A stretch of 64,000 bases of DNA, taken from positions 844,412-908,411 of the forward strand of contig NZ_CP132335.1 in NCBI RefSeq assembly GCF_030758295.1, given 5' to 3'. The stretch comes from Pararhizobium sp. IMCC21322. GTDB lineage: Bacteria; Pseudomonadota; Alphaproteobacteria; Rhizobiales; GCA-2746425. How positions within the stretch are numbered: position 1 is the stretch's first letter; each line of letters starts with the position of its first letter. Under the pieces are notes generated by a model. The model was given only the letters and a program-made list of their open reading frames with translations. It was not told where the DNA came from and did not search any database. A program made the translations under genes and the position numbers. Below, piece by piece: positions 1 through 64,000 of the stretch.

Positions 1-60
1 GAATTCGGTCACGCCAATGCCAAACGCTCCGGCCGTCAGGGCATAAAGAGCAAGAGGCAT
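1..60 (-). CDS. MFS transporter, N-terminal fragment (cut by window edge)
   Basis: The complement opens with ATG at position 60 and reads MPLALYALTAGAFGIGVTEF with no stop before the window edge. The glycine-rich hydrophobic start followed by GVTEF is typical of the first membrane helix of drug/sugar-efflux MFS permeases. AAAGGA at 69-74 is a well-placed ribosome binding site. The gene diverges from a LysR regulator, a common regulator-exporter pairing, so it is probably that regulator's target (inference). Only 20 residues are visible, so the substrate is unknown. Confidence 0.65.
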   Translation of the reverse strand, partial: MPLALYALTAGAFGIGVTEF

Positions 61-166
61 GCAGGTTGTCCTTTCGTCGAAATTTCAGATCGAAAGACAC
101 TATGGACGTTATGCATAAAGTGAGATAGACAGCGCATAGTACAATCACTTATGAGTTGAATTCATC
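61..166. promoter_or_regulatory. Divergent MFS / LysR promoter region
   Basis: This 106-bp gap separates the two divergent start codons and must hold both promoters. It contains the perfect palindrome TTATGCATAA at 109-118, a plausible LysR-type site. A 10-bp stretch of it, ACGTTATGCA (106-115), recurs inverted at 1110-1119 just after the LysR gene. No promoter boxes are assigned with confidence. Confidence 0.4.
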
Positions 167-1072
167 ATGGCACGATTGGAAGTCAATCGCTCTGGCGAAA
201 TGGAAGTCTTTGTCAGGGTCGTCGAATTGGGCGGGTTCACCGCTGCCGCACGTGCCAGCCATATGACGCCGTCGGCCGTCAGCAAACTCATCGCCCGCCT
301 GGAGGCACGTCTCGGCGCGCGGTTGGTAAACCGCTCAACGCGAAAGCTTCAGCTCACGCCGGAAGGCTGTGTCTTTTATGAGCGCAGTACTCGTGTTCTC
401 GCTGATCTGAACGAAGCTGAACGCAGTGCCTCGACAAGCGAGTGTCCGACTGGACGCATCCGTCTCAACACGAGCGCCTCTTTCGGCACGCATATTCTTG
501 CGCGATTGCTCCCAGAATTTCTGGCGCTCTATCCGGATGTGACATTGGACATTGTGCAAACCGATGCCGTGATCGATCTTTTGGAAGACAGAACCGATGT
601 CGCGATCCGCGCGGGGCCCATGAAAAGTTCTAGTCTTGTCGCACGTAAGCTGGGCGAGACACCGATGATGATCGTCGCAGCGCCATCTTATCTAAAGACA
701 GCCGGTACGCCGAAAACCATCGCTGATCTCGAAGATCACAACCGCATCGGCTTCAATTATGCGCGCGCGGTCGAGGGATGGCCATTCAAGATCGAGGGTG
801 AGACGATCATCGTTCCTATGGCAGGAAGTGTTCAAACGAGTGATGGCGAAGCGCTGAGGCGTCTCGCATTATCCGGTGTCGGGATTGCTCGCCTCGCTGC
901 ATTCACCGTGCGAGAGGATATTGAAGCGGGACGGCTCATCTCTTTGCTGGAGCCCTTCGGCACTAGCGAAAAGGAAGCTTTTCACGCCGTTTATGTCGGT
1001 CAAGGCGGTCCGCTTCCTTCACGGGTCAGAGCGCTACTCGATTTTCTGGCCGAAAACGCGAAAGTCCAATGA
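167..1072 (+). CDS. LysR-family transcriptional regulator
   Basis: A 301-residue protein of the usual LysR length. A winged HTH lies at about residues 11-70 (GGFTAAARASHMTPSAVSKL, then the LTPEG wing), followed by a periplasmic-binding-like effector domain at about 95-295. It has the features of the CrgA/AaeR-like group that regulates adjacent exporters or oxidoreductases. It diverges from the MFS fragment at the window edge, which is the likely target. No strong Shine-Dalgarno precedes the ATG, but this start gives the normal N-terminus of the family. Confidence 0.9.
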   Translation: MARLEVNRSGEMEVFVRVVELGGFTAAARASHMTPSAVSKLIARLEARLGARLVNRSTRKLQLTPEGCVFYERSTRVLADLNEAERSASTSECPTGRIRLNTSASFGTHILARLLPEFLALYPDVTLDIVQTDAVIDLLEDRTDVAIRAGPMKSSSLVARKLGETPMMIVAAPSYLKTAGTPKTIADLEDHNRIGFNYARAVEGWPFKIEGETIIVPMAGSVQTSDGEALRRLALSGVGIARLAAFTVREDIEAGRLISLLEPFGTSEKEAFHAVYVGQGGPLPSRVRALLDFLAENAKVQ

Positions 1073-1186
1073 TTGTTATTCAATGTGAGAAGCATAGCGT
1101 TGAAAATGGTGCATAACGTTGGGTGAAAGAGAACTACGTCTCTGAAATTTCCCTATGATCCGTTTTGAGTGGTTTGCCGACGCTGC

Positions 1187-1540
1187 TCAATCAGGATGTG
1201 AAAGAACGTTAAGCAGCTTTCCAGCTGGATCGCGGACATAGAAACGCCGAACCCCCCAAGGCTCGTCAGTCAGTTCATAGGCGATCTCATGACCGAATTT
1301 TTTTGACAGTGCATATGCAGCGTCCACATCATCAACTTCGATCGAAAGGTCGGGTACGGGGGTGCCCGAACCACCCTCACTCGCGACACTGATTTGAACC
1401 GCCGCGGTCTCACCCGAAGCAAGCGTCACGATCCATCCGTGGTCCATAACAACGTCCAGACCAAAGAGATCCGAATAGAATTTTTGAACCGACGAAACCG
1501 ATTCCGCTGCCACGTTCGTCACAATGCGTTTGACTTTCAT
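1187..1540 (-). CDS. VOC-family (glyoxalase/bleomycin-resistance fold) protein
   Basis: A 117-residue single VOC module, beginning MKVKRIVTNV and ending with the typical strand containing VRDPAGKLLNVL. Such proteins bind a metal in paired beta-alpha-beta-beta-beta units and act as glyoxalases, dioxygenases or drug-binding proteins; which one cannot be told here. AAGGAAG sits just before the ATG. It lies 25 bp downstream of the LysR gene on the same strand and is probably co-transcribed with it. Confidence 0.85.
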   Translation of the reverse strand: MKVKRIVTNVAAESVSSVQKFYSDLFGLDVVMDHGWIVTLASGETAAVQISVASEGGSGTPVPDLSIEVDDVDAAYALSKKFGHEIAYELTDEPWGVRRFYVRDPAGKLLNVLSHPD

Positions 1541-1565
1541 TCAACTTCCTTACGCTACGCAGTGG

Positions 1566-2576
1566 TTATTTATCAATTATGTTACTGGCCGTCAGTGATG
1601 GGGCCACCTCTTCTTGATCCAAAAGCGTGCCGGCCCAGTTTGCGAATGTTTCGATCAGCGGCACACGTCCGTTGTCCGCGTCATAAACGATCCAGAAGCT
1701 GTAGCTGGGAACTGTGGTGCCGAACGGCCTTTCCAATAAACCATTGTCCAATTCCCGTCGGACGAATGCATGGCCGATGAGCGCGGCGCCGCGCCCTGCC
1801 AGAGCCATTTCAATAGCCTGATTCTCATCGCTCACATGGATGAGCTTGTCTTGCCCGATTGCGGCCATGGCATCTGGCTGCCCTGCGGCGGCGAACCAGT
1901 CTTGCCATTGTGGCGCGTCGGGATCGCGGCTCTTCCATTCGAAATGGATCAGCGGCACGTCAAGCAGGCAGGCGGGATTGCCGGATAACGCTAGGCGGGT
2001 TCGCAGCGACGGACTGAGAACCGGTTGCAACTGATCCTGATACAGTCTGAAAGCCGAAGCGTCCGTAGGGGCATGTCGGCTGTACCGTACAGCGAAATCG
2101 ATGTCGCCGCGCTTTAGATCATGGACTTCTTCGCTCGCCCTTACTTCCAATGGCGGCTCGGGATTGACCGCATACCACTCCGCAAGGCGGGGCAATAACC
2201 ACCGCGCCGCGAAAGCGGTCGTCGCGGTCATCACCAACGGACGCCGCGCGTTCGCCTGTGTAAGCCCATTCATAGCGGCGGCAAAATCGTCGAAACCGCG
2301 CCTGAGGACGGGCAGCAGCGTCTGCCCAGCCTCGGTGAGCCGCATTGGGCGTGGCCGCCGGCGAAACAGGAGGCAACCGCAAATCTCCTCAAGCAGTTTC
2401 ACCTGATGGCTGATAGCCGTCGGGGTCACGCCGAGTTCAGCAGCCGCGTCTGCAAAGCTCATATGCCGGGCTGCTGCCTCGAAAGCACGCAGACTGTTAA
2501 GGGGTGGCAAGCGTCTCATCCGCGGCATTGTAGATGAATTATTCTCATCCAGCAGCTTATAAATTCGATTTTGCAT
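1566..2576 (-). CDS. LysR-family regulator, GcvA-like
   Basis: A 336-residue LysR regulator. The HTH appears after a short leader (LNSLRAFEAAARHMSFADAA, then LGVTPTAISHQVKLLE), the exact wording of the GcvA/AmpR subgroup, followed by the effector-binding domain. The start at 2576 has AAGGTG upstream. Methionines at codons 17 and 20 are alternatives that would give a more usual N-terminus but lack a ribosome site. It diverges from the azoreductase gene with only 54 bp between starts, so it probably controls that gene, and it likely shares a transcript with the VOC gene downstream. Confidence 0.88.
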   Translation of the reverse strand: MQNRIYKLLDENNSSTMPRMRRLPPLNSLRAFEAAARHMSFADAAAELGVTPTAISHQVKLLEEICGCLLFRRRPRPMRLTEAGQTLLPVLRRGFDDFAAAMNGLTQANARRPLVMTATTAFAARWLLPRLAEWYAVNPEPPLEVRASEEVHDLKRGDIDFAVRYSRHAPTDASAFRLYQDQLQPVLSPSLRTRLALSGNPACLLDVPLIHFEWKSRDPDAPQWQDWFAAAGQPDAMAAIGQDKLIHVSDENQAIEMALAGRGAALIGHAFVRRELDNGLLERPFGTTVPSYSFWIVYDADNGRVPLIETFANWAGTLLDQEEVAPSLTASNIIDK

Positions 2577-2630
2577 GGCTCAACACCTTCAGGGCACATG
2601 AGGAAGCATAACAATCGGAGGAATAACCAG

Positions 2631-3323
2631 ATGGCCACCTTACTTCACATCGACGCCAGCGCGCGCAGCATCGGTCCCGCGCCAGAGCGACACCGGTCGC
2701 TGAGCCGGCAACTCTCGCAGGCCTTCGTCGACGAATGGCTTGCCAAGCAACCTAAGGACTTCGTGATTCAACGCGACGTGGGCTTGGCTCCGCCGCCTGC
2801 CATCAGCCAGGACTGGATCGAGGCCGCTTTCACACCACCGGAGCAGCGCAACGCCGAGCAGGAAAAAGCGCTGGCGCTGTCGAACGAGCTCATCGCCGAA
2901 ATCGAAGGGGCCGACATCATCGTGCTCGGAACGCCAATGTACAATTACGGCATGCCCGCCGCGCTCAAGGCGTGGTTCGATCAGGTCATCCGCGTAGACA
3001 AGACATTCACCTTCGATCTTGCCCGCGGCGACTTTCCATTGGAGCCGGTCTTGACCAGCAAGACGCTGGTCATGCTGGTAAGCAGGGGCGAGTTCGGCTT
3101 TGCGCCCGGCTGCATCCGCGAGGACATGAACCATCTTGAAACACATATCCGCGTCGCGGCGCGCTATCTCGGCGTCGCCCGAGATCATCTGATCGCCATC
3201 GAATACCAGGAATTTGGCGATGACCGACATAATCAGTCAATCGCTGACGCGTTTGCTGAAATCCCCAAGCTTGTCGGGACGGTTCAAGCTTACCGGTCGA
3301 CCGAAGAAAGGGATGATGAGTGA
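2631..3323 (+). CDS. azoR: FMN-dependent NADH-azoreductase (AcpD family)
   Basis: A 230-residue flavodoxin-fold quinone/azo reductase. The phosphate-binding start TLLHIDASAR, the central IIVLGTPMYNYGMPAALKAWFDQV block (positions 2919-2990) that cradles FMN, and the later LVMLVSRG strand are all family hallmarks. It reduces quinones and azo dyes with NAD(P)H and serves in detoxification in the cytosol. The start at 2631 is chosen because CGGAGG lies at 2616-2621; an in-frame extension to 2571 has no support and would overlap the divergent LysR start. Confidence 0.93.
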   Translation: MATLLHIDASARSIGPAPERHRSLSRQLSQAFVDEWLAKQPKDFVIQRDVGLAPPPAISQDWIEAAFTPPEQRNAEQEKALALSNELIAEIEGADIIVLGTPMYNYGMPAALKAWFDQVIRVDKTFTFDLARGDFPLEPVLTSKTLVMLVSRGEFGFAPGCIREDMNHLETHIRVAARYLGVARDHLIAIEYQEFGDDRHNQSIADAFAEIPKLVGTVQAYRSTEERDDE

Positions 3324-3561
3324 TATTTTATCTGCTCAAATTCACATAGCCAAAGAGGTGCCGCAGATCGTCGATGAAAAACTCGCCGCCATCTACGGGA
3401 TGCACCGCCTGTAAAAGTTTGTCGTGCGTTTCGATGGGTAAGGATGCATTCAATTTCCACTACTCACCTTCTGATAATGCACTGTTTTTCTATTCGTTCT
3501 TGACCAACTCATACCTCTTTGGCTATACATAAATCAATAGTCAACGAGGTATAGCTTCCAA
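3324..3561. promoter_or_regulatory. Intergenic region with a putative ArsR operator
   Basis: No convincing gene lies in these 238 bp. An inverted repeat ATACCTC (3511-3517) / GAGGTAT (3546-3552) brackets the probable promoter just upstream of the ArsR start; ArsR proteins commonly autoregulate through such imperfect dyads. GAGG in the right arm also lies in ribosome-site range of the ATG at 3562. Confidence 0.4.
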
Positions 3562-3885
3562 ATGTCACAAGCGCATGACGTACTGTTCAAGGCACTTTCT
3601 GACCCGACTCGAAGAGCTCTTTTTGAACGGCTTTGCCGGGAAGGAGATACGACAGTCGTGGCTTTGACGGCAGGTGCCGGTGTCTCACAACCTGTTGTTT
3701 CAAAACATCTCAGAGTTCTGAGGGAGGCGAAGCTTGTTAGTGGCCGGCATGAAGGACGCCAAACGCACTACAGCGCTCGACTCGACGCGCTGTCGCCGCT
3801 GGTCGACTGGACACGCCAGATGGCCCAGTTTTGGGAAAGCCGGTTTGACGACCTCGAAGACCTGCTGAAAAGGATGGACAATTGA
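3562..3885 (+). CDS. ArsR-family winged-helix repressor
   Basis: A 107-residue ArsR/SmtB-type regulator. It carries ALSDPTRRALFERL at the N-terminus, a recognition helix region GVSQPVVSKHLRVLREA at about residues 40-57, and a wing GRQTHYSA. There is no CxCxxC metal motif. It belongs to the metal-independent group that is regularly paired with an SRPBCC (AHSA1) gene, as it is here with a 4-bp overlap. It probably represses its own operon; the ligand is unknown. Confidence 0.92.
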   Translation: MSQAHDVLFKALSDPTRRALFERLCREGDTTVVALTAGAGVSQPVVSKHLRVLREAKLVSGRHEGRQTHYSARLDALSPLVDWTRQMAQFWESRFDDLEDLLKRMDN

Positions 3886-4292
3886 ACGAGAGATCAACCG
3901 GAACACGTTCTGTCGTCGTCGAACGTGAGTTGCCTCATCCGCTGGAGAAAATCTGGCGCGCGCTTACGCAGCCTCATCTGATTGAGGAGTGGCTGATGAA
4001 GAATGAGTTCAAACCAATCGTGGGCCACCAGTTCGAGTTGGGCGTAGAGTGGGGCAAGGTCGAGTGCGAAGTCCTAGCCGTCGAGCCGAACAGCACGGTT
4101 TCCTACACTTGGGGCGACCACGATCTGAAAAGCATTGTCACATGGACGCTTACTCCCACGGAAACGGGGACAGTTCTGCGCATGGAACAGACGGGCTTCC
4201 ACTCAGATCAGCCGCGCTATTATCAAGGCGCAAAGGCCGGATGGCCGAGGTTCTTTAGCCAACTGGAGCAATTGCTGGAACGGCTGGACTGA
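3882..4292 (+). CDS. SRPBCC (AHSA1/START-like) domain protein
   Basis: A 136-residue helix-grip protein with the AHSA1 pattern: VVVERELPHPLEKIWRALT, then the domain-closing GWPRFFSQLEQLLE. These proteins hold a hydrophobic ligand in a deep cavity; the ligand is not predictable. The start is a TTG whose bases overlap the TGA of the ArsR gene, which implies translational coupling. ArsR-SRPBCC pairs followed by a DoxX-like gene are a recurrent stress-response arrangement. Confidence 0.9.
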   Translation: MNERSTGTRSVVVERELPHPLEKIWRALTQPHLIEEWLMKNEFKPIVGHQFELGVEWGKVECEVLAVEPNSTVSYTWGDHDLKSIVTWTLTPTETGTVLRMEQTGFHSDQPRYYQGAKAGWPRFFSQLEQLLERLD

Positions 4293-4322
4293 ATCTGAAC
4301 CCATAAATCGAGGAGTGAAGGG

Positions 4323-4688
4323 ATGAATATGTTTCTATGGATTCTTCAGATCGTTCTAGCGCTGCATACGGCCATCGGCGCGGGCTGGAAGTTTTTCAAT
4401 TCGGAGCAGAACATTCCCTCGCTGAGTGCCATACCTCATGGGCTATGGATAGCGCTGACCCCCTTTGAGTTAATATGCGCAGCAGGGCTGATTGCCCCGG
4501 CAATCGTTCCGTCTCTCGGCATTCTTGTTCCGATCGCGGCGATCGGCATTGCGGCTGAGATGTTGGTCTTCTCGGGCGTGCACCTCCAGTCCGGAGAGGG
4601 GCAGAACGGTCCCATGTTCTACTGGCTCGGTGTGGCGGCCATCTGCGCGATTACCGCAGTTGCGCGCTTGAAAATCTCGCCCCTCTGA
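4323..4688 (+). CDS. DoxX-like small integral membrane protein
   Basis: A 121-residue protein with four predicted hydrophobic helices at about residues 3-20, 42-63, 66-86 and 97-116, matching the DoxX/DoxD-like family size and topology. Family members are linked to thiol or quinone redox processes in the inner membrane, but the role here is inferred only from neighbours. GAGGAGTGAAGGG precedes the ATG. It is the third gene of the ArsR operon, 30 bp after the SRPBCC gene. Confidence 0.82.
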   Translation: MNMFLWILQIVLALHTAIGAGWKFFNSEQNIPSLSAIPHGLWIALTPFELICAAGLIAPAIVPSLGILVPIAAIGIAAEMLVFSGVHLQSGEGQNGPMFYWLGVAAICAITAVARLKISPL

Positions 4689-4715
4689 AGGCGCCCGGAG
4701 GAAGGATATACGATA

Positions 4716-5300
4716 ATGAAAAAGAAGTCAGAAGTCGAAAATCTGCTGCTCAAAAAGAACTGGCACAAAGAGCGGAAAAAGCTGCGTTCGCTGATCCTCG
4801 ATTGCGACCTTGACGAGGAGGTAAAGTGGGGCAAGCTCTGCTATTCGTATCAAGACAGCAATGTCGTGATCATTTACGGAATGAAGAACTACTGCGCCCT
4901 CGGGTTCTTCAAAGGTTCACTCCTTGATGACGACACAGGTTTTCTGGTGCAACCGGGCAAACACTCGCAGGCCATGCGCCAGCTACGGTTCGATAACCTC
5001 GATGAAATCTCCGACAGCGAAGACCTCATCAAGGACTATATAGGAAAGGCAATCCAGGCGGAGAGGGATGGTCTTGAGGTGGATTTCGATGAGAAGGACA
5101 ACCTGACCTATCCCGATGAGTTGCAGGACGTGTTGGATGATGACCCAGAATTTGCCGAAGCCTTCGATGATCTGACACCGGGACGTCAGCGGGGCTATGT
5201 CCTCCACTTCTCGGACGCCAAACGGTCCACGACGCGGAGCTCAAGGATCGAGAAATGCACGGCAAAAATTTTGGATGGCAAGGGACTAAATGAACGGTGA
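4716..5300 (+). CDS. YdeI/OmdA-like DUF1801-type protein
   Basis: A 194-residue protein of the YdeI group. An N-terminal DUF1801-like fold (DEEVKWGKLCYSYQDSNVVII, FFKGSLLDDDTG) is followed by a charged linker and a C-terminal YdeI/OmpD-associated segment ending in GYVLHFSDAKRSTTRSSRIEK, the typical helical tail. The molecular function of this family is not established. AGGAAGGATA stands before the ATG. The 27-bp gap from the DoxX-like gene suggests one transcript. Confidence 0.85.
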   Translation: MKKKSEVENLLLKKNWHKERKKLRSLILDCDLDEEVKWGKLCYSYQDSNVVIIYGMKNYCALGFFKGSLLDDDTGFLVQPGKHSQAMRQLRFDNLDEISDSEDLIKDYIGKAIQAERDGLEVDFDEKDNLTYPDELQDVLDDDPEFAEAFDDLTPGRQRGYVLHFSDAKRSTTRSSRIEKCTAKILDGKGLNER

Positions 5301-5387
5301 AACCTTCAAGCGAGCTGTCATTGGCTATTCCGCCTCATGTCAGCAGGCACAAACTTGGACGTTCCGCAGCAGAAGATGGAAAGTAAG

Positions 5388-5810
5388 ATGGCAGACAAGA
5401 ACGCCGAGAAACCGAAGCTTCTTTCAGGCGGCAATCCTCAGATACCGAAAGGCGAAGGCGATGCCTCCGTGCAGGCTTACATTTCTGCCATGCCGGGCTG
5501 GAAGCAGGACATAGGGCGCAGCATTGATGATATTGTAGTGCGTCTTGTTCCAGGCGTGCAAAAGGCCGTCAAATGGAACACGCCCTTCTATGCGGTCGAA
5601 GGAAATAGCTGGTTCCTAGGTTTTCATTGCCTCGCCAAATACGTCAAGGTCACCTTCTTTCGCGGCGACTCGCTCAATCCCACGCCGCCTATCGAGTCGA
5701 AGCAGAAGGACGTGCGCTACTTCCATATTCATGAGGGCGACCAATTCGATGAGGCCCAGTTCGCCGACTGGGTAACGCAAGCCAGTAAGCTAACTGGTCA
5801 GAAACTATAG
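5388..5810 (+). CDS. DUF1801 domain protein
   Basis: A 140-residue product beginning MADKNAEKPK, with the DUF1801 core: VQAYISAMPGWKQDIGRSID, AVKWNTPFYAVEGNSWF, YVKVTFFRG. This is the same fold as the N-terminal half of the preceding YdeI-like protein, so two related genes sit in tandem. The start at 5388 is preferred because GGAAAG lies five bases upstream; the longer forms to 5337 have no ribosome site. Function unknown; the fold resembles iron-chaperone frataxin-like proteins. Confidence 0.85.
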   Translation: MADKNAEKPKLLSGGNPQIPKGEGDASVQAYISAMPGWKQDIGRSIDDIVVRLVPGVQKAVKWNTPFYAVEGNSWFLGFHCLAKYVKVTFFRGDSLNPTPPIESKQKDVRYFHIHEGDQFDEAQFADWVTQASKLTGQKL

Positions 5811-5846
5811 ATCATGCTGAGTATCACTGGCGGCAATCCAGTTTTC

Positions 5847-6422
5847 TCACTCCGAGATCGCTGTCCACAGCCCCGGATAAATACGAACTATCCCGAACTC
5901 GTCGGTTACGAGGTTGGCGGCATAATCGTGGGAAGGTGAGCTATAGGAAAAGTCGGTTTTGGAAAGCCGCTGATACACTTGTCTCAACGGTTTGAAACGC
6001 CAGTCTTCGGTATCAAGCCAGACAGCGGTCGTTTCGACCTTCTCGCCGATTTCCAAATCCAGCCGCCTGATCGCATTCGTGTTCGTCGCTGGCGTGAAGC
6101 CGAGATCGACGTCAAGAAGACCAGAGACTTCGCCAATCTCTTCGCCGTTGAAATCCCATGAGCCTGTCGGGTGGCGCGATAATGCAAACTCTGTCTTCGT
6201 AGTGCCAAGCCACCCGCTCACGCGCGCCGACTGGCTTGACCAGTCGGAATTGCAATTAACCTCATACTCGAACTTCGCCGGATCATCGCGCTCTTGATAG
6301 AGTGCCGTTCCTGAAATCAGAAAGCCATCACCCGATGGTTCGTAGGAGCAAGCGTCCATGCCATCTACATCAACCCTGCGCCACAAGATGGTGCGTGGAA
6401 ACTGTTCATATTTGATGGTCAT
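5847..6422 (-). CDS. Putative glycolipid-binding family protein
   Basis: A 191-residue protein matching the family annotated as putative glycolipid-binding (PF06475): ILWRRVDVDGMDACSYEPSG near the start, YEVNCNSDWSSQSARVSGW in the middle, and the end region NLVTDEFGIVRIYPGLW. The fold is a beta-rich barrel; true function is poorly known and the family name comes from a structural comparison. It is the last gene of a long minus-strand run that begins with the TetR gene at 9248, 18 bp after the frameshifted VOC gene. Confidence 0.8.
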   Translation of the reverse strand: MTIKYEQFPRTILWRRVDVDGMDACSYEPSGDGFLISGTALYQERDDPAKFEYEVNCNSDWSSQSARVSGWLGTTKTEFALSRHPTGSWDFNGEEIGEVSGLLDVDLGFTPATNTNAIRRLDLEIGEKVETTAVWLDTEDWRFKPLRQVYQRLSKTDFSYSSPSHDYAANLVTDEFGIVRIYPGLWTAISE

Positions 6423-6439
6423 GCTAGTAACCCGCCCTT

Positions 6440-6848
6440 CTATTTCAGATCGCAGCTTAGCTCCCAGAGATGGCCGTCGGGATCGGTGTAGTTAGCCGTG
6501 CGGATGCCCCACGGACGATCCACTGGACCGCTCAAGGGCCTCAATGCCTCTTTCGGGCAGGCATGCCATTGTTGCATCAACATTCTCGACAGGCAAAGTA
6601 TATACCGAACGCAGGCCTGTGGCGGCCATTTTTGCCGGTTCGATCAGCTCTGGCACGGCGCTTGAGCGCAGTAGATTCACCAAGGTCTCACCGATCTTGA
6701 AAACGGCAGAATCCTCATCTTCATAGATCGTCTCGGACTGAAGGAACTTCTCATAGAAAGCCTTTGCCAAATCTTTATCGGCGGTAAAGAGTGTGATTGC
6801 CCCGATGTGTGTCGCTTGGATCGTCTGCTCTGTCATACTTTCTCTCAT
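6440..6848 (-). pseudogene. VOC-family protein with a 3' frameshift
   Basis: The open frame from 6848 gives a VOC protein (HIGAITLFTADKDLAKAFYEK, GLRSVYTLPVENVDATMACL) that ends prematurely at 6492. The missing C-terminal strand is present in another frame between about 6540 and 6440: SGPVDRPWGIRTANYTDPDG then HLWELSCDLK and a stop at 6440-6442. Restoring one base near 6535-6545 would rebuild a normal VOC protein of about 135 residues. Whether this is a real mutation or a sequence error cannot be decided here. Confidence 0.85.
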
Positions 6849-6877
6849 CTGTGATCAGTCATCATCGCCGCTTTGGG

Positions 6878-7279
6878 TCAGTCAAATTCGCGGTGTTGCG
6901 GAAGATCATCTGTGATCTCAAACCATTCGGCTTTCGACCCGACGAAGATATGCGCCGTTGGCCGGATACTTGGCGTATCGACCAGCGTACCAAGCGTGAC
7001 ATGGGCGAACGTGCCGTCCCGGACCACAGAATATAGCAACGAGCCGCATGTCACACAGTGAAGGTCGTGCGCGTCGCCCCCGCCGAAACGCAGCAACTGG
7101 TTTTGCCCCGATACGATCCCAATCCTGTCGATCCCGATACCAGCCATCGGTTTAAAGGCAGACCCAGTAGATCTTCGGCAATCCGAGCAATGGCAGTTCA
7201 TCGCATATTCGAATGCGTCCGCCACTTCATACGTCACCGTGCGGCAGAGGCATTGTCCTTTCAGCTTTCTTTCCATCAT
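6878..7279 (-). CDS. GFA-family (CENP-V/GFA domain) zinc protein
   Basis: A 133-residue protein with the GFA zinc-site pattern: GQCLCRTVTYEV (Cys-x-Cys), MNCHCSDCRRSTGSAF (Cys-x-Cys-x-x-Cys) and HCVTCGSLL (Cys-x-x-Cys). The family was named for glutathione-dependent formaldehyde activation; most members lack a proven reaction. Its start overlaps the stop of the DUF6958-like gene by four bases, so the two are translationally coupled within the TetR-led operon. Confidence 0.92.
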   Translation of the reverse strand: MMERKLKGQCLCRTVTYEVADAFEYAMNCHCSDCRRSTGSAFKPMAGIGIDRIGIVSGQNQLLRFGGGDAHDLHCVTCGSLLYSVVRDGTFAHVTLGTLVDTPSIRPTAHIFVGSKAEWFEITDDLPQHREFD

Positions 7280-7587
7280 TGACTATCCGTAATCCTGAAC
7301 AGTCGCACTGGCCCCTTGCCCCCGCGCTCGATCACGCCCTTGGCTTCCAGATCAAGCTGCACAGCGACCAGCCACCACCCAGCTTTCTCCCCGCCGGGGA
7401 AAAGCTCCTCGGAAAGGTTGGGCAGCAAGGCCGCTTTGGCATCGGCGAACGTCATGCCGGGCGGTTCGGTCGGTAGCACCGGAAGGAAGGCGTCGCGCAT
7501 GGCCAGATACTTGGCGCGGTTCACGCGTTTGGTCTTGCCTAGCTGCGTGATGCTCTCGACTTCGATCATTTCTTCGGCGTCAGACAT
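7276..7587 (-). CDS. DUF6958-like small protein
   Basis: A 103-residue protein beginning MSDAEEMIEVESITQLGKTK, with a conserved-looking core YLAMRDAFLPVLP and GGEKAGWWLVAVQLDLEAKG followed by RLFRITDS. This resembles small cytosolic proteins listed as DUF6958, of unknown function; the pattern suggests a winged-helix-like fold (inference). The start at 7587 is chosen because it overlaps the preceding gene by eight bases; the frame stays open upstream but reads into that gene. Confidence 0.7.
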   Translation of the reverse strand: MSDAEEMIEVESITQLGKTKRVNRAKYLAMRDAFLPVLPTEPPGMTFADAKAALLPNLSEELFPGGEKAGWWLVAVQLDLEAKGVIERGGKGPVRLFRITDSQ

Positions 7588-8116
7588 TGATCTCTCCTGT
7601 CTCGGGCGTCTTCGGGGTGCGGAAACCCATCGCGACCCACGCGCCAAAGAGCTTTGCAAAGAAGCCCAAGCTCTGTTTCTTGGCGTTGGGAATATCATCC
7701 GGCAGACTCGCACCTATAGGGAGGTCTGAGGCCATCGTGCGCATTTCCGCTGGCGGCAGCGCGCCTTCGGGCCAGAGCGTGCCATAGAGGCTGAACCAGT
7801 GGCCGTGCTTGAAATCCAGATATATCGGCGTGTTGCAGCAAGTCGCGATGACCCGTTCCGACGAGGAGTCCGGTGTCAGGCGAAACGACTTCAGCCTGTC
7901 TTTGCCGGTTAGAAACGCCACGCGGTCTTTGCGATACATCACGAAGGGCGTCGCGTCGTAATCCGTCAGGACTGGCGGTGCGCTCTCAAGCTGCTGCATC
8001 CGTTTCCCGGCCTCTCGGCATGAGGAACAGCAGCACTCGACACTCGCGATAGGCTTGCCCTGAACCTCAAGGCATGTTTGCCCGCAGGAACAGGTGATCT
8101 CGGTTGTATCACCCAT
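7580..8116 (-). CDS. DUF6151-like cysteine-rich (GFA-related) protein
   Basis: A 178-residue protein with GFA-like metal ligands: EITCSCGQTCLEV, SVECCCSSCREAGKRM and VIATCCNTPIYLD. The spacing differs from true GFA proteins and the C-terminal 50 residues are extra (FFAKLFGAWVAMGF), matching proteins grouped as DUF6151. It probably binds zinc. It overlaps the preceding PhnB-like gene (8109) by eight bases and the following gene by eight, so the operon is tightly packed. Confidence 0.78.
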   Translation of the reverse strand: MGDTTEITCSCGQTCLEVQGKPIASVECCCSSCREAGKRMQQLESAPPVLTDYDATPFVMYRKDRVAFLTGKDRLKSFRLTPDSSSERVIATCCNTPIYLDFKHGHWFSLYGTLWPEGALPPAEMRTMASDLPIGASLPDDIPNAKKQSLGFFAKLFGAWVAMGFRTPKTPETGEINV

Positions 8117-8591
8117 TCGCTGGATCTCTCGCGGCTGCAGCCTCCAAAGCCGCGATGTCGATCTTGCTCATCTGCATCATGGCCTCGCTCACGCGCCGCA
8201 CGACGCCTGGATCGTCACTGGCCAGAAGGTCCGGCATCCGTTTCGGCACGATCTGCCAGGATACGCCGAAGCGATCCACCACCCAGCCGCAGTGTCCGGC
8301 CTCGCCGCCATGCTTAGTCAGCGCATCCCAAAGCCGGTCGGTCTCCTCCTGATCCTCGGTAAGCACGCTGATCGAGGCGGCGGGCGTCAGTTTATGATGC
8401 GGACCTGCCGTCAGGATCATCATCGGCGCTCCGGCAAGGGTGAACTCGACAACCATCGGATCGTCGGGCCGACCGTTTTCTCGCACGGTCTCGATCCGGC
8501 TGTCCGGCACGAGCTTTACGTATTCCTGGGCTGCCTCATGGCCACCCTTCTCGAACCAAAGGCAGGTCCGCACTTTTGCTGCATGTTCCAT
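8109..8591 (-). CDS. PhnB-like VOC protein
   Basis: A 160-residue protein of the PhnB/3-demethylubiquinone-methyltransferase-like VOC group: KVRTCLWFEKGGHEAAQEYV, the PMMILTAGPHH strand, SISVLTEDQEETDRLWDAL and FGVSWQIVPKRMPDLL. The name refers to a sequence family, not to ubiquinone methylation; members behave as VOC metal or substrate binders. The C-terminal helix VSEAMMQMSKIDIAALEAA is typical of the short form. It follows the TetR gene by three bases. Confidence 0.88.
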   Translation of the reverse strand: MEHAAKVRTCLWFEKGGHEAAQEYVKLVPDSRIETVRENGRPDDPMVVEFTLAGAPMMILTAGPHHKLTPAASISVLTEDQEETDRLWDALTKHGGEAGHCGWVVDRFGVSWQIVPKRMPDLLASDDPGVVRRVSEAMMQMSKIDIAALEAAAARDPANG

Positions 8592-8594
8592 TAC

Positions 8595-9248
8595 TCAATT
8601 CTCCTTTGTTGGTGAAGTTTGTGGTTCGACATTGAGTCCGAACAGTCCCCGCACATAGCGGATCAGGTGATCGACGCTCTCGCGGGCGAGGTCGGCGTCG
8701 CCCGTCGCCTTGGCGAGGATGAACCCGCCTTGCAGGACCGCCTGGGTGTGCCGGGCGAGGCTTTCGGCGGTCCAGTCCGCGTCGATGCCGCGCTGAACCC
8801 TCGCCGCTTCGATATCCGCCTCGAGCGTCGCCGCATGACCGAAGATGCTGTCGGCGCAGGCGTCACGGATCGCGGGAGCGCTGTCATGCACTTCCTGCGT
8901 CATGGTGCCGACCAGACAGGTATATTCGAACGTCTCGCCATCGATGATGGACTTGCGGAAGTCGAGATAGGCCAGAACGCGATCCAGCGGATCGTCCGTC
9001 TCGTGATAGGGCGCACCGGCAAACATGGCGCTCGTCGTCTCTGCCCAGAAATTCGCTGCGGCAACGCCGAGCGCCTCTTTCGTCTTGAAGTGGTGGAAGA
9101 ACGCGCCCTTCGTCACCCCCGCTGCCTGGCAGAGATCGTCCACCGAGGTGGCGGTAAAACCTTTCTGCCGAACGATGTCTCGAGCGGCTTCCAGAAGACG
9201 AGTTTTCGCATCGCCGCGTTCGGGTGATTGTTTGGTCGGTCTGGGCAT
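8595..9248 (-). CDS. TetR/AcrR-family repressor
   Basis: A 217-residue TetR-type protein. The N-terminal HTH runs KTRLLEAARDIVRQKGFTATS, VDDLCQAAGVTKGAFFHHFKTKEAL, followed by a helical ligand domain. It is most like the AcrR-type proteins placed beside VOC, GST and reductase genes. Its start codon falls inside the left arm of the palindrome at 9247-9288, so the protein very probably represses both its own operon and the divergent DUF1428-led operon. It heads a minus-strand run of seven genes ending at 5847. Confidence 0.93.
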   Translation of the reverse strand: MPRPTKQSPERGDAKTRLLEAARDIVRQKGFTATSVDDLCQAAGVTKGAFFHHFKTKEALGVAAANFWAETTSAMFAGAPYHETDDPLDRVLAYLDFRKSIIDGETFEYTCLVGTMTQEVHDSAPAIRDACADSIFGHAATLEADIEAARVQRGIDADWTAESLARHTQAVLQGGFILAKATGDADLARESVDHLIRYVRGLFGLNVEPQTSPTKEN

Positions 9249-9288
9249 GCTTGACTACATACCGTACGGTTGGTATGTAGTCAAGCAT
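9247..9288. promoter_or_regulatory. Large palindromic operator between divergent operons
   Basis: Two perfect 17-bp arms, ATGCTTGACTACATACC (9247-9263) and its exact inverse complement (9272-9288), flank an 8-bp centre. The central ACCGTACGGT (9261-9270) is itself palindromic. CATACC-N8-GGTATG is a typical TetR half-site spacing. TTGACT in the left arm and TAGTCAAG in the right could serve as -35 elements on both strands. The TetR start codon overlaps the left arm, so binding would also block that gene's transcription start. Confidence 0.85.
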
Positions 9289-9312
9289 GAGAAGTACGAG
9301 AGGAAAACGACA

Positions 9313-9684
9313 ATGAGCTACATCGACAGATTTATCCTCGCTGTGCCAGCCGCCAACAAGCAGACATTCATTGATCACGCAGACCGGGCCAACCGCTATT
9401 TCATGGACCAGGGAGCGGTTCGGGTTCGGGAATGCTGGGGTGACGACGTGCCTGACGGAAAGCAGACCGATTTTCGCAAGGCCGTTCAGGCCAAGGGCGA
9501 AGAGACGGTAGTGTTCAGCTGGATCGAATGGTCGGACAAGACGACCCGCGATGCCTGCATGGCTCAGATGGACGATGCATCGAAATCCGACGAACGGATC
9601 AATCCCGAGAAGAACCCGATGCCGTTTGATGGGATGCGCATGATTTACGGCGGCTTTTCACCCGTCGTCGAACTCGACGCCTGA
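9313..9684 (+). CDS. DUF1428 family protein
   Basis: A 123-residue alpha/beta dimeric ferredoxin-fold protein with the DUF1428 signature: MSYIDRFILAVP, VRVRECWGDDVPDGKQTDF, VVFSWIEWSDKTTRDA and FDGMRMIYGGFSPVVEL. Function is unknown; the fold is that of small monooxygenase-like or stress proteins. AGGAAAACGACA precedes the ATG. It is the first gene after the palindromic operator and is probably derepressed together with the TetR operon. Confidence 0.92.
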   Translation: MSYIDRFILAVPAANKQTFIDHADRANRYFMDQGAVRVRECWGDDVPDGKQTDFRKAVQAKGEETVVFSWIEWSDKTTRDACMAQMDDASKSDERINPEKNPMPFDGMRMIYGGFSPVVELDA

Positions 9685-9700
9685 TGGATTGGAAAACTGT

Positions 9701-10321
9701 ATGAGACCGATCAAGATCCAGACATTCATGAGCCTCGACGGCGTGATGCAGGCACCCGGCGGGCCCGACGAGGATACCTCCGGCGGGTTCACTCTCGGTG
9801 GGTGGTCGCAGCCCTATTGGGACGAGATGATGGGCGATATCATGGGCAAGGCGATGGCCGAAGAATACGACCTGCTTCTGGGCCGCAGGACCTATGACAT
9901 CTTCGCCGCGCATTGGCCGAATGCGGGCGATGACAATCCGGTGACGCAGAAGTTCAACAAAGCGACGAAGTACGTCGCGACCTCCGCACCAGACACGCTG
10001 GAATGGCAGAACAGTCAGGCGATCACCGGTGATGTCGCGGCGACCATAGCAGAGTTGAAGCAGGGCGATGGATTGCCGCTCAGCGTGCAGGGCAGCATCC
10101 AACTCACCCAGACACTGCTCGCACACGGACTTGCCGATGAGCTGTTCCTCTGGACATTCCCGGTCGTCCTCGGCTCGGGCAAGCGGCTCTTTGGAAACGG
10201 CACGGTACCGTTCGGTCTGGAACTGGGCGATGTAAAGACATCCACAACCGGCGTGACCATGGCCCGCTATCGCGCCGCTGGAGACGTCAAAATCGGCTCC
10301 TTCGCCTTGGAAGACCAGTAA
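9701..10321 (+). CDS. Dihydrofolate reductase-like (RibD C-terminal domain) protein
   Basis: A 206-residue protein with the RibD_C/DHFR-like fold: IQTFMSLDGVMQAPGG, LLLGRRTYDIFAAHWP, the central KQGDGLPLSVQGSIQLTQTL and LVLGSGKRLF-like FPVVLGSGKRLF. Family members bind NADPH and reduce heterocyclic substrates; the stand-alone members are poorly characterised. The ATG at 9701 is preferred; a TTG at 9689 would add four residues. It lies 16 bp after the DUF1428 gene in the same operon. Confidence 0.9.
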   Translation: MRPIKIQTFMSLDGVMQAPGGPDEDTSGGFTLGGWSQPYWDEMMGDIMGKAMAEEYDLLLGRRTYDIFAAHWPNAGDDNPVTQKFNKATKYVATSAPDTLEWQNSQAITGDVAATIAELKQGDGLPLSVQGSIQLTQTLLAHGLADELFLWTFPVVLGSGKRLFGNGTVPFGLELGDVKTSTTGVTMARYRAAGDVKIGSFALEDQ

Positions 10322-10336
10322 GGTGTAGGCCCCGCG

Positions 10337-10990
10337 ATGACAATCACGATCACAGCCTTCACGGCCTCACCGGATCGCGGGCGGGGTCTTGCGCGCGACA
10401 TGCCTGTCCGCTGGGCGCTCGAAGAGGTCGGCCAGTATTATGATATCCGGCTAGTCTCGTTCAAGGAAATGAAGGAGCCAGCCCATCTCGCCCATCAGCC
10501 GTTCGGGCAGATACCAACCTATGAGGAAGACGGACTGGTTTTGTTCGAATCCGGTGCCATCGTGCTGCATATCGCAGGGCGTTATCCAGGCTTACTGTCC
10601 GACGAAGAGAATGCGCGGGCACGGGCAATCGCTTGGATATTTGCGGCGCAGGCGACCGTGGAACCCCCGATTGTCGAACGCGAAACCGCGGGGTTTCTGG
10701 AACAGGATCGGGTTTGGCACGAACAGCGTCTGCCATTGATGGAGGAGCGCATCGAAACACGGCTGGCCCAACTCTCCGCCCGTCTCGGCGAGGCTGACTG
10801 GCTCCAAGGTGCATTCAGCGCGGGTGATCTGGTCATGGTGAGCGTGCTGCGCAGATTGAACGGATCGCCTCTCTTGAACGCGTTTCCGAACCTTTTGGCC
10901 TATGCCGCACGCGGAGAAGCGCGGCCCGCTTTCAAACGCGCATTTGCTGCTCAGCTGGCCGTCTTCGAAAGGCGATCCGCAGAAGTCTGA
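10337..10990 (+). CDS. Glutathione S-transferase family protein
   Basis: A 217-residue protein with a thioredoxin-fold N-domain (ITAFTASPDRGRGLARDMPV, GQIPTYEEDGLVLFESGAIVLHI, where the cis-proline and ESGAI bind glutathione) and an all-helical C-domain ending at about residue 210. The catalytic serine or tyrosine normally near position 10 is not obvious. It is 15 bp behind the RibD-type gene and probably the third gene of the operon governed by the palindrome. Confidence 0.88.
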   Translation: MTITITAFTASPDRGRGLARDMPVRWALEEVGQYYDIRLVSFKEMKEPAHLAHQPFGQIPTYEEDGLVLFESGAIVLHIAGRYPGLLSDEENARARAIAWIFAAQATVEPPIVERETAGFLEQDRVWHEQRLPLMEERIETRLAQLSARLGEADWLQGAFSAGDLVMVSVLRRLNGSPLLNAFPNLLAYAARGEARPAFKRAFAAQLAVFERRSAEV

Positions 10991-11030
10991 TCCCCGGCGG
11001 CGAAATAATCACCGCAGGGATAACGTTCGA

Positions 11031-11651
11031 TCAAGCGACGCTGACCTGCTCCAGATGCGCCGCGTCGAACTCCGCCATCTTTCTCGCCGATGGCCGCGCT
11101 TCGCAGCGCTCGATCCATGCCTTGATCGCCGGTTGATCCGGCGCAGCATCGGGAAACCATGTGAACGGCGAGACCAGCAGCAGGTCTGCCGCCGTAAACT
11201 GCTCACCCATCAGAAATGGCGTATCTTCCAGAGCACCGGCCAGCCGAAAGGTCATCTCGGGAATGCCGCGAAAGGTGACGTCGAATATGGGATGCGACAG
11301 TTCAGTTGCTCCAATGACGAACACCGGTTCGACCACATTGCCATACCATGCGAGCCAACTCAGATATCGGCCGCGTTGCTGATCGCCCGCAACCGGCCCC
11401 ATCCCAGCCTTCGGAAACAGGTCGGTCAGATAGAGAATGATCGCATTCGATTCCCAAATTTCGACGCCGTCATGCACCAGCAGCGGCACCTTGCCCTCTG
11501 GATGCGGGTTCGTCGAATCCTTCTCGCCCGTCCCATCATTGTGCGTAATGCTGACGATGCGGATATCCACCTCGGTCCAGATGTCTAACTCGTCGATCAG
11601 ACGGATGATGCGCGACGAACGAGAACGGGGCGAATGATATAGGGTAAGCAT
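11031..11651 (-). CDS. Glutathione S-transferase
   Basis: A 206-residue GST. The N-domain has LTLYHSPRSRSSRIIRLIDE with serine residues in the place of the catalytic residue, and GKVPLLVHDGVEIWESNAII, with the conserved VPLL cis-proline loop and ES glutathione contact. The C-domain contains FTAADLLLVSPF, the N-capping motif. It conjugates glutathione to electrophiles. It converges with the preceding GST gene and diverges from the WYL regulator at 11743, which is its likely controller. Confidence 0.92.
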   Translation of the reverse strand: MLTLYHSPRSRSSRIIRLIDELDIWTEVDIRIVSITHNDGTGEKDSTNPHPEGKVPLLVHDGVEIWESNAIILYLTDLFPKAGMGPVAGDQQRGRYLSWLAWYGNVVEPVFVIGATELSHPIFDVTFRGIPEMTFRLAGALEDTPFLMGEQFTAADLLLVSPFTWFPDAAPDQPAIKAWIERCEARPSARKMAEFDAAHLEQVSVA

Positions 11652-11742
11652 GGTTTTGACCTCATGAGTTGGTTTCGAATTGCCATCCGGTATATGAGCA
11701 TCATACTGTCAGTTTCCGTCAGGATGTCGTGAGGAGGATGTT

Positions 11743-12420
11743 ATGAGCCGGCCCGAACGCCTTTTTCGTCTTCTGAATGCCCTACGGGTTCTACCCAAAC
11801 CCGTCACAGCGGCCCGGCTCGCCCGCGAGACCGAAGTGTCGGACCGTACGCTTTATCGCGATATCGAAAGCCTTCGGGCGGGCGGCGCGCTGATCGACGG
11901 CGCGCCCGGTCTTGGTTACACACTCACCGAAGACCCGGCCCTGCCGCCGCAAACCTTCTCCCGGATCGAGATGGAAGCGCTGGTCGTCGGTCTCAGCGAT
12001 GTGCGCCAGCGTGGCGACCCGCAACTGGCGGAAGCGGCTGATGCTGCGCTCGCCAAAATTGCCGCGACGCTGCCGGAACGTCTGCAACGCCAGATCCTTC
12101 ACGCAACGCATATGGTCTATCGGTATGAAACGCCCGTGAAAGGTACGACGGACATCTCGGATATCCGCACGGCCTGTTGGGACGAGCGTGCAATCGACAT
12201 CGACTATCGTGATGCGGACGAAGTTCAGAGCGAACGGCGCATCTATCCGCTGTCCATCGTCTATCTCGATACCGGGTGCGGACTGCTTGCCTGGTGCTGC
12301 CTCCGCCAGGATTTTCGAAAGTTCCGGATTGAGCGGATCGAAGCCTTTCAACCGACCAACGAGAGTTTTCGCCCAAACCGCGTCAGGCTACTCCGCGACT
12401 ATCTTGCTCAAATGTCGTGA
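11743..12420 (+). CDS. YafY-type HTH-WYL transcriptional regulator
   Basis: A 225-residue protein with an HTH-11 domain (RLFRLLNALRVLPKPVTAAR, LARETEVSDRTLYRDIESLR) at residues 4-55 and a WYL-like region from about 135 (WDERAIDIDYRD, IYPLSIVYLDTGCGLLAWC, FRKFRIERIEAF). WYL domains sense nucleic-acid or nucleotide-type ligands. AGGAGGATGTT precedes the ATG. Divergent from the GST gene with 91 bp between starts, it most likely regulates that gene. Confidence 0.9.
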   Translation: MSRPERLFRLLNALRVLPKPVTAARLARETEVSDRTLYRDIESLRAGGALIDGAPGLGYTLTEDPALPPQTFSRIEMEALVVGLSDVRQRGDPQLAEAADAALAKIAATLPERLQRQILHATHMVYRYETPVKGTTDISDIRTACWDERAIDIDYRDADEVQSERRIYPLSIVYLDTGCGLLAWCCLRQDFRKFRIERIEAFQPTNESFRPNRVRLLRDYLAQMS

Positions 12421-12594
12421 AGCGGCGTGCCGGTAACGCATTGGCACTCCATGCGACGGCCTCGCACATACAGCGTCAGCGAACCGCTTTTGCGTGAACA
12501 TATGTCGGATGGGCAAATAACCATCAGGCGCGACGACGATCAGATTAAACCTGTCGCGACGCTTGGGTGACGAAATGTTTTTTGAAGAGAAAAA
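12421..12594. other. Intergenic, nothing recognised
   Basis: No gene, clear terminator or operator was seen between the WYL regulator and the tRNA. This is where an island joined to the 3' end of the tRNA would begin, but no integrase is present on this side within the window. Confidence 0.4.
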
Positions 12595-12671
12595 TGGTGC
12601 ACCCGACTGGATTCGAACCAGTGACCTTCGGCTTCGGAGGCCGACACTCTATCCAGCTGAGCTACGGGTGC
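12595..12671 (-). tRNA. tRNA-Arg (anticodon CCG)
   Basis: On the minus strand the 77-nt sequence folds as a full cloverleaf: acceptor GCACCCG with CGGGTGC, D arm GCTC...GAGT, anticodon stem TCGGC/GCCGA around loop CTCCGAA, T arm ACTGG-TTCGAAT-CCAGT, and an encoded CCA end at 12595-12597. The loop gives anticodon CCG, reading the arginine codon CGG. One G-U pair closes the D stem. Its 3' end faces the accessory block to the left. Confidence 0.97.
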
Positions 12672-12962
<291 letters not shown>

Positions 12963-13526
12963 CTACCAGGTGCGCCGTGGTCCGACATCTATGTGATAAT
13001 GGCCGCCGCGATAGTATTTGTAACCGCCAACGCCGGGGTGGCTCTTGAGGAAGCGGACGACGGCTTCCGGGTTGGCGCGCACGCCGAAATCAGCCGCCTT
13101 GCATTTGCGGTGCCAGGATTTGCGGGCACCACCTTTGCGCAAATTCTCCAGCCACCAGCGTTTGGTCGACGTCACCGAGACCGGCCCGAATTGATGGGCC
13201 ACATCCTGCAGGACATTTTTAAGGCGCCGTGGCACGCACCATTTTGTATCGGAATAAGTGACCTTGGCATTGGGGTAGGGGAGGCTGGATGAGCGGGTGC
13301 TGCCACAGCCTGCAAGGGCAAAGGCCAGCAGCATGATTGTCAGAACAAGCGCCATGCGTTGAAGGTTGATCGGCTGCGGATCAAACGGTTTGCGTGGTTG
13401 GACAGGCCGGTTGAAAATGCGTCCCAAGCGGGTGTGCCCCCGGGCGTTGGAACCGGGAATATCCGGCACGCTGAAGGTGGCGTTCAGGGCGTCTGTGCCC
13501 GGCTGTTTTTGAGTGCGATGTTCCAT
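12963..13526 (-). CDS. M15-like metallopeptidase, probable lipoprotein
   Basis: The product (187 residues from 13526) has a hydrophobic segment ending LLAFALAGC, a lipobox with cysteine at about residue 73, then a domain resembling D-Ala-D-Ala carboxypeptidases of family M15. SWHRKCKAADF carries the His and Asp zinc ligands, and GGHYHIDV the final His pair. The true start may be the internal ATG at 13355, which would place the signal sequence at the N-terminus. It probably trims peptidoglycan from the periplasmic face. It follows the LemA/DUF2207 genes on the same strand. Confidence 0.75.
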   Translation of the reverse strand: MEHRTQKQPGTDALNATFSVPDIPGSNARGHTRLGRIFNRPVQPRKPFDPQPINLQRMALVLTIMLLAFALAGCGSTRSSSLPYPNAKVTYSDTKWCVPRRLKNVLQDVAHQFGPVSVTSTKRWWLENLRKGGARKSWHRKCKAADFGVRANPEAVVRFLKSHPGVGGYKYYRGGHYHIDVGPRRTW

Positions 13527-13584
13527 GGCCGCACCCTAGCCGTGCAGGGTTAATTTCGTGCTGAGAAAGCTGGTTTATAAAGTG

Positions 13585-15579
13585 TTACCAGCCGCCCCCA
13601 CCGGAGCTGCCACCACCCCCTCCGGCGAAGCCGCCAGAGCTGCGTCCGCCACTGCTGCGCCTCCCGCTTTTAGGCGCAGGAATGGACGAGCGCATATCCT
13701 GTTCCAATGTGCGGGAGAGCCGTCCAAGATCCCGGCCAAGATTGTTGAAGCCGCGCCCGCGATGCCCGTACCAGTTGGAGGAGCGCATGGAAGCGGCCTC
13801 TGCCATCGTGGCGCTTTCAAGCCAGCGATCAAACGCGCTGGACCAGGGTTTTTCAAGATCAAGGGCGATGGCGAAAGGCAGCAAGGTTTCGAAATGCTGG
13901 GGCGACATCTTGGGTGCCCCCTGCAGGTTCAATCGGTCCTGCTCTGCCAGTTGCAAATAGGTTTTCAACCCTTCAATTTTGGCCAGCACCTGTTGGCCCA
14001 GGGGCGTGGGGGCCTGCATCAGTTTGAAGAACAGGGCGTTCACAGCCACAACGGCACTCAGCACCAGAAGAACCAGCGGATTGTCGATCTCAAAACCGTC
14101 AATAATCAACGGCACGACGCTCGCTGCGCCCACAAGTATACCGGCCAGTGGAATCAGCGATATTACCAATTGCCACCATCTGCGGCGATGGGCCTGCAGG
14201 GCGCGCACAATGCGCAGCAAAAACACGCCGATGAATATGAGGAAAATGATTGAGGCCATCAGCGGCGGGATGAGATTGGCAAGGCTGCCTCGGGACAGCA
14301 CCAGCAGTGCCATAACACCCAGCGCCGACAGGGCGACGCCGACAATGCAATAGCCGCGATTGACCCGGAAAAACACCTGACCGTGCTCGCGTTCAATCGC
14401 GCCCCGGAATCGGCTGACCATGCTCTTGATGGCCTTGCCCTTGGCTTTTGAGAATTGCAGGGTTTCGCCCTGATCCAGTCTGGACAGCAGAGCAGCCTCG
14501 CCGGTGGCCGGTTTCATGCCGTCCTCCGGGTCCTGTGTTTTCTCGGTGCGGGTGATTGAGGGCGTTTTGTCAAACCCGGAAATTGTCAGAAAGCCACCGA
14601 CAGCCAGATTGACGAGCGACGACGAAAGGGCGCGAAACGGATTGCCGCCAAAACCGCGATTTTGAACATAATTGGCAAGTGCAGGCGAGATGCCTTCAGG
14701 TGGTCTCCAGTCAGGCACGACCACGCCGCCCGGCGGATCGCGCCCGACGCGCAGCCACACCGCCACGTAATAAAGGCTCACCAAAAACAGGATCAGAATG
14801 GAGCCGACGATTTCCAGATTATCGCGCAGATACCACCAGATCAATTGTCTGAAATCCGGCTCGCGGACGGCCCTTTTTTCAAACTCAGCACGCACAGTGA
14901 TGATACCGCCTGGCTGAAGTACCTCTTGCCGCGTATAAAATGCCGCGTTTTTATCCTCTGACAGGTAATGATTTGAATGGGCATTCTCGTCGCCAAAGGC
15001 ACCGGCGTAAAAGTCTGCCGAGATCAGCTGTCTGTTTTTCCGCACACGTATGGTTGCTGTGATGCTATCGATGGGCAGGTTTTCAATGTCACCCGCGACA
15101 TTCCAGATCAGGAAATCCTTGTCAGAGCCAAACTGCACCTGCCGGTCGACCCTGTAGCGAATGGAATACGTATGTTCGCCAATTGGAAGAAGCACGTTCT
15201 CCTCACCAATGAACAGACGCACATTGCCCGGAAAATACTCAATTCTGTATTTTTCCGGCACGCCATTGCGCGTAACTTCTCTAAATTTATAGGAGATTTT
15301 TTGCAGCCTGCCATCCGCTTCCTCGCGGACAGTGCTGAAGTCGAGATAAATGCCGCGTTTGATCTGCTTCCGCTCCGCGCGCACGGTAATCGTATCGCGC
15401 ACACTCAGCCGACCATCTCTCGGGATCAATATCTTGCTGTCAAAAGACAAGATGCTCTCTCTTGCCTCTACCTGCTGTGGCAGCGCAACAAGCGCGACAA
15501 CAATCAGCAAAAGCGCGTAAGCAGCAGACAGCAAGGCGCGAGGAACCGCAGCAAAACCGGTTGTCAGGAAGCGGGTCAC
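13585..15579 (-). CDS. DUF2207 membrane protein with glycine-rich tail
   Basis: A protein of about 664 residues: signal peptide (LLIVVALVALPQQVEA), a large extracytoplasmic beta-rich DUF2207 domain (SILSFDSKILIPRDGRLSVR onward), a membrane helix, a cytosolic part, two or more further helices, and a Gly/Ser-rich end (SSGGFAGGGGGSSGGGGW). Members always travel with LemA and are thought to act at the envelope, function unproven. The GTG at 15579, just after the LemA stop, is preferred over an in-frame ATG at 15624 that would overlap LemA. Confidence 0.88.
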   Translation of the reverse strand: MTRFLTTGFAAVPRALLSAAYALLLIVVALVALPQQVEARESILSFDSKILIPRDGRLSVRDTITVRAERKQIKRGIYLDFSTVREEADGRLQKISYKFREVTRNGVPEKYRIEYFPGNVRLFIGEENVLLPIGEHTYSIRYRVDRQVQFGSDKDFLIWNVAGDIENLPIDSITATIRVRKNRQLISADFYAGAFGDENAHSNHYLSEDKNAAFYTRQEVLQPGGIITVRAEFEKRAVREPDFRQLIWWYLRDNLEIVGSILILFLVSLYYVAVWLRVGRDPPGGVVVPDWRPPEGISPALANYVQNRGFGGNPFRALSSSLVNLAVGGFLTISGFDKTPSITRTEKTQDPEDGMKPATGEAALLSRLDQGETLQFSKAKGKAIKSMVSRFRGAIEREHGQVFFRVNRGYCIVGVALSALGVMALLVLSRGSLANLIPPLMASIIFLIFIGVFLLRIVRALQAHRRRWWQLVISLIPLAGILVGAASVVPLIIDGFEIDNPLVLLVLSAVVAVNALFFKLMQAPTPLGQQVLAKIEGLKTYLQLAEQDRLNLQGAPKMSPQHFETLLPFAIALDLEKPWSSAFDRWLESATMAEAASMRSSNWYGHRGRGFNNLGRDLGRLSRTLEQDMRSSIPAPKSGRRSSGGRSSGGFAGGGGGSSGGGGW

Positions 15580-15586
15580 TCTGTGC

Positions 15587-16141
15587 TCAGAACTGAACGT
15601 CTGGCACGGCTCTGTCGGAGGCATTTTCAATTTCAAAATAATCCATTTGGGAGAAACCGAAATTATTGGCAATCAGATTGGATGGAAAGCTCTCCACTTT
15701 CACATTCAAAGCGCGGGCAGCCCCATTATAATAGCGACGCGACATCTGGATTTCTCCTTCAATATCACTCAGCTGTTTTTGCAAATCCTGAAAGTTCTCA
15801 TTGGCTTTCAAGTCCGGATAGGCTTCGGCAACGGCCATCAGCTTGATCAGTGCTTCGCTGAGCATGCTTTCGCTCCGGGCGCGTCCGGCCACATCATCAT
15901 CAGCCACAGCACCGGCATTTGCGCGCAATTCAGTGACCCAGGAAAACGTCTCCATTTCGTGGGTCGCATAGCCCTTCACTGTTTCCACCAGATTGGGGAT
16001 CAGATTGGCGCGGCGCTTGAGCTGAACATCAATGCCGCTCCAGGCTTCCTTCGCCATCTGGCGGGCTTTAACCAGACCATTATAGATAAAGATCAGATAA
16101 ACGCCGATTACGATAATCAGTGCAATCACAATCAGTTCCAT
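15587..16141 (-). CDS. lemA: LemA family protein
   Basis: A 184-residue LemA protein: an N-terminal membrane anchor (IVIALIIVIGVYLIFIYNG), then the helical LemA domain with the signature SGIDVQLKRRANLIPNLVET and the C-terminal YYNGAARALNVKVESFPSNL. LemA proteins sit in the membrane with the helical bundle outside, and are paired with DUF2207 or YgcG-like proteins, as here. GAGAATATC precedes the ATG. The gene diverges from the RND adaptor. Confidence 0.95.
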   Translation of the reverse strand: MELIVIALIIVIGVYLIFIYNGLVKARQMAKEAWSGIDVQLKRRANLIPNLVETVKGYATHEMETFSWVTELRANAGAVADDDVAGRARSESMLSEALIKLMAVAEAYPDLKANENFQDLQKQLSDIEGEIQMSRRYYNGAARALNVKVESFPSNLIANNFGFSQMDYFEIENASDRAVPDVQF

Positions 16142-16339
16142 GATATTCTCCTATCGGTCGGCGCTCGATAGCCCCTGTAATACCCAGCCCATCGCAACCG
16201 GCCCTTGCAAATCGCTCTTGCAACGAGTCTTTGCAAGGAAAAGATTTTAAAACCGTTTTGCGCCCAGCTTGTACTTGCTGGTCGGTGCAATCGCTATATA
16301 TTGCCGTTCTTAAAGCGTGTTTAACTGAAAGACAATTAC
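16142..16339. promoter_or_regulatory. Divergent lemA / RND promoter region
   Basis: 198 bp between two divergent starts. It must carry both promoters. No operator dyad strong enough to name was seen. Confidence 0.35.
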
Positions 16340-17623
16340 ATGCATCTTCTGCCAGGACTGAATGACCGACTTCCATTGCTGGTAGCAGGTGGTGTCCTGA
16401 TCGCTTGCCTGACCACAAGCGTGCCCAATAGCGCCAGTGCCCAAGGCGGCCCTGCAGGGGTGGTTGTGGAAACCATCGAGACGCGTTCCTTTACCGAAAC
16501 AGCGCCTGTGCTGGGCGAGTTTGTGGCGCCAACCAGCAGCGTGGTTGCCAGCCGCATTCCAGGCCTCATTGTCGAGGTCTCGGTTCAGGTGGGCGACCGC
16601 GTGAGTGAAGGGGATCCGCTGGTTCGGCTGGATACGGAGCTTCTGGGCATTGAATTGGGGGCGGCAGAAGCTGCGCGCAACGAAGCTTCTGCCGGGCTGA
16701 CCGTCGCCGAGGCCGATCTGGCGCTGGCGCGGCAGGCGTTTGAACGCATAGAGCGTCTTAAAAAATCGCCGGCTTTCTCCCAGGGTCAGTTCAACGATCT
16801 GGGACAGCAATTGCAGCGTGCGCAGGGACAGATCGCGCAGGCACAGGCGCGCATCAAAAGTGCCGATGTGACCATCGCGCGCAGCCGCTACAATCTGCAG
16901 AATGCCGAAATACGCGCGCCGTTTTCAGGCACAATTCTGGAACGTCAGGCGCAGCCCGGTGAATACATTACCACCGGCAGCGCAGTTGCAACCCTTCTGG
17001 ACGGCGCGCATCTGGAAATTGTGGCCGATGTGCCTGCTGCTTATGTTGCAGGACTGGCGCAAGGGCGCGAAGTCAATGTCAGATTGGCCGATGGCGGCGA
17101 ATACCAGGCCATGGTTCGTGCCGTTCTGCCGCGCGAGACCGTGTCCACCCGCACCCGGCCGGTGCGGTTGATCGCACCCTTCACCGCAGCCGACGCCACC
17201 GATGGCAGCACACCCTTTGCCGAAGGTCAGTCTGTAACGGTTCTGGTGCCGGTTTCAGAGGAAAAATCGGTGCTGACAGTGCCCAAGGATGCTTTGGTGC
17301 AGGCTCGGGGCGGCTGGATTGTTTACATAGCGGAAGAAGGCAAAGCTCAACCGCGACCCGTCCAGATTGGTGCAGCTGTGGCTGACCGTTTTGAAGTGCT
17401 GAGCGGCCTGCAGGAAGGTCAGCAGGTAGTGGTGCGGGGCAATGAACGGCTGCGTCCGGGACAAGATATCATGACCGGACCACCCGGAGGTGCCTCAAGT
17501 AGTGCCCCCGGTGGAGCTCCAGGTGGCGGACAGGGCGGTGAAGCGGCTCCTGATGCAGAAGCCCCCAAAGCAGCGCAATCAGACGCAGGCGACACATCGT
17601 CCGATGAAAAAAGTGGCGGATAG
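16340..17623 (+). CDS. RND efflux periplasmic adaptor (membrane fusion protein)
   Basis: A 427-residue HlyD/AcrA-type adaptor. A signal segment (residues 10-34) is followed by the first lipoyl half (VVASRIPGLIVEVSVQVGDR VSEGDPLV), a coiled-coil hairpin at about 105-180, the second lipoyl half (IRAPFSGTILERQAQPGEYI), a beta-barrel and a membrane-proximal domain. The last 50 residues are a Gly/Ala/Pro-rich disordered tail. It would bridge the inner-membrane pump encoded three bases downstream to an outer-membrane channel, which is not encoded nearby. Confidence 0.94.
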   Translation: MHLLPGLNDRLPLLVAGGVLIACLTTSVPNSASAQGGPAGVVVETIETRSFTETAPVLGEFVAPTSSVVASRIPGLIVEVSVQVGDRVSEGDPLVRLDTELLGIELGAAEAARNEASAGLTVAEADLALARQAFERIERLKKSPAFSQGQFNDLGQQLQRAQGQIAQAQARIKSADVTIARSRYNLQNAEIRAPFSGTILERQAQPGEYITTGSAVATLLDGAHLEIVADVPAAYVAGLAQGREVNVRLADGGEYQAMVRAVLPRETVSTRTRPVRLIAPFTAADATDGSTPFAEGQSVTVLVPVSEEKSVLTVPKDALVQARGGWIVYIAEEGKAQPRPVQIGAAVADRFEVLSGLQEGQQVVVRGNERLRPGQDIMTGPPGGASSSAPGGAPGGGQGGEAAPDAEAPKAAQSDAGDTSSDEKSGG

Positions 17624-17626
17624 CTC

Positions 17627-20600
17627 ATGAACATCATCAAATATGCCATTGAACGCCCGATTGCTGTTATCGCAGCGGTGCTGATGGCTGTGCTGTTTGG
17701 TCTGGTGGCATTAAGCACCATTCCCATCCAGCTTGCGCCGGATGTGCGCAAGCCCATTATCATCATCGGTACTGACTGGGGTGGTGCTGCGCCTGCAGAA
17801 GTAGAGCGCGAGATCGTCAATCCGCAGGAAGACGTGTTGCGCGGGCTCGACGGTCTGGAGACCATGCTGTCCCGGTCCCAGACAGGGCGCGCTGAAGTCA
17901 CACTGGAATTTGCCATCGGCACCAATATGGACCGCGCCTTGTTGCTGGTCTCAAACCGGCTGGACCGGGTGAATTCCTATCCTGATGAAGCAGGCCAGCC
18001 AACGCTCAATACATCGGGCGCGGAAGACAGTCCCATTGCCTGGTTCATTCTAACGCGGGCCGAGGGCAATACACGCGAAATTGCTGAATATGGCGACTTC
18101 ATCGAAGACGTGGTCAAAGAGCAGGTGGAACGTGTGGAAGGCGTTGCCAATGTCAATGTATATGGCGGCGTCTCGCGCGAGTTGCAGGTTGTCATCAATC
18201 CGGAACGGCTGGCCCGCTTTCGTCTGACCATCCCGCAGGTCATTTCAAAAATGCGGTCGGAAAACATTTCTGTCTCTGCCGGCGATGTGGAGGAAGGCAA
18301 GCGCCGCTATATTGTGCGCGCGCAAGGGGAATTGAACACGCTGGAATCCGTCAACGCGGTGGTTCTGCGCAGCGAAACCGATCTAGGCACAGAGCGTCTG
18401 GGCCGCGTGCTGGTCAGAGATGTTGCCACCGTCAGGTTTGACTATAAAGAGCCCGGCGCACGCATTCGCTACAAGGGCCAGCCTGCCATTGCCATCAATG
18501 CGGTCCGGGATGCCGGGGCGAATGTCATTGAAACCATGGAAGGCGTGCGGCAAACGCTGCTGTCGCTTGAGAAACGTGACATTGAGCCTGCAGGCCTAAA
18601 ACTCAATCAGGTCTATGATGAAACGCTTTATATCAACAGCGCCATTGATCTGGTGACCCAGAACATCTGGGTGGGTGGCATTCTCGCTGCCTTCATTCTG
18701 ATGCTGTTTTTGCGCTCACCACGGGCAACTTTGGTCATTTCGCTGGCCATTCCAGTGTCCGTTGTTGCCTCCTTTGTGGCAATGGCCGCCATGGGCCGAA
18801 CGCTGAACGTCATCTCGCTGGCTGGCATTGCCTTTGCTGTCGGCATGGTGGTGGATGCGGCAATTGTGGTGTTGGAAAATATCTTCCGTTTCCGGCAGAT
18901 GGGATATTCATCCCGGCAGGCAGCCTATGAGGGTGCACGGCAGGTTTGGGGGGCCATTCTGGTGTCAGCCCTGACCACCGTTATGGTGTTCATTCCCATT
19001 CTCGTCATGGAACTGGAAGCTGGGCAATTGTTCCGCGACATTGCGGTAGCGATATCGGTGTCTGTGGTGTTGTCGCTGATTGTGGCGGTGACCGTCATAC
19101 CGGCTCTGTCCAGTCGCCTTTTAGGCAGTAAAGGCAAGCTTGAGCCAATCCGCCTGCCAATCATTGATCATTTTGCCCGGTTCTTCTCCAGAGGGATCAT
19201 GGCCTATGTGAAAGTCACAATTGCCAACCGTATTCTTGGCCTGTTCATGGTGGCGCTGATCGGTGGCAGCGCTATTTCTGCGGCCTGGTATTATCTGCCA
19301 GAGCTGGAATATCTGCCCGAGGGCAACCGAAATTTGATCTTTGGAATTGTCATTCCACCACCCGGTTACAATCTTGAAACCACCACCAGCATCGCCAAGC
19401 GCATTGAAGATGTTGCAGAACCGATATGGAACAAGGATCTGGATGACCCTGAAGGGCCGCCTGCCATTGAAAGCTTCTTCTTTGTGGCAACACCCAGCAA
19501 CTCCTTTGTCGGAGCCGATGCAAAAGACGGAACCCGCGTTGGCGAACTGATCCCGGTTCTGTCGCGGCCCATCTTCTCCGAGCCCGGTACATTCGGCTTC
19601 ATCACGCAGCCATCCCTGTTTGGTCGCGGCATTGGCGGTGGGCGTGCCATAGAACTGAACGTTTCGGGCCCTGATCTGGAAGATATTCTGGGCGTTGCAC
19701 AGCAGGCCGCCGGCATCATTGCCGGCCGGTTACCGCGTGCCGAGGGACACCAGTTCCGTCCCATACCAGGGCTGGAATTGGGCGCGCCGGAAGTGCGGCT
19801 GACACCTGACCGCCTGAGACTGGCGGATGCAGGCGTTGGGGCTGCCAATCTGGCAACCACGGTGGATGCCTATAATGACGGCGTGCGCATTGCCGAAATT
19901 ACTGTCGGAGGGCAGCGAATTGACCTGACCCTGAAGGGCGATGACACCAATTCTGACATTCAGCGAACGCAGGATATCGGTGCTTTTCCGGTTGTGACGC
20001 AATCCGGGCAGATTGTGCCGGTTGAGGCGCTTGCCAGCGTCACAGTGACGGCAGGCCCAACAGAAATCCGGCATCGTGAACGGCTCAGAACGGTTACGCT
20101 GGAGGTGCGCCCCTCTAACGAACTACCGCTGGAAACAGCGCTGGAGATACTGGAAACCGACGTGGTCGCGGTGCTTGAACAGGGCGGTCTTCCGCCGGGT
20201 GTGCGCTTCACCCTGTCGGGAACAGCGGATCAGTTGACGCAAACCTGGAATGCCATTTCCATCAATCTGGTGATTGCGCTGCTGATTGTCTTCCTTGTCA
20301 TGGCCGTGTTGTTTGAAAGCTTCATTCTGCCAATGGTCATCATGATATCCGTGCCGGTGGCAGCTGCAGGCGGGGTTGGCGGACTGGCCGCATTGAACCT
20401 CATCCAGACCCAACCACTGGATATGCTGACGTTGCTGGGATTTGTCATTCTGGTGGGGATTGTGGTCAACAATGCCATTCTCATCGTGCATCAGTCACTG
20501 CATCATCTGCGTGAAGACGGTATGGAGCCGAAAGCGGCCATCACTGAGGCGACCAGAAACCGCATCCGCCCGATATTCATGAGCACACTGACCAGCGTCT

Positions 20601-20821
20601 TCGGCATGTTGCCGTTGGTGCTGTTCCCGGGCGAGGGTTCAGAACTCTATCGCGGCCTTGGGTCTGTCGTCGTCGGTGGTTTGGCAACGTCTGCGTTGCT
20701 GACCCTGCTGACCGTGCCACCGCTGCTGGGCATTGTTCTGCGCAGTTTGCCCGCCATTGCAGACGAAACGCCGCCTTTGAAAGTCGACGGCGAGGGGAAC
20801 GCCCCGCAGCCGGCGGAGTGA
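17627..20821 (+). CDS. RND efflux permease (HAE1-like)
   Basis: A 1064-residue, twelve-helix proton-driven exporter. It starts MNIIKYAIERPIAVIAAVLM, has the PNxx-like porter loops after helix 1 and 7, and in helix 4 reads VGMVVDAAIVVLENI, with one aspartate where AcrB has two; single-Asp forms also occur in metal-exporting RND pumps. Helix 10 carries VGIVVNNAILIV. The substrate is unknown. The final 900 bp are repeated at 24090-24989, and the gene may be a chimera made when the segment 20.8-24.1 kb inserted. Confidence 0.94.
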   Translation: MNIIKYAIERPIAVIAAVLMAVLFGLVALSTIPIQLAPDVRKPIIIIGTDWGGAAPAEVEREIVNPQEDVLRGLDGLETMLSRSQTGRAEVTLEFAIGTNMDRALLLVSNRLDRVNSYPDEAGQPTLNTSGAEDSPIAWFILTRAEGNTREIAEYGDFIEDVVKEQVERVEGVANVNVYGGVSRELQVVINPERLARFRLTIPQVISKMRSENISVSAGDVEEGKRRYIVRAQGELNTLESVNAVVLRSETDLGTERLGRVLVRDVATVRFDYKEPGARIRYKGQPAIAINAVRDAGANVIETMEGVRQTLLSLEKRDIEPAGLKLNQVYDETLYINSAIDLVTQNIWVGGILAAFILMLFLRSPRATLVISLAIPVSVVASFVAMAAMGRTLNVISLAGIAFAVGMVVDAAIVVLENIFRFRQMGYSSRQAAYEGARQVWGAILVSALTTVMVFIPILVMELEAGQLFRDIAVAISVSVVLSLIVAVTVIPALSSRLLGSKGKLEPIRLPIIDHFARFFSRGIMAYVKVTIANRILGLFMVALIGGSAISAAWYYLPELEYLPEGNRNLIFGIVIPPPGYNLETTTSIAKRIEDVAEPIWNKDLDDPEGPPAIESFFFVATPSNSFVGADAKDGTRVGELIPVLSRPIFSEPGTFGFITQPSLFGRGIGGGRAIELNVSGPDLEDILGVAQQAAGIIAGRLPRAEGHQFRPIPGLELGAPEVRLTPDRLRLADAGVGAANLATTVDAYNDGVRIAEITVGGQRIDLTLKGDDTNSDIQRTQDIGAFPVVTQSGQIVPVEALASVTVTAGPTEIRHRERLRTVTLEVRPSNELPLETALEILETDVVAVLEQGGLPPGVRFTLSGTADQLTQTWNAISINLVIALLIVFLVMAVLFESFILPMVIMISVPVAAAGGVGGLAALNLIQTQPLDMLTLLGFVILVGIVVNNAILIVHQSLHHLREDGMEPKAAITEATRNRIRPIFMSTLTSVFGMLPLVLFPGEGSELYRGLGSVVVGGLATSALLTLLTVPPLLGIVLRSLPAIADETPPLKVDGEGNAPQPAE
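19920..20819 (+). repeat. 900-bp direct repeat, copy A (3' end of RND permease gene)
   Basis: Base-by-base comparison with 24090-24989 at a constant offset of 4170 shows 27 differences before the stop codon and no gaps. Only four change an amino acid (Leu/Pro, Val/Ile, Ala/Val, His/Arg); the rest are silent. Homology begins abruptly at TTGACCTGACCC and ends at the stop codon, after which the flanks share nothing. Confidence 0.97.
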
Positions 20822-20950
20822 TTGTTTGCGTTGTTGGTGCAATGGGCGGGAAGCGGAACTTCGCTGCGCTTGCGAACCCGGCAAACCGAATAGAAAGAAG
20901 CGGACCTTCGACTGGTCGGATCACAGCGACTCACAAAACAGGTAAAAAGA

Positions 20951-20970
20951 GGCCGTCCGCGAAGACGGCC
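20951..20970 (-). terminator. Terminator of the recombinase gene
   Basis: The hairpin GGCCGTC-CGCGAA-GACGGCC has a perfect 7-bp stem. On the minus strand it is followed by CTCTTTTTACC, a U-rich tail, and it lies eight bases after the recombinase stop. It may also stop transcription leaving the RND gene on the other strand. Confidence 0.75.
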
Positions 20971-20977
20971 CCGGTAA

Positions 20978-21610
20978 TCAGATTTCATCGGCTTCCGAGA
21001 TTGCCAACGCGTCTTCTAGCTCGACGCCAAGATATCGAACTGTGCTGTCCATCTTTGTATGTCCAAGCAAAAGCTGAACCGCACGCAAATTGCCAGTCCT
21101 CTTGTAAATCTGCGACACCTTGGTTCGACGCATCGAATGGGTCCCATGCGAACTTGGTTCCAGACCAACCGACTTGACCCACTCTCGAACCAGTCGCGCT
21201 TATTGACGTCTCGAAATGTGGAGACGTTCGTGGAAACGCCCAGGCCACAGAAACTCAGAGCCGACCATCAATGGTTCGTCCATCCATCTAAGAAGTGACT
21301 TTCGGGTTCCTTCAGTGATCTCGAACCGAACCGGCTTTTGCGTCTTGCTCTGAATGATCGATGTTCGCTCCTTTACTTGGCCGGCTGCAAAAACATCAGC
21401 AACCATCAGTTTCACCAGATCGCAACCGCGCAGCTTGCTGTCGATGGCCAGATTGAACACCGCCAAGTCGCGGTAATTCTCGGCAATTTCTAACCGCACG
21501 CGGATTGCCCAAACATGTTTCGGCAACAAAGGGCTTTTCTGTCCAACAATGCGCCCTTTGTTCCAGGCTGGACGACAAGCGCGAATAGCAGGTAAATTTT
21601 GAATATGCAT
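20978..21610 (-). pseudogene. Tyrosine recombinase/integrase with one internal stop codon
   Basis: From 21610 the frame encodes a short (~210-residue) phage-type integrase widespread in alphaproteobacteria (LAIDSKLRGCDLVKLMVADV, containing the first catalytic Arg). A TAA at 21200-21202 interrupts it, but the same frame then continues RLVREWVKSVGLEPSSHGTH, SMRRTKV, LLLGHTKMDSTVRYLGVELE to a stop at 20978. The HxxR, GHT and final Tyr catalytic elements all lie after the TAA. A single base change from TAC/TAT to TAA would explain it, so inactivation seems recent. Confidence 0.92.
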
Positions 21611-21884
21611 GGTGGTTCCTCAATTCCACCGCGCCCAACCTCAACGCCAACCCGACGTTGACGCGAGATCATACCATGCACATGTATGAATGCAGAGAAA
21701 GTCGGCTCTGAGCCCAATTTACACATTCTTAAAGCTGCGCCTGCAAGGTCTCGGTTAGTTCGCGTCAATCCAATTGAAAATTGAAGAAGTGTGAGGTAAC
21801 TCTGAAGGGTCCGAATTGCAGGAATCTGATTTGCTTGTGGTATTGGTTCGTTTCAGATGCATCTGACAGCAAAAGTGAACTTGA
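21611..21884. promoter_or_regulatory. Divergent recombinase / HD-GYP-LuxR promoter region
   Basis: 274 bp without a gene. It separates the recombinase pseudogene from the HD-GYP/LuxR gene and should contain both promoters. No repeat or operator stood out. Confidence 0.35.
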
Positions 21885-23468
21885 ATGAGAATAGGTCAAC
21901 TAGCGAGTTTCGGAGTAGCGCTCCTCGGGGGCGGAACAAAGACCGGAATAGCAGAAGGGCTGGGTGTTCTCGCATTGGCAGCGGACGCTGCAACGGGCAG
22001 ACCACAGGGTTCGGGTTTGACGGCGGCTATAGTCGCCGCCGAATTTTCGCGAAGGCTCGGCGACAACATCGAAACCCAAAAAGATGCGTATCACATTGCC
22101 TTGGTTCGGTTCATTGGGTGCACCATAACCAGCCACGAAACCGGCATGTTGTCGATTGGCGATGATCAAGGATTTGCCGTCGCGACAATGCTGGGCGATT
22201 GGGCCGACCGGGCCGATCTGAAGAAGCATCTGAATCATTTCATCGCTTTGGACGTCCCAGAAGACGAGCGTGATGCGGCATTTGAATCGATCTGCGATAT
22301 CATCCCCGAAGCCGCGCCCGACTTCACCGCTGCCCACTGTCGCCAATCATACCTCTTGGCCAAACGGCTACCCATTTCCAAAGCTGTATTGGAAAGCATT
22401 CCCTACTTTTACGGCCGATGGGATGGGAAGGTACTTCCCTATGGTGGGGCAAGTCTCCCGTATTTGCAGCGGCTTCATCGCGTCACCGAACTGGCCGAGC
22501 TGGTTCGACGGCTAGAAAACCCGACCCGCGCGAAAGAGGTCATTGCCACCAAGCTTGGCCACGAAATCGATCCGGACTTGGGCGCCAAATTTCTTGAGCA
22601 TGCGGACGAAATTTTCAAAGCCGCCAGCAAGACACCGGAGTTTGAAAGCTTCGTCGCCGCGGAACCTGGAGAGCGCGTTCTCATGACGCCCCAGTGTCGC
22701 GAAACCTTGGCAGAGATTGCCGCCGATATGACCGACCACAAAGCCCTTTGCTTCCTAAGCCATTCCCGCAGGGTCGCGGGTCTTGCCGCCCAAGCCGGAC
22801 AAATAGCGAAGATGTCCAAAGGCGACGTCGTTAACCTTAGATTGGGCGCTCTGGTTCACGACATCGGCAAATGTGCGATAAACAATCGTATCTGGTACAA
22901 AGAAACCGAACTTGCCGTCTCCGAAAGATTGGAGATGGAACGTCATACCTATCAGACGCAGTTTTATCTTTCCCACGGCAGTCCATTCTCGCAATGGGCC
23001 GGCGTGGCCGCGTCAGTCCAGGAGCGCGCGGACGGGTCGGGATATCATCGTGGCGTTCCGCTCACGGACTTGGGCGCGAATATCCTCGCGGCCGCAAACG
23101 AATACGACGAACTCACGCATGGAATGCCCAATCGCCCGGCAATAAGTCCCGAACAAGCCGCCGAGCATTTGAATGCACAGAGTCGTGAAAAGCGGTTCCT
23201 GGCAACCGCCGTCTCGTCAGTTTTGCAGGCCGCTGGTCACAAAATAAGCGAAGCACAGGCGTCGTTTCCCTTCGGGCTCACGCGTCGGGAAGCGCAGGTT
23301 CTGTCTCGATTGGCAAAAAGCGAAACCACGGCGGGAATTGCGCAAACCCTTGGGATATCACCTAAAACTGCCGATCATCATATCCAGAATATCTACAACA
23401 AGACAGGTATCCGAGCCCGCCCCGCGCTTGCTCTGTTCGCGCTCGAGCACGGGATCGTGATGGATTGA
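21885..23468 (+). CDS. HD-GYP-like phosphohydrolase fused to a LuxR-type DNA-binding domain
   Basis: A 527-residue protein. Residues 10-260 look like a degenerate first HD domain (AYHIALVRFIGCTITSHE). Residues 280-450 form an HD-GYP-like domain: H293, the H325-D326-I-G-K metal pair, H354, and RADGSGYHRG at 381-390, where the usual HHE is VQE and GYP is GYH. Residues 464-527 are a LuxR HTH (LTRREAQVLSRLAKSETTAG, IAQTLGISPKTADHHIQNIY). It may sense or cleave a nucleotide and control genes directly. Loss of one histidine pair casts doubt on phosphodiesterase activity. Confidence 0.85.
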   Translation: MRIGQLASFGVALLGGGTKTGIAEGLGVLALAADAATGRPQGSGLTAAIVAAEFSRRLGDNIETQKDAYHIALVRFIGCTITSHETGMLSIGDDQGFAVATMLGDWADRADLKKHLNHFIALDVPEDERDAAFESICDIIPEAAPDFTAAHCRQSYLLAKRLPISKAVLESIPYFYGRWDGKVLPYGGASLPYLQRLHRVTELAELVRRLENPTRAKEVIATKLGHEIDPDLGAKFLEHADEIFKAASKTPEFESFVAAEPGERVLMTPQCRETLAEIAADMTDHKALCFLSHSRRVAGLAAQAGQIAKMSKGDVVNLRLGALVHDIGKCAINNRIWYKETELAVSERLEMERHTYQTQFYLSHGSPFSQWAGVAASVQERADGSGYHRGVPLTDLGANILAAANEYDELTHGMPNRPAISPEQAAEHLNAQSREKRFLATAVSSVLQAAGHKISEAQASFPFGLTRREAQVLSRLAKSETTAGIAQTLGISPKTADHHIQNIYNKTGIRARPALALFALEHGIVMD

Positions 23469-23578
23469 GAATTTTCGTGAGAAAATAGGGGAAACTCCCG
23501 ATACATAGGGACCCTCCTATGCTGCACCCTCATCTCAACGGCGACAAACATGCCGTCGGATAAACGAGGGAAATCAAG

Positions 23579-24007
23579 ATGATTACGCAAGCGATCAAAA
23601 CAGCAACTGCAGCACTGCTGCTTGGAGGACTTATGACAACTACCGCTATAGCCGAAAACAGCGACGATATTGTATGGACGCTGACGGCAAATTTGGCCGA
23701 GGGTCAGGATGACACATTCAACGCACTGATGGCAGAAATGGTCGAAGCAACAATGGCGGAAGAAGGTGCAAAGTCTTACGAATGGCACCGTTCAGGAAGC
23801 ACCATTCACATCAATGAGCGGTACGAAACAAATGAAGATGCTGGCATCCACCTTGGCAACTTCGGAGAGAACTTCGCAGAGCGCTTCCTAGCCATTCTGT
23901 CGCCCACTGGACTGCAAGTATATGGCCCGGCTGTTGGTGGCGTCCGCGAAGGGTTGGCCGGGTTTGGCGCGACATTCTATGAGCAAGTTGGTGGATTTGA
24001 GCGCTAA
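23579..24007 (+). CDS. Exported antibiotic-biosynthesis-monooxygenase-like protein
   Basis: A 142-residue protein with a signal peptide (KTATAALLLGGLMTTTAIAE) followed by a dimeric ferredoxin-like ABM fold: IVWTLTANLAEGQDDTFNAL, AKSYEWHRSGSTIHINERYE, and FLAILSPTGLQVYGP. Most ABM proteins are cytosolic quinol oxygenases, so a secreted form is uncommon. CGAGGG precedes the ATG. It follows the HD-GYP/LuxR gene by 110 bp within the inserted segment and may be its regulatory target (inference). Confidence 0.8.
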   Translation: MITQAIKTATAALLLGGLMTTTAIAENSDDIVWTLTANLAEGQDDTFNALMAEMVEATMAEEGAKSYEWHRSGSTIHINERYETNEDAGIHLGNFGENFAERFLAILSPTGLQVYGPAVGGVREGLAGFGATFYEQVGGFER

Positions 24008-24033
24008 GTTGTTCCCAAAAAACCAGAAACTGA

Positions 24034-24058
24034 AGGAGCCTGTTCACGGGCTCCTTTT
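24034..24058 (+). terminator. Rho-independent terminator after the ABM-like gene
   Basis: AGGAGCC (24034-24040) pairs with GGCTCCT (24049-24055) across an 8-nt loop, followed by TTTTCC. It lies 27 bases after the stop of the ABM-like gene and just before the second RND repeat. Confidence 0.8.
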
Positions 24059-24089
24059 CCATTGCATAGACGGTGGGTATCTTCGCGTT

Positions 24090-24989
24090 TTGACCTGACC
24101 CTGAAGGGTGATGACACCAATTCTGACATTCAGCGAACGCAGGATATCGGTGCTTTTCCGGTTGTGACGCAATCCGGGCAGATTGTGCCGGTTGAGGCGC
24201 TTGCCAGCGTCACAGTGACAGCGGGCCCTACAGAAATTCGGCATCGTGAACGGCTCAGAACGGTTACGCTGGAGGTGCGCCCCTCTAACGAACTACCGCT
24301 GGAAACAGCGCTGGAGATACTGGAAACCGACGTGGTCGCGGTGCTTGAACAGGGCGGTCTTCCGCCGGGCGTGCGCTTCACCCCGTCGGGAACAGCGGAT
24401 CAGTTGACGCAGACCTGGAATGCCATTTCCATCAATCTGGTGATTGCGCTGCTGATTGTCTTCCTTGTCATGGCCGTGTTGTTTGAAAGCTTCATTCTGC
24501 CAATGATCATCATGATATCCGTGCCAGTGGCAGTTGCAGGCGGGGTTGGCGGACTGGCCGCATTGAACCTCATCCAGACCCAGCCACTGGATATGCTGAC
24601 CTTGCTGGGGTTTGTCATTCTGGTGGGGATTGTGGTCAACAATGCCATTCTCATCGTGCATCAGTCGCTGCATCGTCTGCGTGAAGACGGTATGGAGCCG
24701 AAAGCGGCCATCACTGAGGCCACCAGAAACCGCATCCGCCCGATTTTCATGAGCACACTGACCAGCGTCTTCGGCATGTTGCCGCTGGTGCTGTTCCCGG
24801 GCGAGGGTTCAGAACTCTATCGCGGCCTTGGGTCTGTCGTCGTCGGTGGTTTGGCAACGTCTGCGTTGCTGACCCTGCTGACCGTGCCACCGCTGCTTGG
24901 CATTGTTCTGCGCAGTTTGCCCGCCATTGCAGACGAAACGCCGCCCTTGAAAGTCGATGGCGAGGGCAATGCCCCGCAGCCCGCAGAAT
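24090..24989 (+). repeat. 900-bp direct repeat, copy B
   Basis: This is the second copy of the RND 3' end, 97% identical to 19920-20819 without gaps. Differences are mostly third-position changes. The stop codon is TAG here and TGA in copy A. Confidence 0.97.
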
Positions 24990-24991
24990 AG
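24091..24991 (+). pseudogene. RND permease 3' fragment
   Basis: The frame encodes the last 300 residues of the RND permease (DLTLKGDDTNSDIQRTQDIG to the C-terminus), including helices 8-12. It has no promoter, ribosome site or N-terminal half; an upstream in-frame ATG is accidental. It cannot make a working pump. Its reading frame is intact and its changes are mainly silent, so it was part of a functional gene until recently. Confidence 0.92.
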
Positions 24992-25169
24992 ACCAGGTTT
25001 TAGAATAGCAATACGGGAAGCTGGCAACAGCAGAAGAGGGTCGAAATTCTTCTTTGATTCAGCTTCCTGTTGAGCAAAAGGCTGAGGATCCTCGGAACGA
25101 AAGCGGGTCTGAATGGTTGTCATAACAGTCAGGGCCGCTATGTCCTTGATAAGGGCATACTCATACGCG

Positions 25170-26269
25170 ATGACATCTGGTCATCCGAAAGGGTCTCGTT
25201 TGACCGTTTACCTCCATGGCCTCTCAACAGCACTTCCACAATATTGCCTCACCCAAGCAGAAGTTCAGGAACGCGCCGCCATAATATTCGGCGGAAAATA
25301 TCCGCAATTCGATCGGCTCTCCAGAACGTTTGCCACAGCTGGCATTGATAATCGGTATTCCGTTGTGCCGATTGACTGGTTCTCTGAAAATCATGGCTGG
25401 TCGGACAGAAATGCAGCATTCATCGCTGGCGCAAAGGCAATGTTCATTGAAGCCGCAGGCCGCGCTTTGGCAGATGCGGGCTGGACCGGATCGGATGTGG
25501 ATTGTGTCATCACTGTTTCTTCAACGGGCATTGCGACGCCGACTTTGGAGGCTCAGGTATTCACCGAGATGGGCTTTCGTGATGATATCATGCGGGTTCC
25601 ATTGTTTGGCCTTGGCTGTGCTGTGCGGGCGGAGTTTCGGGATTGTCCGTGGCTCAATCGCTGGCTGCGGGCAAACCGGGTGCCAAAATCCTGCTTGTTG
25701 TGATCGAAACCTGTTCGGTGTCATTTCGCGCCGATCGTCTGCAAAAATCGGACATCATTGCGACCGTGCTTTTTGGCGATGGTTCTGCGGCGGCATGTCT
25801 CAGTTCGAATGCCCCGGTCCTGAAAAAGACCGTCATCTTGGGTCCGGGGCATCAGAAAATATGGCCCGATACACTGGGGATCATGGGGTGGGATGTGGAT
25901 GAAACCGGATTCGGCGTCGTGTTTGACCGTTCCATCCCGACCTTTGTGACGAAAGAGTTCGCGGGGGCAACTGAGGGCGCGCTGAAAGCTGCAAACCTGA
26001 ATCACGCGCAGATCGATCGCTATGTCTGTCACCCCGGCGGTGCCAAGGTTGTGGATGCCATTGAAGGCGCATTGCACCTGAACCAGGGCAGTCTTGACGC
26101 AGAGCGTGATACATTGCGCGACGTCGGCAACATGTCTGCGCCAACAGTTATGTTCGTATTGAAATCGGTTCTGGATGCAGGTAAGACGGGCCAGATGATG
26201 GCCTGCGCTTTGGGCCCCGGCTTTACAGCCTCTTTCTTGCCATTCCATGTCAGCGCAGAGGCCGCATGA
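25170..26269 (+). pseudogene. Type III polyketide synthase, frameshifted at the active site
   Basis: From 25170 the first frame reads a chalcone-synthase-like N-half (VYLHGLSTALPQYCLTQAEV) up to LFGLGCA, with the catalytic cysteine at 25617-25619. One base is missing near 25623; in the next frame GGVSGLSVAQSLAAGKPGAK follows immediately, then CHPGGAK (catalytic His) and GNMSAPT (catalytic Asn) to 26269. Adding one base restores a ~365-residue enzyme with the Cys-His-Asn triad. Such enzymes make alkylresorcinols or alkylpyrones from fatty acyl starters. The intact rest of the gene suggests a very recent mutation or a sequence error. Confidence 0.88.
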
Positions 26270-26766
26270 TGCAGACTGCCACCGTTCTGTTTTTGAGCTT
26301 TATCATCATTCAGCGGTTGAGTGAGTTGGTCATCGCTCGCCGCAACACGGCCCGTTTGCTGGAACAGGGGGCGTATGAGATTGGCGCTGGCCACTATCCG
26401 GTTATGGTCGGGATGCACAGCGCGTGGATCGCCTGTCTGGTGATCTTCGGCTATGATGAGGCTGTGTCTCTTGGCTGGCTGGCCGTCTTTGCAGTGTTGC
26501 AGGTGTTTCGGGTCTGGATTTTGGCCAGCCTTGGAAAGCGGTGGACCACACGCATCATCGTTTCTCAGGAACCGCTCGTTGTGCGTGGCCCGTATAAATA
26601 TTTTTCTCATCCCAACTATATACTGGTGATCGCGGAAATTATCGTTGGCCCAATGGTTCTGGGGCTGGTGTGGGTTGCGCTGGTGTTTACGGTGCTGAAT
26701 GCTGCGATGCTGTGGGTTCGCATTGGCGTGGAGCATAAGGCGCTGGGACCTCTTCGGACTGTCTGA
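26266..26766 (+). CDS. Isoprenylcysteine carboxylmethyltransferase (ICMT)-like enzyme
   Basis: A 166-residue, four-helix membrane methyltransferase: an N-terminal helix, the ELVIARRNTARLLEQGA loop, then TTRIIVSQEPLVVRGPYKYF and SHPNYILVIAEI, the SAM-binding HPNY motif, and a terminal RIGVEHKALGPLR. In bacteria, homologues sit beside type III PKS genes (BpsB beside BpsA in Bacillus) and methylate the polyketide's hydroxyl. The start overlaps the PKS stop by four bases (ATGATG), so coupling is tight. Confidence 0.9.
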   Translation: MMQTATVLFLSFIIIQRLSELVIARRNTARLLEQGAYEIGAGHYPVMVGMHSAWIACLVIFGYDEAVSLGWLAVFAVLQVFRVWILASLGKRWTTRIIVSQEPLVVRGPYKYFSHPNYILVIAEIIVGPMVLGLVWVALVFTVLNAAMLWVRIGVEHKALGPLRTV

Positions 26767-26768
26767 AA

Positions 26769-28931
26769 TTGACGTGGGGTATTGGTTTTGGTGCGGAACG
26801 GTTCGGTCTTGCAGCGCTGAGATTTCCGAAAATTGCAGCCCTTTGCATCCTTGTGCTGCTGGCTGCGATCGGGGCAAGTCTTCCGCGCATTTCATTTGAT
26901 GATGATATTCACCGCGTTTTTCTGTCCGACAGCCTTTTATCGCAAGCTCAACGTGATTACGAAGCGAAACAATCACCACCCGTCAGTACTGTCCTGATCC
27001 ACGTCACATCGCCAGACCCGTTCTCGGTCAATAATATGACAGCCTTGCGCGACCTGTCGCTTGATCTGGAATTTCTCGACGGGGTCAGCGCTGTCGCTTC
27101 CCCCTTTAGTTTGCGGTTACCACCGACCGCTACCGCTCCTTCCGGCGTGCCGCTGTTCGCGCCGGAAATCAGGGCAGGTTTTTCTGATGATCTTGCCAGC
27201 TTCAAAGCGCTCAAAACCGGCCTGCCGATTTTTCTGAATGATGCGTTGACCGCCATGGTTCTTAGCGTTTCTGTCAATTCTGATCAGACCTCTGTCGCGC
27301 GAGCCATGCAAGGCATTACAGCCGAGTTGGACCGGGTGCTGCCCCCTGAACTTTCAGCGACCATCACTGGCGAAGACGTAATAAGTGCCGAAATTGTCTC
27401 TGGTTTAAAAAACGAACTGATCTCTCTGAATCTTTGGGGCGCTCTGATCGTCACAATCGCGGCCTTTGGATTGCTGCGCGATCTGCGCATGGCCCTCCTG
27501 GCTGTTGTACCTGCAATCGTCGGGGCCGCGGGTGTTCTGGCGCTGTCGGTGTGGCTTGGCTACCCGATTACTGTGCTCAACAATGTGATACCAATCCTGT
27601 TGCTGGTCCTGGGCGTCGCAGATGGGGTGCATTTGTCACGACATTTCAAGGATACAAAAAATGCCCGCACCACCATTGTCACTGTCGGGCCTGCCTGCGC
27701 TTTAACGGCAATCACAACAACCGCAGCTTTCGCCAGCATAATGCTGACCGGGAACGAACAATTGTTTGAGTTTGCTGTTCTGGGAGCAATCGGAACCATG
27801 TTTGCTTTTGTTATTGTGATCATAACATTCCCGCTGATGGCAAATCAGATGACATTGTCCGCCAAGCCTGTTTTGCAGCAGGGTACCTTCATTGCAAAGA
27901 TGCTGATCGATACAGGCGCCGCAAGACCAAGAATTACGGCTGCAATCGGTTTGGTGCTTCTTGCTGTATCGACGTTCGGATTCATGCAGACAAAAGCATG
28001 GTTCCCACTTTACCAGAACCTACCCGACGACAGCCCGATTGTGGCTGCAAATAACGCCCTTTCGGACGATTTCGGCGGCGTTTTTCAAATGATCATAGAA
28101 AGCGACGGGGATTGGGAGACAACGCGCAGGATTGCCGACAGTCTGGAAACCGTAAGCGCGCCGCAAACTGTTCTGTCCCAGCTCAATTTCGCCCGTTGGC
28201 TCGGAACACCCGAGCAGCGCCCGACGCCTGCGCAACTCGAAATGCTCCCAACCGCCCTGGTTGAGCAATTGCAGCCCACAGGCACCACATCCCGAATCTT
28301 TGTCTCCATGCCTGAGCCAATGCTCAGCGCGGCCACTCTGGCGCAATTCGATCGGCTCCACGATGCAGCGTTGGCCGCCGAAGCTGACCGCATTATCGGG
28401 TTGCCGACGATCATGCGGTATGAAGCGGTCAGTCTGATTTCACAATTGTCCCGTGGATTGGTCGTGGCAGCGTTAGGCGCAACGCTACTTGTCGCACTGG
28501 CGTTCCGGTCTGTGCGGCTGGTGCCAGTCCTGTTGATCCCGAATGTGCTTCCGCTGATGCTCACCGGGGCATCGCTGCACATCTGGGCGCAAGGTCAACT
28601 CAGCCCGACGGCTGTTCTGGCTCTGACTATCTCCTTCGGGATAGCCATCGACGATACAGTGCATTTTCTCAGCCGCTATTTTACTGCGAAAGAACAGGGT
28701 TCCAGCACGTCCGCAGCGCTTGGCATCGCGGCCGGATCGGCCGGGGAAGTCATGGTTCTGACAACACTTTTGCTGACAGCAGGCCTTTGCGTGACCCTGT
28801 TCAGCGCTTTCACCCCGATCCGACTGTTTGGCGGGATGATGATTACGACGCTCTTTGCCGCCTTGTTGATTGATCTGCTGCTTTTACCAGCCTTGCTGAG
28901 CTGGCGGGAGAAAAGCCGCGCCAGTATCTGA
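26769..28931 (+). CDS. MMPL/RND-superfamily exporter
   Basis: A 720-residue protein with two RND-like halves: helix 1 (IAALCILVLLAAIGASL), a large outer loop, five helices including LGVADGVHLSRHF, then a second set with FGIAIDDTVHFLSRYF. Acidic residues in those helices are the proton relay. Size and single-loop form match MMPL-type lipid or hopanoid transporters rather than drug pumps. The start is a TTG two bases after the ICMT stop. It probably exports or places the methylated polyketide lipid (inference from the operon). Confidence 0.9.
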   Translation: MTWGIGFGAERFGLAALRFPKIAALCILVLLAAIGASLPRISFDDDIHRVFLSDSLLSQAQRDYEAKQSPPVSTVLIHVTSPDPFSVNNMTALRDLSLDLEFLDGVSAVASPFSLRLPPTATAPSGVPLFAPEIRAGFSDDLASFKALKTGLPIFLNDALTAMVLSVSVNSDQTSVARAMQGITAELDRVLPPELSATITGEDVISAEIVSGLKNELISLNLWGALIVTIAAFGLLRDLRMALLAVVPAIVGAAGVLALSVWLGYPITVLNNVIPILLLVLGVADGVHLSRHFKDTKNARTTIVTVGPACALTAITTTAAFASIMLTGNEQLFEFAVLGAIGTMFAFVIVIITFPLMANQMTLSAKPVLQQGTFIAKMLIDTGAARPRITAAIGLVLLAVSTFGFMQTKAWFPLYQNLPDDSPIVAANNALSDDFGGVFQMIIESDGDWETTRRIADSLETVSAPQTVLSQLNFARWLGTPEQRPTPAQLEMLPTALVEQLQPTGTTSRIFVSMPEPMLSAATLAQFDRLHDAALAAEADRIIGLPTIMRYEAVSLISQLSRGLVVAALGATLLVALAFRSVRLVPVLLIPNVLPLMLTGASLHIWAQGQLSPTAVLALTISFGIAIDDTVHFLSRYFTAKEQGSSTSAALGIAAGSAGEVMVLTTLLLTAGLCVTLFSAFTPIRLFGGMMITTLFAALLIDLLLLPALLSWREKSRASI

Positions 28932-28977
28932 AATACCGTTCCCTGTGGTCGAATAGCACGGGCAATTCCCGCGTTCG

Positions 28978-29007
28978 GCCTCTTGATCTTCGTGAAAGAT
29001 CAGAGGC
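28978..29007. terminator. Hairpin between convergent genes
   Basis: GCCTCTTGATCTT pairs with AAGATCAGAGGC across a short CGTGA loop with one bulged base. It lies between the MMPL stop and the end of the mechanosensitive channel gene and may end both transcripts. No strong T tract follows on either side. Confidence 0.45.
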
Positions 29008-29057
29008 GGCGGCGAATGATTTGCCCGTCTCATACGAACGATCAACAGCGTCCAGCC

Positions 29058-30422
29058 TCAGCCCATTTCCTGGGGCGCATCCTCTTTCAACAGATCCTGA
29101 TCACCCAATTGCGCGCGCTCTTCCTCGACGATTTCTGCAATGCCTTCATCCGCCGAGATATCTGCCTCTTTAACCGGTGGCAGTTTTTTCTTCGCAGAAG
29201 CAGCTGGTTTGGCAGACGGCGCAGATTTCGCATCGGTAAGGGTGACGCGATAGCCTGGTTCCGGAAGCTCAAAACCGGCATTCTCCAGGGCGCGCATAAT
29301 CAGTCGTATGGCCTGACCCCGAGCCAGCGGCATACTGGTTTCGCGTTGATCCACCCAGCCTGCATATCGAAGCTGAACAGTCGAATCCCCAAGCTCTTCA
29401 ATACGGGATTCAGGCTGAGGTTTCTTCAAAATGAAATCCAGATCCTTCAGCACGTCATGCCCGATATCTACCGCCTTTTGAAGATCACCATGGGGCGCAA
29501 TACCCATGTCTACAGTAAACATGCGTTCAGGGTGACGCGTGTAATTTGTGATCACACTTTTGAAGACGGTGGCGTTGGGAATGCGAATATGATTGCCATC
29601 CAGACTGAGCAGCACGGTCGCGCGTGACGTCAACATGATGACGTGGCCTTCATGCCCGTCAATTTCCACATAATCCTTGGGCCGGAACGGTTGGCGCAGG
29701 CTGAGCAAGATACTCGCAATATAATTTTCAACGGTGTCGCGCACCGCAAAGCCAACCGCAAGGCCGACGATCCCGGCAGCCCCGAGAACGGTTCCAATGA
29801 CGGCACTGGCCCCCAGAATATCGAGCGCCAGAACAAGGCCGAGCCCCAAAAACACCAGACGCAGGATCTGGCGCAGGAGATCGGAAATAAAGGCGTTTGG
29901 CGCAATCCTTTCAAACGGCCATCGACGGGCCGCAAGCCACCAGCCGAAAATGCCGACGATTGCGAAAACAAGAACAGCCACTGTCAGCAGGGGAATGTAG
30001 TTAAGCGCCTGTAGCAGGCGGGTGGAGAGCCGTTCCATGACAGGAACAATGCGCTCAGTTACAGAGGTCTCTTCCTGCAACTGATTCGAGACGGTCACGA
30101 CCCCCTCAACGCGGGTTGCCAGCGCTTCTGCCTGATCAATGGCAAACTGATCCGGCAACGCACCTTGCAGCAAAACCACACCGGAGCGGACGGACACCCT
30201 GACTGTTTTCAAGGCATCGATCTCTGCAAAAATCCCGGAAATCCGGTTTGCAATGGCGCTATCGGAGGGAATATCCCGTCCGGCAGCAATGGTTTCGCCA
30301 CCCATCGTATCCATCGTCACCGGTGCTTTTTCGTCACCCGTCAAATCTTCGACAGATGTTTGCGCCAGAGCGCCTGTGGCAAGGCTTGTTATGATCAGTA
30401 GAAGAGCCAGAATAAACCGCAT
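29058..30422 (-). CDS. BON-domain mechanosensitive channel (MscS family)
   Basis: A 454-residue protein. Signal peptide at 1-20, BON domain at about 50-118 (VRVSVRSGVVLLQGALPDQF), three membrane helices from about 145 to 250, and the MscS pore helix GAAGIVGLAVGFAVRDTVEN followed by the beta domain (FRPKDYVEIDGHEGHV). The C-terminal tail is Lys/Ala-rich and charged. It would release solutes under turgor. A periplasmic BON domain fused to MscS is a known but less common architecture. Confidence 0.92.
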   Translation of the reverse strand: MRFILALLLIITSLATGALAQTSVEDLTGDEKAPVTMDTMGGETIAAGRDIPSDSAIANRISGIFAEIDALKTVRVSVRSGVVLLQGALPDQFAIDQAEALATRVEGVVTVSNQLQEETSVTERIVPVMERLSTRLLQALNYIPLLTVAVLVFAIVGIFGWWLAARRWPFERIAPNAFISDLLRQILRLVFLGLGLVLALDILGASAVIGTVLGAAGIVGLAVGFAVRDTVENYIASILLSLRQPFRPKDYVEIDGHEGHVIMLTSRATVLLSLDGNHIRIPNATVFKSVITNYTRHPERMFTVDMGIAPHGDLQKAVDIGHDVLKDLDFILKKPQPESRIEELGDSTVQLRYAGWVDQRETSMPLARGQAIRLIMRALENAGFELPEPGYRVTLTDAKSAPSAKPAASAKKKLPPVKEADISADEGIAEIVEEERAQLGDQDLLKEDAPQEMG

Positions 30423-30658
30423 GGCTGACCTTGTTTGGATGTGGACTGAGTTTGGACTTTAGCCAGATACCACAAAGTGCTGTGCAAGGCGATCTTAGTC
30501 CGTGTGGCCTGGAATTCTAACGCAAGGCCACTCTACCGAAAGATGCACTTAGTGATTGTGTGCCGCTACCACTCAAGCTATCGTTACCGCACAGTTCAAC
30601 GTGTTACAAGGCTAACGTGTTGATTTAAATAGTTTTTAGAGAAGAGGAGACCTTTAGA
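30423..30658. promoter_or_regulatory. Divergent MscS / peptide-transporter promoter region
   Basis: 236 bp between divergent starts. GAGGAG at 30643-30648 is the ribosome site for the binding-protein gene. The last 60 bases are AT-rich and probably hold its promoter. No clear operator. Confidence 0.4.
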
Positions 30659-32239
30659 ATGTATCACGGCTTCTTGAAATCGATAGCAGCGTTTGCAGTC
30701 TCGGCAGTTCTGATTTCCCCATTGTCGGCAGCAATACTGAATATCCACAATGGTGGCGATCCAACGTCACTCGATCCGCACAAGGTTTCCGGCGACTGGG
30801 AAAACCGGATCGTTGGCGATATCTTTGAAGGCCTTCTGACCGAGGATCGCGGTGCGCAACCAATTCCCGGACAGGCGGAAAGCTGGACCATTTCTGAAGA
30901 CGGTCTGACCTACACATTCAGCCTGCGCGAGGGCATCGTATGGACCGATGGAACACCTGTTACGGCAGGTGATTTTGAGTTTGCTCTTCAGCGGCTTGTG
31001 GATCCGGCAACTGCGGCAGATTATGCTTATCTGCAATATCCGATTATGAATGCAGAAGAGATCAATGGCGGCACAATCTCCGATCTGGGCGAATTGGGTG
31101 TCAAAGCCCTGGACGACACAACTCTGGAAATCACGCTGAAACAGCCGACGCCCTATTTTCTGGGCGCGCTGACCCATTACACCGCCTATCCGGTGCCAAG
31201 GCATGTCGTCGAGGATAAGGGTGCCGACTGGGTCAAACTCGATAACATCGTGACCAATGGTCCTTACCGGCCAACCGAATGGGTTCCAGGCTCTCACGTG
31301 ACAACAGTCAGGAACGACACCTATTACAATGCAGCCAATCTGAAAATCGAAAGCGCAAAATTTTTCGTTCTGGAAGATGCATCCGCTGCCCTGAAGCGGT
31401 ATCGCGCTGGTGATTTCGACATCATGACCGAGTTTCCGACCGATCAGTATGAATGGATGCAGACGAACATGCCGGGCGAGCCACAGGTCGCGGCTTTTGC
31501 CGGGCTGTATTACTATGTGGTCAACCACAACAAGCCCCCGTTTGACAATGCAGATGTGCGGCAGGCACTGGCGATGTCGATCAATCGGGAAGTGATTGGC
31601 CCGCAGATATTGGGCACGGGCGAATTGCCGGCCTATTCCTGGGTGCCGCCTGGCATGGCCAATTACGGCGAGCCAGCCTATTTCAGCTGGAAAGACCTGC
31701 CTTACGGCGAGAAAGTTGCCGAAGCGAAAGCATTATTGGAAAATGCCGGGTTTGATGCCGACAATCCACTGGCGCTTCAATTGCGCTACAACACCAACGA
31801 AAACCACAAGCGGATTGCAGTTGCCGTTGCTGCCATGTGGAAGCAACTGGGCATTGAAGTGAGCCTCTATAACACTGAGGTTAAGGTGCATTATGATGAA
31901 TTGCAGCGCAATATTGTCGATATTGGGCGCGCTGGCTGGTTGGCCGATTACAATGATGCACATAATTTCCTCAACCTGCTGGAAACTGGTATTCCGAACA
32001 ATTACGGTCGCTTCAGCAATGCTGAGTACGATGCGCTGATGACACAATCCAACGGCATCGTTGATCTGAAAAAACGGGCCGAACTGATGAAGCAGGCGGA
32101 GCAAATTGCTCTGGATCAGACCGCCGCCATTCCAATCTACTACTATTTGTCACGCAATGTTGTGTCGCCGAAGGTCAAGGGCTTTGAGAACAACGTCTTC
32201 GACATTCACCGCACAAGATGGCTGGAGCTTGCCGAATAA
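30659..32239 (+). CDS. Peptide ABC transporter substrate-binding protein (OppA-like)
   Basis: A 526-residue periplasmic SBP_bac_5 protein. Signal peptide (SIAAFAVSAVLISPLSAA), then NIHNGGDPTSLDPHKVSG, GDIFEGLLTEDR and SWTISEDGLTYTFSLREG, standard for peptide binders; later NGPYRPTEWVPGSHVTTVRN and ADVRQALAMSINRE. It would deliver oligopeptides to the permease encoded downstream. It is the first gene of a four-gene importer operon. Confidence 0.95.
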   Translation: MYHGFLKSIAAFAVSAVLISPLSAAILNIHNGGDPTSLDPHKVSGDWENRIVGDIFEGLLTEDRGAQPIPGQAESWTISEDGLTYTFSLREGIVWTDGTPVTAGDFEFALQRLVDPATAADYAYLQYPIMNAEEINGGTISDLGELGVKALDDTTLEITLKQPTPYFLGALTHYTAYPVPRHVVEDKGADWVKLDNIVTNGPYRPTEWVPGSHVTTVRNDTYYNAANLKIESAKFFVLEDASAALKRYRAGDFDIMTEFPTDQYEWMQTNMPGEPQVAAFAGLYYYVVNHNKPPFDNADVRQALAMSINREVIGPQILGTGELPAYSWVPPGMANYGEPAYFSWKDLPYGEKVAEAKALLENAGFDADNPLALQLRYNTNENHKRIAVAVAAMWKQLGIEVSLYNTEVKVHYDELQRNIVDIGRAGWLADYNDAHNFLNLLETGIPNNYGRFSNAEYDALMTQSNGIVDLKKRAELMKQAEQIALDQTAAIPIYYYLSRNVVSPKVKGFENNVFDIHRTRWLELAE

Positions 32240-32252
32240 GCTATTTGGATTT

Positions 32253-32311
32253 GTCCCTGCCAGACTTTGCAACAGCGCATAGTCAGGACTAATGCAAAGT
32301 CTGGCAGGGAC
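32253..32311 (+). terminator. 19-bp inverted repeat between binding-protein and permease genes
   Basis: GTCCCTGCCAGACTTTGCA (32253-32271) and its exact inverse complement (32293-32311) flank a 21-nt loop. In RNA this is a very stable stem 13 bases after the binding-protein stop and 10 before the permease start. There is no T tract, so it is more likely an mRNA-stabilising or attenuating element giving excess binding protein over permease than a full terminator. Confidence 0.75.
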
Positions 32312-32321
32312 CACACCAACC

Positions 32322-33245
32322 ATGTTGCTTTACGCACTCAAGCGGTTCCTCACCACAATCCCCGTTCTCTGGATTGCAATCACGGTCTGTTTCTTCATTC
32401 TGCGGCTGGCGCCTGGCGGACCGTTTGATGGCGAGCGTCCTTTGCCGCCTGCCGTGAAGCAGAATCTGGAAGCGCACTACAATCTCGACAAACCACTGAT
32501 CCAGCAATATGCGATCTATGTTGGTAATGTGCTGCAGGGCGATTTGGGCCCCTCTTTCATAAATGAGGATTTCAGCGTTGCAGAGCAGCTGAAACTCGGC
32601 CTGCCTTACACCATCACCATTGGCGGCACTGCGTTCATTGTGGCTGTTTTCTTTGGCATTCTTGCTGGCATTTATGGCGCGCTCTGGCGAAATTCCTTGC
32701 CTGATTATGCCCTTGCCAGCATCATATTACTGGGTCTGATCCTGCCCAGTTTCCTGCTCGCGCCAATTTTTCAGCTGACATTTGGCGTCGAGCTTGGCTG
32801 GCTTCCGGTGGGCGGCTGGGGCGATGGCGAATTGCGCTATATTGTTCTGCCGGTTGCCGTGCTGGCCTTGCCGCATATCGCCCGGATTTCCCGCCTGATG
32901 CGCGGCGCCATGATTGAAGTTCTGCATTCCAATTTTATCCGCACGGCGCGCTCCAAGGGGCTGAACACAGGACCCATCGTCCTGCGCCACGCTTTAAAGC
33001 CTGCATTGATGCCGGTTGTGTCCTATCTGGGGCCCGCGGCCGGTTATCTGCTGACCGGGTCCATCGTAGTGGAAACCATTTTCGGATTGCCCGGGATCGG
33101 GCGCTATTTCATCAATGCAGCGCTCAATCGGGATTACGGCATGGTTCTTGGAACCGTGATTTTCTACATGGTTCTGATCGTCATGCTGAACCTCATTGTC
33201 GACATTCTCTATGCCTGGCTGGATCCGAAAGTGACAAGCCAATGA
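32322..33245 (+). CDS. Peptide ABC transporter permease (OppB-like)
   Basis: A 307-residue inner-membrane permease beginning MLLYALKRFLTTIPVLWIAI with the family N-terminus FFILRLAPGGPFDGE. Six helices follow, with the EAA loop SNFIRTARSKGLNTGPIVLR contacting the ATPase. The start at 32322 fits the family N-terminus; the frame extends to 32292 but that part lies in the inverted repeat. It overlaps the next gene by four bases. Confidence 0.95.
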   Translation: MLLYALKRFLTTIPVLWIAITVCFFILRLAPGGPFDGERPLPPAVKQNLEAHYNLDKPLIQQYAIYVGNVLQGDLGPSFINEDFSVAEQLKLGLPYTITIGGTAFIVAVFFGILAGIYGALWRNSLPDYALASIILLGLILPSFLLAPIFQLTFGVELGWLPVGGWGDGELRYIVLPVAVLALPHIARISRLMRGAMIEVLHSNFIRTARSKGLNTGPIVLRHALKPALMPVVSYLGPAAGYLLTGSIVVETIFGLPGIGRYFINAALNRDYGMVLGTVIFYMVLIVMLNLIVDILYAWLDPKVTSQ

Positions 33246-34144
33246 TCGGGCGCTCCTATCGGCAAGAGGCAACTGATGTTGCCCTGACGGCACCGAAGGG
33301 TCGCAGCCTGACGCAGGATGCACTGAGGCGCTTTCGCCGCAACAAAGCGGCCATGACAGGTGTGGTTCTGTTGGTGCTGCTGATCCTTGCAGCTTTTATC
33401 GGACCATCATTGCTGCCCTTCAATTATGAAGACCCCGACTGGAACGCCTTTCGCGTACCGCCATCATTTGAAAGCGGGCACTATTTCGGGACTGATCAGA
33501 ACGGACGCGATCTTTTGGCGCGCACGCTGTTTGGCACCCGCATTTCCCTCGCCGTCGCACTGGTTGCAACACTGGTATCGGTGGTGATCGGTGTCACGTA
33601 TGGCGCGTTTGCCGGTTATCTGGGTGGGCGGATTGATCAGGCGATGATGCGCTTTGTCGATATCATCTATGCGCTGCCTTACATCCTGTTTGTCATTCTG
33701 CTGATGGTGATTTTCGGACGCAATGTGTTTTTGCTGTTTGCCGCCATCGGCGCGCTGGAATGGTTGACGATGGCACGCATTGTCCGCGGGCAGACCCTGT
33801 CGATCCGTCGCCGGGAATATATTGAAGCCGCCCGCGCTTCGGGGCAAAGCACACCTGCCATCATCTTCAGACACATCGTGCCCAATCTGGTGGGGCCGGT
33901 GGTGATTTATGCCGCTCTGACCGTGCCGGAAATCGTCGCGACCGAAAGCTTTCTGTCTTATCTTGGCTTTGGCGTTCAGGAGCCACTGACCTCGCTTGGC
34001 ACTCTGATTGCTGCAGGGGCAAATGTGTTTGAAGTCATGCCCTGGCTGCTCTGGTTCCCGGCAGGCTTTCTGGTGACGTTGTTGCTCAGCCTGTTGTTCA
34101 TCGGTGATGGTCTGCGCGATGCGTTTGATCCAAGGGATCATTAG
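33242..34144 (+). CDS. Peptide ABC transporter permease (OppC-like)
   Basis: A 300-residue permease. An N-terminal cytosolic helix (QDALRRFRRNKAAMTGVVLL) leads into the first membrane helix, then the periplasmic GTDQNGRDLLARTLFGTRIS motif typical of OppC/DppC, and the EAA loop EYIEAARASGQSTPAIIFRH. The start overlaps the OppB stop. It pairs with OppB to form the pore. Confidence 0.95.
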   Translation: MIGRSYRQEATDVALTAPKGRSLTQDALRRFRRNKAAMTGVVLLVLLILAAFIGPSLLPFNYEDPDWNAFRVPPSFESGHYFGTDQNGRDLLARTLFGTRISLAVALVATLVSVVIGVTYGAFAGYLGGRIDQAMMRFVDIIYALPYILFVILLMVIFGRNVFLLFAAIGALEWLTMARIVRGQTLSIRRREYIEAARASGQSTPAIIFRHIVPNLVGPVVIYAALTVPEIVATESFLSYLGFGVQEPLTSLGTLIAAGANVFEVMPWLLWFPAGFLVTLLLSLLFIGDGLRDAFDPRDH

Positions 34145-35968
34145 ATGGTGACCACTACGCCCTTGCTCAGCATTCGTGACCTCCATGTGAATTTTCAGAC
34201 CCATGATGGTCTTGTGGAAGCTGTGAAGGGCGTTGATTGCGACATTCTGCCCGGCGAATGTTTGGGCATTGTCGGTGAATCCGGGTCCGGCAAAAGCCAG
34301 ACGTTTCTGGCCGTAATGGGTTTGCTGCATAGAAATGGTACCGCGCGCGGGACGGTGGATTTTCAGGGTGCTGATCTGCTCGCCATGGACGGCAAAGCGC
34401 TGAACCAGATCCGTGGCCGCGCCATATCCATGGTTTTTCAGGACCCGCTGACGTCGCTGACGCCGCATCTGAAAATCGGCGTGCAGATGCGTGAAGTTCT
34501 GAAAACCCATCAGCAGATGAGCGGCGCAGAAGCGGACGCCAAATGCCTTGAGTGGTTGCAGCGGGTCCACATTCCACTCGCCAGCCAGCGTCTGCGCCAA
34601 TACCCGCATGAATTGTCCGGCGGCATGCGTCAGCGGGTGATGATCGCCATGGCGATGCTATGTGACCCCAAATTGCTGATCGCGGATGAACCGACCACGG
34701 CTCTGGATGTTACCATTCAGGCCGAGATACTGGATTTGATGGATGAGTTGCGCCGGGATCATGGCACAGCCATCGCCCTCATCACCCATGATATGGGCGT
34801 CGTGGCGCGCATGTGCGACCGCATTCAGGTGATGCGCTACGGGCGTTATGTCGAGGAAGGCGCGGCCGATGACATCTTCTATGCTCCGCAAAATGGTTAC
34901 ACAAAAATGCTGTTGGAGGCCATGCCGCGTCTCGACGGCAAGTCAGGCTCGGACCGGCAAATCAAACCGTATCAACCGCGCCTGGAGCAGGAAGACTTCC
35001 TGAACGTGGATGATCTGAAGGTTCATTTCCAGATCAGCAACGGCTTCTTCGCAAAGCCGGCCATTTTGCGCGCTGTCGATGGTGTGAGTTTCGCTTTGAG
35101 ACCCGGGGAAACCATTGGCATTGTCGGTGAATCCGGTTCAGGAAAATCCACCCTTGCGCGCGCTGTCCTGCAATTGATCCCGCCAACCTTTGGCGCGGTG
35201 ACCTGGCTTGGCGCTAATCTGACCGCGCTGGACCGACACGCCATGACCCAGAAGCGCAAAGATTTGCAGATTGTGTTTCAGGACCCGATGGCAAGCCTCA
35301 ACCCGGCCATGACCATCGGCGATTCCATTATGGAGCCGATGCGCATTTTTCGGCGTGATGCCACCAAGGCAGACCGCAAAGCCCTGATTGCGGCACAGAT
35401 GGAACGGGTCGGGCTGGAACCGGCCATGATCAACCGTTATCCGCATGAATTATCAGGCGGTCAAAACCAGCGTGTTGGCATTGCCCGGGCCACTATTCTA
35501 AGGCCCAAACTGGTTATTTGTGACGAGGCGGTGTCTGCGCTGGACGTCTCCATACAGGCGCAGATACTGGAATTGCTTGGTGGATTACAGGCTGAATCCG
35601 ATCTGTCTTACCTGTTTATTTCTCACGATCTGTCTGTGGTTCGGGAAATATCCCATCGCATTCTCGTTATGTATCTGGGCAGTGTGGTGGAAATGGCAGA
35701 TCGTGATGATTTGTTCAAAAACCCTCAGCACCCTTACACGCGACAGCTCATTTCAGCGGTTCCGATTCCGGATCCCAAAATCGAAAAAAGTCGCAAACGC
35801 CTGCGGTTGAAGGGCGAACTGACCTCGCCGATTGATCCCATGGCGCGGCTGCGGTTTTTGCCATCCCGAATGGGCAACGACACCCCATACCAGCCGAAGC
35901 TGCTGGAACGCTCGCCTGGCCATTTCGTGGCCGAACATGACCCGCTTGAAGATCTGCTGCTGGAGTAG
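34145..35968 (+). CDS. Fused dual ATPase of peptide ABC transporter (OppD-OppF)
   Basis: A 607-residue protein holding both ATPases in one chain. Domain 1 (about 8-265): Walker A GESGSGKS at 44-51, signature LSGGMRQR at 157-164, Walker B LLIADEP. Domain 2 (about 285-560): Walker A GESGSGKST at 328-336, signature LSGGQNQR at 436-443, Walker B LVICDEA. The oligopeptide C-terminal region follows each. It starts on the base after the OppC stop. Such fusions are frequent in Rhizobiales. Confidence 0.95.
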   Translation: MVTTTPLLSIRDLHVNFQTHDGLVEAVKGVDCDILPGECLGIVGESGSGKSQTFLAVMGLLHRNGTARGTVDFQGADLLAMDGKALNQIRGRAISMVFQDPLTSLTPHLKIGVQMREVLKTHQQMSGAEADAKCLEWLQRVHIPLASQRLRQYPHELSGGMRQRVMIAMAMLCDPKLLIADEPTTALDVTIQAEILDLMDELRRDHGTAIALITHDMGVVARMCDRIQVMRYGRYVEEGAADDIFYAPQNGYTKMLLEAMPRLDGKSGSDRQIKPYQPRLEQEDFLNVDDLKVHFQISNGFFAKPAILRAVDGVSFALRPGETIGIVGESGSGKSTLARAVLQLIPPTFGAVTWLGANLTALDRHAMTQKRKDLQIVFQDPMASLNPAMTIGDSIMEPMRIFRRDATKADRKALIAAQMERVGLEPAMINRYPHELSGGQNQRVGIARATILRPKLVICDEAVSALDVSIQAQILELLGGLQAESDLSYLFISHDLSVVREISHRILVMYLGSVVEMADRDDLFKNPQHPYTRQLISAVPIPDPKIEKSRKRLRLKGELTSPIDPMARLRFLPSRMGNDTPYQPKLLERSPGHFVAEHDPLEDLLLE

Positions 35969-36039
35969 CAGCATCTGGCGACTTGACACTGTCCCGGGTG
36001 CGCACCAACATTGCGGCGTTTCCGGCCTTGGGAGGATTT

Positions 36040-36207
36040 ATGGAAATCGACGGAACAACAATCGCCTGGTATGCTGTGGTTTGCGGCATTCTTTCGGGGA
36101 TGGCCCCAAGTCTGGGCGGACTGGGACTGCGGTTGGCAATTGGTGGCGGCGTTGGCATTTTTGCTGCCAGTGTGCTCCCGGTCATTCGCGGCATGATGGG
36201 TTACTAG
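36040..36207 (+). CDS. Small one- or two-helix membrane protein
   Basis: A 55-residue protein beginning MEIDGTTIAWYAVVCGILSG with a second hydrophobic stretch rich in glycine (LGGLGLRLAIGGGVGIFAAS). GGAGGA at 36031-36036 supports the start. No family recognised. It follows the peptide transporter genes by 71 bp. The glycine spacing suggests helix packing. Real but of unknown role. Confidence 0.6.
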   Translation: MEIDGTTIAWYAVVCGILSGMAPSLGGLGLRLAIGGGVGIFAASVLPVIRGMMGY

Positions 36208-36285
36208 GGTCCAGACCCTGGAGCATTAGTTTATGCTGCGAGATTTGCGCGCTCGCTGGATATTGCTGTGCTCCACTTGTGGTAG

Positions 36286-36326
36286 AGAGCGTTGCGGCGT
36301 AAACTGTACCTCACCAGCAACGCTCT
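36286..36326 (+). other. 10-bp inverted repeat
   Basis: AGAGCGTTGC (36286-36295) and GCAACGCTCT (36317-36326) are exact inverse complements separated by 21 bases, between the small membrane protein and the GDPD gene. AATT follows; there is no T run. It may act as a weak terminator. Confidence 0.4.
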
Positions 36327-36399
36327 AATTCGGTCAAATGATCCCGCATAGATAATTAACGCTCCAGAGGGGCTTTCCAGCCTCTATCCGCATGCCAAA

Positions 36400-37164
36400 G
36401 TGCTGGTGTTACAAGCATTGGAACAAGCCGTGCATCAAACGAAAATGGTCTGTCACAGGGGCGCACGTCTGAGTGCTCCTGAAAACACATTTGCTTCTGC
36501 TGAAACTGCGCTCAAGCTGGGCGGTTCCATCATTGAACTGGATATCCATCAGTCAGCAGATGGTGTGCTTTATGTCTTGCATGACGACACAGTCGATCGC
36601 ACGACCAATGGTTCTGGTCCGATATCCGAGTTGAACAGCACCGAGATTGACGAACTGGATGCTGGACGCTGGTTTGCGCCACGCTTTGAAGGCCAGGTCA
36701 TCCCGCGTCTTGAAGCCTATCTTGCAGCCTTTGCCGACCGGGCTGGTTTCTATCTGGAAATCAAACGTGCGGATTGTGAACAGGTTTCAAGCGTGGTGCG
36801 CAAGCTTGATATTGCGGATCGCTGCTTCACCTTTTCTTTCGATCCACAGATGCGCCAGCAGATGTTTCAGCACTGTCCCGACGTGCGCCGCATGGTGCAT
36901 TGGAGCAATGCAGGCAGCCCGGAAGCTGCCATAGAAGAACACCATGCCAGCATTGTGGAGTTCAATACAGATTCGTTTGACGCATCCCGGATTTATGAAT
37001 GTCAGGCAGCCGGTCTTGAGGTGATGTTCTACACTGACAAGTCTGATGAAGAGCGCTTTCACGAGGCGCTGGAAATGGGTATGAATTACGTCAACATCGA
37101 CTATATTGCGCTTTTCCAGCAGCTCAGATCAGACTATGAGAGCAGCATCGGCACCGCGCCATAG
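36400..37164 (+). CDS. ugpQ: Glycerophosphodiester phosphodiesterase
   Basis: A 254-residue GDPD TIM barrel. CHRGARLSAPENTFAS carries the catalytic HRG and PENT, IIELDIHQSADGVLYVLHDD the ELD metal ligands and catalytic HD, and DRTTNGSG the substrate loop. It hydrolyses glycerophosphodiesters to glycerol 3-phosphate and an alcohol. No signal peptide, so cytosolic like UgpQ. The start used is a GTG; an ATG at 36445 lies just before the catalytic HRG. The gene symbol is assigned by type only. Confidence 0.9.
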   Translation: MLVLQALEQAVHQTKMVCHRGARLSAPENTFASAETALKLGGSIIELDIHQSADGVLYVLHDDTVDRTTNGSGPISELNSTEIDELDAGRWFAPRFEGQVIPRLEAYLAAFADRAGFYLEIKRADCEQVSSVVRKLDIADRCFTFSFDPQMRQQMFQHCPDVRRMVHWSNAGSPEAAIEEHHASIVEFNTDSFDASRIYECQAAGLEVMFYTDKSDEERFHEALEMGMNYVNIDYIALFQQLRSDYESSIGTAP

Positions 37165-37216
37165 GGCTGCATTTCCCAATTGAGTCCAGGTCCTGGCTTC
37201 CCACAAGGTTTCAGCA

Positions 37217-38125
37217 TTGGAAATTCTTCAAGTCCTGATGGACCCCATTTTGCCGGTCTTTGCTATAATGGCCTTCGGGTTTGGCATGGGCCGGGCTGGC
37301 AAATCCAGCGTTGATGATGCACGTCTGCTGAACCGTTTTGCCATGTCTGTTTTGCTTCCGATCTATATTTTTGGGCTGATTGCAAATTCGTCAATCCAGA
37401 GTTTCAGCCTTGCACCTATTCTGGTCTATCTGCTGGTTCAGATCATCATTTTCAGCTGTGGCTTCTGGGTGGCTCACCGTCTGTTTGGGCGCACGCGAAA
37501 AGAGTCGCTTCTACTGGGGTTTTGCGGGATTTTTGGCAACAATGCGCTTTATGTGCTGCCCATGTCCGTTCTGCTCTACGGCGAAACCAATGTACTGCCG
37601 ATCAGCAGCATTGTGACCCTGGATGCAATTGTGGCCTTTGGCGGCGCCATGCTGGCGCTTCAGATCATCAGTCTTGGCAAGGTAAGTCCTGGCACTGTTG
37701 CACTCGGCATTGCCAGGGTTCCCATGCTTCAGGCCATTGTTGTTGGTCTTGTGTTCAATCTGGCCGGTTTCACCGTCCCGGCACCGGTGAATACCTTTGT
37801 CGGTTTTTCCGGGGCAGGCGCGGCACCGGTTGCTCTTTATGCGCTGGGTGTTGTCCTCTCCCAGACAAGGTTCCGGCCGGACAAGGTTGTCATGACCTTC
37901 ACGCTGCTCAAGCTCATCATGTTTCCTGCAGCCATGTGGCTTGGTCTTACGCTGTCCGTGGGCGCGGACAATGTCAGCAACCAGTTTATGCTGGCCGCCG
38001 CCGCTCCGGCAGGTGCCATGTCGTTCAGTCTGGCGATGCTCTATGATGTGAGTACAGATGATATTGCGCAGGTCATTATTATTACATGTGTTCTGTCTCT
38101 GATAACGCTTGCCGCATTTGCTTGA
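37217..38125 (+). CDS. AEC-family transporter
   Basis: A 302-residue carrier with about ten hydrophobic helices, beginning LQVLMDPILPVFAIMAFGFG and ending in a helix IAQVIIITCVLSLITLAAFA. The early glycine-rich helix, the LLGFCGIFGNNALYVLPM segment and the late AAAPAGAMSFSLA motif are AEC features. Family members export auxins or move dicarboxylates such as malonate. The start is a TTG with AAGG about nine bases upstream; an ATG at 37238 is possible. Confidence 0.88.
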   Translation: MEILQVLMDPILPVFAIMAFGFGMGRAGKSSVDDARLLNRFAMSVLLPIYIFGLIANSSIQSFSLAPILVYLLVQIIIFSCGFWVAHRLFGRTRKESLLLGFCGIFGNNALYVLPMSVLLYGETNVLPISSIVTLDAIVAFGGAMLALQIISLGKVSPGTVALGIARVPMLQAIVVGLVFNLAGFTVPAPVNTFVGFSGAGAAPVALYALGVVLSQTRFRPDKVVMTFTLLKLIMFPAAMWLGLTLSVGADNVSNQFMLAAAAPAGAMSFSLAMLYDVSTDDIAQVIIITCVLSLITLAAFA

Positions 38126-38200
38126 CATGCCGATGCCTGCAAGACAGCATGGACCCTTGATACTTAGACTGGGCAGACGAGCTAATTCGGGGATGGCACC

Positions 38201-38575
38201 ATGACACAGGATGATGATCCGATTGAAAAACAGATTGATGATTGGATGTCACCCGGCCTGAACAATGTGCGGCTGGTATATATCCTCTATCTGGTCAGCT
38301 TTGTGGTTGGCATTACAAGTATTGTCGGCCTGGTTTTTGCCTATATGAACCGCAGCAAAGCGGCTCCGTGGCTCCAGACGCACTATACCTTCCTCATCCG
38401 CACCTTCTGGATCGGCGTGCTGATGTTTTTCGCAGCCCTTGTCCTGACGCTGGTTGCGATAGGATTCGTGTTGATGCTGGCCATTGCGGTGTGGGTTATT
38501 GTGCGCTGTGTGATCGGATTGCAAAAGGCCTCACGCAATGAACCGATTGAAAATCCCGAAACATGGCTGATTTAA
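38201..38575 (+). CDS. DUF4870-like small membrane protein
   Basis: A 124-residue protein with three hydrophobic helices at about 25-48, 66-82 and 83-104, and the WLQTHYTFLIRTFWIGVLMF segment characteristic of this family, in which an H-Y motif precedes the second helix. Function unknown. GGGATGGCACC precedes the ATG. It stands alone between the AEC carrier and ribokinase. Confidence 0.8.
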   Translation: MTQDDDPIEKQIDDWMSPGLNNVRLVYILYLVSFVVGITSIVGLVFAYMNRSKAAPWLQTHYTFLIRTFWIGVLMFFAALVLTLVAIGFVLMLAIAVWVIVRCVIGLQKASRNEPIENPETWLI

Positions 38576-38667
38576 ACTAGAGATTGATAAAATGAATTTT
38601 ACAACCTTGACTTTTGTTGCCTGCACATGACACTTCGCTCGCAGGTTGAAATGGGCTGGGTGATTTC

Positions 38668-39561
38668 GTGATTATTGTATTTGGATCCATCAATCTGGAC
38701 ATTGTCACCCGTACAGCTCGCATTCCAGGTCCTGGTGAGACTGTCAAAGGCGAATCCTATCAGCTTATTCCAGGTGGCAAAGGTGCCAATCAGGCTTTGG
38801 CGGCGCGCCGGGCTGGCAGTGAAACGTTGATGGTAGGAGCTGTTGGCAAAGATGCTTTCGCCGATCTGGCACTGGAAAATCTGAAGCGTGATGGTGTGGA
38901 TTTATCCCAGATCATGAAGGTGGATGCGCCAACCGGCATTGCCAATATCACGGTTGATGAGAATGGCGAAAACGCGATTGCTGTTGCCAGCGGTGCGAAT
39001 GCCAAAGCGGATGCTTCACAGTTAAACGTATTGAGGCAGGTCGATGGCTATCTGCTCACCCAGAATGAGGTGCCGGAAAAAGAAACCCATCTGGCCCATT
39101 TGAAGGCGCGAGAGCTTGGCCTGAAGATCATTCACAATGTGGCTCCGGCCTACAAGCTGTCCAATGAAGAACTGGCCGAGATTGACTGGCTGGTCGTGAA
39201 CGAGACCGAGGCATTGATTGTGGCCTTTGGGGCCGGTATTTCAGCAGGGTTTGATTCTGTGAAGGCTGCCGAAGCCTTGGCACAGCAGACCGGAAACAAT
39301 GTGATTGTGACATTGGGCAACAAGGGTGCCTTCAGTTTTGGACCGGCCGGCAACCACCACGGCAAAGCGCTGTCGGTTGACGTCAAGGACACGACCGCAG
39401 CAGGTGACACCTTCACGGGAGCATTTGCAGCAGCGCTGGATCAGGGATGTTCAGTCGAAGATGCCTTGTCACGTGCATCCGTTGCGGGCAGCCTGGCCTG
39501 TACGGTTTTTGGTGCCCAGCCCAGCATCCCTGACAAGGCGGCCATCGAAAATTCGCTCTGA
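38668..39561 (+). CDS. rbsK: Ribokinase (PfkB family)
   Basis: A 297-residue sugar kinase. It opens VFGSINLDIVTR, has the substrate loop PGGKGANQALAARRAG, LTQNEVPEK, and the PfkB signature DTTAAGDTFTGAFAAAL with the anion hole and catalytic Asp. It phosphorylates ribose or a similar sugar. The start is a GTG. It heads a small sugar module with the ROK regulator and lyxose isomerase downstream, and no sugar transporter nearby. Confidence 0.93.
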   Translation: MIIVFGSINLDIVTRTARIPGPGETVKGESYQLIPGGKGANQALAARRAGSETLMVGAVGKDAFADLALENLKRDGVDLSQIMKVDAPTGIANITVDENGENAIAVASGANAKADASQLNVLRQVDGYLLTQNEVPEKETHLAHLKARELGLKIIHNVAPAYKLSNEELAEIDWLVVNETEALIVAFGAGISAGFDSVKAAEALAQQTGNNVIVTLGNKGAFSFGPAGNHHGKALSVDVKDTTAAGDTFTGAFAAALDQGCSVEDALSRASVAGSLACTVFGAQPSIPDKAAIENSL

Positions 39562-39658
39562 TTGAGGGCAACCCGTCAATTCTCAAATCTATTATCAGAT
39601 TAAATTGACTTAATTAGGCGCTGTACCCAAATACCCGTCATAACTCGTTCCTATATGA

Positions 39659-40912
39659 ATGGTCGGGAGTTGGCACAAATATGGAGTACAGGGTGTGACC
39701 CTTCCTCTCACAGGCAGTGATAGTATCAGTACAAATGCGGTCGCAATGCGGACCCATGATGAGCGCTTGGTGATGAGCCTCCTCAAGCAGCTCGGCGCGC
39801 TGCAGGAGACCGACATCGTCCAACACAGTGGATTGCCGCTGCAGACTGTTTCCCGCGTTCTGGATGATCTTGAAAAGGACGCCCTGCTGCTGCGGGAACC
39901 GCCGCGCGGCGCAGCCGATCAGCTTTTGTCTGCTGCCTCATTGAATCCTGATGGCGCGTTCTCGATTGGATTGAAAATCGGCCGGCGCACATCCGAGCTG
40001 GTATTGATGGATTTTTCCGGTGCGATCCGGGCCTCTGCCAGCAGGGCCTACGCCTATCCGCTTCCAGATGCCATACTGGATTTCCTGCAATCGGAGTTGC
40101 CTGACATACTGGACGTTGTGCCTGCTGATCTGCACCACAGAATTTGCGGTATCGGTGTGGCTATGCCTTTTGAGCTGTGGAACTGGGCGCAGGCAGTGGG
40201 GCAGGGTGGTTCTGCTGAGGCTGGTCTTGCTGACTGGAAGCAAATTGATGTGGCTGGCAGAATAGCAGAGCTGACAGAGCTTCCGGTCCATGTTCAAAAT
40301 GATGCAACAACGGCCTGCCGCGCAGAACTGGCGCAGCGAAATGCGCCGGAGTTGAGTAATTTTGCCTATTTCTTTATCGGCTATTTTATCGGCGGTGGCA
40401 TTGTGGTTGACTATGCAGTCTATTCCGGACCCACTGGCAATGCCGGAGCGCTCGGCTCTCTGCCCATAATTGTTGGACGACACGGAAGTGGACAATTGCT
40501 CGACAAGGTGTCACTGGCCAGTCTGGAATTTGCGCTCACGCAGCAAGGCATCGACCCGTCACCCATATGGGTCTCTCCCAATGCATGGACGACATTCGGG
40601 CCGGTTCTGGATCAATGGATTGAGGACAGTGCAAATTATCTGGCCCAGGCTGCGTTGGCCTGTTGCTCGGTCATCGATTTTCAGGCCATTATTATTGATG
40701 GCGCATTCCCGCAGGATGTGCGCAGCGCCTTGGTGGAGAAAACCGCCTCTGTGCTGGAAACCCTGAATACGCAGGGCCTTGCACGCCCGGATGTTCTGGC
40801 CGGATCCATTGGCCACGAAGCCCGCAGTCTGGGGGCTGCGACACTGCCGATGTCCCATCGGTATTTTGTAGACCGAAATGTGCTGTCTGCGGCAGCAAGC
40901 AAAACGAATTGA
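39659..40912 (+). CDS. ROK-family transcriptional regulator
   Basis: A 417-residue protein: an N-terminal winged helix (about 30-85, LLKQLGALQETDIVQHSGLP, LQTVSRVLDDLEKDALL) and a sugar-kinase-like ROK domain with IGLKIGRRTSELVLMDFSGA, VQNDATTACRAEL and GGGIVVDYAVYSGPTGNAGA. The phosphate-loop glycine of true kinases is replaced, so it is a regulator, not an enzyme. An internal ATG at 39746 is an alternative start. The module suggests it senses the sugar processed by the neighbours. Confidence 0.88.
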   Translation: MVGSWHKYGVQGVTLPLTGSDSISTNAVAMRTHDERLVMSLLKQLGALQETDIVQHSGLPLQTVSRVLDDLEKDALLLREPPRGAADQLLSAASLNPDGAFSIGLKIGRRTSELVLMDFSGAIRASASRAYAYPLPDAILDFLQSELPDILDVVPADLHHRICGIGVAMPFELWNWAQAVGQGGSAEAGLADWKQIDVAGRIAELTELPVHVQNDATTACRAELAQRNAPELSNFAYFFIGYFIGGGIVVDYAVYSGPTGNAGALGSLPIIVGRHGSGQLLDKVSLASLEFALTQQGIDPSPIWVSPNAWTTFGPVLDQWIEDSANYLAQAALACCSVIDFQAIIIDGAFPQDVRSALVEKTASVLETLNTQGLARPDVLAGSIGHEARSLGAATLPMSHRYFVDRNVLSAAASKTN

Positions 40913-40920
40913 GGACCAAC

Positions 40921-41613
40921 ATGAAACGTTCAACTGTCAACCACATCATGGAAGAAGCAGATGATTTCATCCGGTCCTTCGGATTCCTGTTGCCACCTTT
41001 TGCCTATTTCACGCCAGAAGAAATGCGGGCGCGTCGCAATGACATAGAGGCCATTATCGACGCACGTCTCGGTTGGGACATTACCGATTACGGCGCGGGG
41101 AAATTCGACGAGATGGGCCTGTTTCTGTTCACCCTGCGCAATGGTGATCAGGAGCACCTGAAGCGCGGCGGTGGCATGTGTTATGCCGAGAAAATCATGA
41201 TTTCGCGTCAGGACCAGCTGTCCCCCACGCACCGCCATGTGGTCAAGGCCGAAGACATCATCAATCGCGGTGGTGCGACTTTGGCGTTGAAACTGTTCAA
41301 TTCTCTGGAAAATGGTGACGTTGATAATGATACCGATGTCACCGTTTATTGCGATGGCATTCCACGCACCCAGAAAGCAGGCGAGGTGTTGCGTCTGTCA
41401 CCGGGTGAAAGCGTCACCCTGCTGCAGGGCAATTGGCACAGTTTCTGGGGCGATGGCGGCGATGTTCTGATTGGCGAGGTTTCCACCGTCAATGACGACA
41501 TGACCGATAATATCTTTGCCGAAAAAATTGGTCGGTTTTCCAAAATTGATGAAGACGTCGCGCCAAAGCATTTGCTGGTCTCTGACTATGACAAATGGCT
41601 GGTTCCTGGCTGA
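40921..41613 (+). CDS. D-lyxose/D-mannose isomerase family protein
   Basis: A 230-residue cupin-type isomerase resembling EcSI-like D-lyxose ketol-isomerases. KRGGGMCYAEKIMISRQDQL, SPTHRHVVKAEDIINRGG and LLQGNWHSFWGDGGDVLIGE carry the metal-binding His and Glu residues expected of the cupin. The start at 40921 has TTGAGGACC upstream. It would convert D-lyxose to D-xylulose (or mannose to fructose). It sits directly behind the ROK regulator with an 8-bp gap. Confidence 0.87.
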   Translation: MKRSTVNHIMEEADDFIRSFGFLLPPFAYFTPEEMRARRNDIEAIIDARLGWDITDYGAGKFDEMGLFLFTLRNGDQEHLKRGGGMCYAEKIMISRQDQLSPTHRHVVKAEDIINRGGATLALKLFNSLENGDVDNDTDVTVYCDGIPRTQKAGEVLRLSPGESVTLLQGNWHSFWGDGGDVLIGEVSTVNDDMTDNIFAEKIGRFSKIDEDVAPKHLLVSDYDKWLVPG

Positions 41614-41744
41614 CAACTCACCAGCTGCATATTGTGCGCATGGGGCAAAGTGTCTAAAACCACCCAACACTGTTAACAATGCCCGGTCAATTTCTGCTGG
41701 CAACCCGTCGGATGGTAGCAGACCTGTTTTGAAGGACTAAGTCT

Positions 41745-43391
41745 TTGCGTCTGGCAGCATGGAGTTTTGCCGCCCTCTGTCTGCTTCCCATTATAGCTGT
41801 GATTATCACAGCAATTGGCGCAGATGGCAGCCGCTGGGCAGCGTTGATAGACACGGTTCTTCCCGGTTACATCTGGAATACAGTTCAGCTGGTATTCTGG
41901 GTAGCATTGGGCACGGCGATTCTTGGCACAGGCAGCGCTTGGCTGGTCACAAACTGCCGCTTTCCCGGTCAACGCTTCTTCGAATTTGCTCTGGCCATGC
42001 CGCTGGCCTTTCCAGCCTATGTGCTGGCCTACGCCTACACCAATTTGCTGGACCATCCAGGCCCGGTTCAGTCTGCTTTGCGCGCGACGTTTGATTTGGG
42101 TCCACGAGATTACTGGTTTCCGGAAATCAGATCTCTGGGTGGCGCTGCAGCCATGCTCACATTCGTGCTGTATCCTTACGTCTATCTTCTGGCGCGTACG
42201 GCCTTTTTGCAGCAATCCGCCAGTGCCTATCAGGCCGCCCGCATGCTGGGCCGCACCCCCTGGGGGGCGTTTCGGTCGGTCAGCCTGCCTATGGCCCGCC
42301 CGGCCATTGCCGCTGGCATTACACTGGCTCTTATGGAAACCATTGCCGATTTTGGCACCGTGGCGCATTTCAATGTTCAAACCTTCGCCACCGGCATCTA
42401 CCGTGCCTGGTTCTCCATGGGAGACCGGGGTATGGCGACGCAACTGGCGCTTTGCTTGCTGGGAGCCGCCCTGCTGCTTGCCGTTATTGAACGTATGGAA
42501 CGGGGCGCGGCCCAGCGTTTTCCTGCTGGCAAGAAGAATGAAGGCATGTTGCCGCAACGCCTGACCGGCGGCCGTGCCCTGGGAGCTGTCCTGTTTTGTG
42601 CTTTCCCGGTTCTGCTCGGCTTTGTGGTTCCGGCGGTCATGCTGCTGGTGATGGCCCATGGCTCTGGCCAAAGCCTTCTGACCTCCCGTTATCTTGGCTT
42701 CATGGGCAATTCCATTACGCTTGCAAGTCTGGCAGCTTTGGCCACCGTCCTGGGTGCCTTGCTGATTTCCTATTGCGCACGCATGTCACCCGGTGTTGCT
42801 GCCAGCAGCGCCAAGGTTCTGGCGGGCATTGGCTACGCTATTCCAGGCGGGGTGATTGCGGTGGGTTTGCTGGTACCCTTTGCCGGGTTCGACAATTGGC
42901 TGGACGCTTTTTTCCGCAGTCAGTTTGGTATATCGACCGGCCTGTTGTTCACCGGCTCAATCGGCTTGCTGATTGTCGCCTATCTCGTGCGCTTTATGGC
43001 GGCAGCACTGGGGTCAGTTGATGCCGGTCTTGCCAACATCAAGCCCAGCCTCGACGATGCAGCCCGGTCTCTTGGGCGCACCGAGGCCGGCATGCTGAAG
43101 AGCATTCACATACCGCTAATATCCGGCAGCCTGTTGACGGCATTGCTGATTGTCTTTGTAGATGTGATGAAGGAATTGCCGGCAACCTTGATCATGCGCC
43201 CGTTTAACTTCGATACACTGGCCGTACAGGCCTATCGTCTGGCATCGGATGAACGGCTGGAACAGGCGGCAGTCCCGTCTCTGGTGATCGTCGGACTTGG
43301 CCTTGTGCCGGTGCTTCTGCTGTGCCGCGCAATTGCAAAAGACAGTGCTCGCCCGTCGCGCAGCCCCGCCCTTGGCGCAACCGTTACATAG
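41745..43391 (+). CDS. Fe3+ ABC transporter permease (FbpB-like, two permease domains)
   Basis: A 548-residue inner-membrane permease with about twelve helices and two EAA loops: ARMLGRTPWGAFRSVSLPMA and ARSLGRTEAGMLKSIHIPLI. Two fused BPD_transp_1 domains are characteristic of FbpB/AfuB/CysU-like iron permeases. The start is a TTG preceded by GAAGGA. No binding protein or ATPase adjoins it. A matching Fe3+-binding protein lies at 49514-50554. Confidence 0.9.
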   Translation: MRLAAWSFAALCLLPIIAVIITAIGADGSRWAALIDTVLPGYIWNTVQLVFWVALGTAILGTGSAWLVTNCRFPGQRFFEFALAMPLAFPAYVLAYAYTNLLDHPGPVQSALRATFDLGPRDYWFPEIRSLGGAAAMLTFVLYPYVYLLARTAFLQQSASAYQAARMLGRTPWGAFRSVSLPMARPAIAAGITLALMETIADFGTVAHFNVQTFATGIYRAWFSMGDRGMATQLALCLLGAALLLAVIERMERGAAQRFPAGKKNEGMLPQRLTGGRALGAVLFCAFPVLLGFVVPAVMLLVMAHGSGQSLLTSRYLGFMGNSITLASLAALATVLGALLISYCARMSPGVAASSAKVLAGIGYAIPGGVIAVGLLVPFAGFDNWLDAFFRSQFGISTGLLFTGSIGLLIVAYLVRFMAAALGSVDAGLANIKPSLDDAARSLGRTEAGMLKSIHIPLISGSLLTALLIVFVDVMKELPATLIMRPFNFDTLAVQAYRLASDERLEQAAVPSLVIVGLGLVPVLLLCRAIAKDSARPSRSPALGATVT

Positions 43392-43618
43392 CCGCGTTGA
43401 TTAACAAAGCTGTGCTGGCCGCCGTTTCTTGACGTCGCATGTTGCTGATGTTTGTTGGCAGTTCTGCCTGGCAGGCAATTGGGGAGTTTTGTGCAATTGA
43501 GTTGTCTGCGACCGCAGCCAATCATTGCTTGAAGCATCATGAAGTTTTGGTGCCTGGAGTGTCTCTCTCACGAACTATGACGGCATGAGATATATGGGTT
43601 CGCGCTTGACGAGGTAGG
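43392..43618. other. Intergenic, nothing recognised
   Basis: No gene or regulatory site could be supported between the end of the Fe3+ permease and the hairpin that follows the convergent BCCT gene. Confidence 0.35.
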
Positions 43619-43652
43619 CTGCGTCGCAAAACTGAACTGCTTTGCGACGCAG
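43619..43652 (-). terminator. 12-bp hairpin downstream of the BCCT gene
   Basis: CTGCGTCGCAAA (43619-43630) and TTTGCGACGCAG (43641-43652) are exact inverse complements around a 10-nt loop. The stem lies 18 bases beyond the BCCT stop. The T residues in the stem ends could act as part of the tail, but no long T run follows, so efficiency is uncertain. Confidence 0.6.
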
Positions 43653-43670
43653 GTAATTCAGAAAGGCACC

Positions 43671-45341
43671 TTATTCGGCGGGTGCTGTTTCTATATGGGT
43701 TGTTGGCAATCCATGTTTTGCCCGCTGTCCATCATGGTAGATCGCTTTGATGAGTGAAAGACCCATCAGGACCATAACGAAGCTGAATGGCAGAGCGCCA
43801 ATCACCATGGCTGTTTGAATCGCGCCCAGGCCACCGGCGATAATCAGACCTCCGACCACGAAAGCCAAAGCTGCACCCCAGAACAGGATATGTGGGCGTG
43901 CTTTAGGACCTTCATCGCCGGCAGCATTGATCGTATTGATGATCAGAACCGCGCTATCAGCCGACGTAACGAGGTAAGTCAGCAACAAGATGACGACAAT
44001 AATTGACATCAAATATGACATGGTTTCGCCAAGCATCACCGCCAACATTGCGAACAACTGGTCAGCCTGACCGGCGTCAACAATAGCGCCCTGGGCTACG
44101 CCAGAAAGCTCCAGATCGATGGCAGTTCCGCCAACCAGAGCGAACCAGACAAAGCACATGATCGCAGGGATGATCAGCGCGCCCAGAACGTATTCGCGAA
44201 TTGTCCGACCTTTGGAAATTCGCGCCAGGAAGACGCCCACGAAGGGTGCAAAGGCAATCCACCAGGCCCAATAGAAGATGGTCCAACCACCTTGCCAGCC
44301 AGCCAGGGCATCACCGGTTTCCGTGCCGTCTTTCGCCCAGACGGTCAGGATGTTACCCGGGATTGACATCAGGTAGTCCCAGATGCCGACAAAAAGAGTT
44401 TGCATTCCAAAGAAGGTGGAACCGAACAGCAGGAAGAAGGCCAATATGAAGAAACTGAGGCCCATATTGATGTTGGAGAGCCATTTGATTCCCTTGCCAA
44501 CGCCGGACATTGCCGACAAAGTTGAGGCACCCATAATAACGATCAACGCCACTATGATACCGAGGGTCGATGAAGATCTGGTACCATCTGCCGCTGTTGC
44601 GTAAAGCCAGTCGCCAACGCCGATCCGGGACAATCCGGAGATGAATTGTTCAACCCCGAAGCCCAGCGTCTGCGATACGCCCAACACGGTGGCCACAACC
44701 GCAACCACATCAACCGTATGGCCAATCGGTCCTGACAGCTTTTTGCCAAAGATTGGCGTGAGTGCAGAGCGGATCGTCAATGGCAGGCCGCGACGGTAAG
44801 AGAAATAACCAAGTGCCAAGCCTACGATGGCATAGGCTGCCCAGGCAGCAAGTCCCCAATGGGTGAATGACCAGATGTAGGCGTCACGTACGTTTCCCGC
44901 AGTGCTGCCTTCCGTCAGACCCATAATGGTCGATGGGTTCTTGGCAAAGTGATACATCGGCTCAGCCGTTGCAAAAGTCAGCATGCCAATACCGATTCCG
45001 GCTCCGAACATCATTGAAAACCAGGAGAAATTGGAAAACTCCGGCCTGTCATCGTCCAGACCCAGTCGCAGCCTCCCTGCCGCAGGCCATAGTGCCAGCG
45101 CAAAACAAAGCACGACGAAAAACGCCATGGAATAGACATACCAATAGTTGAAAGTTGCCAGGAGGACTGTGTTTACCGAACCTAGAACTGCAGCTGCCTG
45201 ATCCGGGAAAGCAATCGCCCAAAGGATCAATGCACCGACCAGTATTTTGGCACTGATGGTCACATCCTTGGTGAAGCCACGATAGAATCCGGAGTTCGAG
45301 ACGCGAATTGGTAAATCTGTGATAGGTGGTTTTATAGGCAT
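43671..45341 (-). CDS. BCCT-family glycine betaine/choline/carnitine transporter
   Basis: A 556-residue transporter with twelve helices. FGAGIGIGMLTFATAEPMYH carries the sodium-site glycines and WSFTHWGLAAWAAYAIVG the aromatic-box WxxxHWxxxxWxxY signature that binds trimethylammonium groups. The short N- and C-tails suggest no elaborate osmosensor. The substrate is probably choline, betaine or carnitine. AGGGAGAAATA precedes the ATG. Confidence 0.94.
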   Translation of the reverse strand: MPIKPPITDLPIRVSNSGFYRGFTKDVTISAKILVGALILWAIAFPDQAAAVLGSVNTVLLATFNYWYVYSMAFFVVLCFALALWPAAGRLRLGLDDDRPEFSNFSWFSMMFGAGIGIGMLTFATAEPMYHFAKNPSTIMGLTEGSTAGNVRDAYIWSFTHWGLAAWAAYAIVGLALGYFSYRRGLPLTIRSALTPIFGKKLSGPIGHTVDVVAVVATVLGVSQTLGFGVEQFISGLSRIGVGDWLYATAADGTRSSSTLGIIVALIVIMGASTLSAMSGVGKGIKWLSNINMGLSFFILAFFLLFGSTFFGMQTLFVGIWDYLMSIPGNILTVWAKDGTETGDALAGWQGGWTIFYWAWWIAFAPFVGVFLARISKGRTIREYVLGALIIPAIMCFVWFALVGGTAIDLELSGVAQGAIVDAGQADQLFAMLAVMLGETMSYLMSIIVVILLLTYLVTSADSAVLIINTINAAGDEGPKARPHILFWGAALAFVVGGLIIAGGLGAIQTAMVIGALPFSFVMVLMGLSLIKAIYHDGQRAKHGLPTTHIETAPAE

Positions 45342-45720
45342 TATTTCTCCCTCGGTCGATAAATCGCCGATATTAATGAATGTGTTTTGTGTGTGGCAGG
45401 TTTATTAACCGAAACGCCCCAGATAGCAACGCTTCGGAGGCTAAAGTCAGGCCCCATGCCCCCATTTGTCGAATTTATCGCAGTCCTGTTGAGCCACTAT
45501 GAAACGCTTTTTTCAGGATGCAGACATCACCTAAATGGCAGTAAACCGGCGGCTTGGGCGACTTGGGTTGGACGTGTCGGGTGGTGAGCTATTGTGATAT
45601 CGGGTGATGCAAATGCATAGGTTCGCCATACACTGCTTTGCAGGTATTTAGAGCTAATCCAGATAGCGGTGCGGTTGCGTTTCAACCTCTGGTTTAATCA
45701 TATTTTGGGAAATTTGCGCA
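45342..45720. promoter_or_regulatory. Divergent BCCT / DUF1330 intergenic region
   Basis: 379 bp with no supported gene. It must hold the BCCT promoter and the promoter for the DUF1330 gene. The latter's first codon, TTG at 45721, follows an AT-rich stretch. No repeat or riboswitch-like fold was seen. Confidence 0.35.
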
Positions 45721-46041
45721 TTGTCTGGTTTCGTTATCCACCACTACAACATAATTGACCGCTCACGCGTGGATGAACTGGGTCCTCTAACCCTTCCGAT
45801 CGCCGAAAAATATGGCGCTGACGTGATTGTCGCAAGCCCCGTCAAGGCGCTCACAGGTAAAACCTATTCTCATATGGTTATCTACCAGCTTGAAAGTTTT
45901 GAAGCCGCATTGAGCTTCCTTCACTCTCCAGAGATGAAGGGACTCGAAGAGATGCGAAATCAGATCATTGAGGGCTTTGCAGCTGTTGTGCCCGGACACA
46001 CGGAAACAGCCGATGTCGTGAAATCTGGATATTTCGATTGA
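45721..46041 (+). CDS. DUF1330 family protein
   Basis: A 106-residue dimeric ferredoxin-fold protein: GFVIHHYNIIDRSRVDEL, LPIAEKYGADVIVASPVKAL, HMVIYQLESFEAALSFLHSP. This is the DUF1330/ABM-like pattern with a conserved YxxSxE-like F-x-x-A-L-S-F. Function unknown. The start is a TTG with no strong ribosome site. It converges with the amidase gene, eight bases apart. Confidence 0.82.
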   Translation: MSGFVIHHYNIIDRSRVDELGPLTLPIAEKYGADVIVASPVKALTGKTYSHMVIYQLESFEAALSFLHSPEMKGLEEMRNQIIEGFAAVVPGHTETADVVKSGYFD

Positions 46042-46049
46042 TTTGCATG

Positions 46050-47357
46050 TCAGTCTGGTTGGCGCTCGCAATCTGGGGCGAACAGGACCTTGGCGGCCTC
46101 CAGCAGGAACTCATCTTCATAATGCCTGGCAATCAGTGACACGCCGACGGGGAGCCCGTCTACACTTGCAGCCGGTATCGATATTTCAGGCGCTCGTCCC
46201 ACTCCGGCAAAGGATGTGAGGGCCATTGTCCGGTCGTAGAAATTCTGGAACTGCACAGCGCTGGTCATCGATGCTTTGAGTGGCGCTGGCGAAGGTGTTG
46301 TTGGTGTGCAAATCAGATCATCTGGACCCATGAAGTCCAGGATTCTGGCAAACAGATATTCGCACAGATCAAGCGCTTCATTCACGGTGCTGCGATCCTG
46401 ATGCTGCACGTTCTGATAAGCCAATGCAAAGCCCGGGCTGACGTCAGCCTCCACTGTGTCGATCCAGCTGCCAACAGTGCTGGCAAACTCGGCTGTTTGC
46501 AGAATTCTGAGCGCGCGTTCGTTCGCTGCAATCAGATCGTAGTCACTGCCAAATATGTCGTTGGCGCTGACCTTTGAAACTGTCACCCCGTGTGCGCAGG
46601 ACAAGTTGCAAATGCTGTTCTCGATGGCTGCTCTAACCGCAGGGTCGGCAACAGAGAATGCATCTTCCAGCAGAAAGATATTGTTGATGCCGCCGAACGG
46701 TTTTGGGCGGCTTCGCAGCAGAACACGCATCACTTTTCCCAGAACGTCAATTGTATTTGCAAACGCGCCCACGGTGCTGACACTGGGCATGAAGGGAAGA
46801 ATTCCAGCCTCGGAAATACGATGCAGTGTCGGCCGCATGCCCCAGATGCCACAGAAGCTGGCCGGAACCCTGATCGACCCGGCCGAATCCGTTCCGATGG
46901 CAAAATCGCAAATCCCGCAAGCCACAGCAGACGCGGACCCGCTGGACGATCCGCCGGGTACGTGATCAGGCGCTCCGGGGTTCAGCGGCGTTCCGAAAAA
47001 CGGATTTTCCCCGGTCAGGCTGTAAGTGAATTCGTCTGCCACAGTCTTGCCGATGCAGCTTGCTCCCGCCCCTAACAATTGCTCAACGCACAGGGCGTTA
47101 TGAACTGCGTCCGGGTGGGTGTCCTGCCAGGATTTACTTCCGTATGAAGTGCGCGTTCCGGCAATTTCGATGTTATCTTTGACAGCGAAAGTCATGCCGT
47201 CCAGCGGCCCGGTCCGATAGGACGGCAGCGTGAATGTCTCAACAAATGCGTGGCTGTCTTTGACGCTGTATGCTTTCGATCCCATCAGACGTTCCTGCAA
47301 GTAGTCGTAAAATTGTGAGTGGCCGGACCAAGCCAACCGAAGCGCAAAGGGGTCCAC
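46050..47357 (-). CDS. Amidase (amidase-signature family)
   Basis: A 435-residue hydrolase. The Ser-cisSer-Lys triad is visible: lysine in MTFAVKDNIEIAG, the cis-serine in VPGGSSSGSASAVA, the nucleophile in GTDSAGSIRVPASFCG. It hydrolyses an amide bond in the cytosol; length and the C-terminal PAASVDGLPVGVSLIARHYE fit AtzF/indoleacetamide-type amidases, but the substrate is not predictable. The frame is intact. Confidence 0.9.
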   Translation of the reverse strand: MDPFALRLAWSGHSQFYDYLQERLMGSKAYSVKDSHAFVETFTLPSYRTGPLDGMTFAVKDNIEIAGTRTSYGSKSWQDTHPDAVHNALCVEQLLGAGASCIGKTVADEFTYSLTGENPFFGTPLNPGAPDHVPGGSSSGSASAVACGICDFAIGTDSAGSIRVPASFCGIWGMRPTLHRISEAGILPFMPSVSTVGAFANTIDVLGKVMRVLLRSRPKPFGGINNIFLLEDAFSVADPAVRAAIENSICNLSCAHGVTVSKVSANDIFGSDYDLIAANERALRILQTAEFASTVGSWIDTVEADVSPGFALAYQNVQHQDRSTVNEALDLCEYLFARILDFMGPDDLICTPTTPSPAPLKASMTSAVQFQNFYDRTMALTSFAGVGRAPEISIPAASVDGLPVGVSLIARHYEDEFLLEAAKVLFAPDCERQPD

Positions 47358-47622
47358 GTCGGTGAGTGCCGTTGATTGGACTCAAATCGGTACGAATCTC
47401 ATAGCAGCTTCTGGCAGCGTAGACACCTGCTTCAAACCCGACCGTTTCAGGCTGCCCGGGGTCTTTTTAGGAAACAACTGCCTCGGATCGGCACAGACCC
47501 AGCTCGATGAGCACAGGATTGCCCTGCATCATTCCATTTTGAAACGAAAACAGTCGGAAGATGACTTTGACTAAATTTCGGTGACGGCGATAAACACGCC
47601 CCAACCGAAAAGGAAAAAAGTA
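47358..47622. other. Amidase / beta-lactamase intergenic region
   Basis: 265 bp without a gene between divergent coding regions. AGGAAAAAAG at 47610-47619 is the ribosome site for the beta-lactamase remnant. No operator recognised. Confidence 0.35.
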
Positions 47623-48173
47623 ATGGGCAAATTTTTGTGTCTCGTGGGAGCTGCTTTGATGACACTCCCGCTTCCTGCGGCTGCGGAACAGCATGTCGTT
47701 TGCACCCTTGCAGTCGATGTTGAAACCAATGAAACACTGATAGGGGATGGAAGCTGCAACCAGCGTATATCCTCTGCATCGACTTTCAAGATAGCGATCA
47801 GCCTCATGGCATTTGACAGCGGAATTTTCACCGCATCGGATCAACCGGAATGGCCGTTTCAGGAAGGCTATGCCGACTGGAATCCGAAATGGAGTCAGTC
47901 CACCACACCTGAGACCTGGATGCGGGATTCAGTCGTCTGGTTCTCGCAACGTGCGACCGAAAAAATGGGTGCAGGACTGCCGTTTGGAGATGATGGCAAG
48001 CTGCTGAAGGGCCAGCCCTTTGACTGGTATGTCGGCTGGGCCGAAAAAGAGAACCGCACGGTCGCATTGCCCAGCTCATTCGCTTCAGCGAACGCCCGGA
48101 CATGACCCCAAGTCTTTTGGCTCACCAAGGGATGGTCGATGAGTTCTTTACAACCTCAGGGCTTCTCGACTGA
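47623..48173 (+). pseudogene. Class D (OXA-type) beta-lactamase, deleted and frameshifted
   Basis: The N-terminal part is sound: a signal peptide (LCLVGAALMTLPLPAAAE), the serine-active-site motif STFK at residues 53-56 and SVV at 103-105. After EKMG (113-116) the sequence jumps to AGLPFGDDGKLLKGQPFDWY, the region that follows the KTG motif, so about 80 residues including the YGN motif are missing. A further frameshift near 48060 breaks the C-terminus; the other frame reads GRIAQLIRFSERPDMTPSLL to a stop at 48171. It cannot be an active enzyme. Confidence 0.88.
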
Positions 48174-48396
48174 CATTGACCTGGTAGAGACATCTCGCAA
48201 CAGTGCCTAGAGCTGCGTAACGCGTTGCAAGACGTTTGGTTGGGGCGGTCAACCCGCTCCAGTCATGTGTAAGCACCACGCAGGCCCGGCTTGCAGCATT
48301 TGTGTCCGGAACAACGACATAGCCTTCAAAGGTGGTGTCACCATCGAAGTAATCGATTTTCTGTTCCTGTGGCTCGCAAATATTCTCTTCTTTCAT
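48148..48396 (-). pseudogene. Dienelactone hydrolase family, N-terminal fragment
   Basis: The first 65 residues match dienelactone hydrolases: IDYFDGDTTFEGYVVVPD, ACVVLTHDWSGLTAPTKRLA, ATRYAALG, where the family then needs its Cys/Asp/His catalytic core. The sequence instead ends in an unrelated tail after AALG. It converges with and overlaps the end of the beta-lactamase remnant, so one deletion may have clipped both genes. Confidence 0.8.
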
Positions 48397-48646
48397 GAAC
48401 TGGTTCTCCTGCTGGGCTTTTCCCGATCATGGCATTCTGGAAGCGTCTGGTATTGAACGAATGTGACGTTTTCGATGTGTCAAAGATAGAAGGCTGGTTC
48501 GGCACGTGATGCGTCTGCTTTAAAGTGGTCAGCAACCGAAGATGGCCCCTTTTTTTCGTATATGCCGGGCGTGGTTCCCAGTCTGCGCCGCCAACTTCGG
48601 ATCTTGTGCACCTGATCACTGAAACCAAGGCCGGGGTCACCTCGTT
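48397..48646. other. Intergenic, decaying region
   Basis: 250 bp between the hydrolase fragment and the AraC-type gene. GGAGAACC precedes the fragment's ATG on the minus strand. Nothing else could be supported. Confidence 0.35.
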
Positions 48647-49293
48647 TCAATTGACTGCTTCGTAAACTGTTTGGAGCCGTTCCAGATCAGCCAATTCTTT
48701 TGGACCGATGCGGTATGACGCAGAAACCAACGATGCAGTTGACGCCGGTTGACGCTCGCCGCCTCAGCAGCATCAGAAACGGATCCATTGCATCGCAGAA
48801 TAGTGCGCGCGGCGCTGACGCGACGAAGCTCTGAGACCGGTTCTGACGAGGCCAGTCTGGCGATCAGCCAATGATCCAGCAGCTTTGCAATCCGTCCAGG
48901 CTCGAATGCAGCGCTCACTCCCCTTGATAGCGATCCGGCGAGAGCATCTCCAGCTATCGCGCCAAGGTCCAGAATCCTGTCTGTGGATTCCGGGCCTGTA
49001 TTTGGAAACAGCCGAACGAGACCAGGGATCGTCAACATCACCATGACAAAATAAGTGCCGGGGCAGGATCGCCACAAACGCGCCCGCGATTGCTGCCCAA
49101 GCAGGGAAGCGCGCGGGATAAGAGAGCCGTCTTCGCTTGTGTTAGGCCGACCGATGTTCACCGAAAGTACAGCGAGGGGAATTGGGCTTGTGTGGATATT
49201 CTTTCCTGCAAACTCTCCTTGAATATCCTCGATGAACCAATATGTGGCGACCATCGGGGCAAGCTGCGGATCGGGGGAAAGAGTAACGAACAT
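48647..49293 (-). pseudogene. AraC-type regulator with 3' frameshift
   Basis: A DUF6597-like N-terminal domain (ATYWFIEDIQGEFAGKNIHT, SVNIGRP) is followed by an AraC-like HTH region (VSAARTILRCNGSVSDAAEA, ASVNRRQLHRWFLRHT). The second helix-turn-helix is disrupted near 48708-48722: the open frame runs on as an unusual tail, while the adjacent frame gives IGPKELADLERLQTVYEAVN and a stop at 48647. The regulator probably cannot bind DNA normally, though most of it is intact. Confidence 0.75.
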
Positions 49294-49458
49294 GGTGGAG
49301 AAGGGTACAGATCAACCGATACATTGCAAGATCAGCCACGGCACAAGCGCGACCAATCAGATAGGGCCAATCAGATACGGGGTGTCGGCAAGCGCGGATG
49401 TCTGTGTGCGGACCAACGATTGTCAAGAAAGGAATCTGACCAAGATTGCCTCAAAAAA

Positions 49459-49486
49459 AGCCCCGACTGCTTGTGCAGCCGGGGCT
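49459..49486 (-). terminator. Strong terminator after the iron-binding protein gene
   Basis: On the minus strand AGCCCCGGCTGC pairs with GCAGTCGGGGCT (one G-U) around a 4-nt loop and is followed by TTTTTT. It lies about 28 bases beyond the gene's stop. A classical intrinsic terminator. Confidence 0.92.
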
Positions 49487-49513
49487 CGGTATGAAACCTC
49501 AGAACCTGCGAAA

Positions 49514-50554
49514 TTATTCCCAGCCAACCGCGTTGAAAATTTCTGTCGCTTTCGCTGCATTATTGGCAACGGTGGACAGGTTGATTGCATCCTGACGGAA
49601 CAGTCCCAGCTTTGCCACTGACGGGCTGAGCGCCACACCTGAGACGGCCGGGTATTCGTCATTGCCAGCGGAGAAATATTGCTGGGCGGCATCACTGGTC
49701 AGATATTCCAGGAATTTGATAGCGTTTTCACGATGTGGCGCGTTGGCTGCAACGGCACCTGCAGAGATATTCATGTGAGCGCCATTGCCGGACTGATCCG
49801 GGAAGACCCAGCCGATTTTATCGATTGAAGCCGACAGGCCCTTTACATCTGTGCGGATGGCGCGGGCGAAGTAATAGGTGTTGGAAATGGCAATGCCACA
49901 TTCGCCTGATGCGATGCCGCGCAACTGGTCAGTATCGCCACCCTGAGGCGCGCGTGCCATGTTTTCGCGCACGGCTTTCGCCCAGCTTGTTGCAGCTTCT
50001 TCGCCATTATGAGCGATGATCGAAGACAGCAGCGAAATCTGATAGGTGTTGGTGCTGGAGCGGGCGCAGATCATGCCCTTATAGTCCGGCTTGGCCAGAT
50101 CGGCATAGGTTGCAGGCGGTGTTTCAACACGCTCCTTGTCGTAGAAGAAAATACGTGATCGTTGTGAAAATCCAAACCAAAGGCCATCTGGATGGCGCAG
50201 ATGCTGCGGCAAGCGCGCATTAAGAACGGCACTGTCCACACTGGACAAAAGGCCTTTTTCTTCTGCGCGGACGACACGGGAAATATCAACGGTCAGCAAG
50301 ACATCGGCAGGGCTGTTGGCCCCTTCAGCTTCCATGCGTGCAATCAACTCGTCAGCATTGCCTTCAATCCGGTTGATTGTGATGCCGGTTTGCTCTTCAA
50401 AATCAGAATAAAGCCGTTCATCAGTGTCATAGTGGCGGGAGGAATACAGATTGACCTCACCCTTTGCCAAAACAGCACTGGTGCTGGCCATCAGGCTGAG
50501 TGTCAGAAGTGCAGCTCCAAAAACTGTCTTGCGGCGACGTATATTGTGGCTCAT
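49514..50554 (-). CDS. fbpA: Fe3+ ABC transporter substrate-binding protein (FbpA/FutA-like)
   Basis: A 346-residue periplasmic iron-binding protein. Signal peptide (TVFGAALLTLSLMASTSAVLA), then EVNLYSSRHYDTDERLYSDF, with tyrosine and histidine ligands, ADVLLTVDISRVVRAEEKGL, SSTNTYQISLL and GIAISNTYYFARAIR carrying the twin tyrosines that bind Fe3+. The start at 50554 gives the signal peptide; the frame stays open to 50596. It diverges from a RirA-like regulator. The matching permease may be the gene at 41745-43391. Confidence 0.92.
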   Translation of the reverse strand: MSHNIRRRKTVFGAALLTLSLMASTSAVLAKGEVNLYSSRHYDTDERLYSDFEEQTGITINRIEGNADELIARMEAEGANSPADVLLTVDISRVVRAEEKGLLSSVDSAVLNARLPQHLRHPDGLWFGFSQRSRIFFYDKERVETPPATYADLAKPDYKGMICARSSTNTYQISLLSSIIAHNGEEAATSWAKAVRENMARAPQGGDTDQLRGIASGECGIAISNTYYFARAIRTDVKGLSASIDKIGWVFPDQSGNGAHMNISAGAVAANAPHRENAIKFLEYLTSDAAQQYFSAGNDEYPAVSGVALSPSVAKLGLFRQDAINLSTVANNAAKATEIFNAVGWE

Positions 50555-50725
50555 ATGAATTTTCACTCTCGTGTTCAAATTTAAACTTGACTGCATAAGT
50601 CATGTTTATTGGAGGAATGCTTGAGCGTCAACAACCTGAAACAAAAAACTTGAATTATTTACTCATGTTTCTTAGAATAGTTCTAGACTGGTTTCTACCC
50701 GGTCCTGATTTAACGGAGTGACGAC
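50555..50725. promoter_or_regulatory. Divergent fbpA / rirA control region
   Basis: 171 bp between divergent starts. The inverted repeat TAGAA-TAG-TTCTA at 50673-50685 matches the kind of dyad bound by Rrf2/IscR proteins and lies 40 bases before the regulator's ATG. AACGGAGTGACG gives the regulator's ribosome site. Iron control of both genes by the regulator itself is inferred. Confidence 0.6.
50673..50685. promoter_or_regulatory. Putative Rrf2/RirA operator
   Basis: TAGAATAGTTCTA has perfect 5-bp arms around a 3-bp centre. Its place and symmetry suit autoregulation of the downstream Rrf2 gene, with possible action on the divergent iron-binding protein gene. Assigned on pattern and position only. 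Confidence 0.5.
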
Positions 50726-51184
50726 ATGCGGCTGACACGCCAGACGAATTATGCCATCCGCATGCTCATGTATTGCGCGGCAAATGACGGCCAGCTCAGC
50801 CGTGTTGCGACCATTGCGAATGCCTATGGCGTTTCCGATCTGTTTCTCTTTAAAATCTTGCAGCCATTGGTCCAGGCAAGTTTCATGGAAACCGTTCGTG
50901 GGCGCAATGGTGGCATTCGCCTTGCAGTTCCCGCCAACACGATTTCACTGCTTGATGTTGTGAAAACCACTGAAGACAATTTTGCCATGGCTGAATGCTT
51001 CGAAGATGAAGGCTCTGATTGTCCGCTGATTGGCAGTTGCACACTGAATGGTGCCCTTCGCGAAGCGCTCAACGCTTTTTTCGCGGTGCTTGGCGGCTAC
51101 ACGATTGCCGATCTGGTAGAGCCCAATCCCATGTTGGCTCCCTTGCTGGGGCTGGATCTGGCAGCCGCGCCTCCGGCTGCGTAA
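50726..51184 (+). CDS. rirA: Rrf2-family iron regulator (RirA-like)
   Basis: A 152-residue regulator beginning MRLTRQTNYAIRMLMYCA, the exact form of RirA proteins, with the winged helix VSDLFLFKILQPLVQASFME and the cluster ECFEDEGSDCPLIGSC whose three cysteines can ligate a [4Fe-4S] cluster. RirA represses iron uptake when iron is plentiful in Rhizobiales and relatives. It diverges from an Fe3+-binding protein gene, supporting the role. Confidence 0.92.
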   Translation: MRLTRQTNYAIRMLMYCAANDGQLSRVATIANAYGVSDLFLFKILQPLVQASFMETVRGRNGGIRLAVPANTISLLDVVKTTEDNFAMAECFEDEGSDCPLIGSCTLNGALREALNAFFAVLGGYTIADLVEPNPMLAPLLGLDLAAAPPAA

Positions 51185-51193
51185 ACAGGCTGT

Positions 51194-52369
51194 CTAAACC
51201 TGAAAAGCTGTTTCCAACCGGCTGATTGCGTCGTCCAAAGTGGCACGCGGGCAGGCAATGTTGAACCGTATCCAATGATCGCCGCCAATGCCAAAGATGG
51301 GGCCTTTGTTGACTGCAATGCGCGCAACATCCTGTACCCGGTGGATGACTTCGTCTGCGGAATAGCCGGTTTCGGAAAAATCGCACCAGGCCAGATAGGT
51401 CGCTTCCAGCTTCATCGGCCGCACGCCTGGAATTATGCGGGACACTGCTTCATCAAACCGGTCACGATTGGCTTCCAGATATGGCAGCAGAGCCTCCAGC
51501 CAGGGTGCGCCATGTGTATAGGCTGAAGTTACCATTTCAATTCCAACCCGGTTTGGGCTGTATGACCCCGTTCCCTTTACTGTGGTCATGAATGCCTCGC
51601 GCAGTTGCGCGTTGGAGATCATGACATTGCCTGTCATCGCGGCGGCAAGATTGAAGGTTTTGCTGGCAGCGGTCAGCGTGATCAGCCGGTCCGCAATGTC
51701 CGGATAGGCGTTGGCCGTAACGCAATGGCGATTGCCCTCAAACACCAGATCAAGGTGAATCTCATCAGAGATCAGCAGAAGATCATGGGCCTCGCAGAAT
51801 TTACACAGATCAACCAGTTCCTGCCGGGACCAGACACGCCCGCCCGGATTGTGCGGTGAACATAGAATGACCAGTTTCGTCTTGGTATCAATTTGTGTGG
51901 CCAGGCCATCCAGATCCATCTCATAGCGGCCCTGAACAAGGCTCAGCGGACTTTCGATCACCTGCCGGCCCGCAGCGCGAATGGTGTTGCCAAAGACATG
52001 ATAGACCGGAGAGAAGATCACAACGCCGTCACCAGGCTGGCTGAAGCTGTGCAAGGCAGACCCGATAGCGGCCACAACCCCGTGGCTTGTCGTAATCCAG
52101 TCCGGGTCAACGTCAAACTGATGCCGCGTTGCCATCCAGTCGCAGACAGCCCGCTTGTAATCCCGGTCATCACCAAAATAGCCGAAGACGCCCCTGTCAG
52201 CGATAAGGCGCAACATGTCCGCAACTTCTGGCGGCGCTGCAAAGTCCATGTCGGCAACCCACATCGGCAACATGTCCGGGTGACTGAGCCCAAGCCTGCT
52301 GTCCATAGCATCCCATTTCAGCGAATGGGTATTGCGCTGGTTAATGACGCGATCAAAATCATATGACAT
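51194..52369 (-). CDS. patB: PatB/MalY-type cystathionine beta-lyase
   Basis: A 391-residue class I/II PLP enzyme. FDRVINQRNTHSLKWD at the start, LPMWVADMDFAAPPEV, YGYFGDD-like VFGYFGDDRDY, VVILCSPHNPGGRVWS, and the PLP lysine in TLTAASKTFNLAA identify the PatB/MalY group, which cleaves cystathionine to homocysteine, pyruvate and ammonia. The start at 52369 gives the usual N-terminus. It converges with rirA, ten bases apart. Confidence 0.92.
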   Translation of the reverse strand: MSYDFDRVINQRNTHSLKWDAMDSRLGLSHPDMLPMWVADMDFAAPPEVADMLRLIADRGVFGYFGDDRDYKRAVCDWMATRHQFDVDPDWITTSHGVVAAIGSALHSFSQPGDGVVIFSPVYHVFGNTIRAAGRQVIESPLSLVQGRYEMDLDGLATQIDTKTKLVILCSPHNPGGRVWSRQELVDLCKFCEAHDLLLISDEIHLDLVFEGNRHCVTANAYPDIADRLITLTAASKTFNLAAAMTGNVMISNAQLREAFMTTVKGTGSYSPNRVGIEMVTSAYTHGAPWLEALLPYLEANRDRFDEAVSRIIPGVRPMKLEATYLAWCDFSETGYSADEVIHRVQDVARIAVNKGPIFGIGGDHWIRFNIACPRATLDDAISRLETAFQV

Positions 52370-52550
52370 GAAGTACTGGTTCCGCTTGCACAATGTTTGA
52401 CGCTCTATGTCACACAATGTTGCGATCTGTCACTCACAGTTCATTCACAAAATGACCTCTGGGTTGTCACTGAATCACAAAATTGCGAACACAGCAGCCT
52501 GTCAGTCTCTGTCTTGTTCAATCAGAACATTCCAACAATGGAGACTGACC

Positions 52551-52793
52551 ATGACAAATGCGATGAAACTCAAATCCACCCTGTTTGCAACTTTGTTTGC
52601 AGGTGCATCTACCGTGGCGATGGCCCAAGGGGTCGAATTTGCAACGGTTGATACCGATGGTGATGGTATGCTGTCCATGGACGAAATCAAAACGCTTCTG
52701 CCGGATGTTCCCGATGATCAGCTGGTAGCTGCCGACGCAAATGGTGATGGCATGCTTGATGAGGCCGAATATCAGGTCCTTACCGGCGGATAA
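52551..52793 (+). CDS. Exported EF-hand protein
   Basis: An 80-residue protein: signal peptide (LKSTLFATLFAGASTVAMAQ) then two EF-hand loops, DTDGDGMLSMDE and DANGDGMLDEAE, each with the full set of calcium ligands. A small periplasmic calcium-binding protein. The start at 52551 follows TGGAGACTGACC. It lies alone, divergent from patB, and converges with the XRE regulator. Confidence 0.88.
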   Translation: MTNAMKLKSTLFATLFAGASTVAMAQGVEFATVDTDGDGMLSMDEIKTLLPDVPDDQLVAADANGDGMLDEAEYQVLTGG

Positions 52794-52877
52794 TCAAGCC
52801 GTCTAAATGCTGGGGCAGCCCCTCCCACAAGGGTCTGCTCCACTGCGTTTGCAGGGTTGCAAGCACCAAAACCTGTC
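52794..52877. other. Gap between convergent genes
   Basis: 84 bp between the EF-hand gene and the XRE regulator, which converge. GCAGCCCCTCCC and GGGTCTGCTCC lie close together and could form a weak hairpin, but no clear terminator was identified. Confidence 0.3.
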
Positions 52878-54341
52878 TTACGCTGTCTCATCAACAAAGC
52901 CGAAGGGCGAAATGCCCCGGCGATGCTCATCCACTTCCAGCGTTTTTGTCAAAGGCGGTGCTGCCCGTTGACGGCAATCCGGCCTTTCGCATAATTGGCA
53001 GTTAATGCCGATTGGTGTGGGATTGGGCGTGTCAAGATTTTGCCCCTTCGCATAAACAAGTCTGTGCGCGTAACGCAATTCGCAGCCAAGGCCGATGGCC
53101 AATTGCGGCTCGGGTTCCGAAAACGGTGTAATTGCACGCCGCACGGTGCGGGCCAGGCTGAAATATTGCACCCCGTCCGGCATCTCGACAATCTGGGTCA
53201 GAATTTTTCCAGGCGCGCTGAATGTGGAATGGACATTCCAGAGCGGGCAGGTGCCGCCAAATTTTGAAAAATGAAATTTTCCCGATGAAAACCGCTTCGA
53301 AATATTGCCTGCATTATCAAGGCGTATGAAGAAGAACGGAATGCCCCGCGCTGTTTGCCGCTGCAATGTGGTCAGACGATGGGCCACCTGTTCGTAGCTT
53401 GCCCCAAAACGCTGGCATAAAATGTCGATGTCATACCCAAGCGTTTCGGCTGCGTCCAGAAACCGCGCATAGGGCATCATCAAAGCACCGGCAAAGTAAT
53501 TGCCGAAAGCGACGCGAGCCAGACGTTTGGTCACAGGGTCTTCCAAATTCGCCCGGTCCACCAGATCGTCAATGATTTTTCCAGCTTCCGTAAAGGCCAG
53601 ATGATAGGCAACCTGAAAGGCGCGTCCGGCGGGCTCCATCAGTTCTGATAGCATCAGGCGTTTACGGTGGCGGTCAAAGCGCCGCAATTCACCGCGCATG
53701 ACATCTTCCGGCATGACACGCACATCAATGCTGCGCGCCTCCCGCAAATGTCGGCGCATGGGCGCGTAAATCTCGTCATCCTCCTGGCGAAACCGCGCAT
53801 ACAGATCCTCGGCCACCTGATCCAGTTCCGGATAGTAATTATTGGCATCGCGGATCATGTCGCGAATCTGATCCATTGGACTGTGCAAAGCGGACGCGCT
53901 GGCATGAGCATGGCCATCAGCTCCAGCGCCTACGGCGCCTGCCAGCCGGTCACCGGATAATTTTGCGCCACTATAGGCCTGATACAGCCGCAACACAGCG
54001 TCTGCGACACTCGGGCTGTGTTCCGTCAGATCTCGCAATTCCTGCTGTGGCACCTGACCACCGCCACCGGCAAACACCGGGTCTGAAAAAATCTCGCGTA
54101 ATTCGCCAAGCGCCTGATGCTCGGTGTCCGAGGCAAGAGCACGAATGTCCACATCATACGTGCCTGCCAGCTTGATCAGAAACTGGGCCGTTGCCGGTCG
54201 CTGCCCGCGCTCAATCAGGTTGAGATAGCTGGCCGAGATATCCAGTTCTTCGGCCATGCGCGCCTGTGTCAGTCCGAAGTCACGCCGCAACCGCCGCAAG
54301 CGCGGTCCTATGAAAAGCTTTTTTTCAACTGTGTCGACCAC
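52878..54341 (-). CDS. XRE short-chain fatty acyl-CoA regulator (ScfR/RamB-like)
   Basis: A 487-residue regulator. HTH at about 10-70 (LRRLRRDFGLTQARMAEELD, ISASYLNLIERGQRPAT), then an IrrE-like region (LSELMEPAGRAFQVAYHLAF, RVAFGNYFAGALMMPYARFL) and a C-terminal ScfRs domain with C-x-L-W and ICQLCERPDCRQRAAP cysteines. Family members, such as RamB, control the glyoxylate shunt in answer to acetyl- or acyl-CoA. It diverges from isocitrate lyase, its expected target. The start is a GTG preceded by AGAGGA. Confidence 0.93.
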   Translation of the reverse strand: MVDTVEKKLFIGPRLRRLRRDFGLTQARMAEELDISASYLNLIERGQRPATAQFLIKLAGTYDVDIRALASDTEHQALGELREIFSDPVFAGGGGQVPQQELRDLTEHSPSVADAVLRLYQAYSGAKLSGDRLAGAVGAGADGHAHASASALHSPMDQIRDMIRDANNYYPELDQVAEDLYARFRQEDDEIYAPMRRHLREARSIDVRVMPEDVMRGELRRFDRHRKRLMLSELMEPAGRAFQVAYHLAFTEAGKIIDDLVDRANLEDPVTKRLARVAFGNYFAGALMMPYARFLDAAETLGYDIDILCQRFGASYEQVAHRLTTLQRQTARGIPFFFIRLDNAGNISKRFSSGKFHFSKFGGTCPLWNVHSTFSAPGKILTQIVEMPDGVQYFSLARTVRRAITPFSEPEPQLAIGLGCELRYAHRLVYAKGQNLDTPNPTPIGINCQLCERPDCRQRAAPPLTKTLEVDEHRRGISPFGFVDETA

Positions 54342-54727
54342 GTCAAGTCCTCTTCATGTGCATTGCACACACTGAAAACTGTGCGGTGCAAAATGTCCAG
54401 AATAATCGACCAGAAATTTACAATATTTACAAATTTACAAAACTTACAAAGATAAATTTACACGCTGACATCATTCTAAGGCTGGAATTACGTTTAATTC
54501 TTGTAATTAAATTTCAAAAATGAAAGCTTGAACGCAAGAAAGCGAAATTATTGCCTTTCACAGTTTGATTTGAAAAGTTTTTGTAAATATCTGCAAATGA
54601 TTGAATCAAACGTCTGACTGGAACAATTTCACTTTCTGCCGTGTCGCAAAAGTTTCATTTTTTTGCGGCGCAATAGAAGCCCCGAGACCGCTTTGAAGGC
54701 GGCATGTTGACTTAAGGAATGAGAACA
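54342..54727. promoter_or_regulatory. Control region between scfR-like gene and aceA
   Basis: 386 bp of AT-rich DNA. The perfect dyad TGTGCA-T-TGCACA (54357-54369) lies 16 bases before the regulator's start. From 54416 to 54450 TTTACAA/TTACAAA recurs four times with 7-10 bp spacing, and further GCAAA-type boxes occur near 54591 and 54647. RamB-type proteins bind A/T-rich sites around TTTGCAAA, so these are likely operators. AAGGA at 54714-54718 serves aceA. Confidence 0.6.
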
Positions 54728-56014
54728 ATGTCACAGAACACATTCAGCACTTTGGTTCCGAACACGACTGAAGATCGGTTTCAGTATATCGAGCGTCCTT
54801 ATAGCGCTGACGATGTGGCGCGGTTGCGCGGATCGGTGAAAATCGAGCACACCCTGGCTGACAAGGGTGCCCGGAAATTGTGGGACCTGCTGAAATCAGA
54901 AGATTATGTCAACGCACTTGGTGCCATGTCCGGCAATCAGGCCATGCAGATGGCGCGTGCGGGCCTCAAAGCCATTTATCTGTCTGGCTGGCAGGTGGCA
55001 GCAGACGCCAATGTGGCCGGGGCCATGTATCCTGATCAAAGTCTCTATCCTGCAAACTCCGGTCCCGAGCTGGCACGCAAGATCAACCGCACTTTGCAAC
55101 GTGCCGATCAGATCGAGCACAGTGAAGGCGGCGCGGAGCGGGATTGGTTCGTCCCAATCGTGGCCGACGCGGAAGCCGGTTTCGGTGGCCCGTTGAACTG
55201 TTTTGAAATCATGAAAGCCTATATTGAAGCAGGCGTTGCTGGCGTTCACTTTGAAGATCAACTGGCATCTGAAAAGAAATGCGGTCATCTGGGCGGCAAG
55301 GTTCTGATCCCGACACAAGCCCATATCCGCAATCTGGATGCAGCCCGTCTGGCCGCAGATACCTGCGGAACATCAACTTTGGTAGTGGCGCGTACAGATG
55401 CAGAGTCTGCCCGGTTGATCACATCGGATGTGGATGAGCGGGATCATGAATTCCTGACAGGTGAGCGCACCCCGGAAGGCTTCTTCCGCCTCAAGGAAGG
55501 CACGGGTGTTGAACATTGCATCAAACGCGGACTGGCCTTTGCCCGTCATGCTGATCTGATCTGGTGGGAAACATCCAAGCCAAATCTGGACGATGCCCGG
55601 CGTTTTGCAGAAGCCATCCAGAAAGAATTCCCCGGCAAGATGATGGCCTATAATTGCTCGCCATCCTTCAACTGGGAAGCCAATCTGGATAAGGAAACCA
55701 TCGCCATTTACCAGCGCGAATTGGGGGCCATGGGCTACAAGTTCCAGTTTGTTACGCTGGCTGGCTTCCATCAATTGAACCACGGCATGTTCGAACTGGC
55801 CCGTGGCTACAAGGATCGCGGCATGGCAGCCTATTCCGAACTGCAACAGGCCGAATTTGCGTCCGAAGCAGACGGCTACACAGCCACCCGCCATCAGCGC
55901 GAAGTCGGCACCGGTTATTTCGACGCGGTCAGCGTTGCCATTGCCGGCGGCCAATCATCAACCACAGCCATGGGCGAATCCACCGAGACCGCCCAATTCA
56001 CCAAAGCAGCTTGA
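54728..56014 (+). CDS. aceA: Isocitrate lyase
   Basis: A 428-residue enzyme of the glyoxylate shunt that splits isocitrate into glyoxylate and succinate. The catalytic loop [13 protein letters not shown], the metal-binding [26 protein letters not shown] and NCSPSFNW are all intact. The start at 54728 is chosen because AAGGA is nine bases upstream; an ATG at 54719 is only one base from it. It diverges from the acyl-CoA regulator. A strong terminator follows the next gene. Confidence 0.97.
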
Positions 56015-56040
56015 AGCTGAACCCTGAAAGGATAGTGCCC

Positions 56041-56241
56041 ATGCAAAATTCACGTTTCTGGATTGTTGGAGGCGAATTCACCTCAACGGATTTCAGCCAG
56101 GTTGTCGAAGGAACCGAACAGGTTGTCGGACCGATGGAATGCCGCAAGAAAGCAGAGCAATTGTGGCGCAACATGTCCGAGCAGGACCGTTCACAATGTA
56201 ACATCCGCTACTCGATCGTCAGCGAACCAGCTTTCGCCTGA
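56041..56241 (+). CDS. DUF4170 small protein
   Basis: A 66-residue protein: SRFWIVGGEFTSTDFSQVVE, VVGPMECRKKAEQLWRNMSE, QCNIRYSIV. This is the alphaproteobacterial DUF4170 family of unknown function. GAAAGGATAGTGCCC precedes the ATG. It follows aceA by 26 bp and precedes a strong terminator, so the two are probably one transcript. Confidence 0.88.
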   Translation: MQNSRFWIVGGEFTSTDFSQVVEGTEQVVGPMECRKKAEQLWRNMSEQDRSQCNIRYSIVSEPAFA

Positions 56242-56265
56242 TCGTTGAAAGGCAAACAGACCACG

Positions 56266-56298
56266 GCCTCCCGGCATGCGTGTCGGGAGGCTTTTTTT
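56266..56298 (+). terminator. Strong terminator after aceA and DUF4170
   Basis: GCCTCCCGGCA pairs with TGTCGGGAGGC around TGCG (one G-U), followed by TTTTTTT at 56292-56298. A textbook intrinsic terminator 24 bases after the DUF4170 stop. Confidence 0.95.
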
Positions 56299-56575
56299 AT
56301 GGAAGTTTATGTTTGGAATACAACTCGTCAGATTTGTTGTGCTACTCAATTTTTGCGAACAAATAACCGATGAGTTTCACTGCAAAATCACGGCCAACAA
56401 ATTACTGGTCCACTATCTTGCTTAGCTGAAGCCGCAGTCATTCCCTGCAACCTCGACTGCCGACAAATCAGATTGAAAAATGAGTAATAAATTCCAGCAG
56501 AGTCAAAAAATATCGTGGCTGGTATTGTTTGCCAGCTGAGGTAAATATATAGGTGTTTCAAAAAGGAGATGCCCT
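56299..56575. promoter_or_regulatory. Leader of the ATP-grasp/adenylating fusion gene
   Basis: 277 AT-rich bases hold the promoter. AAAAAGGAGA at 56560-56569 is the ribosome site for the TTG start. No operator recognised. The drop in GC compared with the aceA side fits an acquired gene (inference by eye, not computed). Confidence 0.45.
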
Positions 56576-59500
56576 TTGGTAGAGCTCGATGAAGGCTCCA
56601 CTCTTTTGCTGGAGGAGGCCGCACGCGCTGGTCTGAAAACTTCCGAAATTGAGTTAACAACAGATAACGTTGAGGCAATTTTTGGTCGTATTGAAACAGA
56701 GTTTCGTGGATTTGCTGTGCGTGGCGGTCTCATTTACGAGGAATCTCCGATTTATTCAAAGCGTACCGGTCATCTGTTAAACGGATATGCTGCTGAGACT
56801 GTGATGAGCCGATCTGCAACAAGGGTTGCGCTTGGCATGATCGATGTGCCGGTAGCCAACGGCCGTGCTCTTCGCTCCTCTGTTCTCGATGCAGTGTTCG
56901 CCTATGCTCGAAACATTCAATCGCCTCTCCTTATAGCGCCAGATGACCGTGAGCTTGGATCGGCTTGGCTCTGCGTGGATACCGCAGGTAGCTTTGAGAA
57001 TGTAGTTGGGATGTTGGCTACTATTTGCGATACAATATCAATTGAAAGCATCCCGACAGGTCGGACGTTTCGGTTCTTTTTCACTGTGGAGCAAGTGATC
57101 GGGGTAAAGGAAGTCTTGGACCCGCAAATTCCTCTTACTGGCGAGTCCCCAGAGCACATACCGAACAGATCTGTATTTTTTGCAGGCAAATGTGAGCCGC
57201 ACCCATCATACTTCAGGGAAGCTAGCCGTGTTCTTGGAGCTTTCCCGACACTGAAATACGGGGCAGTTGATATCCGGTTGCTGAGCCCTGATGAGCCTGC
57301 CAATTCATTCAATTTTCAAGTTTCTGCAGTTCATCCGAGAGTTGACTTTGGCCAAACTTGCTGGACGGCTGATGGACAGGAAATCAAGTTTTCTGCGGCA
57401 CTTGTTCGCATGTTGGCAGACATGCAGCCCGAAGGCATGACAGACCCAACACTTGCAAAGCGCGATCGGGGTGTTGAACGGTATGACATGGACGTCTTGG
57501 ACCTCATTCTGGCATCTCGAGAATTGGGGATGAATACTCGTATGGTGAACTCCGACTCAGCGGGAGGGTCTCGGCGTACACTTCAGATTGAAGTCGCTTC
57601 CACACCTGTCCAGTTCCGGAACGGCGCTATTCGCATAGTCGATCAAAATGGCAACACCAGCCATATTAACGACGACGCAGTGAAAATTACGGTCAATAAG
57701 CAAGCCACAAGAGAAATACTTGAGACGGTTGGACTGTCGGGTCCGGAAGGACGACAGTTTGCATCAAGCCAATTGGCTGAAGCACTGATCTATGCAGATG
57801 ATCTCGGCTACCCAATTTGTGTAAAGCCGTTGTCTGGTTCGCGGGGACGATTGGTCAGCACTGGCCTTACAACCAGCGCAGAAGTTGCAAAGGCCTTCCG
57901 AGAGGTAGCGAGCGCGTTTGGGGAAGTTATTGTAGAACGCAATGTTGATGGTGAAGTGGTGCGTTTATTCTACATGAAACCAGATATCTGCACCGCTCAA
58001 TATCAAGCTCGTCCTGCTGTTATTGGGGACGGGAAATCAAGTGTCATAAGCTTGATCGAACAACGCAATACCAACCGCGGTACAAGTCAGCGCAAACCGG
58101 CAATTGTTACGCGTGCTATGGTGGGGAATTTGGCGCATCGGGGAATTGATTTGGCAGATTGCCTCCCCACAGGTGAGAAGCTGATATTTGGAGCTACTTC
58201 ACATATATCATTGGGGGCAAGAGCGGCTGTTGCCTCTGATATCCATCCATCCTATCTGGAAAACGCCCGAAAAGCTTTCAAAGCGATTGATGGTCTGACA
58301 GTCGGTGCGATGGATATGATCGTAAAAAACCCAAGGCAACCCGCAACAAGCAAAAACCATTGGATCCTGGAGGTCAACAGTTCTGCAAACATAGTTGCAT
58401 TTCATCAATTCAAGGAGAATGCCAATCTTGATGGCTGCAAAGCCTTGCTGCGCCATGTAGAACGGGTACTGACCGAAAGAAACAATGCCGAAACTGATGC
58501 CCAAACAAATTCCATTGAAAATCCGACAGAGAACATCTCTCGGGCATTGGAGCATATGGAGCGCGCATCGCCTGTCAAAGTCGCAAATACGCAAGCCAAA
58601 CAACTGGAACAGGTGTTGCACCACGCCTGGCAACATACAGGCTTCTATCGCAGTCGGCTGAATTGCTTGTTTGAAGGCGGCGGATTTAATCCTGAAGCAT
58701 GGACCGATGTTCCATTGTTGACTCGCCAAGAAGCCCAAGAGCATCGACTCAGTCGGCGTGCATTCGAACTTCGGGATGGCAATCAGACTTATGCTTCCCG
58801 CACGTCTGGCTCCAGTGGAGTCCCGCTCGACATCACGTGGAACCTGGTCGCAACAGTGTCGACACGTGCAGCAGCGGAGCGCATGTATCGATGGCACGGT
58901 CTTGATCTTGATGCACCACTTGCGGAGATCAAGAGTTTTGGAGGCGTCGGCTACGACTTTCCCGGTGGTCGGGGCCCGCAAGGTTGGAGCCCATCATCAC
59001 CCAACGCAACCCGATTTAGGCTCTCGGTCAGTACACCAGTGAAGGATCAACTCGCTTGGCTGGCGCTTGTGAAAGCGCCATATCTCACGACCTATCCAAC
59101 CATGATACGTGAGCTTGCGTTGGAAGCCTTAAAACACAAAAGCACGTTACGTTTTGATGCTATCCTCACCATTGGTGAAGTTCTGACGCCGGAAATCAGG
59201 CAGCTTTGCAACGAGGCTTTCGGCGCGAGGGTGATAGACTCATATGGTTGTCAGGAAATAGGGAAATTGGCAATCCAGTGTGACCAATCTGAAAATTATC
59301 ACGTGTGCTTATCCAATGTTCTGTTTGAAGTGCTGGATGAAAATGGGCGACACGTGGCCCCTGGTGAAAGTGGGCGGGTAATTCTGACCAGCCTGTTCAA
59401 CTATGCCACGCCCTTTATTCGCTATGATATTGGCGATTATGCCCAGCTCGGGATGGGGCCTTGTCAGTGTGGTCGGTCGCTACCTGTATTAACGTCAATT

Positions 59501-59815
59501 GTGGGCAGGCGACGTAATATGGTGACCTTGCCGGATGGAGAAAAACGATGGCTATCCGGCACCGTATTAGCTGAACTGGGCTCGATGGTGCATGCTGAGC
59601 AATCCCGCCTGATACAGCGAACACATAATCTCTTCGAATTACAATTTGTTGCCAATGGCAACAGCATCGATTTCGACCCGAAAACCGTCGCGCGTCGCGC
59701 TACTGAACTTATCCATCCGGAAATTATTCTCGAACCAATTCGGGTCGACGCACTCAAACGCTCGAGCGGCGGAAAATTTGAAGACGTAGTTGGATTAGAG
59801 CAGGAGAAGCTCTAG
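56576..59815 (+). CDS. Two ATP-grasp copies fused to a PaaK/CapK-type adenylating domain
   Basis: A 1079-residue enzyme in three parts. Residues ~75-285 are ATP-grasp-like but degenerate (A121 where the active copy has K417; Q248 and S250 for E599 and N601). Residues ~360-635 are an intact cyanophycin-synthetase-like ATP-grasp: YPICVKPLSGSRG, VERNVDGEVVRLFY, VIGDGKSSVISLIEQRN, WILEVNSS. Residues ~655-1079 are a PaaK/CapK-like adenylate-forming domain: RTSGSSGVPLD (742-752), SYGCQEIG (889-896), YDIGDYA (950-956), CQCGRSLP (963-970). It could adenylate an acid and join it to an amine; the product is unknown. The start is a TTG after AAGGAGA. No operon partner. Confidence 0.88.
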   Translation: MVELDEGSTLLLEEAARAGLKTSEIELTTDNVEAIFGRIETEFRGFAVRGGLIYEESPIYSKRTGHLLNGYAAETVMSRSATRVALGMIDVPVANGRALRSSVLDAVFAYARNIQSPLLIAPDDRELGSAWLCVDTAGSFENVVGMLATICDTISIESIPTGRTFRFFFTVEQVIGVKEVLDPQIPLTGESPEHIPNRSVFFAGKCEPHPSYFREASRVLGAFPTLKYGAVDIRLLSPDEPANSFNFQVSAVHPRVDFGQTCWTADGQEIKFSAALVRMLADMQPEGMTDPTLAKRDRGVERYDMDVLDLILASRELGMNTRMVNSDSAGGSRRTLQIEVASTPVQFRNGAIRIVDQNGNTSHINDDAVKITVNKQATREILETVGLSGPEGRQFASSQLAEALIYADDLGYPICVKPLSGSRGRLVSTGLTTSAEVAKAFREVASAFGEVIVERNVDGEVVRLFYMKPDICTAQYQARPAVIGDGKSSVISLIEQRNTNRGTSQRKPAIVTRAMVGNLAHRGIDLADCLPTGEKLIFGATSHISLGARAAVASDIHPSYLENARKAFKAIDGLTVGAMDMIVKNPRQPATSKNHWILEVNSSANIVAFHQFKENANLDGCKALLRHVERVLTERNNAETDAQTNSIENPTENISRALEHMERASPVKVANTQAKQLEQVLHHAWQHTGFYRSRLNCLFEGGGFNPEAWTDVPLLTRQEAQEHRLSRRAFELRDGNQTYASRTSGSSGVPLDITWNLVATVSTRAAAERMYRWHGLDLDAPLAEIKSFGGVGYDFPGGRGPQGWSPSSPNATRFRLSVSTPVKDQLAWLALVKAPYLTTYPTMIRELALEALKHKSTLRFDAILTIGEVLTPEIRQLCNEAFGARVIDSYGCQEIGKLAIQCDQSENYHVCLSNVLFEVLDENGRHVAPGESGRVILTSLFNYATPFIRYDIGDYAQLGMGPCQCGRSLPVLTSIVGRRRNMVTLPDGEKRWLSGTVLAELGSMVHAEQSRLIQRTHNLFELQFVANGNSIDFDPKTVARRATELIHPEIILEPIRVDALKRSSGGKFEDVVGLEQEKL

Positions 59816-60004
59816 TTGGTGAATTTGGTTTGATAATTAAGCAAATCAGATTCAGTGTGGCAAAAAGTCAGTGCCTCAAAGACCGCCAATGCAACATATC
59901 ATGTTACGATGAACCAACCTGCTTCATGGCGCCGAAAAAACGCCGCCATATGGTGTGTTTAATGAATTCTAAGCCTCAGCATATGAAGAAGATAGTTTGG
60001 ATAT
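59816..60004. other. Intergenic, nothing recognised
   Basis: 189 bp between the fusion gene and the convergent barrel protein. No gene, hairpin or terminator could be supported. Confidence 0.35.
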
Positions 60005-60802
60005 CTATTCTGCTATAAATCCATCTTTATCTTCATAACTGCCAGTAGCATCAGACGCTGCCGCTAAAAACAAATCGAAATGATCGACTGGATCGTCTTC
60101 TCTCATGCGGTCGATCAATGGTTTCTGAGGACCAAAATAGATTCGCACTCCGACCTGACCACCAATGTCATCTTCACTGAAGGAGGCTTCACCGAACAAT
60201 GAAAGGCTGTTGTCATTAATCGGCGTGAGCCATTCGCCACCGACAGATCCAATATGATCAACGTCGCCCGGCAAGTATTTGTGCTGCACGTAGAGCCGCA
60301 GATTATCATCAGCAAAATAGGACAGACTGGTCTTGGAGAAAAATCCTTCTCCCAAGTCGCCGAATTGGTAACCGGCCAAACCTGATAACATCAAGCGATC
60401 AATATAAAATTCTGTCTCTACACCCACTCTGGTTTGGTCGCCCCCGCCATCAGCAGATGCGTGCGCAAACTCTCCGTAGAGGCCCAGCAATGCGGTATCA
60501 GGATCGCGCCAAAAAAGATGTGCCGCGCCACCACCTGCAAAGTCACCGTCGACGATTCCGAGCATTCCGTCGAACTGCGCGCCCCAAGAAAAGGACAAGG
60601 GGATGGAAACTGAGCCAACAGCTGCAACGGATTCAACGCCGAACATATGATTCCAGCGGATGTCAAACTTGCTATTCAACTCGGAGACGGCTGGCTTGGG
60701 ACCGGGCAAAGGCTGAGAGTTCTCAAGATCGGCAGCAACAAGCGGCTGTGCAATCAAACTTACAAGTGCTGTTGAGGATAACAACCAGTGAGACTTTGGC
60801 AT
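60005..60802 (-). CDS. Outer-membrane beta-barrel-like protein
   Basis: A 265-residue protein with a signal peptide (LLSSTALVSLIAQPLVAA) followed by alternating polar and aromatic strands (SIPLSFSWGAQFDGMLGIVD, LLGLYGEFAHASADGGGDQT, DNLRLYVQHKYLPGDVDHIG) of the kind seen in barrel proteins, and GQVGVRIYFG near the end as a possible final strand. The last 40 residues are acidic and helical, so the barrel is not at the C-terminus. No specific family recognised. It converges with the fusion gene. Confidence 0.65.
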   Translation of the reverse strand: MPKSHWLLSSTALVSLIAQPLVAADLENSQPLPGPKPAVSELNSKFDIRWNHMFGVESVAAVGSVSIPLSFSWGAQFDGMLGIVDGDFAGGGAAHLFWRDPDTALLGLYGEFAHASADGGGDQTRVGVETEFYIDRLMLSGLAGYQFGDLGEGFFSKTSLSYFADDNLRLYVQHKYLPGDVDHIGSVGGEWLTPINDNSLSLFGEASFSEDDIGGQVGVRIYFGPQKPLIDRMREDDPVDHFDLFLAAASDATGSYEDKDGFIAE

Positions 60803-61019
60803 AAAGATAATTCCTTCTTTCCCGCAATAGACCGTTTGACGAAGGGCACGTCAAGTAATCAAAGCGGTTTTGTAACTGCTTTTTTCTTGTTGAGGTTGTG
60901 TGATGTATTTTTGCAGCGGTTCGTAATTTTTGACCCGTCATACATGGCCCCGCTCTCGGGTCTTTTTCGAAGGCCGGGAGTAAGCACTATGCAACACATA
61001 TGTGTTTCCGTTTGCGCAG
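60803..61019. other. Intergenic, upstream of the barrel-like gene
   Basis: 217 bp holding the promoter of the barrel-like protein on the minus strand. CCCGCTCTCGGGTCTTTTT near 60950-60968 could be a small hairpin with a T run, but it is imperfect. Nothing else supported. Confidence 0.35.
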
Positions 61020-62096
61020 CTAAAGGTCATTTTTCGAGCTGCGCCGCGCCATACCCAGCATGATAGGGGCAAGAAATGTCAGGATGAAAAGCCGCATCAC
61101 ATGGTGGGCGGCAACAAAGGCCGGGTCAGCATCCAGAGACACCGCCATGGCCGACATGGTTTCCACCCCGCCAGGTGCAAATGCAATCAACAGATGGCTG
61201 AATGGCGCGTCAATGAATAAAGACACGCACCAGGCAGCGAACGCCGAAATACTAAAAGCTGCCAAAGTCACCACAGCCCCGGCTGCAAATGCGCGCTTCA
61301 ACTGGGCCAGTGTCACCCCGGAAAACCGGGTGCCGATCAAGGCGCCCAGTGTAATAAACGCAGGTATCGCCACATAGGGAGACACCGTCCCGTCAATGGC
61401 ACCGGTAATGTGGCTTCCGGTGGACCAGATCAGCCCACCCAGAAGATAGGCTGCCGGAAGGCGGAGCCGGTTGAAAACATAGCCTATCGCAAAAGACATG
61501 ATGAGGCTCAGCCCAAACATGGTCAGTGGCATGATGGCTGCTTGGGCAGCCACGGCGTCAGCCTCAAGTCCGATCAGCACCACAGCAAACGGCACTAGTA
61601 TGGTCAGAGCCAGAAGACGCAGACTTTGAATGACACTGATGGATGTCAGGTCGCCACTGGTCTGGGCCGACAGGCCAAGAACGTAGCTCAAATGGCCAGG
61701 AACAACCGAGAGCAGAGCCGTCATCGGGTCAAAATGCCAGAATTTTTGCAGCAGCCAGCGACATCCCACAATGATCACAACCAGTGATAGGCCCAGGATT
61801 AAAAAACTCAGCGGCCACTGCTTTGCCGTCTCAACCACATCCGGCGTGACACCTGCCCCCATGGTGAGGCCGATTATGACAAAGCACATATCGCGCAGAT
61901 GCCTTGGAACATTGACCTTCATCCCGAACAAGCCAACGCATGTCACGGCCAGGGATGACCCGATCAGAAAGGGCGCGGGAGCCCCGAACCAATAAGCTGC
62001 GCCAGCACCAAACGCTGCCGTCAGCAATGTTATTGCAACGGTCTGGAAGCTCTGCTGCCACGATGGAGCAGATTCGGTGGAAGGGTCAGAAATCAT
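61020..62096 (-). CDS. AbrB-family membrane protein (putative ammonia monooxygenase-like)
   Basis: A 358-residue protein with about ten membrane helices in two similar halves: WFGAPAPFLIGSSLAVTCVG and LRLPAAYLLGGLIWSTGSHI, each followed by MCFVIIGLTMGAGVTPD-like and IPAFITLGALIGTRFSG segments. This is the internally duplicated AbrB family, often misnamed ammonia monooxygenase; it is probably a transporter. The start at 62096 gives the family N-terminus. The frame is open to 62186. Confidence 0.88.
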   Translation of the reverse strand: MISDPSTESAPSWQQSFQTVAITLLTAAFGAGAAYWFGAPAPFLIGSSLAVTCVGLFGMKVNVPRHLRDMCFVIIGLTMGAGVTPDVVETAKQWPLSFLILGLSLVVIIVGCRWLLQKFWHFDPMTALLSVVPGHLSYVLGLSAQTSGDLTSISVIQSLRLLALTILVPFAVVLIGLEADAVAAQAAIMPLTMFGLSLIMSFAIGYVFNRLRLPAAYLLGGLIWSTGSHITGAIDGTVSPYVAIPAFITLGALIGTRFSGVTLAQLKRAFAAGAVVTLAAFSISAFAAWCVSLFIDAPFSHLLIAFAPGGVETMSAMAVSLDADPAFVAAHHVMRLFILTFLAPIMLGMARRSSKNDL

Positions 62097-62246
62097 GGGC
62101 GTTTTTCCCACGCAGATTGTGGAAAGGCAAGCCGGATATGGTAAAGCGGCGGGCACAGAGTGCTTTCTGGAATAGTGAAGCATCAATCAAGGTCCGCGAT
62201 GCCCGAAAGGGCACCGCAAATGCTGTAGGTTGAATTCGGTTGAAGC

Positions 62247-62834
62247 CTATTCAGACAGGCGTCGGTCCAGAAACTCAAGACGGTCTTGCCCCCAGAAACG
62301 CTCTCCATCCAGAACATAAGTCGGCGTGCCGAAGACCCCGGCTTCGCTGGCTTCCGCATGGCTCTTTTCCCAAAGAGCGACAATGTCCGGAGTGTCCTGC
62401 ATCTCGGCCAGACGTACGCCATCCATGTCCTGGGCCACGGCAACATCGATACGCGTTTCTGTATCAAGGATATCGCGTTCCTCCGACCACAATGCGCGCA
62501 GCAAGGCGTGGCTCAGTCGTAATGCGTCCCATCCCAAAGTATCGGCAGCAATGACCATGCGCGCGGAAAATTCCGGGTTCGCAGGGTAATGCGCAGGGCG
62601 CAAGACAAGCGGCATATCCAGATATTTGCGCCAGCGATCCAGTTCCAACTCATGGTATTCCTGTCGCGCAGAGGGACGTGTTCGCAGAGGAATGCCGCCA
62701 TTTTCCGTCAGAACAGTTGTCGGGCGTAGCACCACTTTAAGATCGTGCTTGCGCACGATATCATGAAAGCGTGGACCGCCAAGATAGGCCCAGGGTGATG
62801 AGAGGGAATGAAAATAGACAATTTCTCTGCTCAT
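62247..62834 (-). CDS. DsbA-family isomerase (2-hydroxychromene-2-carboxylate isomerase-like)
   Basis: A 195-residue thioredoxin-fold protein without a Cys-x-x-Cys. IVYFHSLSSPWAYLGGPR with the active serine, then a helical insert, and GVFGTPTYVLDGERFWGQDR with the cis-proline are HCCA-isomerase/GST-kappa features. It would use glutathione to isomerise aromatic-degradation intermediates. The start at 62834 overlaps the ATPase gene's stop by four bases, an odd placement behind a peptide transporter. Confidence 0.9.
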   Translation of the reverse strand: MSREIVYFHSLSSPWAYLGGPRFHDIVRKHDLKVVLRPTTVLTENGGIPLRTRPSARQEYHELELDRWRKYLDMPLVLRPAHYPANPEFSARMVIAADTLGWDALRLSHALLRALWSEERDILDTETRIDVAVAQDMDGVRLAEMQDTPDIVALWEKSHAEASEAGVFGTPTYVLDGERFWGQDRLEFLDRRLSE

Positions 62835-63856
62835 GGGAAAAACAGCTCCTTTGCCGCCAGGTGTTGCGTAGCGCGCATGGCGTCTGCCTGCGCCGGATCG
62901 TGAAGATGACAGGCGACTTGCCGCCCGGTCACCGGCTCTGTGGTTTTCGGCGTTACGGTGCGGCACAGATCCGTCGCAAAGGGGCAGCGCGGATGGAAAT
63001 GGCAGCCAGGCGGCGGATTGGAGGCTGACGGGATTTCGCCGCTCAACCGCACCAGCGCCGTACGGGCCGATGGATCGGGGATCGGCGAAGCAGCGCGCAA
63101 AATCTGGGTGTAAGGGTGCAGCGGCGCATCGAATACCGGACCCACAGGGCCGCTTTCCACAATCCGGCCCAAATACATCACTGCCAGCCGTTTGCAGAAT
63201 ACCCGCACCACACCAAGATCATGGGAAATGAACAGAAACGACAGGCCGCGCCGTTGCATGATATCGCTGAGCAGTTTCAGGATTTGTGCCTGTATAGAAA
63301 CATCCAGCGCGCTGACGGCCTCGTCGGCGATGATAAGGTCCGGATCAAGCGTCAGGGAGCGTGCAATGGCAATGCGCTGGCGTTGTCCGCCGGAAAACTC
63401 GTGTGGGTAACGGTTGGCCGCTTCCGGTGGCAGTCCCACCTCCTGCAGCAGGTCCGCCACAATACGGTCAGCTTCCTCGCCGGACCCACGGCCATGCACA
63501 CGAATTGGCTCGGCAAGCGCCGCCCCCACCTTTTGCTTTGGATTGAGAGATGAATAAGGATCCTGAAAGATCATTTGCATTTTCGGGCGCAGCGCGCGCA
63601 ACGCTGCCGGTTGCAATTGCAACAAATCCTGACCATGCAGCGCGACGCGCCCTTCATCCGGTTGGATCAGATGCAGTACCGCCCGGCCGACTGTAGATTT
63701 GCCGCAGCCGGATTCTCCGACAAGGCCAAAGGCTTCTCCGGCTTCAATATGGAATGACACACCATCCACGGCCCGCACGCTGACCGGCTTGCCGCCAAAA
63801 GCGCCGACACGGGTTTGAAAATACTTCTTCAGCCCTTCGACTTCAAGAACGCTCAT
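62831..63856 (-). CDS. Peptide ABC transporter ATP-binding protein (OppF/DppF-like)
   Basis: A 341-residue ATPase. Walker A GESGCGKST, Q-loop FQDPYSSLNPKQ, signature FSGGQRQRIAIARSL, Walker B LIIADEAVSALD, then the oligopeptide/dipeptide C-terminal domain with CHFHPRCPFATDLCRTVTP, whose cysteines bind an iron-sulfur cluster in some members. Coupled to the upstream ATPase by a four-base overlap. This belongs to a second peptide importer, distinct from the one at 30.6-36 kb. Confidence 0.95.
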   Translation of the reverse strand: MSVLEVEGLKKYFQTRVGAFGGKPVSVRAVDGVSFHIEAGEAFGLVGESGCGKSTVGRAVLHLIQPDEGRVALHGQDLLQLQPAALRALRPKMQMIFQDPYSSLNPKQKVGAALAEPIRVHGRGSGEEADRIVADLLQEVGLPPEAANRYPHEFSGGQRQRIAIARSLTLDPDLIIADEAVSALDVSIQAQILKLLSDIMQRRGLSFLFISHDLGVVRVFCKRLAVMYLGRIVESGPVGPVFDAPLHPYTQILRAASPIPDPSARTALVRLSGEIPSASNPPPGCHFHPRCPFATDLCRTVTPKTTEPVTGRQVACHLHDPAQADAMRATQHLAAKELFFP

Positions 63857-64000
63857 GGTGTTTCACCTGCGCGCACCAGACAGGCGGCGGAGTGGCCCGG
63901 TGTCATTTCAACCAGCACGGGATCGTCGGTTTCACAACGGCTGATCTTGAGCGGGCAGCGAGGTGCGAACCGGCAGCCTTTCGGCATTTTGTCAATCGAG
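63853..64000 (-). CDS. Peptide ABC transporter ATPase (OppD/DppD-like), C-terminal fragment
   Basis: The last 48 codons of an ATPase cut by the window edge: GCRFAPRCPLKISRCETDDP followed by GHSAACLVRAGETP and TGA at 63853-63855, overlapping the next start. The C-x7-C-x-C-like cluster is the oligopeptide C-terminal domain. The rest of the transporter lies outside the window. Confidence 0.9.
   Translation of the reverse strand, partial: SIDKMPKGCRFAPRCPLKISRCETDDPVLVEMTPGHSAACLVRAGETP

Follow-up and report, generated by a model that had tools for sequence, protein, structure and literature searches.

A three-module ATP-grasp/PaaK-like fusion gene and its convergent, probably outer-membrane partner in Pararhizobium sp. 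IMCC21322

The fusion gene and its setting

The window analysed here is a stretch of 64,000 nucleotides from contig NZ_CP132335.1 (positions 844,412 to 908,411) of Pararhizobium sp. IMCC21322. It carries a gene encoding an ATP-grasp homologue, an ATP-grasp ligase and a PaaK-like adenylate-forming ligase in one chain, convergent with a gene for a secreted, probably outer-membrane protein (Table 1).

Table 1. Positions in the window of the fusion gene, its modules and the partner gene
Feature	Residues	Window coordinates	Strand	Remarks
Whole two-gene unit (fusion gene and partner)		56238..61035	.	Replaced by 87 bp in close relative G002
Fusion gene	1-1079	56576..59815	+	One open frame, 1079 residues
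N-terminal pseudo-ATP-grasp module	1-300	56576..57475	+	ATP-grasp homologue, catalytic residues lost
ATP-grasp ligase module, cyanophycin-synthetase/GshAB type	301-625	57476..58450	+	Catalytic residues kept
Linker	626-660	58451..58555	+	60% identical between orthologues
PaaK-like adenylate-forming ligase module	661-1079	58556..59812	+	Adenylation motifs kept
Partner gene (secreted, probably outer-membrane protein)	265 aa	60005..60802	-	Convergent with fusion gene

An earlier note on this DNA had described a single frame of this length, and the orthologue in CP018226.1 bears that out: it is full length and unbroken, with 75% identity over 1078 aligned codons and no frameshift near residue 640, where a join between two separate genes had been considered. 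The TTG start at 56576 is preceded by AAGGAG with 7 bases between; an ATG at 56569 does not share the frame in the window but does so in the CP018226.1 relative. Between the two orthologues, dN/dS was 0.26 for residues 1-300, 0.17 for residues 301-625 and 0.10 for residues 661-1079, compared with 0.01-0.13 for five neighbouring genes. The first two modules thus evolve faster than the neighbours yet are constrained, and the fusion gene is under purifying selection at a dS near 1. The C-terminal module is 81% identical between orthologues and the N-terminal module, the fastest-evolving of the three, 66%.

Whether homologues keep all three parts was a question the earlier note had raised. The CP018226.1 orthologue does, which places the chain in two of the five genomes compared within its family; it was not found in any further genome searched. 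A search of the order, with at most five candidates scored per genome, listed 39 PaaK-like matches, two of which lay in frames longer than 1000 aa, both being the fusion gene. The longest other frames among the 27 matches listed from the phylum (at most four candidates scored per genome) were those in G904 (719) and G970 (681), whose PaaK-like stretches occupy residues 115-536 of 537 and 245-678 of 678 of the respective ORFs; neither ORF matched the local ATP-grasp profile at E<=0.05. Six peptide patterns found no relative of the fusion among viral contigs, and none of 224 matching plasmid records had one place covering 80% of it.

Modules of the fusion protein

The middle module retains K375, K417, E454, D580, E599 and N601, and its two ATP-binding lysines and metal-binding Glu and Asn are present in both orthologues; K417, E599 and N601 were those that the earlier note had named as intact. 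Its best-placed family in NCBIfam was cyanophycin synthetase (TIGR02068, E 1.2e-43 at residues 308-603), at 149.3 bits below the cut-off of 850. The module also matched cyanophycin synthase in the PDB (E 2.7e-20) and is ∼30% identical to the cyanophycin-synthetase-sized protein of its own genome. The Mur-ligase domain and the cyanophycin N domain (Cyanophycin_syn) were sought in the fusion without a match. The missing domains, together with the TIGR02068 cut-off, rule out cyanophycin synthetase as the identity of the whole protein.

The N-terminal module aligned to the ATP-grasp profile with an hhalign probability of 95.6% (E 1.2e-8). It lacks 52 residues of the ATP-grasp central region, and in both orthologues the positions equivalent to K375, K417, E599 and N601 are replaced by R, A, A and H or Q, respectively, which removes the two lysines that bind ATP as well as the Glu and Asn that bind metal. 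Judged by these residues the module is a pseudo-enzyme. Among 385 genomes of the class, it was detected in its own genome and as one weak partial match elsewhere. The earlier note had listed two ATP-grasp parts and an adenylating part; the first part holds as a homologue by profile but, having lost its K, K, E and N and the central residues, leaves two activating chemistries in the chain rather than three active parts.

The C-terminal module carries TSGSSG (743-748), YGCQE, RYDIGD, CQCGR and GGKF with K1067, after which 12 residues remain to the end of the chain; both motifs picked out earlier, TSGSSG and YDIGDY (950-955), are present. ANL/PaaK-like enzymes share a P-loop, a YGxxE-type motif, RYDxGD and a C-terminal Lys, and the module has this set. 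With the active-site motifs of both the middle and C-terminal modules intact, the claim of two activating chemistries in one chain stands. The best NCBIfam matches were the DVU_1553 family (6.3e-34) and haloarchaeal PaaK (2.9e-18), the best PaaK-type family being placed at residues 825-978. Assignment to the DVU_1553 family of AMP-dependent CoA ligases was rejected (NF045666, 117.5 bits against a cut-off of 300), as was assignment to phenylacetate-CoA ligase PaaK proper (TIGR02155, 34.2 bits against 646.3). By E-value, the three best solved structures for the module were 9s3l (named phenylacetate-CoA ligase), AjiA1 (8.6e-16) and the 6siw set (9e-15). When the family profile was used instead, 4r1l (phenylacetate-CoA ligase) was best at 2.4e-37, followed by AjiA1 at 6.6e-33.

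The partner protein

A signal peptide is present in the partner by eye, and an alignment of 21 family members revealed two conserved motifs, one near the mature N-terminus (AVSxxNxK) and one near the C-terminus (KxLxxRxRxDDP). In many copies the signal peptide ends ...A/AD (by eye; the slash marks the end of the peptide). Omp25-type proteins have similar mature ends. The partner is probably an outer-membrane protein, and we tentatively infer a beta-barrel fold. Beta periodicity of the window partner gave z 2.9, but the family as a whole was weaker in this respect than known barrels (median z 1.03 versus 3.15), and several other results also speak against a barrel. No Pfam or NCBIfam family matched the partner. 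Its profile retrieved alanine racemases alone from the PDB (E 0.13-0.26), which we took as chance, and against four OMP_b-brl-type proteins aligned the signal peptide alone, at 13% probability. Two AlphaFold models, one of them of the partner, were built from two-row alignments and reached a pLDDT near 30 (32 for the partner).

Pairing of PaaK-like genes with the partner family

Genes of the PaaK-like family are often arranged tail-to-tail with one whose product, like the partner here, is secreted and probably resides in the outer membrane. Outside the genus, all ten partners within 1.5 kb of a PaaK-like gene were convergent with it, in nine families and mostly different surroundings, with gaps of 7-108 bp in nine cases and 1259 bp in one. 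Of the 40 PaaK-like ORFs located outside the genus, 30 had no partner within 1.5 kb: 8 of the 17 that the order search had yielded and 22 of the 23 that came from the phylum. The order figure covers 17 of 19 matches outside the genus, those analysed with wide flanks; G042:C177 and G626:C1 were left out, the former being convergent with a partner match by coordinates. Within the genus, the 27 ORFs include broken or cut pieces (L025 29-448; L109 9381-9767 and 9798-10679), and the partner count includes two possibly spurious ORFs (L025 8662-9021, L112 10391-11260). The host genome holds ten PaaK-like copies among the matches listed, seven of them in one array.

Partner and enzyme distances were correlated across 27 pairs selected as convergent neighbours (r 0.83), both within the genus (r 0.77, 18 pairs) and outside it (0.83, 9 pairs), with 0 of 2000 permutations in each case; shared descent accounts for part of this correlation. 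The P-loop is degenerate in at least two of the paired PaaK-like proteins (G041, G050), and catalysis may therefore not be universal in pairs. The partner family was found in 39 of 297 genomes of the order (E<=1e-5) and the PaaK-like family in 19 of 297 (E<=1e-25). Partner genes without a PaaK-like neighbour also exist, with ordinary neighbours at the loci scanned. At the window's site, the fusion gene and partner are jointly absent in G002 and G003; G004 was left out of this comparison because the two genes that flank the site are on separate contigs there.

Relation to known systems

We know of no fused form of the NatL2, AjiA1 and ClxA ligases. The C-terminal module matches AjiA1 and the 6siw set (NatL2) in sequence over about residues 23-339 of 439. 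NatL2 and ClxA make esters or amides straight from the adenylate, and a C-terminal extension locks NatL2 closed (PMC7204872, PMC12519233); 6SIX and 6SIY are NatL2, to which AjiA1 is 90% identical (PMC12519233).

The two chemistries proposed for the fusion occur in the NRPS-independent E-64 pathway, where the ATP-grasp enzyme Cp1B is followed by the amide bond synthetase Cp1D (PMC12568646). These are separate fungal proteins, and a fused, bifunctional or didomain form goes unmentioned in the main text of that source. Likewise, an adenylate-forming amide synthetase and an ATP-grasp enzyme build a short peptide in the cystargolide (CysC then CysD) and belactosin (BelV/BelU) pathways, again as separate proteins rather than one chain, and CysC has been likened to CfaL-type amide synthetases (PMC11427300). 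Because ATP-grasp and adenylating amide synthetases are thus known to work without carriers as separate enzymes, the proposed chemistry has precedent. Predicted non-ribosomal peptide operons also combine ATP-grasp peptide ligases and acyl-CoA ligases, as separate genes with other partners and by prediction alone (PMC2922099). A characterised fusion of ATP-grasp and PaaK-type adenylating modules was not found in searches of the open-licence PubMed Central literature; the earlier note had not recognised the pairing as a characterised enzyme.

CphA shares the catalytic residues of its ATP-grasp domain with the middle module and differs in its cyanophycin N and Mur-ligase domains. The best plasmid relatives of fusion residues 1-640 are Azospirillum proteins (NZ_CP039640.1, NC_016585.1), single-module ATP-grasps unlike the fusion, 30-32% identical over residues 304-630 or 304-610, including the stretch before the ATP-grasp. 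The one in Azospirillum TSH100 adjoins genes for an acyl carrier protein, a hydrolase-like protein, a YheC/D ATP-grasp and type I secretion. No carrier protein was recognised near the fusion gene on reading the window ORFs, the Pfam scan having covered the partner alone among the neighbours. On the partner side, AopA1, AopA2 and AopB are described as peptidoglycan-tethered outer-membrane barrels of Hyphomicrobiales (PMC11527210); they belong to the same order as the partner family, and the likeness is otherwise limited to the signal-peptide end, seen by eye.

Proposed function and alternatives

The fusion gene and its partner suggest an undescribed two-gene system whose product would act at the cell surface. 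The reading that we favour, tentatively and at somewhat less than even odds, is a lineage-specific, carrier-free fusion enzyme that would make a small acyl-amino-acid amide or ester and work with the probably outer-membrane partner. We infer the reactions, their order, their substrates and the partner's role as follows. The middle module would phosphorylate an acid and join it to an amino acid; the PaaK-like module would adenylate the resulting carboxylate and pass it to an amine or hydroxyl, although the two ligations could run in the reverse order. The N-terminal pseudo-ATP-grasp may have been kept as a scaffold or for binding. The enzyme would work with the convergently encoded secreted, probably outer-membrane protein, so that its product would be made for, moved by or attached at the outer membrane. 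In favour of this reading are the catalytic residues and motifs kept under purifying selection, the structure matches of the C-terminal module, the E-64 and cystargolide precedents, the convergent pairing with its correlated distances, and the joint absence in G002 and G003. Against it stand the 30 PaaK-like ORFs lacking a nearby partner, the partner genes located apart from PaaK-like genes, the CoA ligase 4r1l as best match of the family profile, the degenerate P-loops, and the fact that convergent genes are not transcribed together. The earlier note had proposed a single-enzyme route to a peptide-like or aryl-amide product and did not mention the partner; its observation is partly confirmed and its interpretation partly supported.

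Decoration of an envelope polysaccharide, in which the enzyme would prepare an N-acyl or aminoacyl substituent for a surface sugar, is the strongest alternative but an unlikely one. Such a role has been proposed for CapK-like enzymes of polysaccharide loci. Distant PaaK-like relatives do occupy loci of this type: L153 is beside Polysacc_synt_3, Wzy_C and a glycosyltransferase, L148 is with two glycosyltransferases and L152 with a Polysacc_synt flippase. In addition, the gene divergent from the PaaK-like one encodes a cluster c34 protein in three paired loci (hexapeptide repeats in both of the two scanned), and glycosyltransferase-like genes separate or adjoin the two paired genes in G607, G025, G626 (assigned by the same cluster) and G944 (a weak Pfam match, 51-54% identical to two cluster members). 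At L152 the PaaK-like gene is preceded, at a distance of 46 bp, by an ATP-grasp gene with a Pfam RimK match of 2e-8; its E-value with the local ATP-grasp profile follows by construction, since it was a seed of that profile. That ATP-grasp, however, shows no significant similarity to the fusion by BLAST and was found in one of 54 genomes of its order, and no sugar gene was recognised on reading the ORFs beside the window pair or its orthologue.

Marginally less probable again is an ordinary acyl- or aryl-CoA ligase fused to an ATP-grasp ligase, in which case the CoA thioester would feed catabolism or an acyltransferase encoded at another locus. The best NCBIfam matches are CoA ligases, as is 4r1l, the best structure for the family profile, but the NCBIfam scores fall far below their cut-offs, and a catabolic enzyme is not expected to track a secreted protein. 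We consider it improbable that the two genes are a compact cassette without shared function, the fusion being an ordinary metabolic enzyme carried as a passenger. Two relatives lack both genes at this site, some partner genes have no PaaK-like gene beside them, and convergent genes are not co-transcribed; against this, the pairing recurs in nine families outside the genus in mostly different surroundings, and the distances of the two proteins run parallel even when paralogues within a single genus are compared (r 0.77). A sequencing error that fused two genes, or a gene in decay, can be dismissed almost entirely: apart from the rapid evolution of the N-terminal part nothing was found in support, and the intact orthologous frame in CP018226.1, constrained over all modules, refutes a frame-fusion artefact.

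Returning to the reading of a carrier-free enzyme that works with its partner, a broader version seems possible, though we hold it with less confidence than the narrower one. PaaK-like enzymes and convergent secreted, probably barrel-forming proteins may constitute an envelope system of two genes that has so far gone undescribed. Its pairs would co-evolve and multiply into arrays, with every enzyme producing a ligand or modification that fits its particular outer-membrane protein; in the window, the fused pseudo/active ATP-grasp tandem would have upgraded the enzyme to build its own acyl-amino-acid substrate. If true, the fusion would carry out in a single chain the carrier-free amide or ester assembly for which chemists now combine two enzymes, and would offer a first way into the repeated association, in Hyphomicrobiales, of cytoplasmic ligases of one family with secreted proteins of another.

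Integrity and architecture of the fusion gene

The fusion frame encodes 1079 residues and is a genuine single gene. An orthologue covering residues 1–1076 at 75% identity was found in CP018226.1 ('Rhizobiales bacterium IMCC20636', order Hyphomicrobiales), and the gene surroundings, compared by reading of ORFs, looked alike in the two genomes; one neighbor is, from its ORF, presumably isocitrate lyase. Between the orthologues, dN/dS was 0.26 for the N-terminal module (residues 1–300), 0.17 for the middle ATP-grasp module (301–625) and 0.10 for the PaaK-like C module (661–1079); five neighboring genes gave 0.01–0.13. Estimates of dS were 0.83–1.22 for the fusion parts versus 0.71–1.16 in these neighbors.

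Pfam alone nearly missed the architecture (one match above cut-off). NCBIfam matched the middle module to cyanophycin-synthetase-type ATP-grasps (residues 308–603, 1.2e-43) and the C part to PaaK-type families (best 9.1e-33 at 825–978), both far under the curated cut-offs. The best solved relatives were cyanophycin synthases for the middle module; for the C part they were 9s3l, which bears the name phenylacetate-CoA ligase, together with AjiA1 and the 6siw set, identified as NatL2 in PMC12519233. In a comparison of the family profile with solved structures, 4r1l (phenylacetate-CoA ligase) ranked first.

The earlier note had described a three-part ATP-grasp/ATP-grasp/adenylating enzyme, of which the second and third parts stood. 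K417, E599 and N601 were at the positions it reported, and every ATP-grasp residue checked in the middle module was retained, including E454, R463 and D580. The TSGSSG and YDIGDY motifs it named were likewise present, and the C module kept its P-loop, YGxxE-type, RYDxGD and CxCGR motifs and the C-terminal Lys. The N-terminal module, however, aligned with an ATP-grasp profile (hhalign; 253 columns, probability 95.6%, E 1.2e-8) yet had lost its catalytic residues: both ATP-binding lysines were substituted (by R and A), the metal-binding Glu by A and the Asn by H or Q. Equivalents of E454, R463 and D580 were still there, and the window copy was without 52 residues of the central region. Judged by sequence, this module is predicted to be dead as an ATP-grasp.

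Distribution

The N-terminal and middle modules were found together at full length in 2 of the 5 genomes examined from the same family. Among 385 class genomes, the N-terminal part matched its own genome and, weakly and partially, a cyanophycin-synthetase-type protein in one further genome. Relatives of the middle module (E≤1e-22) occurred in 9/372 class genomes, with 5/8 of those outside the own genome in frames of 909–1026 aa. PaaK-like relatives occurred in 19/297 order genomes (E≤1e-25) and 22/398 phylum genomes (E≤1e-20); among the matches listed, none beyond the two orthologues lay in a frame >719 aa. Copy counts are lower bounds, since the searches score few candidates per genome. On plasmids, the best middle-module relatives were stand-alone proteins in Azospirillum, with genes for an acyl carrier protein and for a hydrolase-like product next to it in strain TSH100.

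In two relatives, G002 and G003, the genes flanking the fusion/partner unit were directly adjacent; in G004 they lay on separate contigs. Because the G002 flanks were closer to the window (93% and 90% identity) than to CP018226.1 (86% and 74%), joint loss of fusion and partner in G002 is the simpler reading, though the two genes may have been gained jointly rather than lost.

Coordinates of the fusion, its partner and related loci (L loci in their own coordinates)
Feature	Position	Strand	Observation
Fusion	window 56576–59815	+	
Partner	window 60005–60802	-	
Empty-site interval	window 56238–61035		87 bp in G002, ~90 bp in G003
Host array	host genome 4117583–4134616		seven stand-alone PaaK-like genes interspersed with six partner copies and a short partner fragment
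L151 (G944)	6506–11515		PaaK-like gene, partner, glycosyltransferase-like gene, second partner copy in a row
L096	6308–7642		partner-paired PaaK-like protein; P-loop degenerate, Asp of RYxxxD and C-terminal Lys retained
L107	7225–8625		as L096
L109 (G003)	~9381–10679		PaaK-like copy with in-frame TAG
L104	4130–7402	-	TIR-nSTAND-Sel1 protein adjoining a PaaK/partner pair
L090 (Agrobacterium tumefaciens CP048491.1 plasmid)	3019–8001	+	1660-residue protein with a YheC/D ATP-grasp plus two ATP-grasp stretches of cyanophycin type; adjoins type I secretion genes
L092 (Microvirga ossetica NZ_CP016620.1)	4452–7466	+	1004-residue 'CapA family' protein with related ATP-grasp, near type I secretion genes
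L088 (Azospirillum sp. TSH100)	4693–10325		small island: ATP-grasp, acyl carrier protein, hydrolase-like, weakly sulfotransferase-like, glycosyltransferase and YheC/D genes; near type I secretion genes
L089 (A. lipoferum)			similar to L088 by eye
L152 (G902)	5471–8161		RimK-type ATP-grasp gene 46 bp upstream of PaaK-like gene; polysaccharide-type locus

The partner and its pairing with PaaK-like genes

The partner gene lies downstream of the fusion, and its family carries two near-invariant signatures, AVSxxNxK and KxLxxRxRxDDP. A signal peptide (by eye), the alignment pattern and a beta-like periodicity suggest a putative barrel fold for the partner, a secreted protein that is probably located in the outer membrane. 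Periodicity z was 2.9 for the window partner (family median 1.03 over 49), 3.15 for four OMP_b-brl-type proteins and -0.02 for a PaaK-like control. The partner had no match in Pfam and no credible match in the PDB, and its profile showed no link to known barrels, compared as four OMP_b-brl-type proteins.

The host genome holds at least 10 PaaK-like copies in total. Orientation was counted for every PaaK-like ORF in the chosen loci, a partner being scored if within 1.5 kb. Outside the genus, 10 were convergent with a partner, none divergent or on the same strand, and 30 had no partner (8/17 from the order search, 22/23 from the phylum search); inside it, 17 were convergent, 3 had none and 7 were divergent, each of these last in a multi-copy array. 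The convergent pairs outside the genus span nine families of the order (genomes G662, G041, G477/G010, these two from one family, G042, G583, G025, G050, G607 and G944), with a glycosyltransferase-like gene between the two members in G607. Genes beyond the pair were mostly unlike among loci, except in G010/G477 (one genus) and for neighbor-protein clusters c34 and c16. For 27 pairs, selected as convergent neighbors, distances between the enzymes correlated with those between their partners at r 0.83; the corresponding values were 0.77 inside the genus (18 pairs) and 0.83 outside (9), with 0/2000 permutations in each case.

Two PaaK-like genes that lack this partner adjoin barrel-type proteins of other kinds: the neighbor at L094 is a convergent OMP_b-brl protein, and that at L095 is a same-strand IAT_beta protein encoded just after the PaaK-like gene. 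The degenerate P-loops at L096 and L107 point to possibly non-catalytic members, and the in-frame stop at L109 indicates that broken members exist within arrays. TIR-nSTAND-Sel1 proteins are a kind seen in immunity systems.

Proposed function

Two carrier-free pathways each pair an ATP-grasp enzyme with an adenylating amide synthetase: that to E-64, in which the ATP-grasp enzyme is the first to act (PMC12568646), and that to cystargolide, in which CysC precedes the ATP-grasp CysD (PMC11427300). The PaaK-like enzymes NatL2 and ClxA produce esters or amides directly from the adenylate (PMC7204872, PMC12519233). The L152 pair would represent the two chemistries of the fusion, unfused; its RimK-type ATP-grasp had no BLAST similarity to the fusion.

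A rival reading is that the enzyme may serve to decorate surface sugars, as glycosyltransferase-like genes adjoin some PaaK/partner pairs and polysaccharide genes some distant PaaK-like relatives. By analogy with the carrier-free pathways, the simplest reading is that the fusion would be a one-chain version of the ATP-grasp and amide-synthetase logic, joining ATP-grasp and adenylating steps in an order that we infer. Its product, from putative substrates and with a putative role for the partner, would be destined for the outer membrane.
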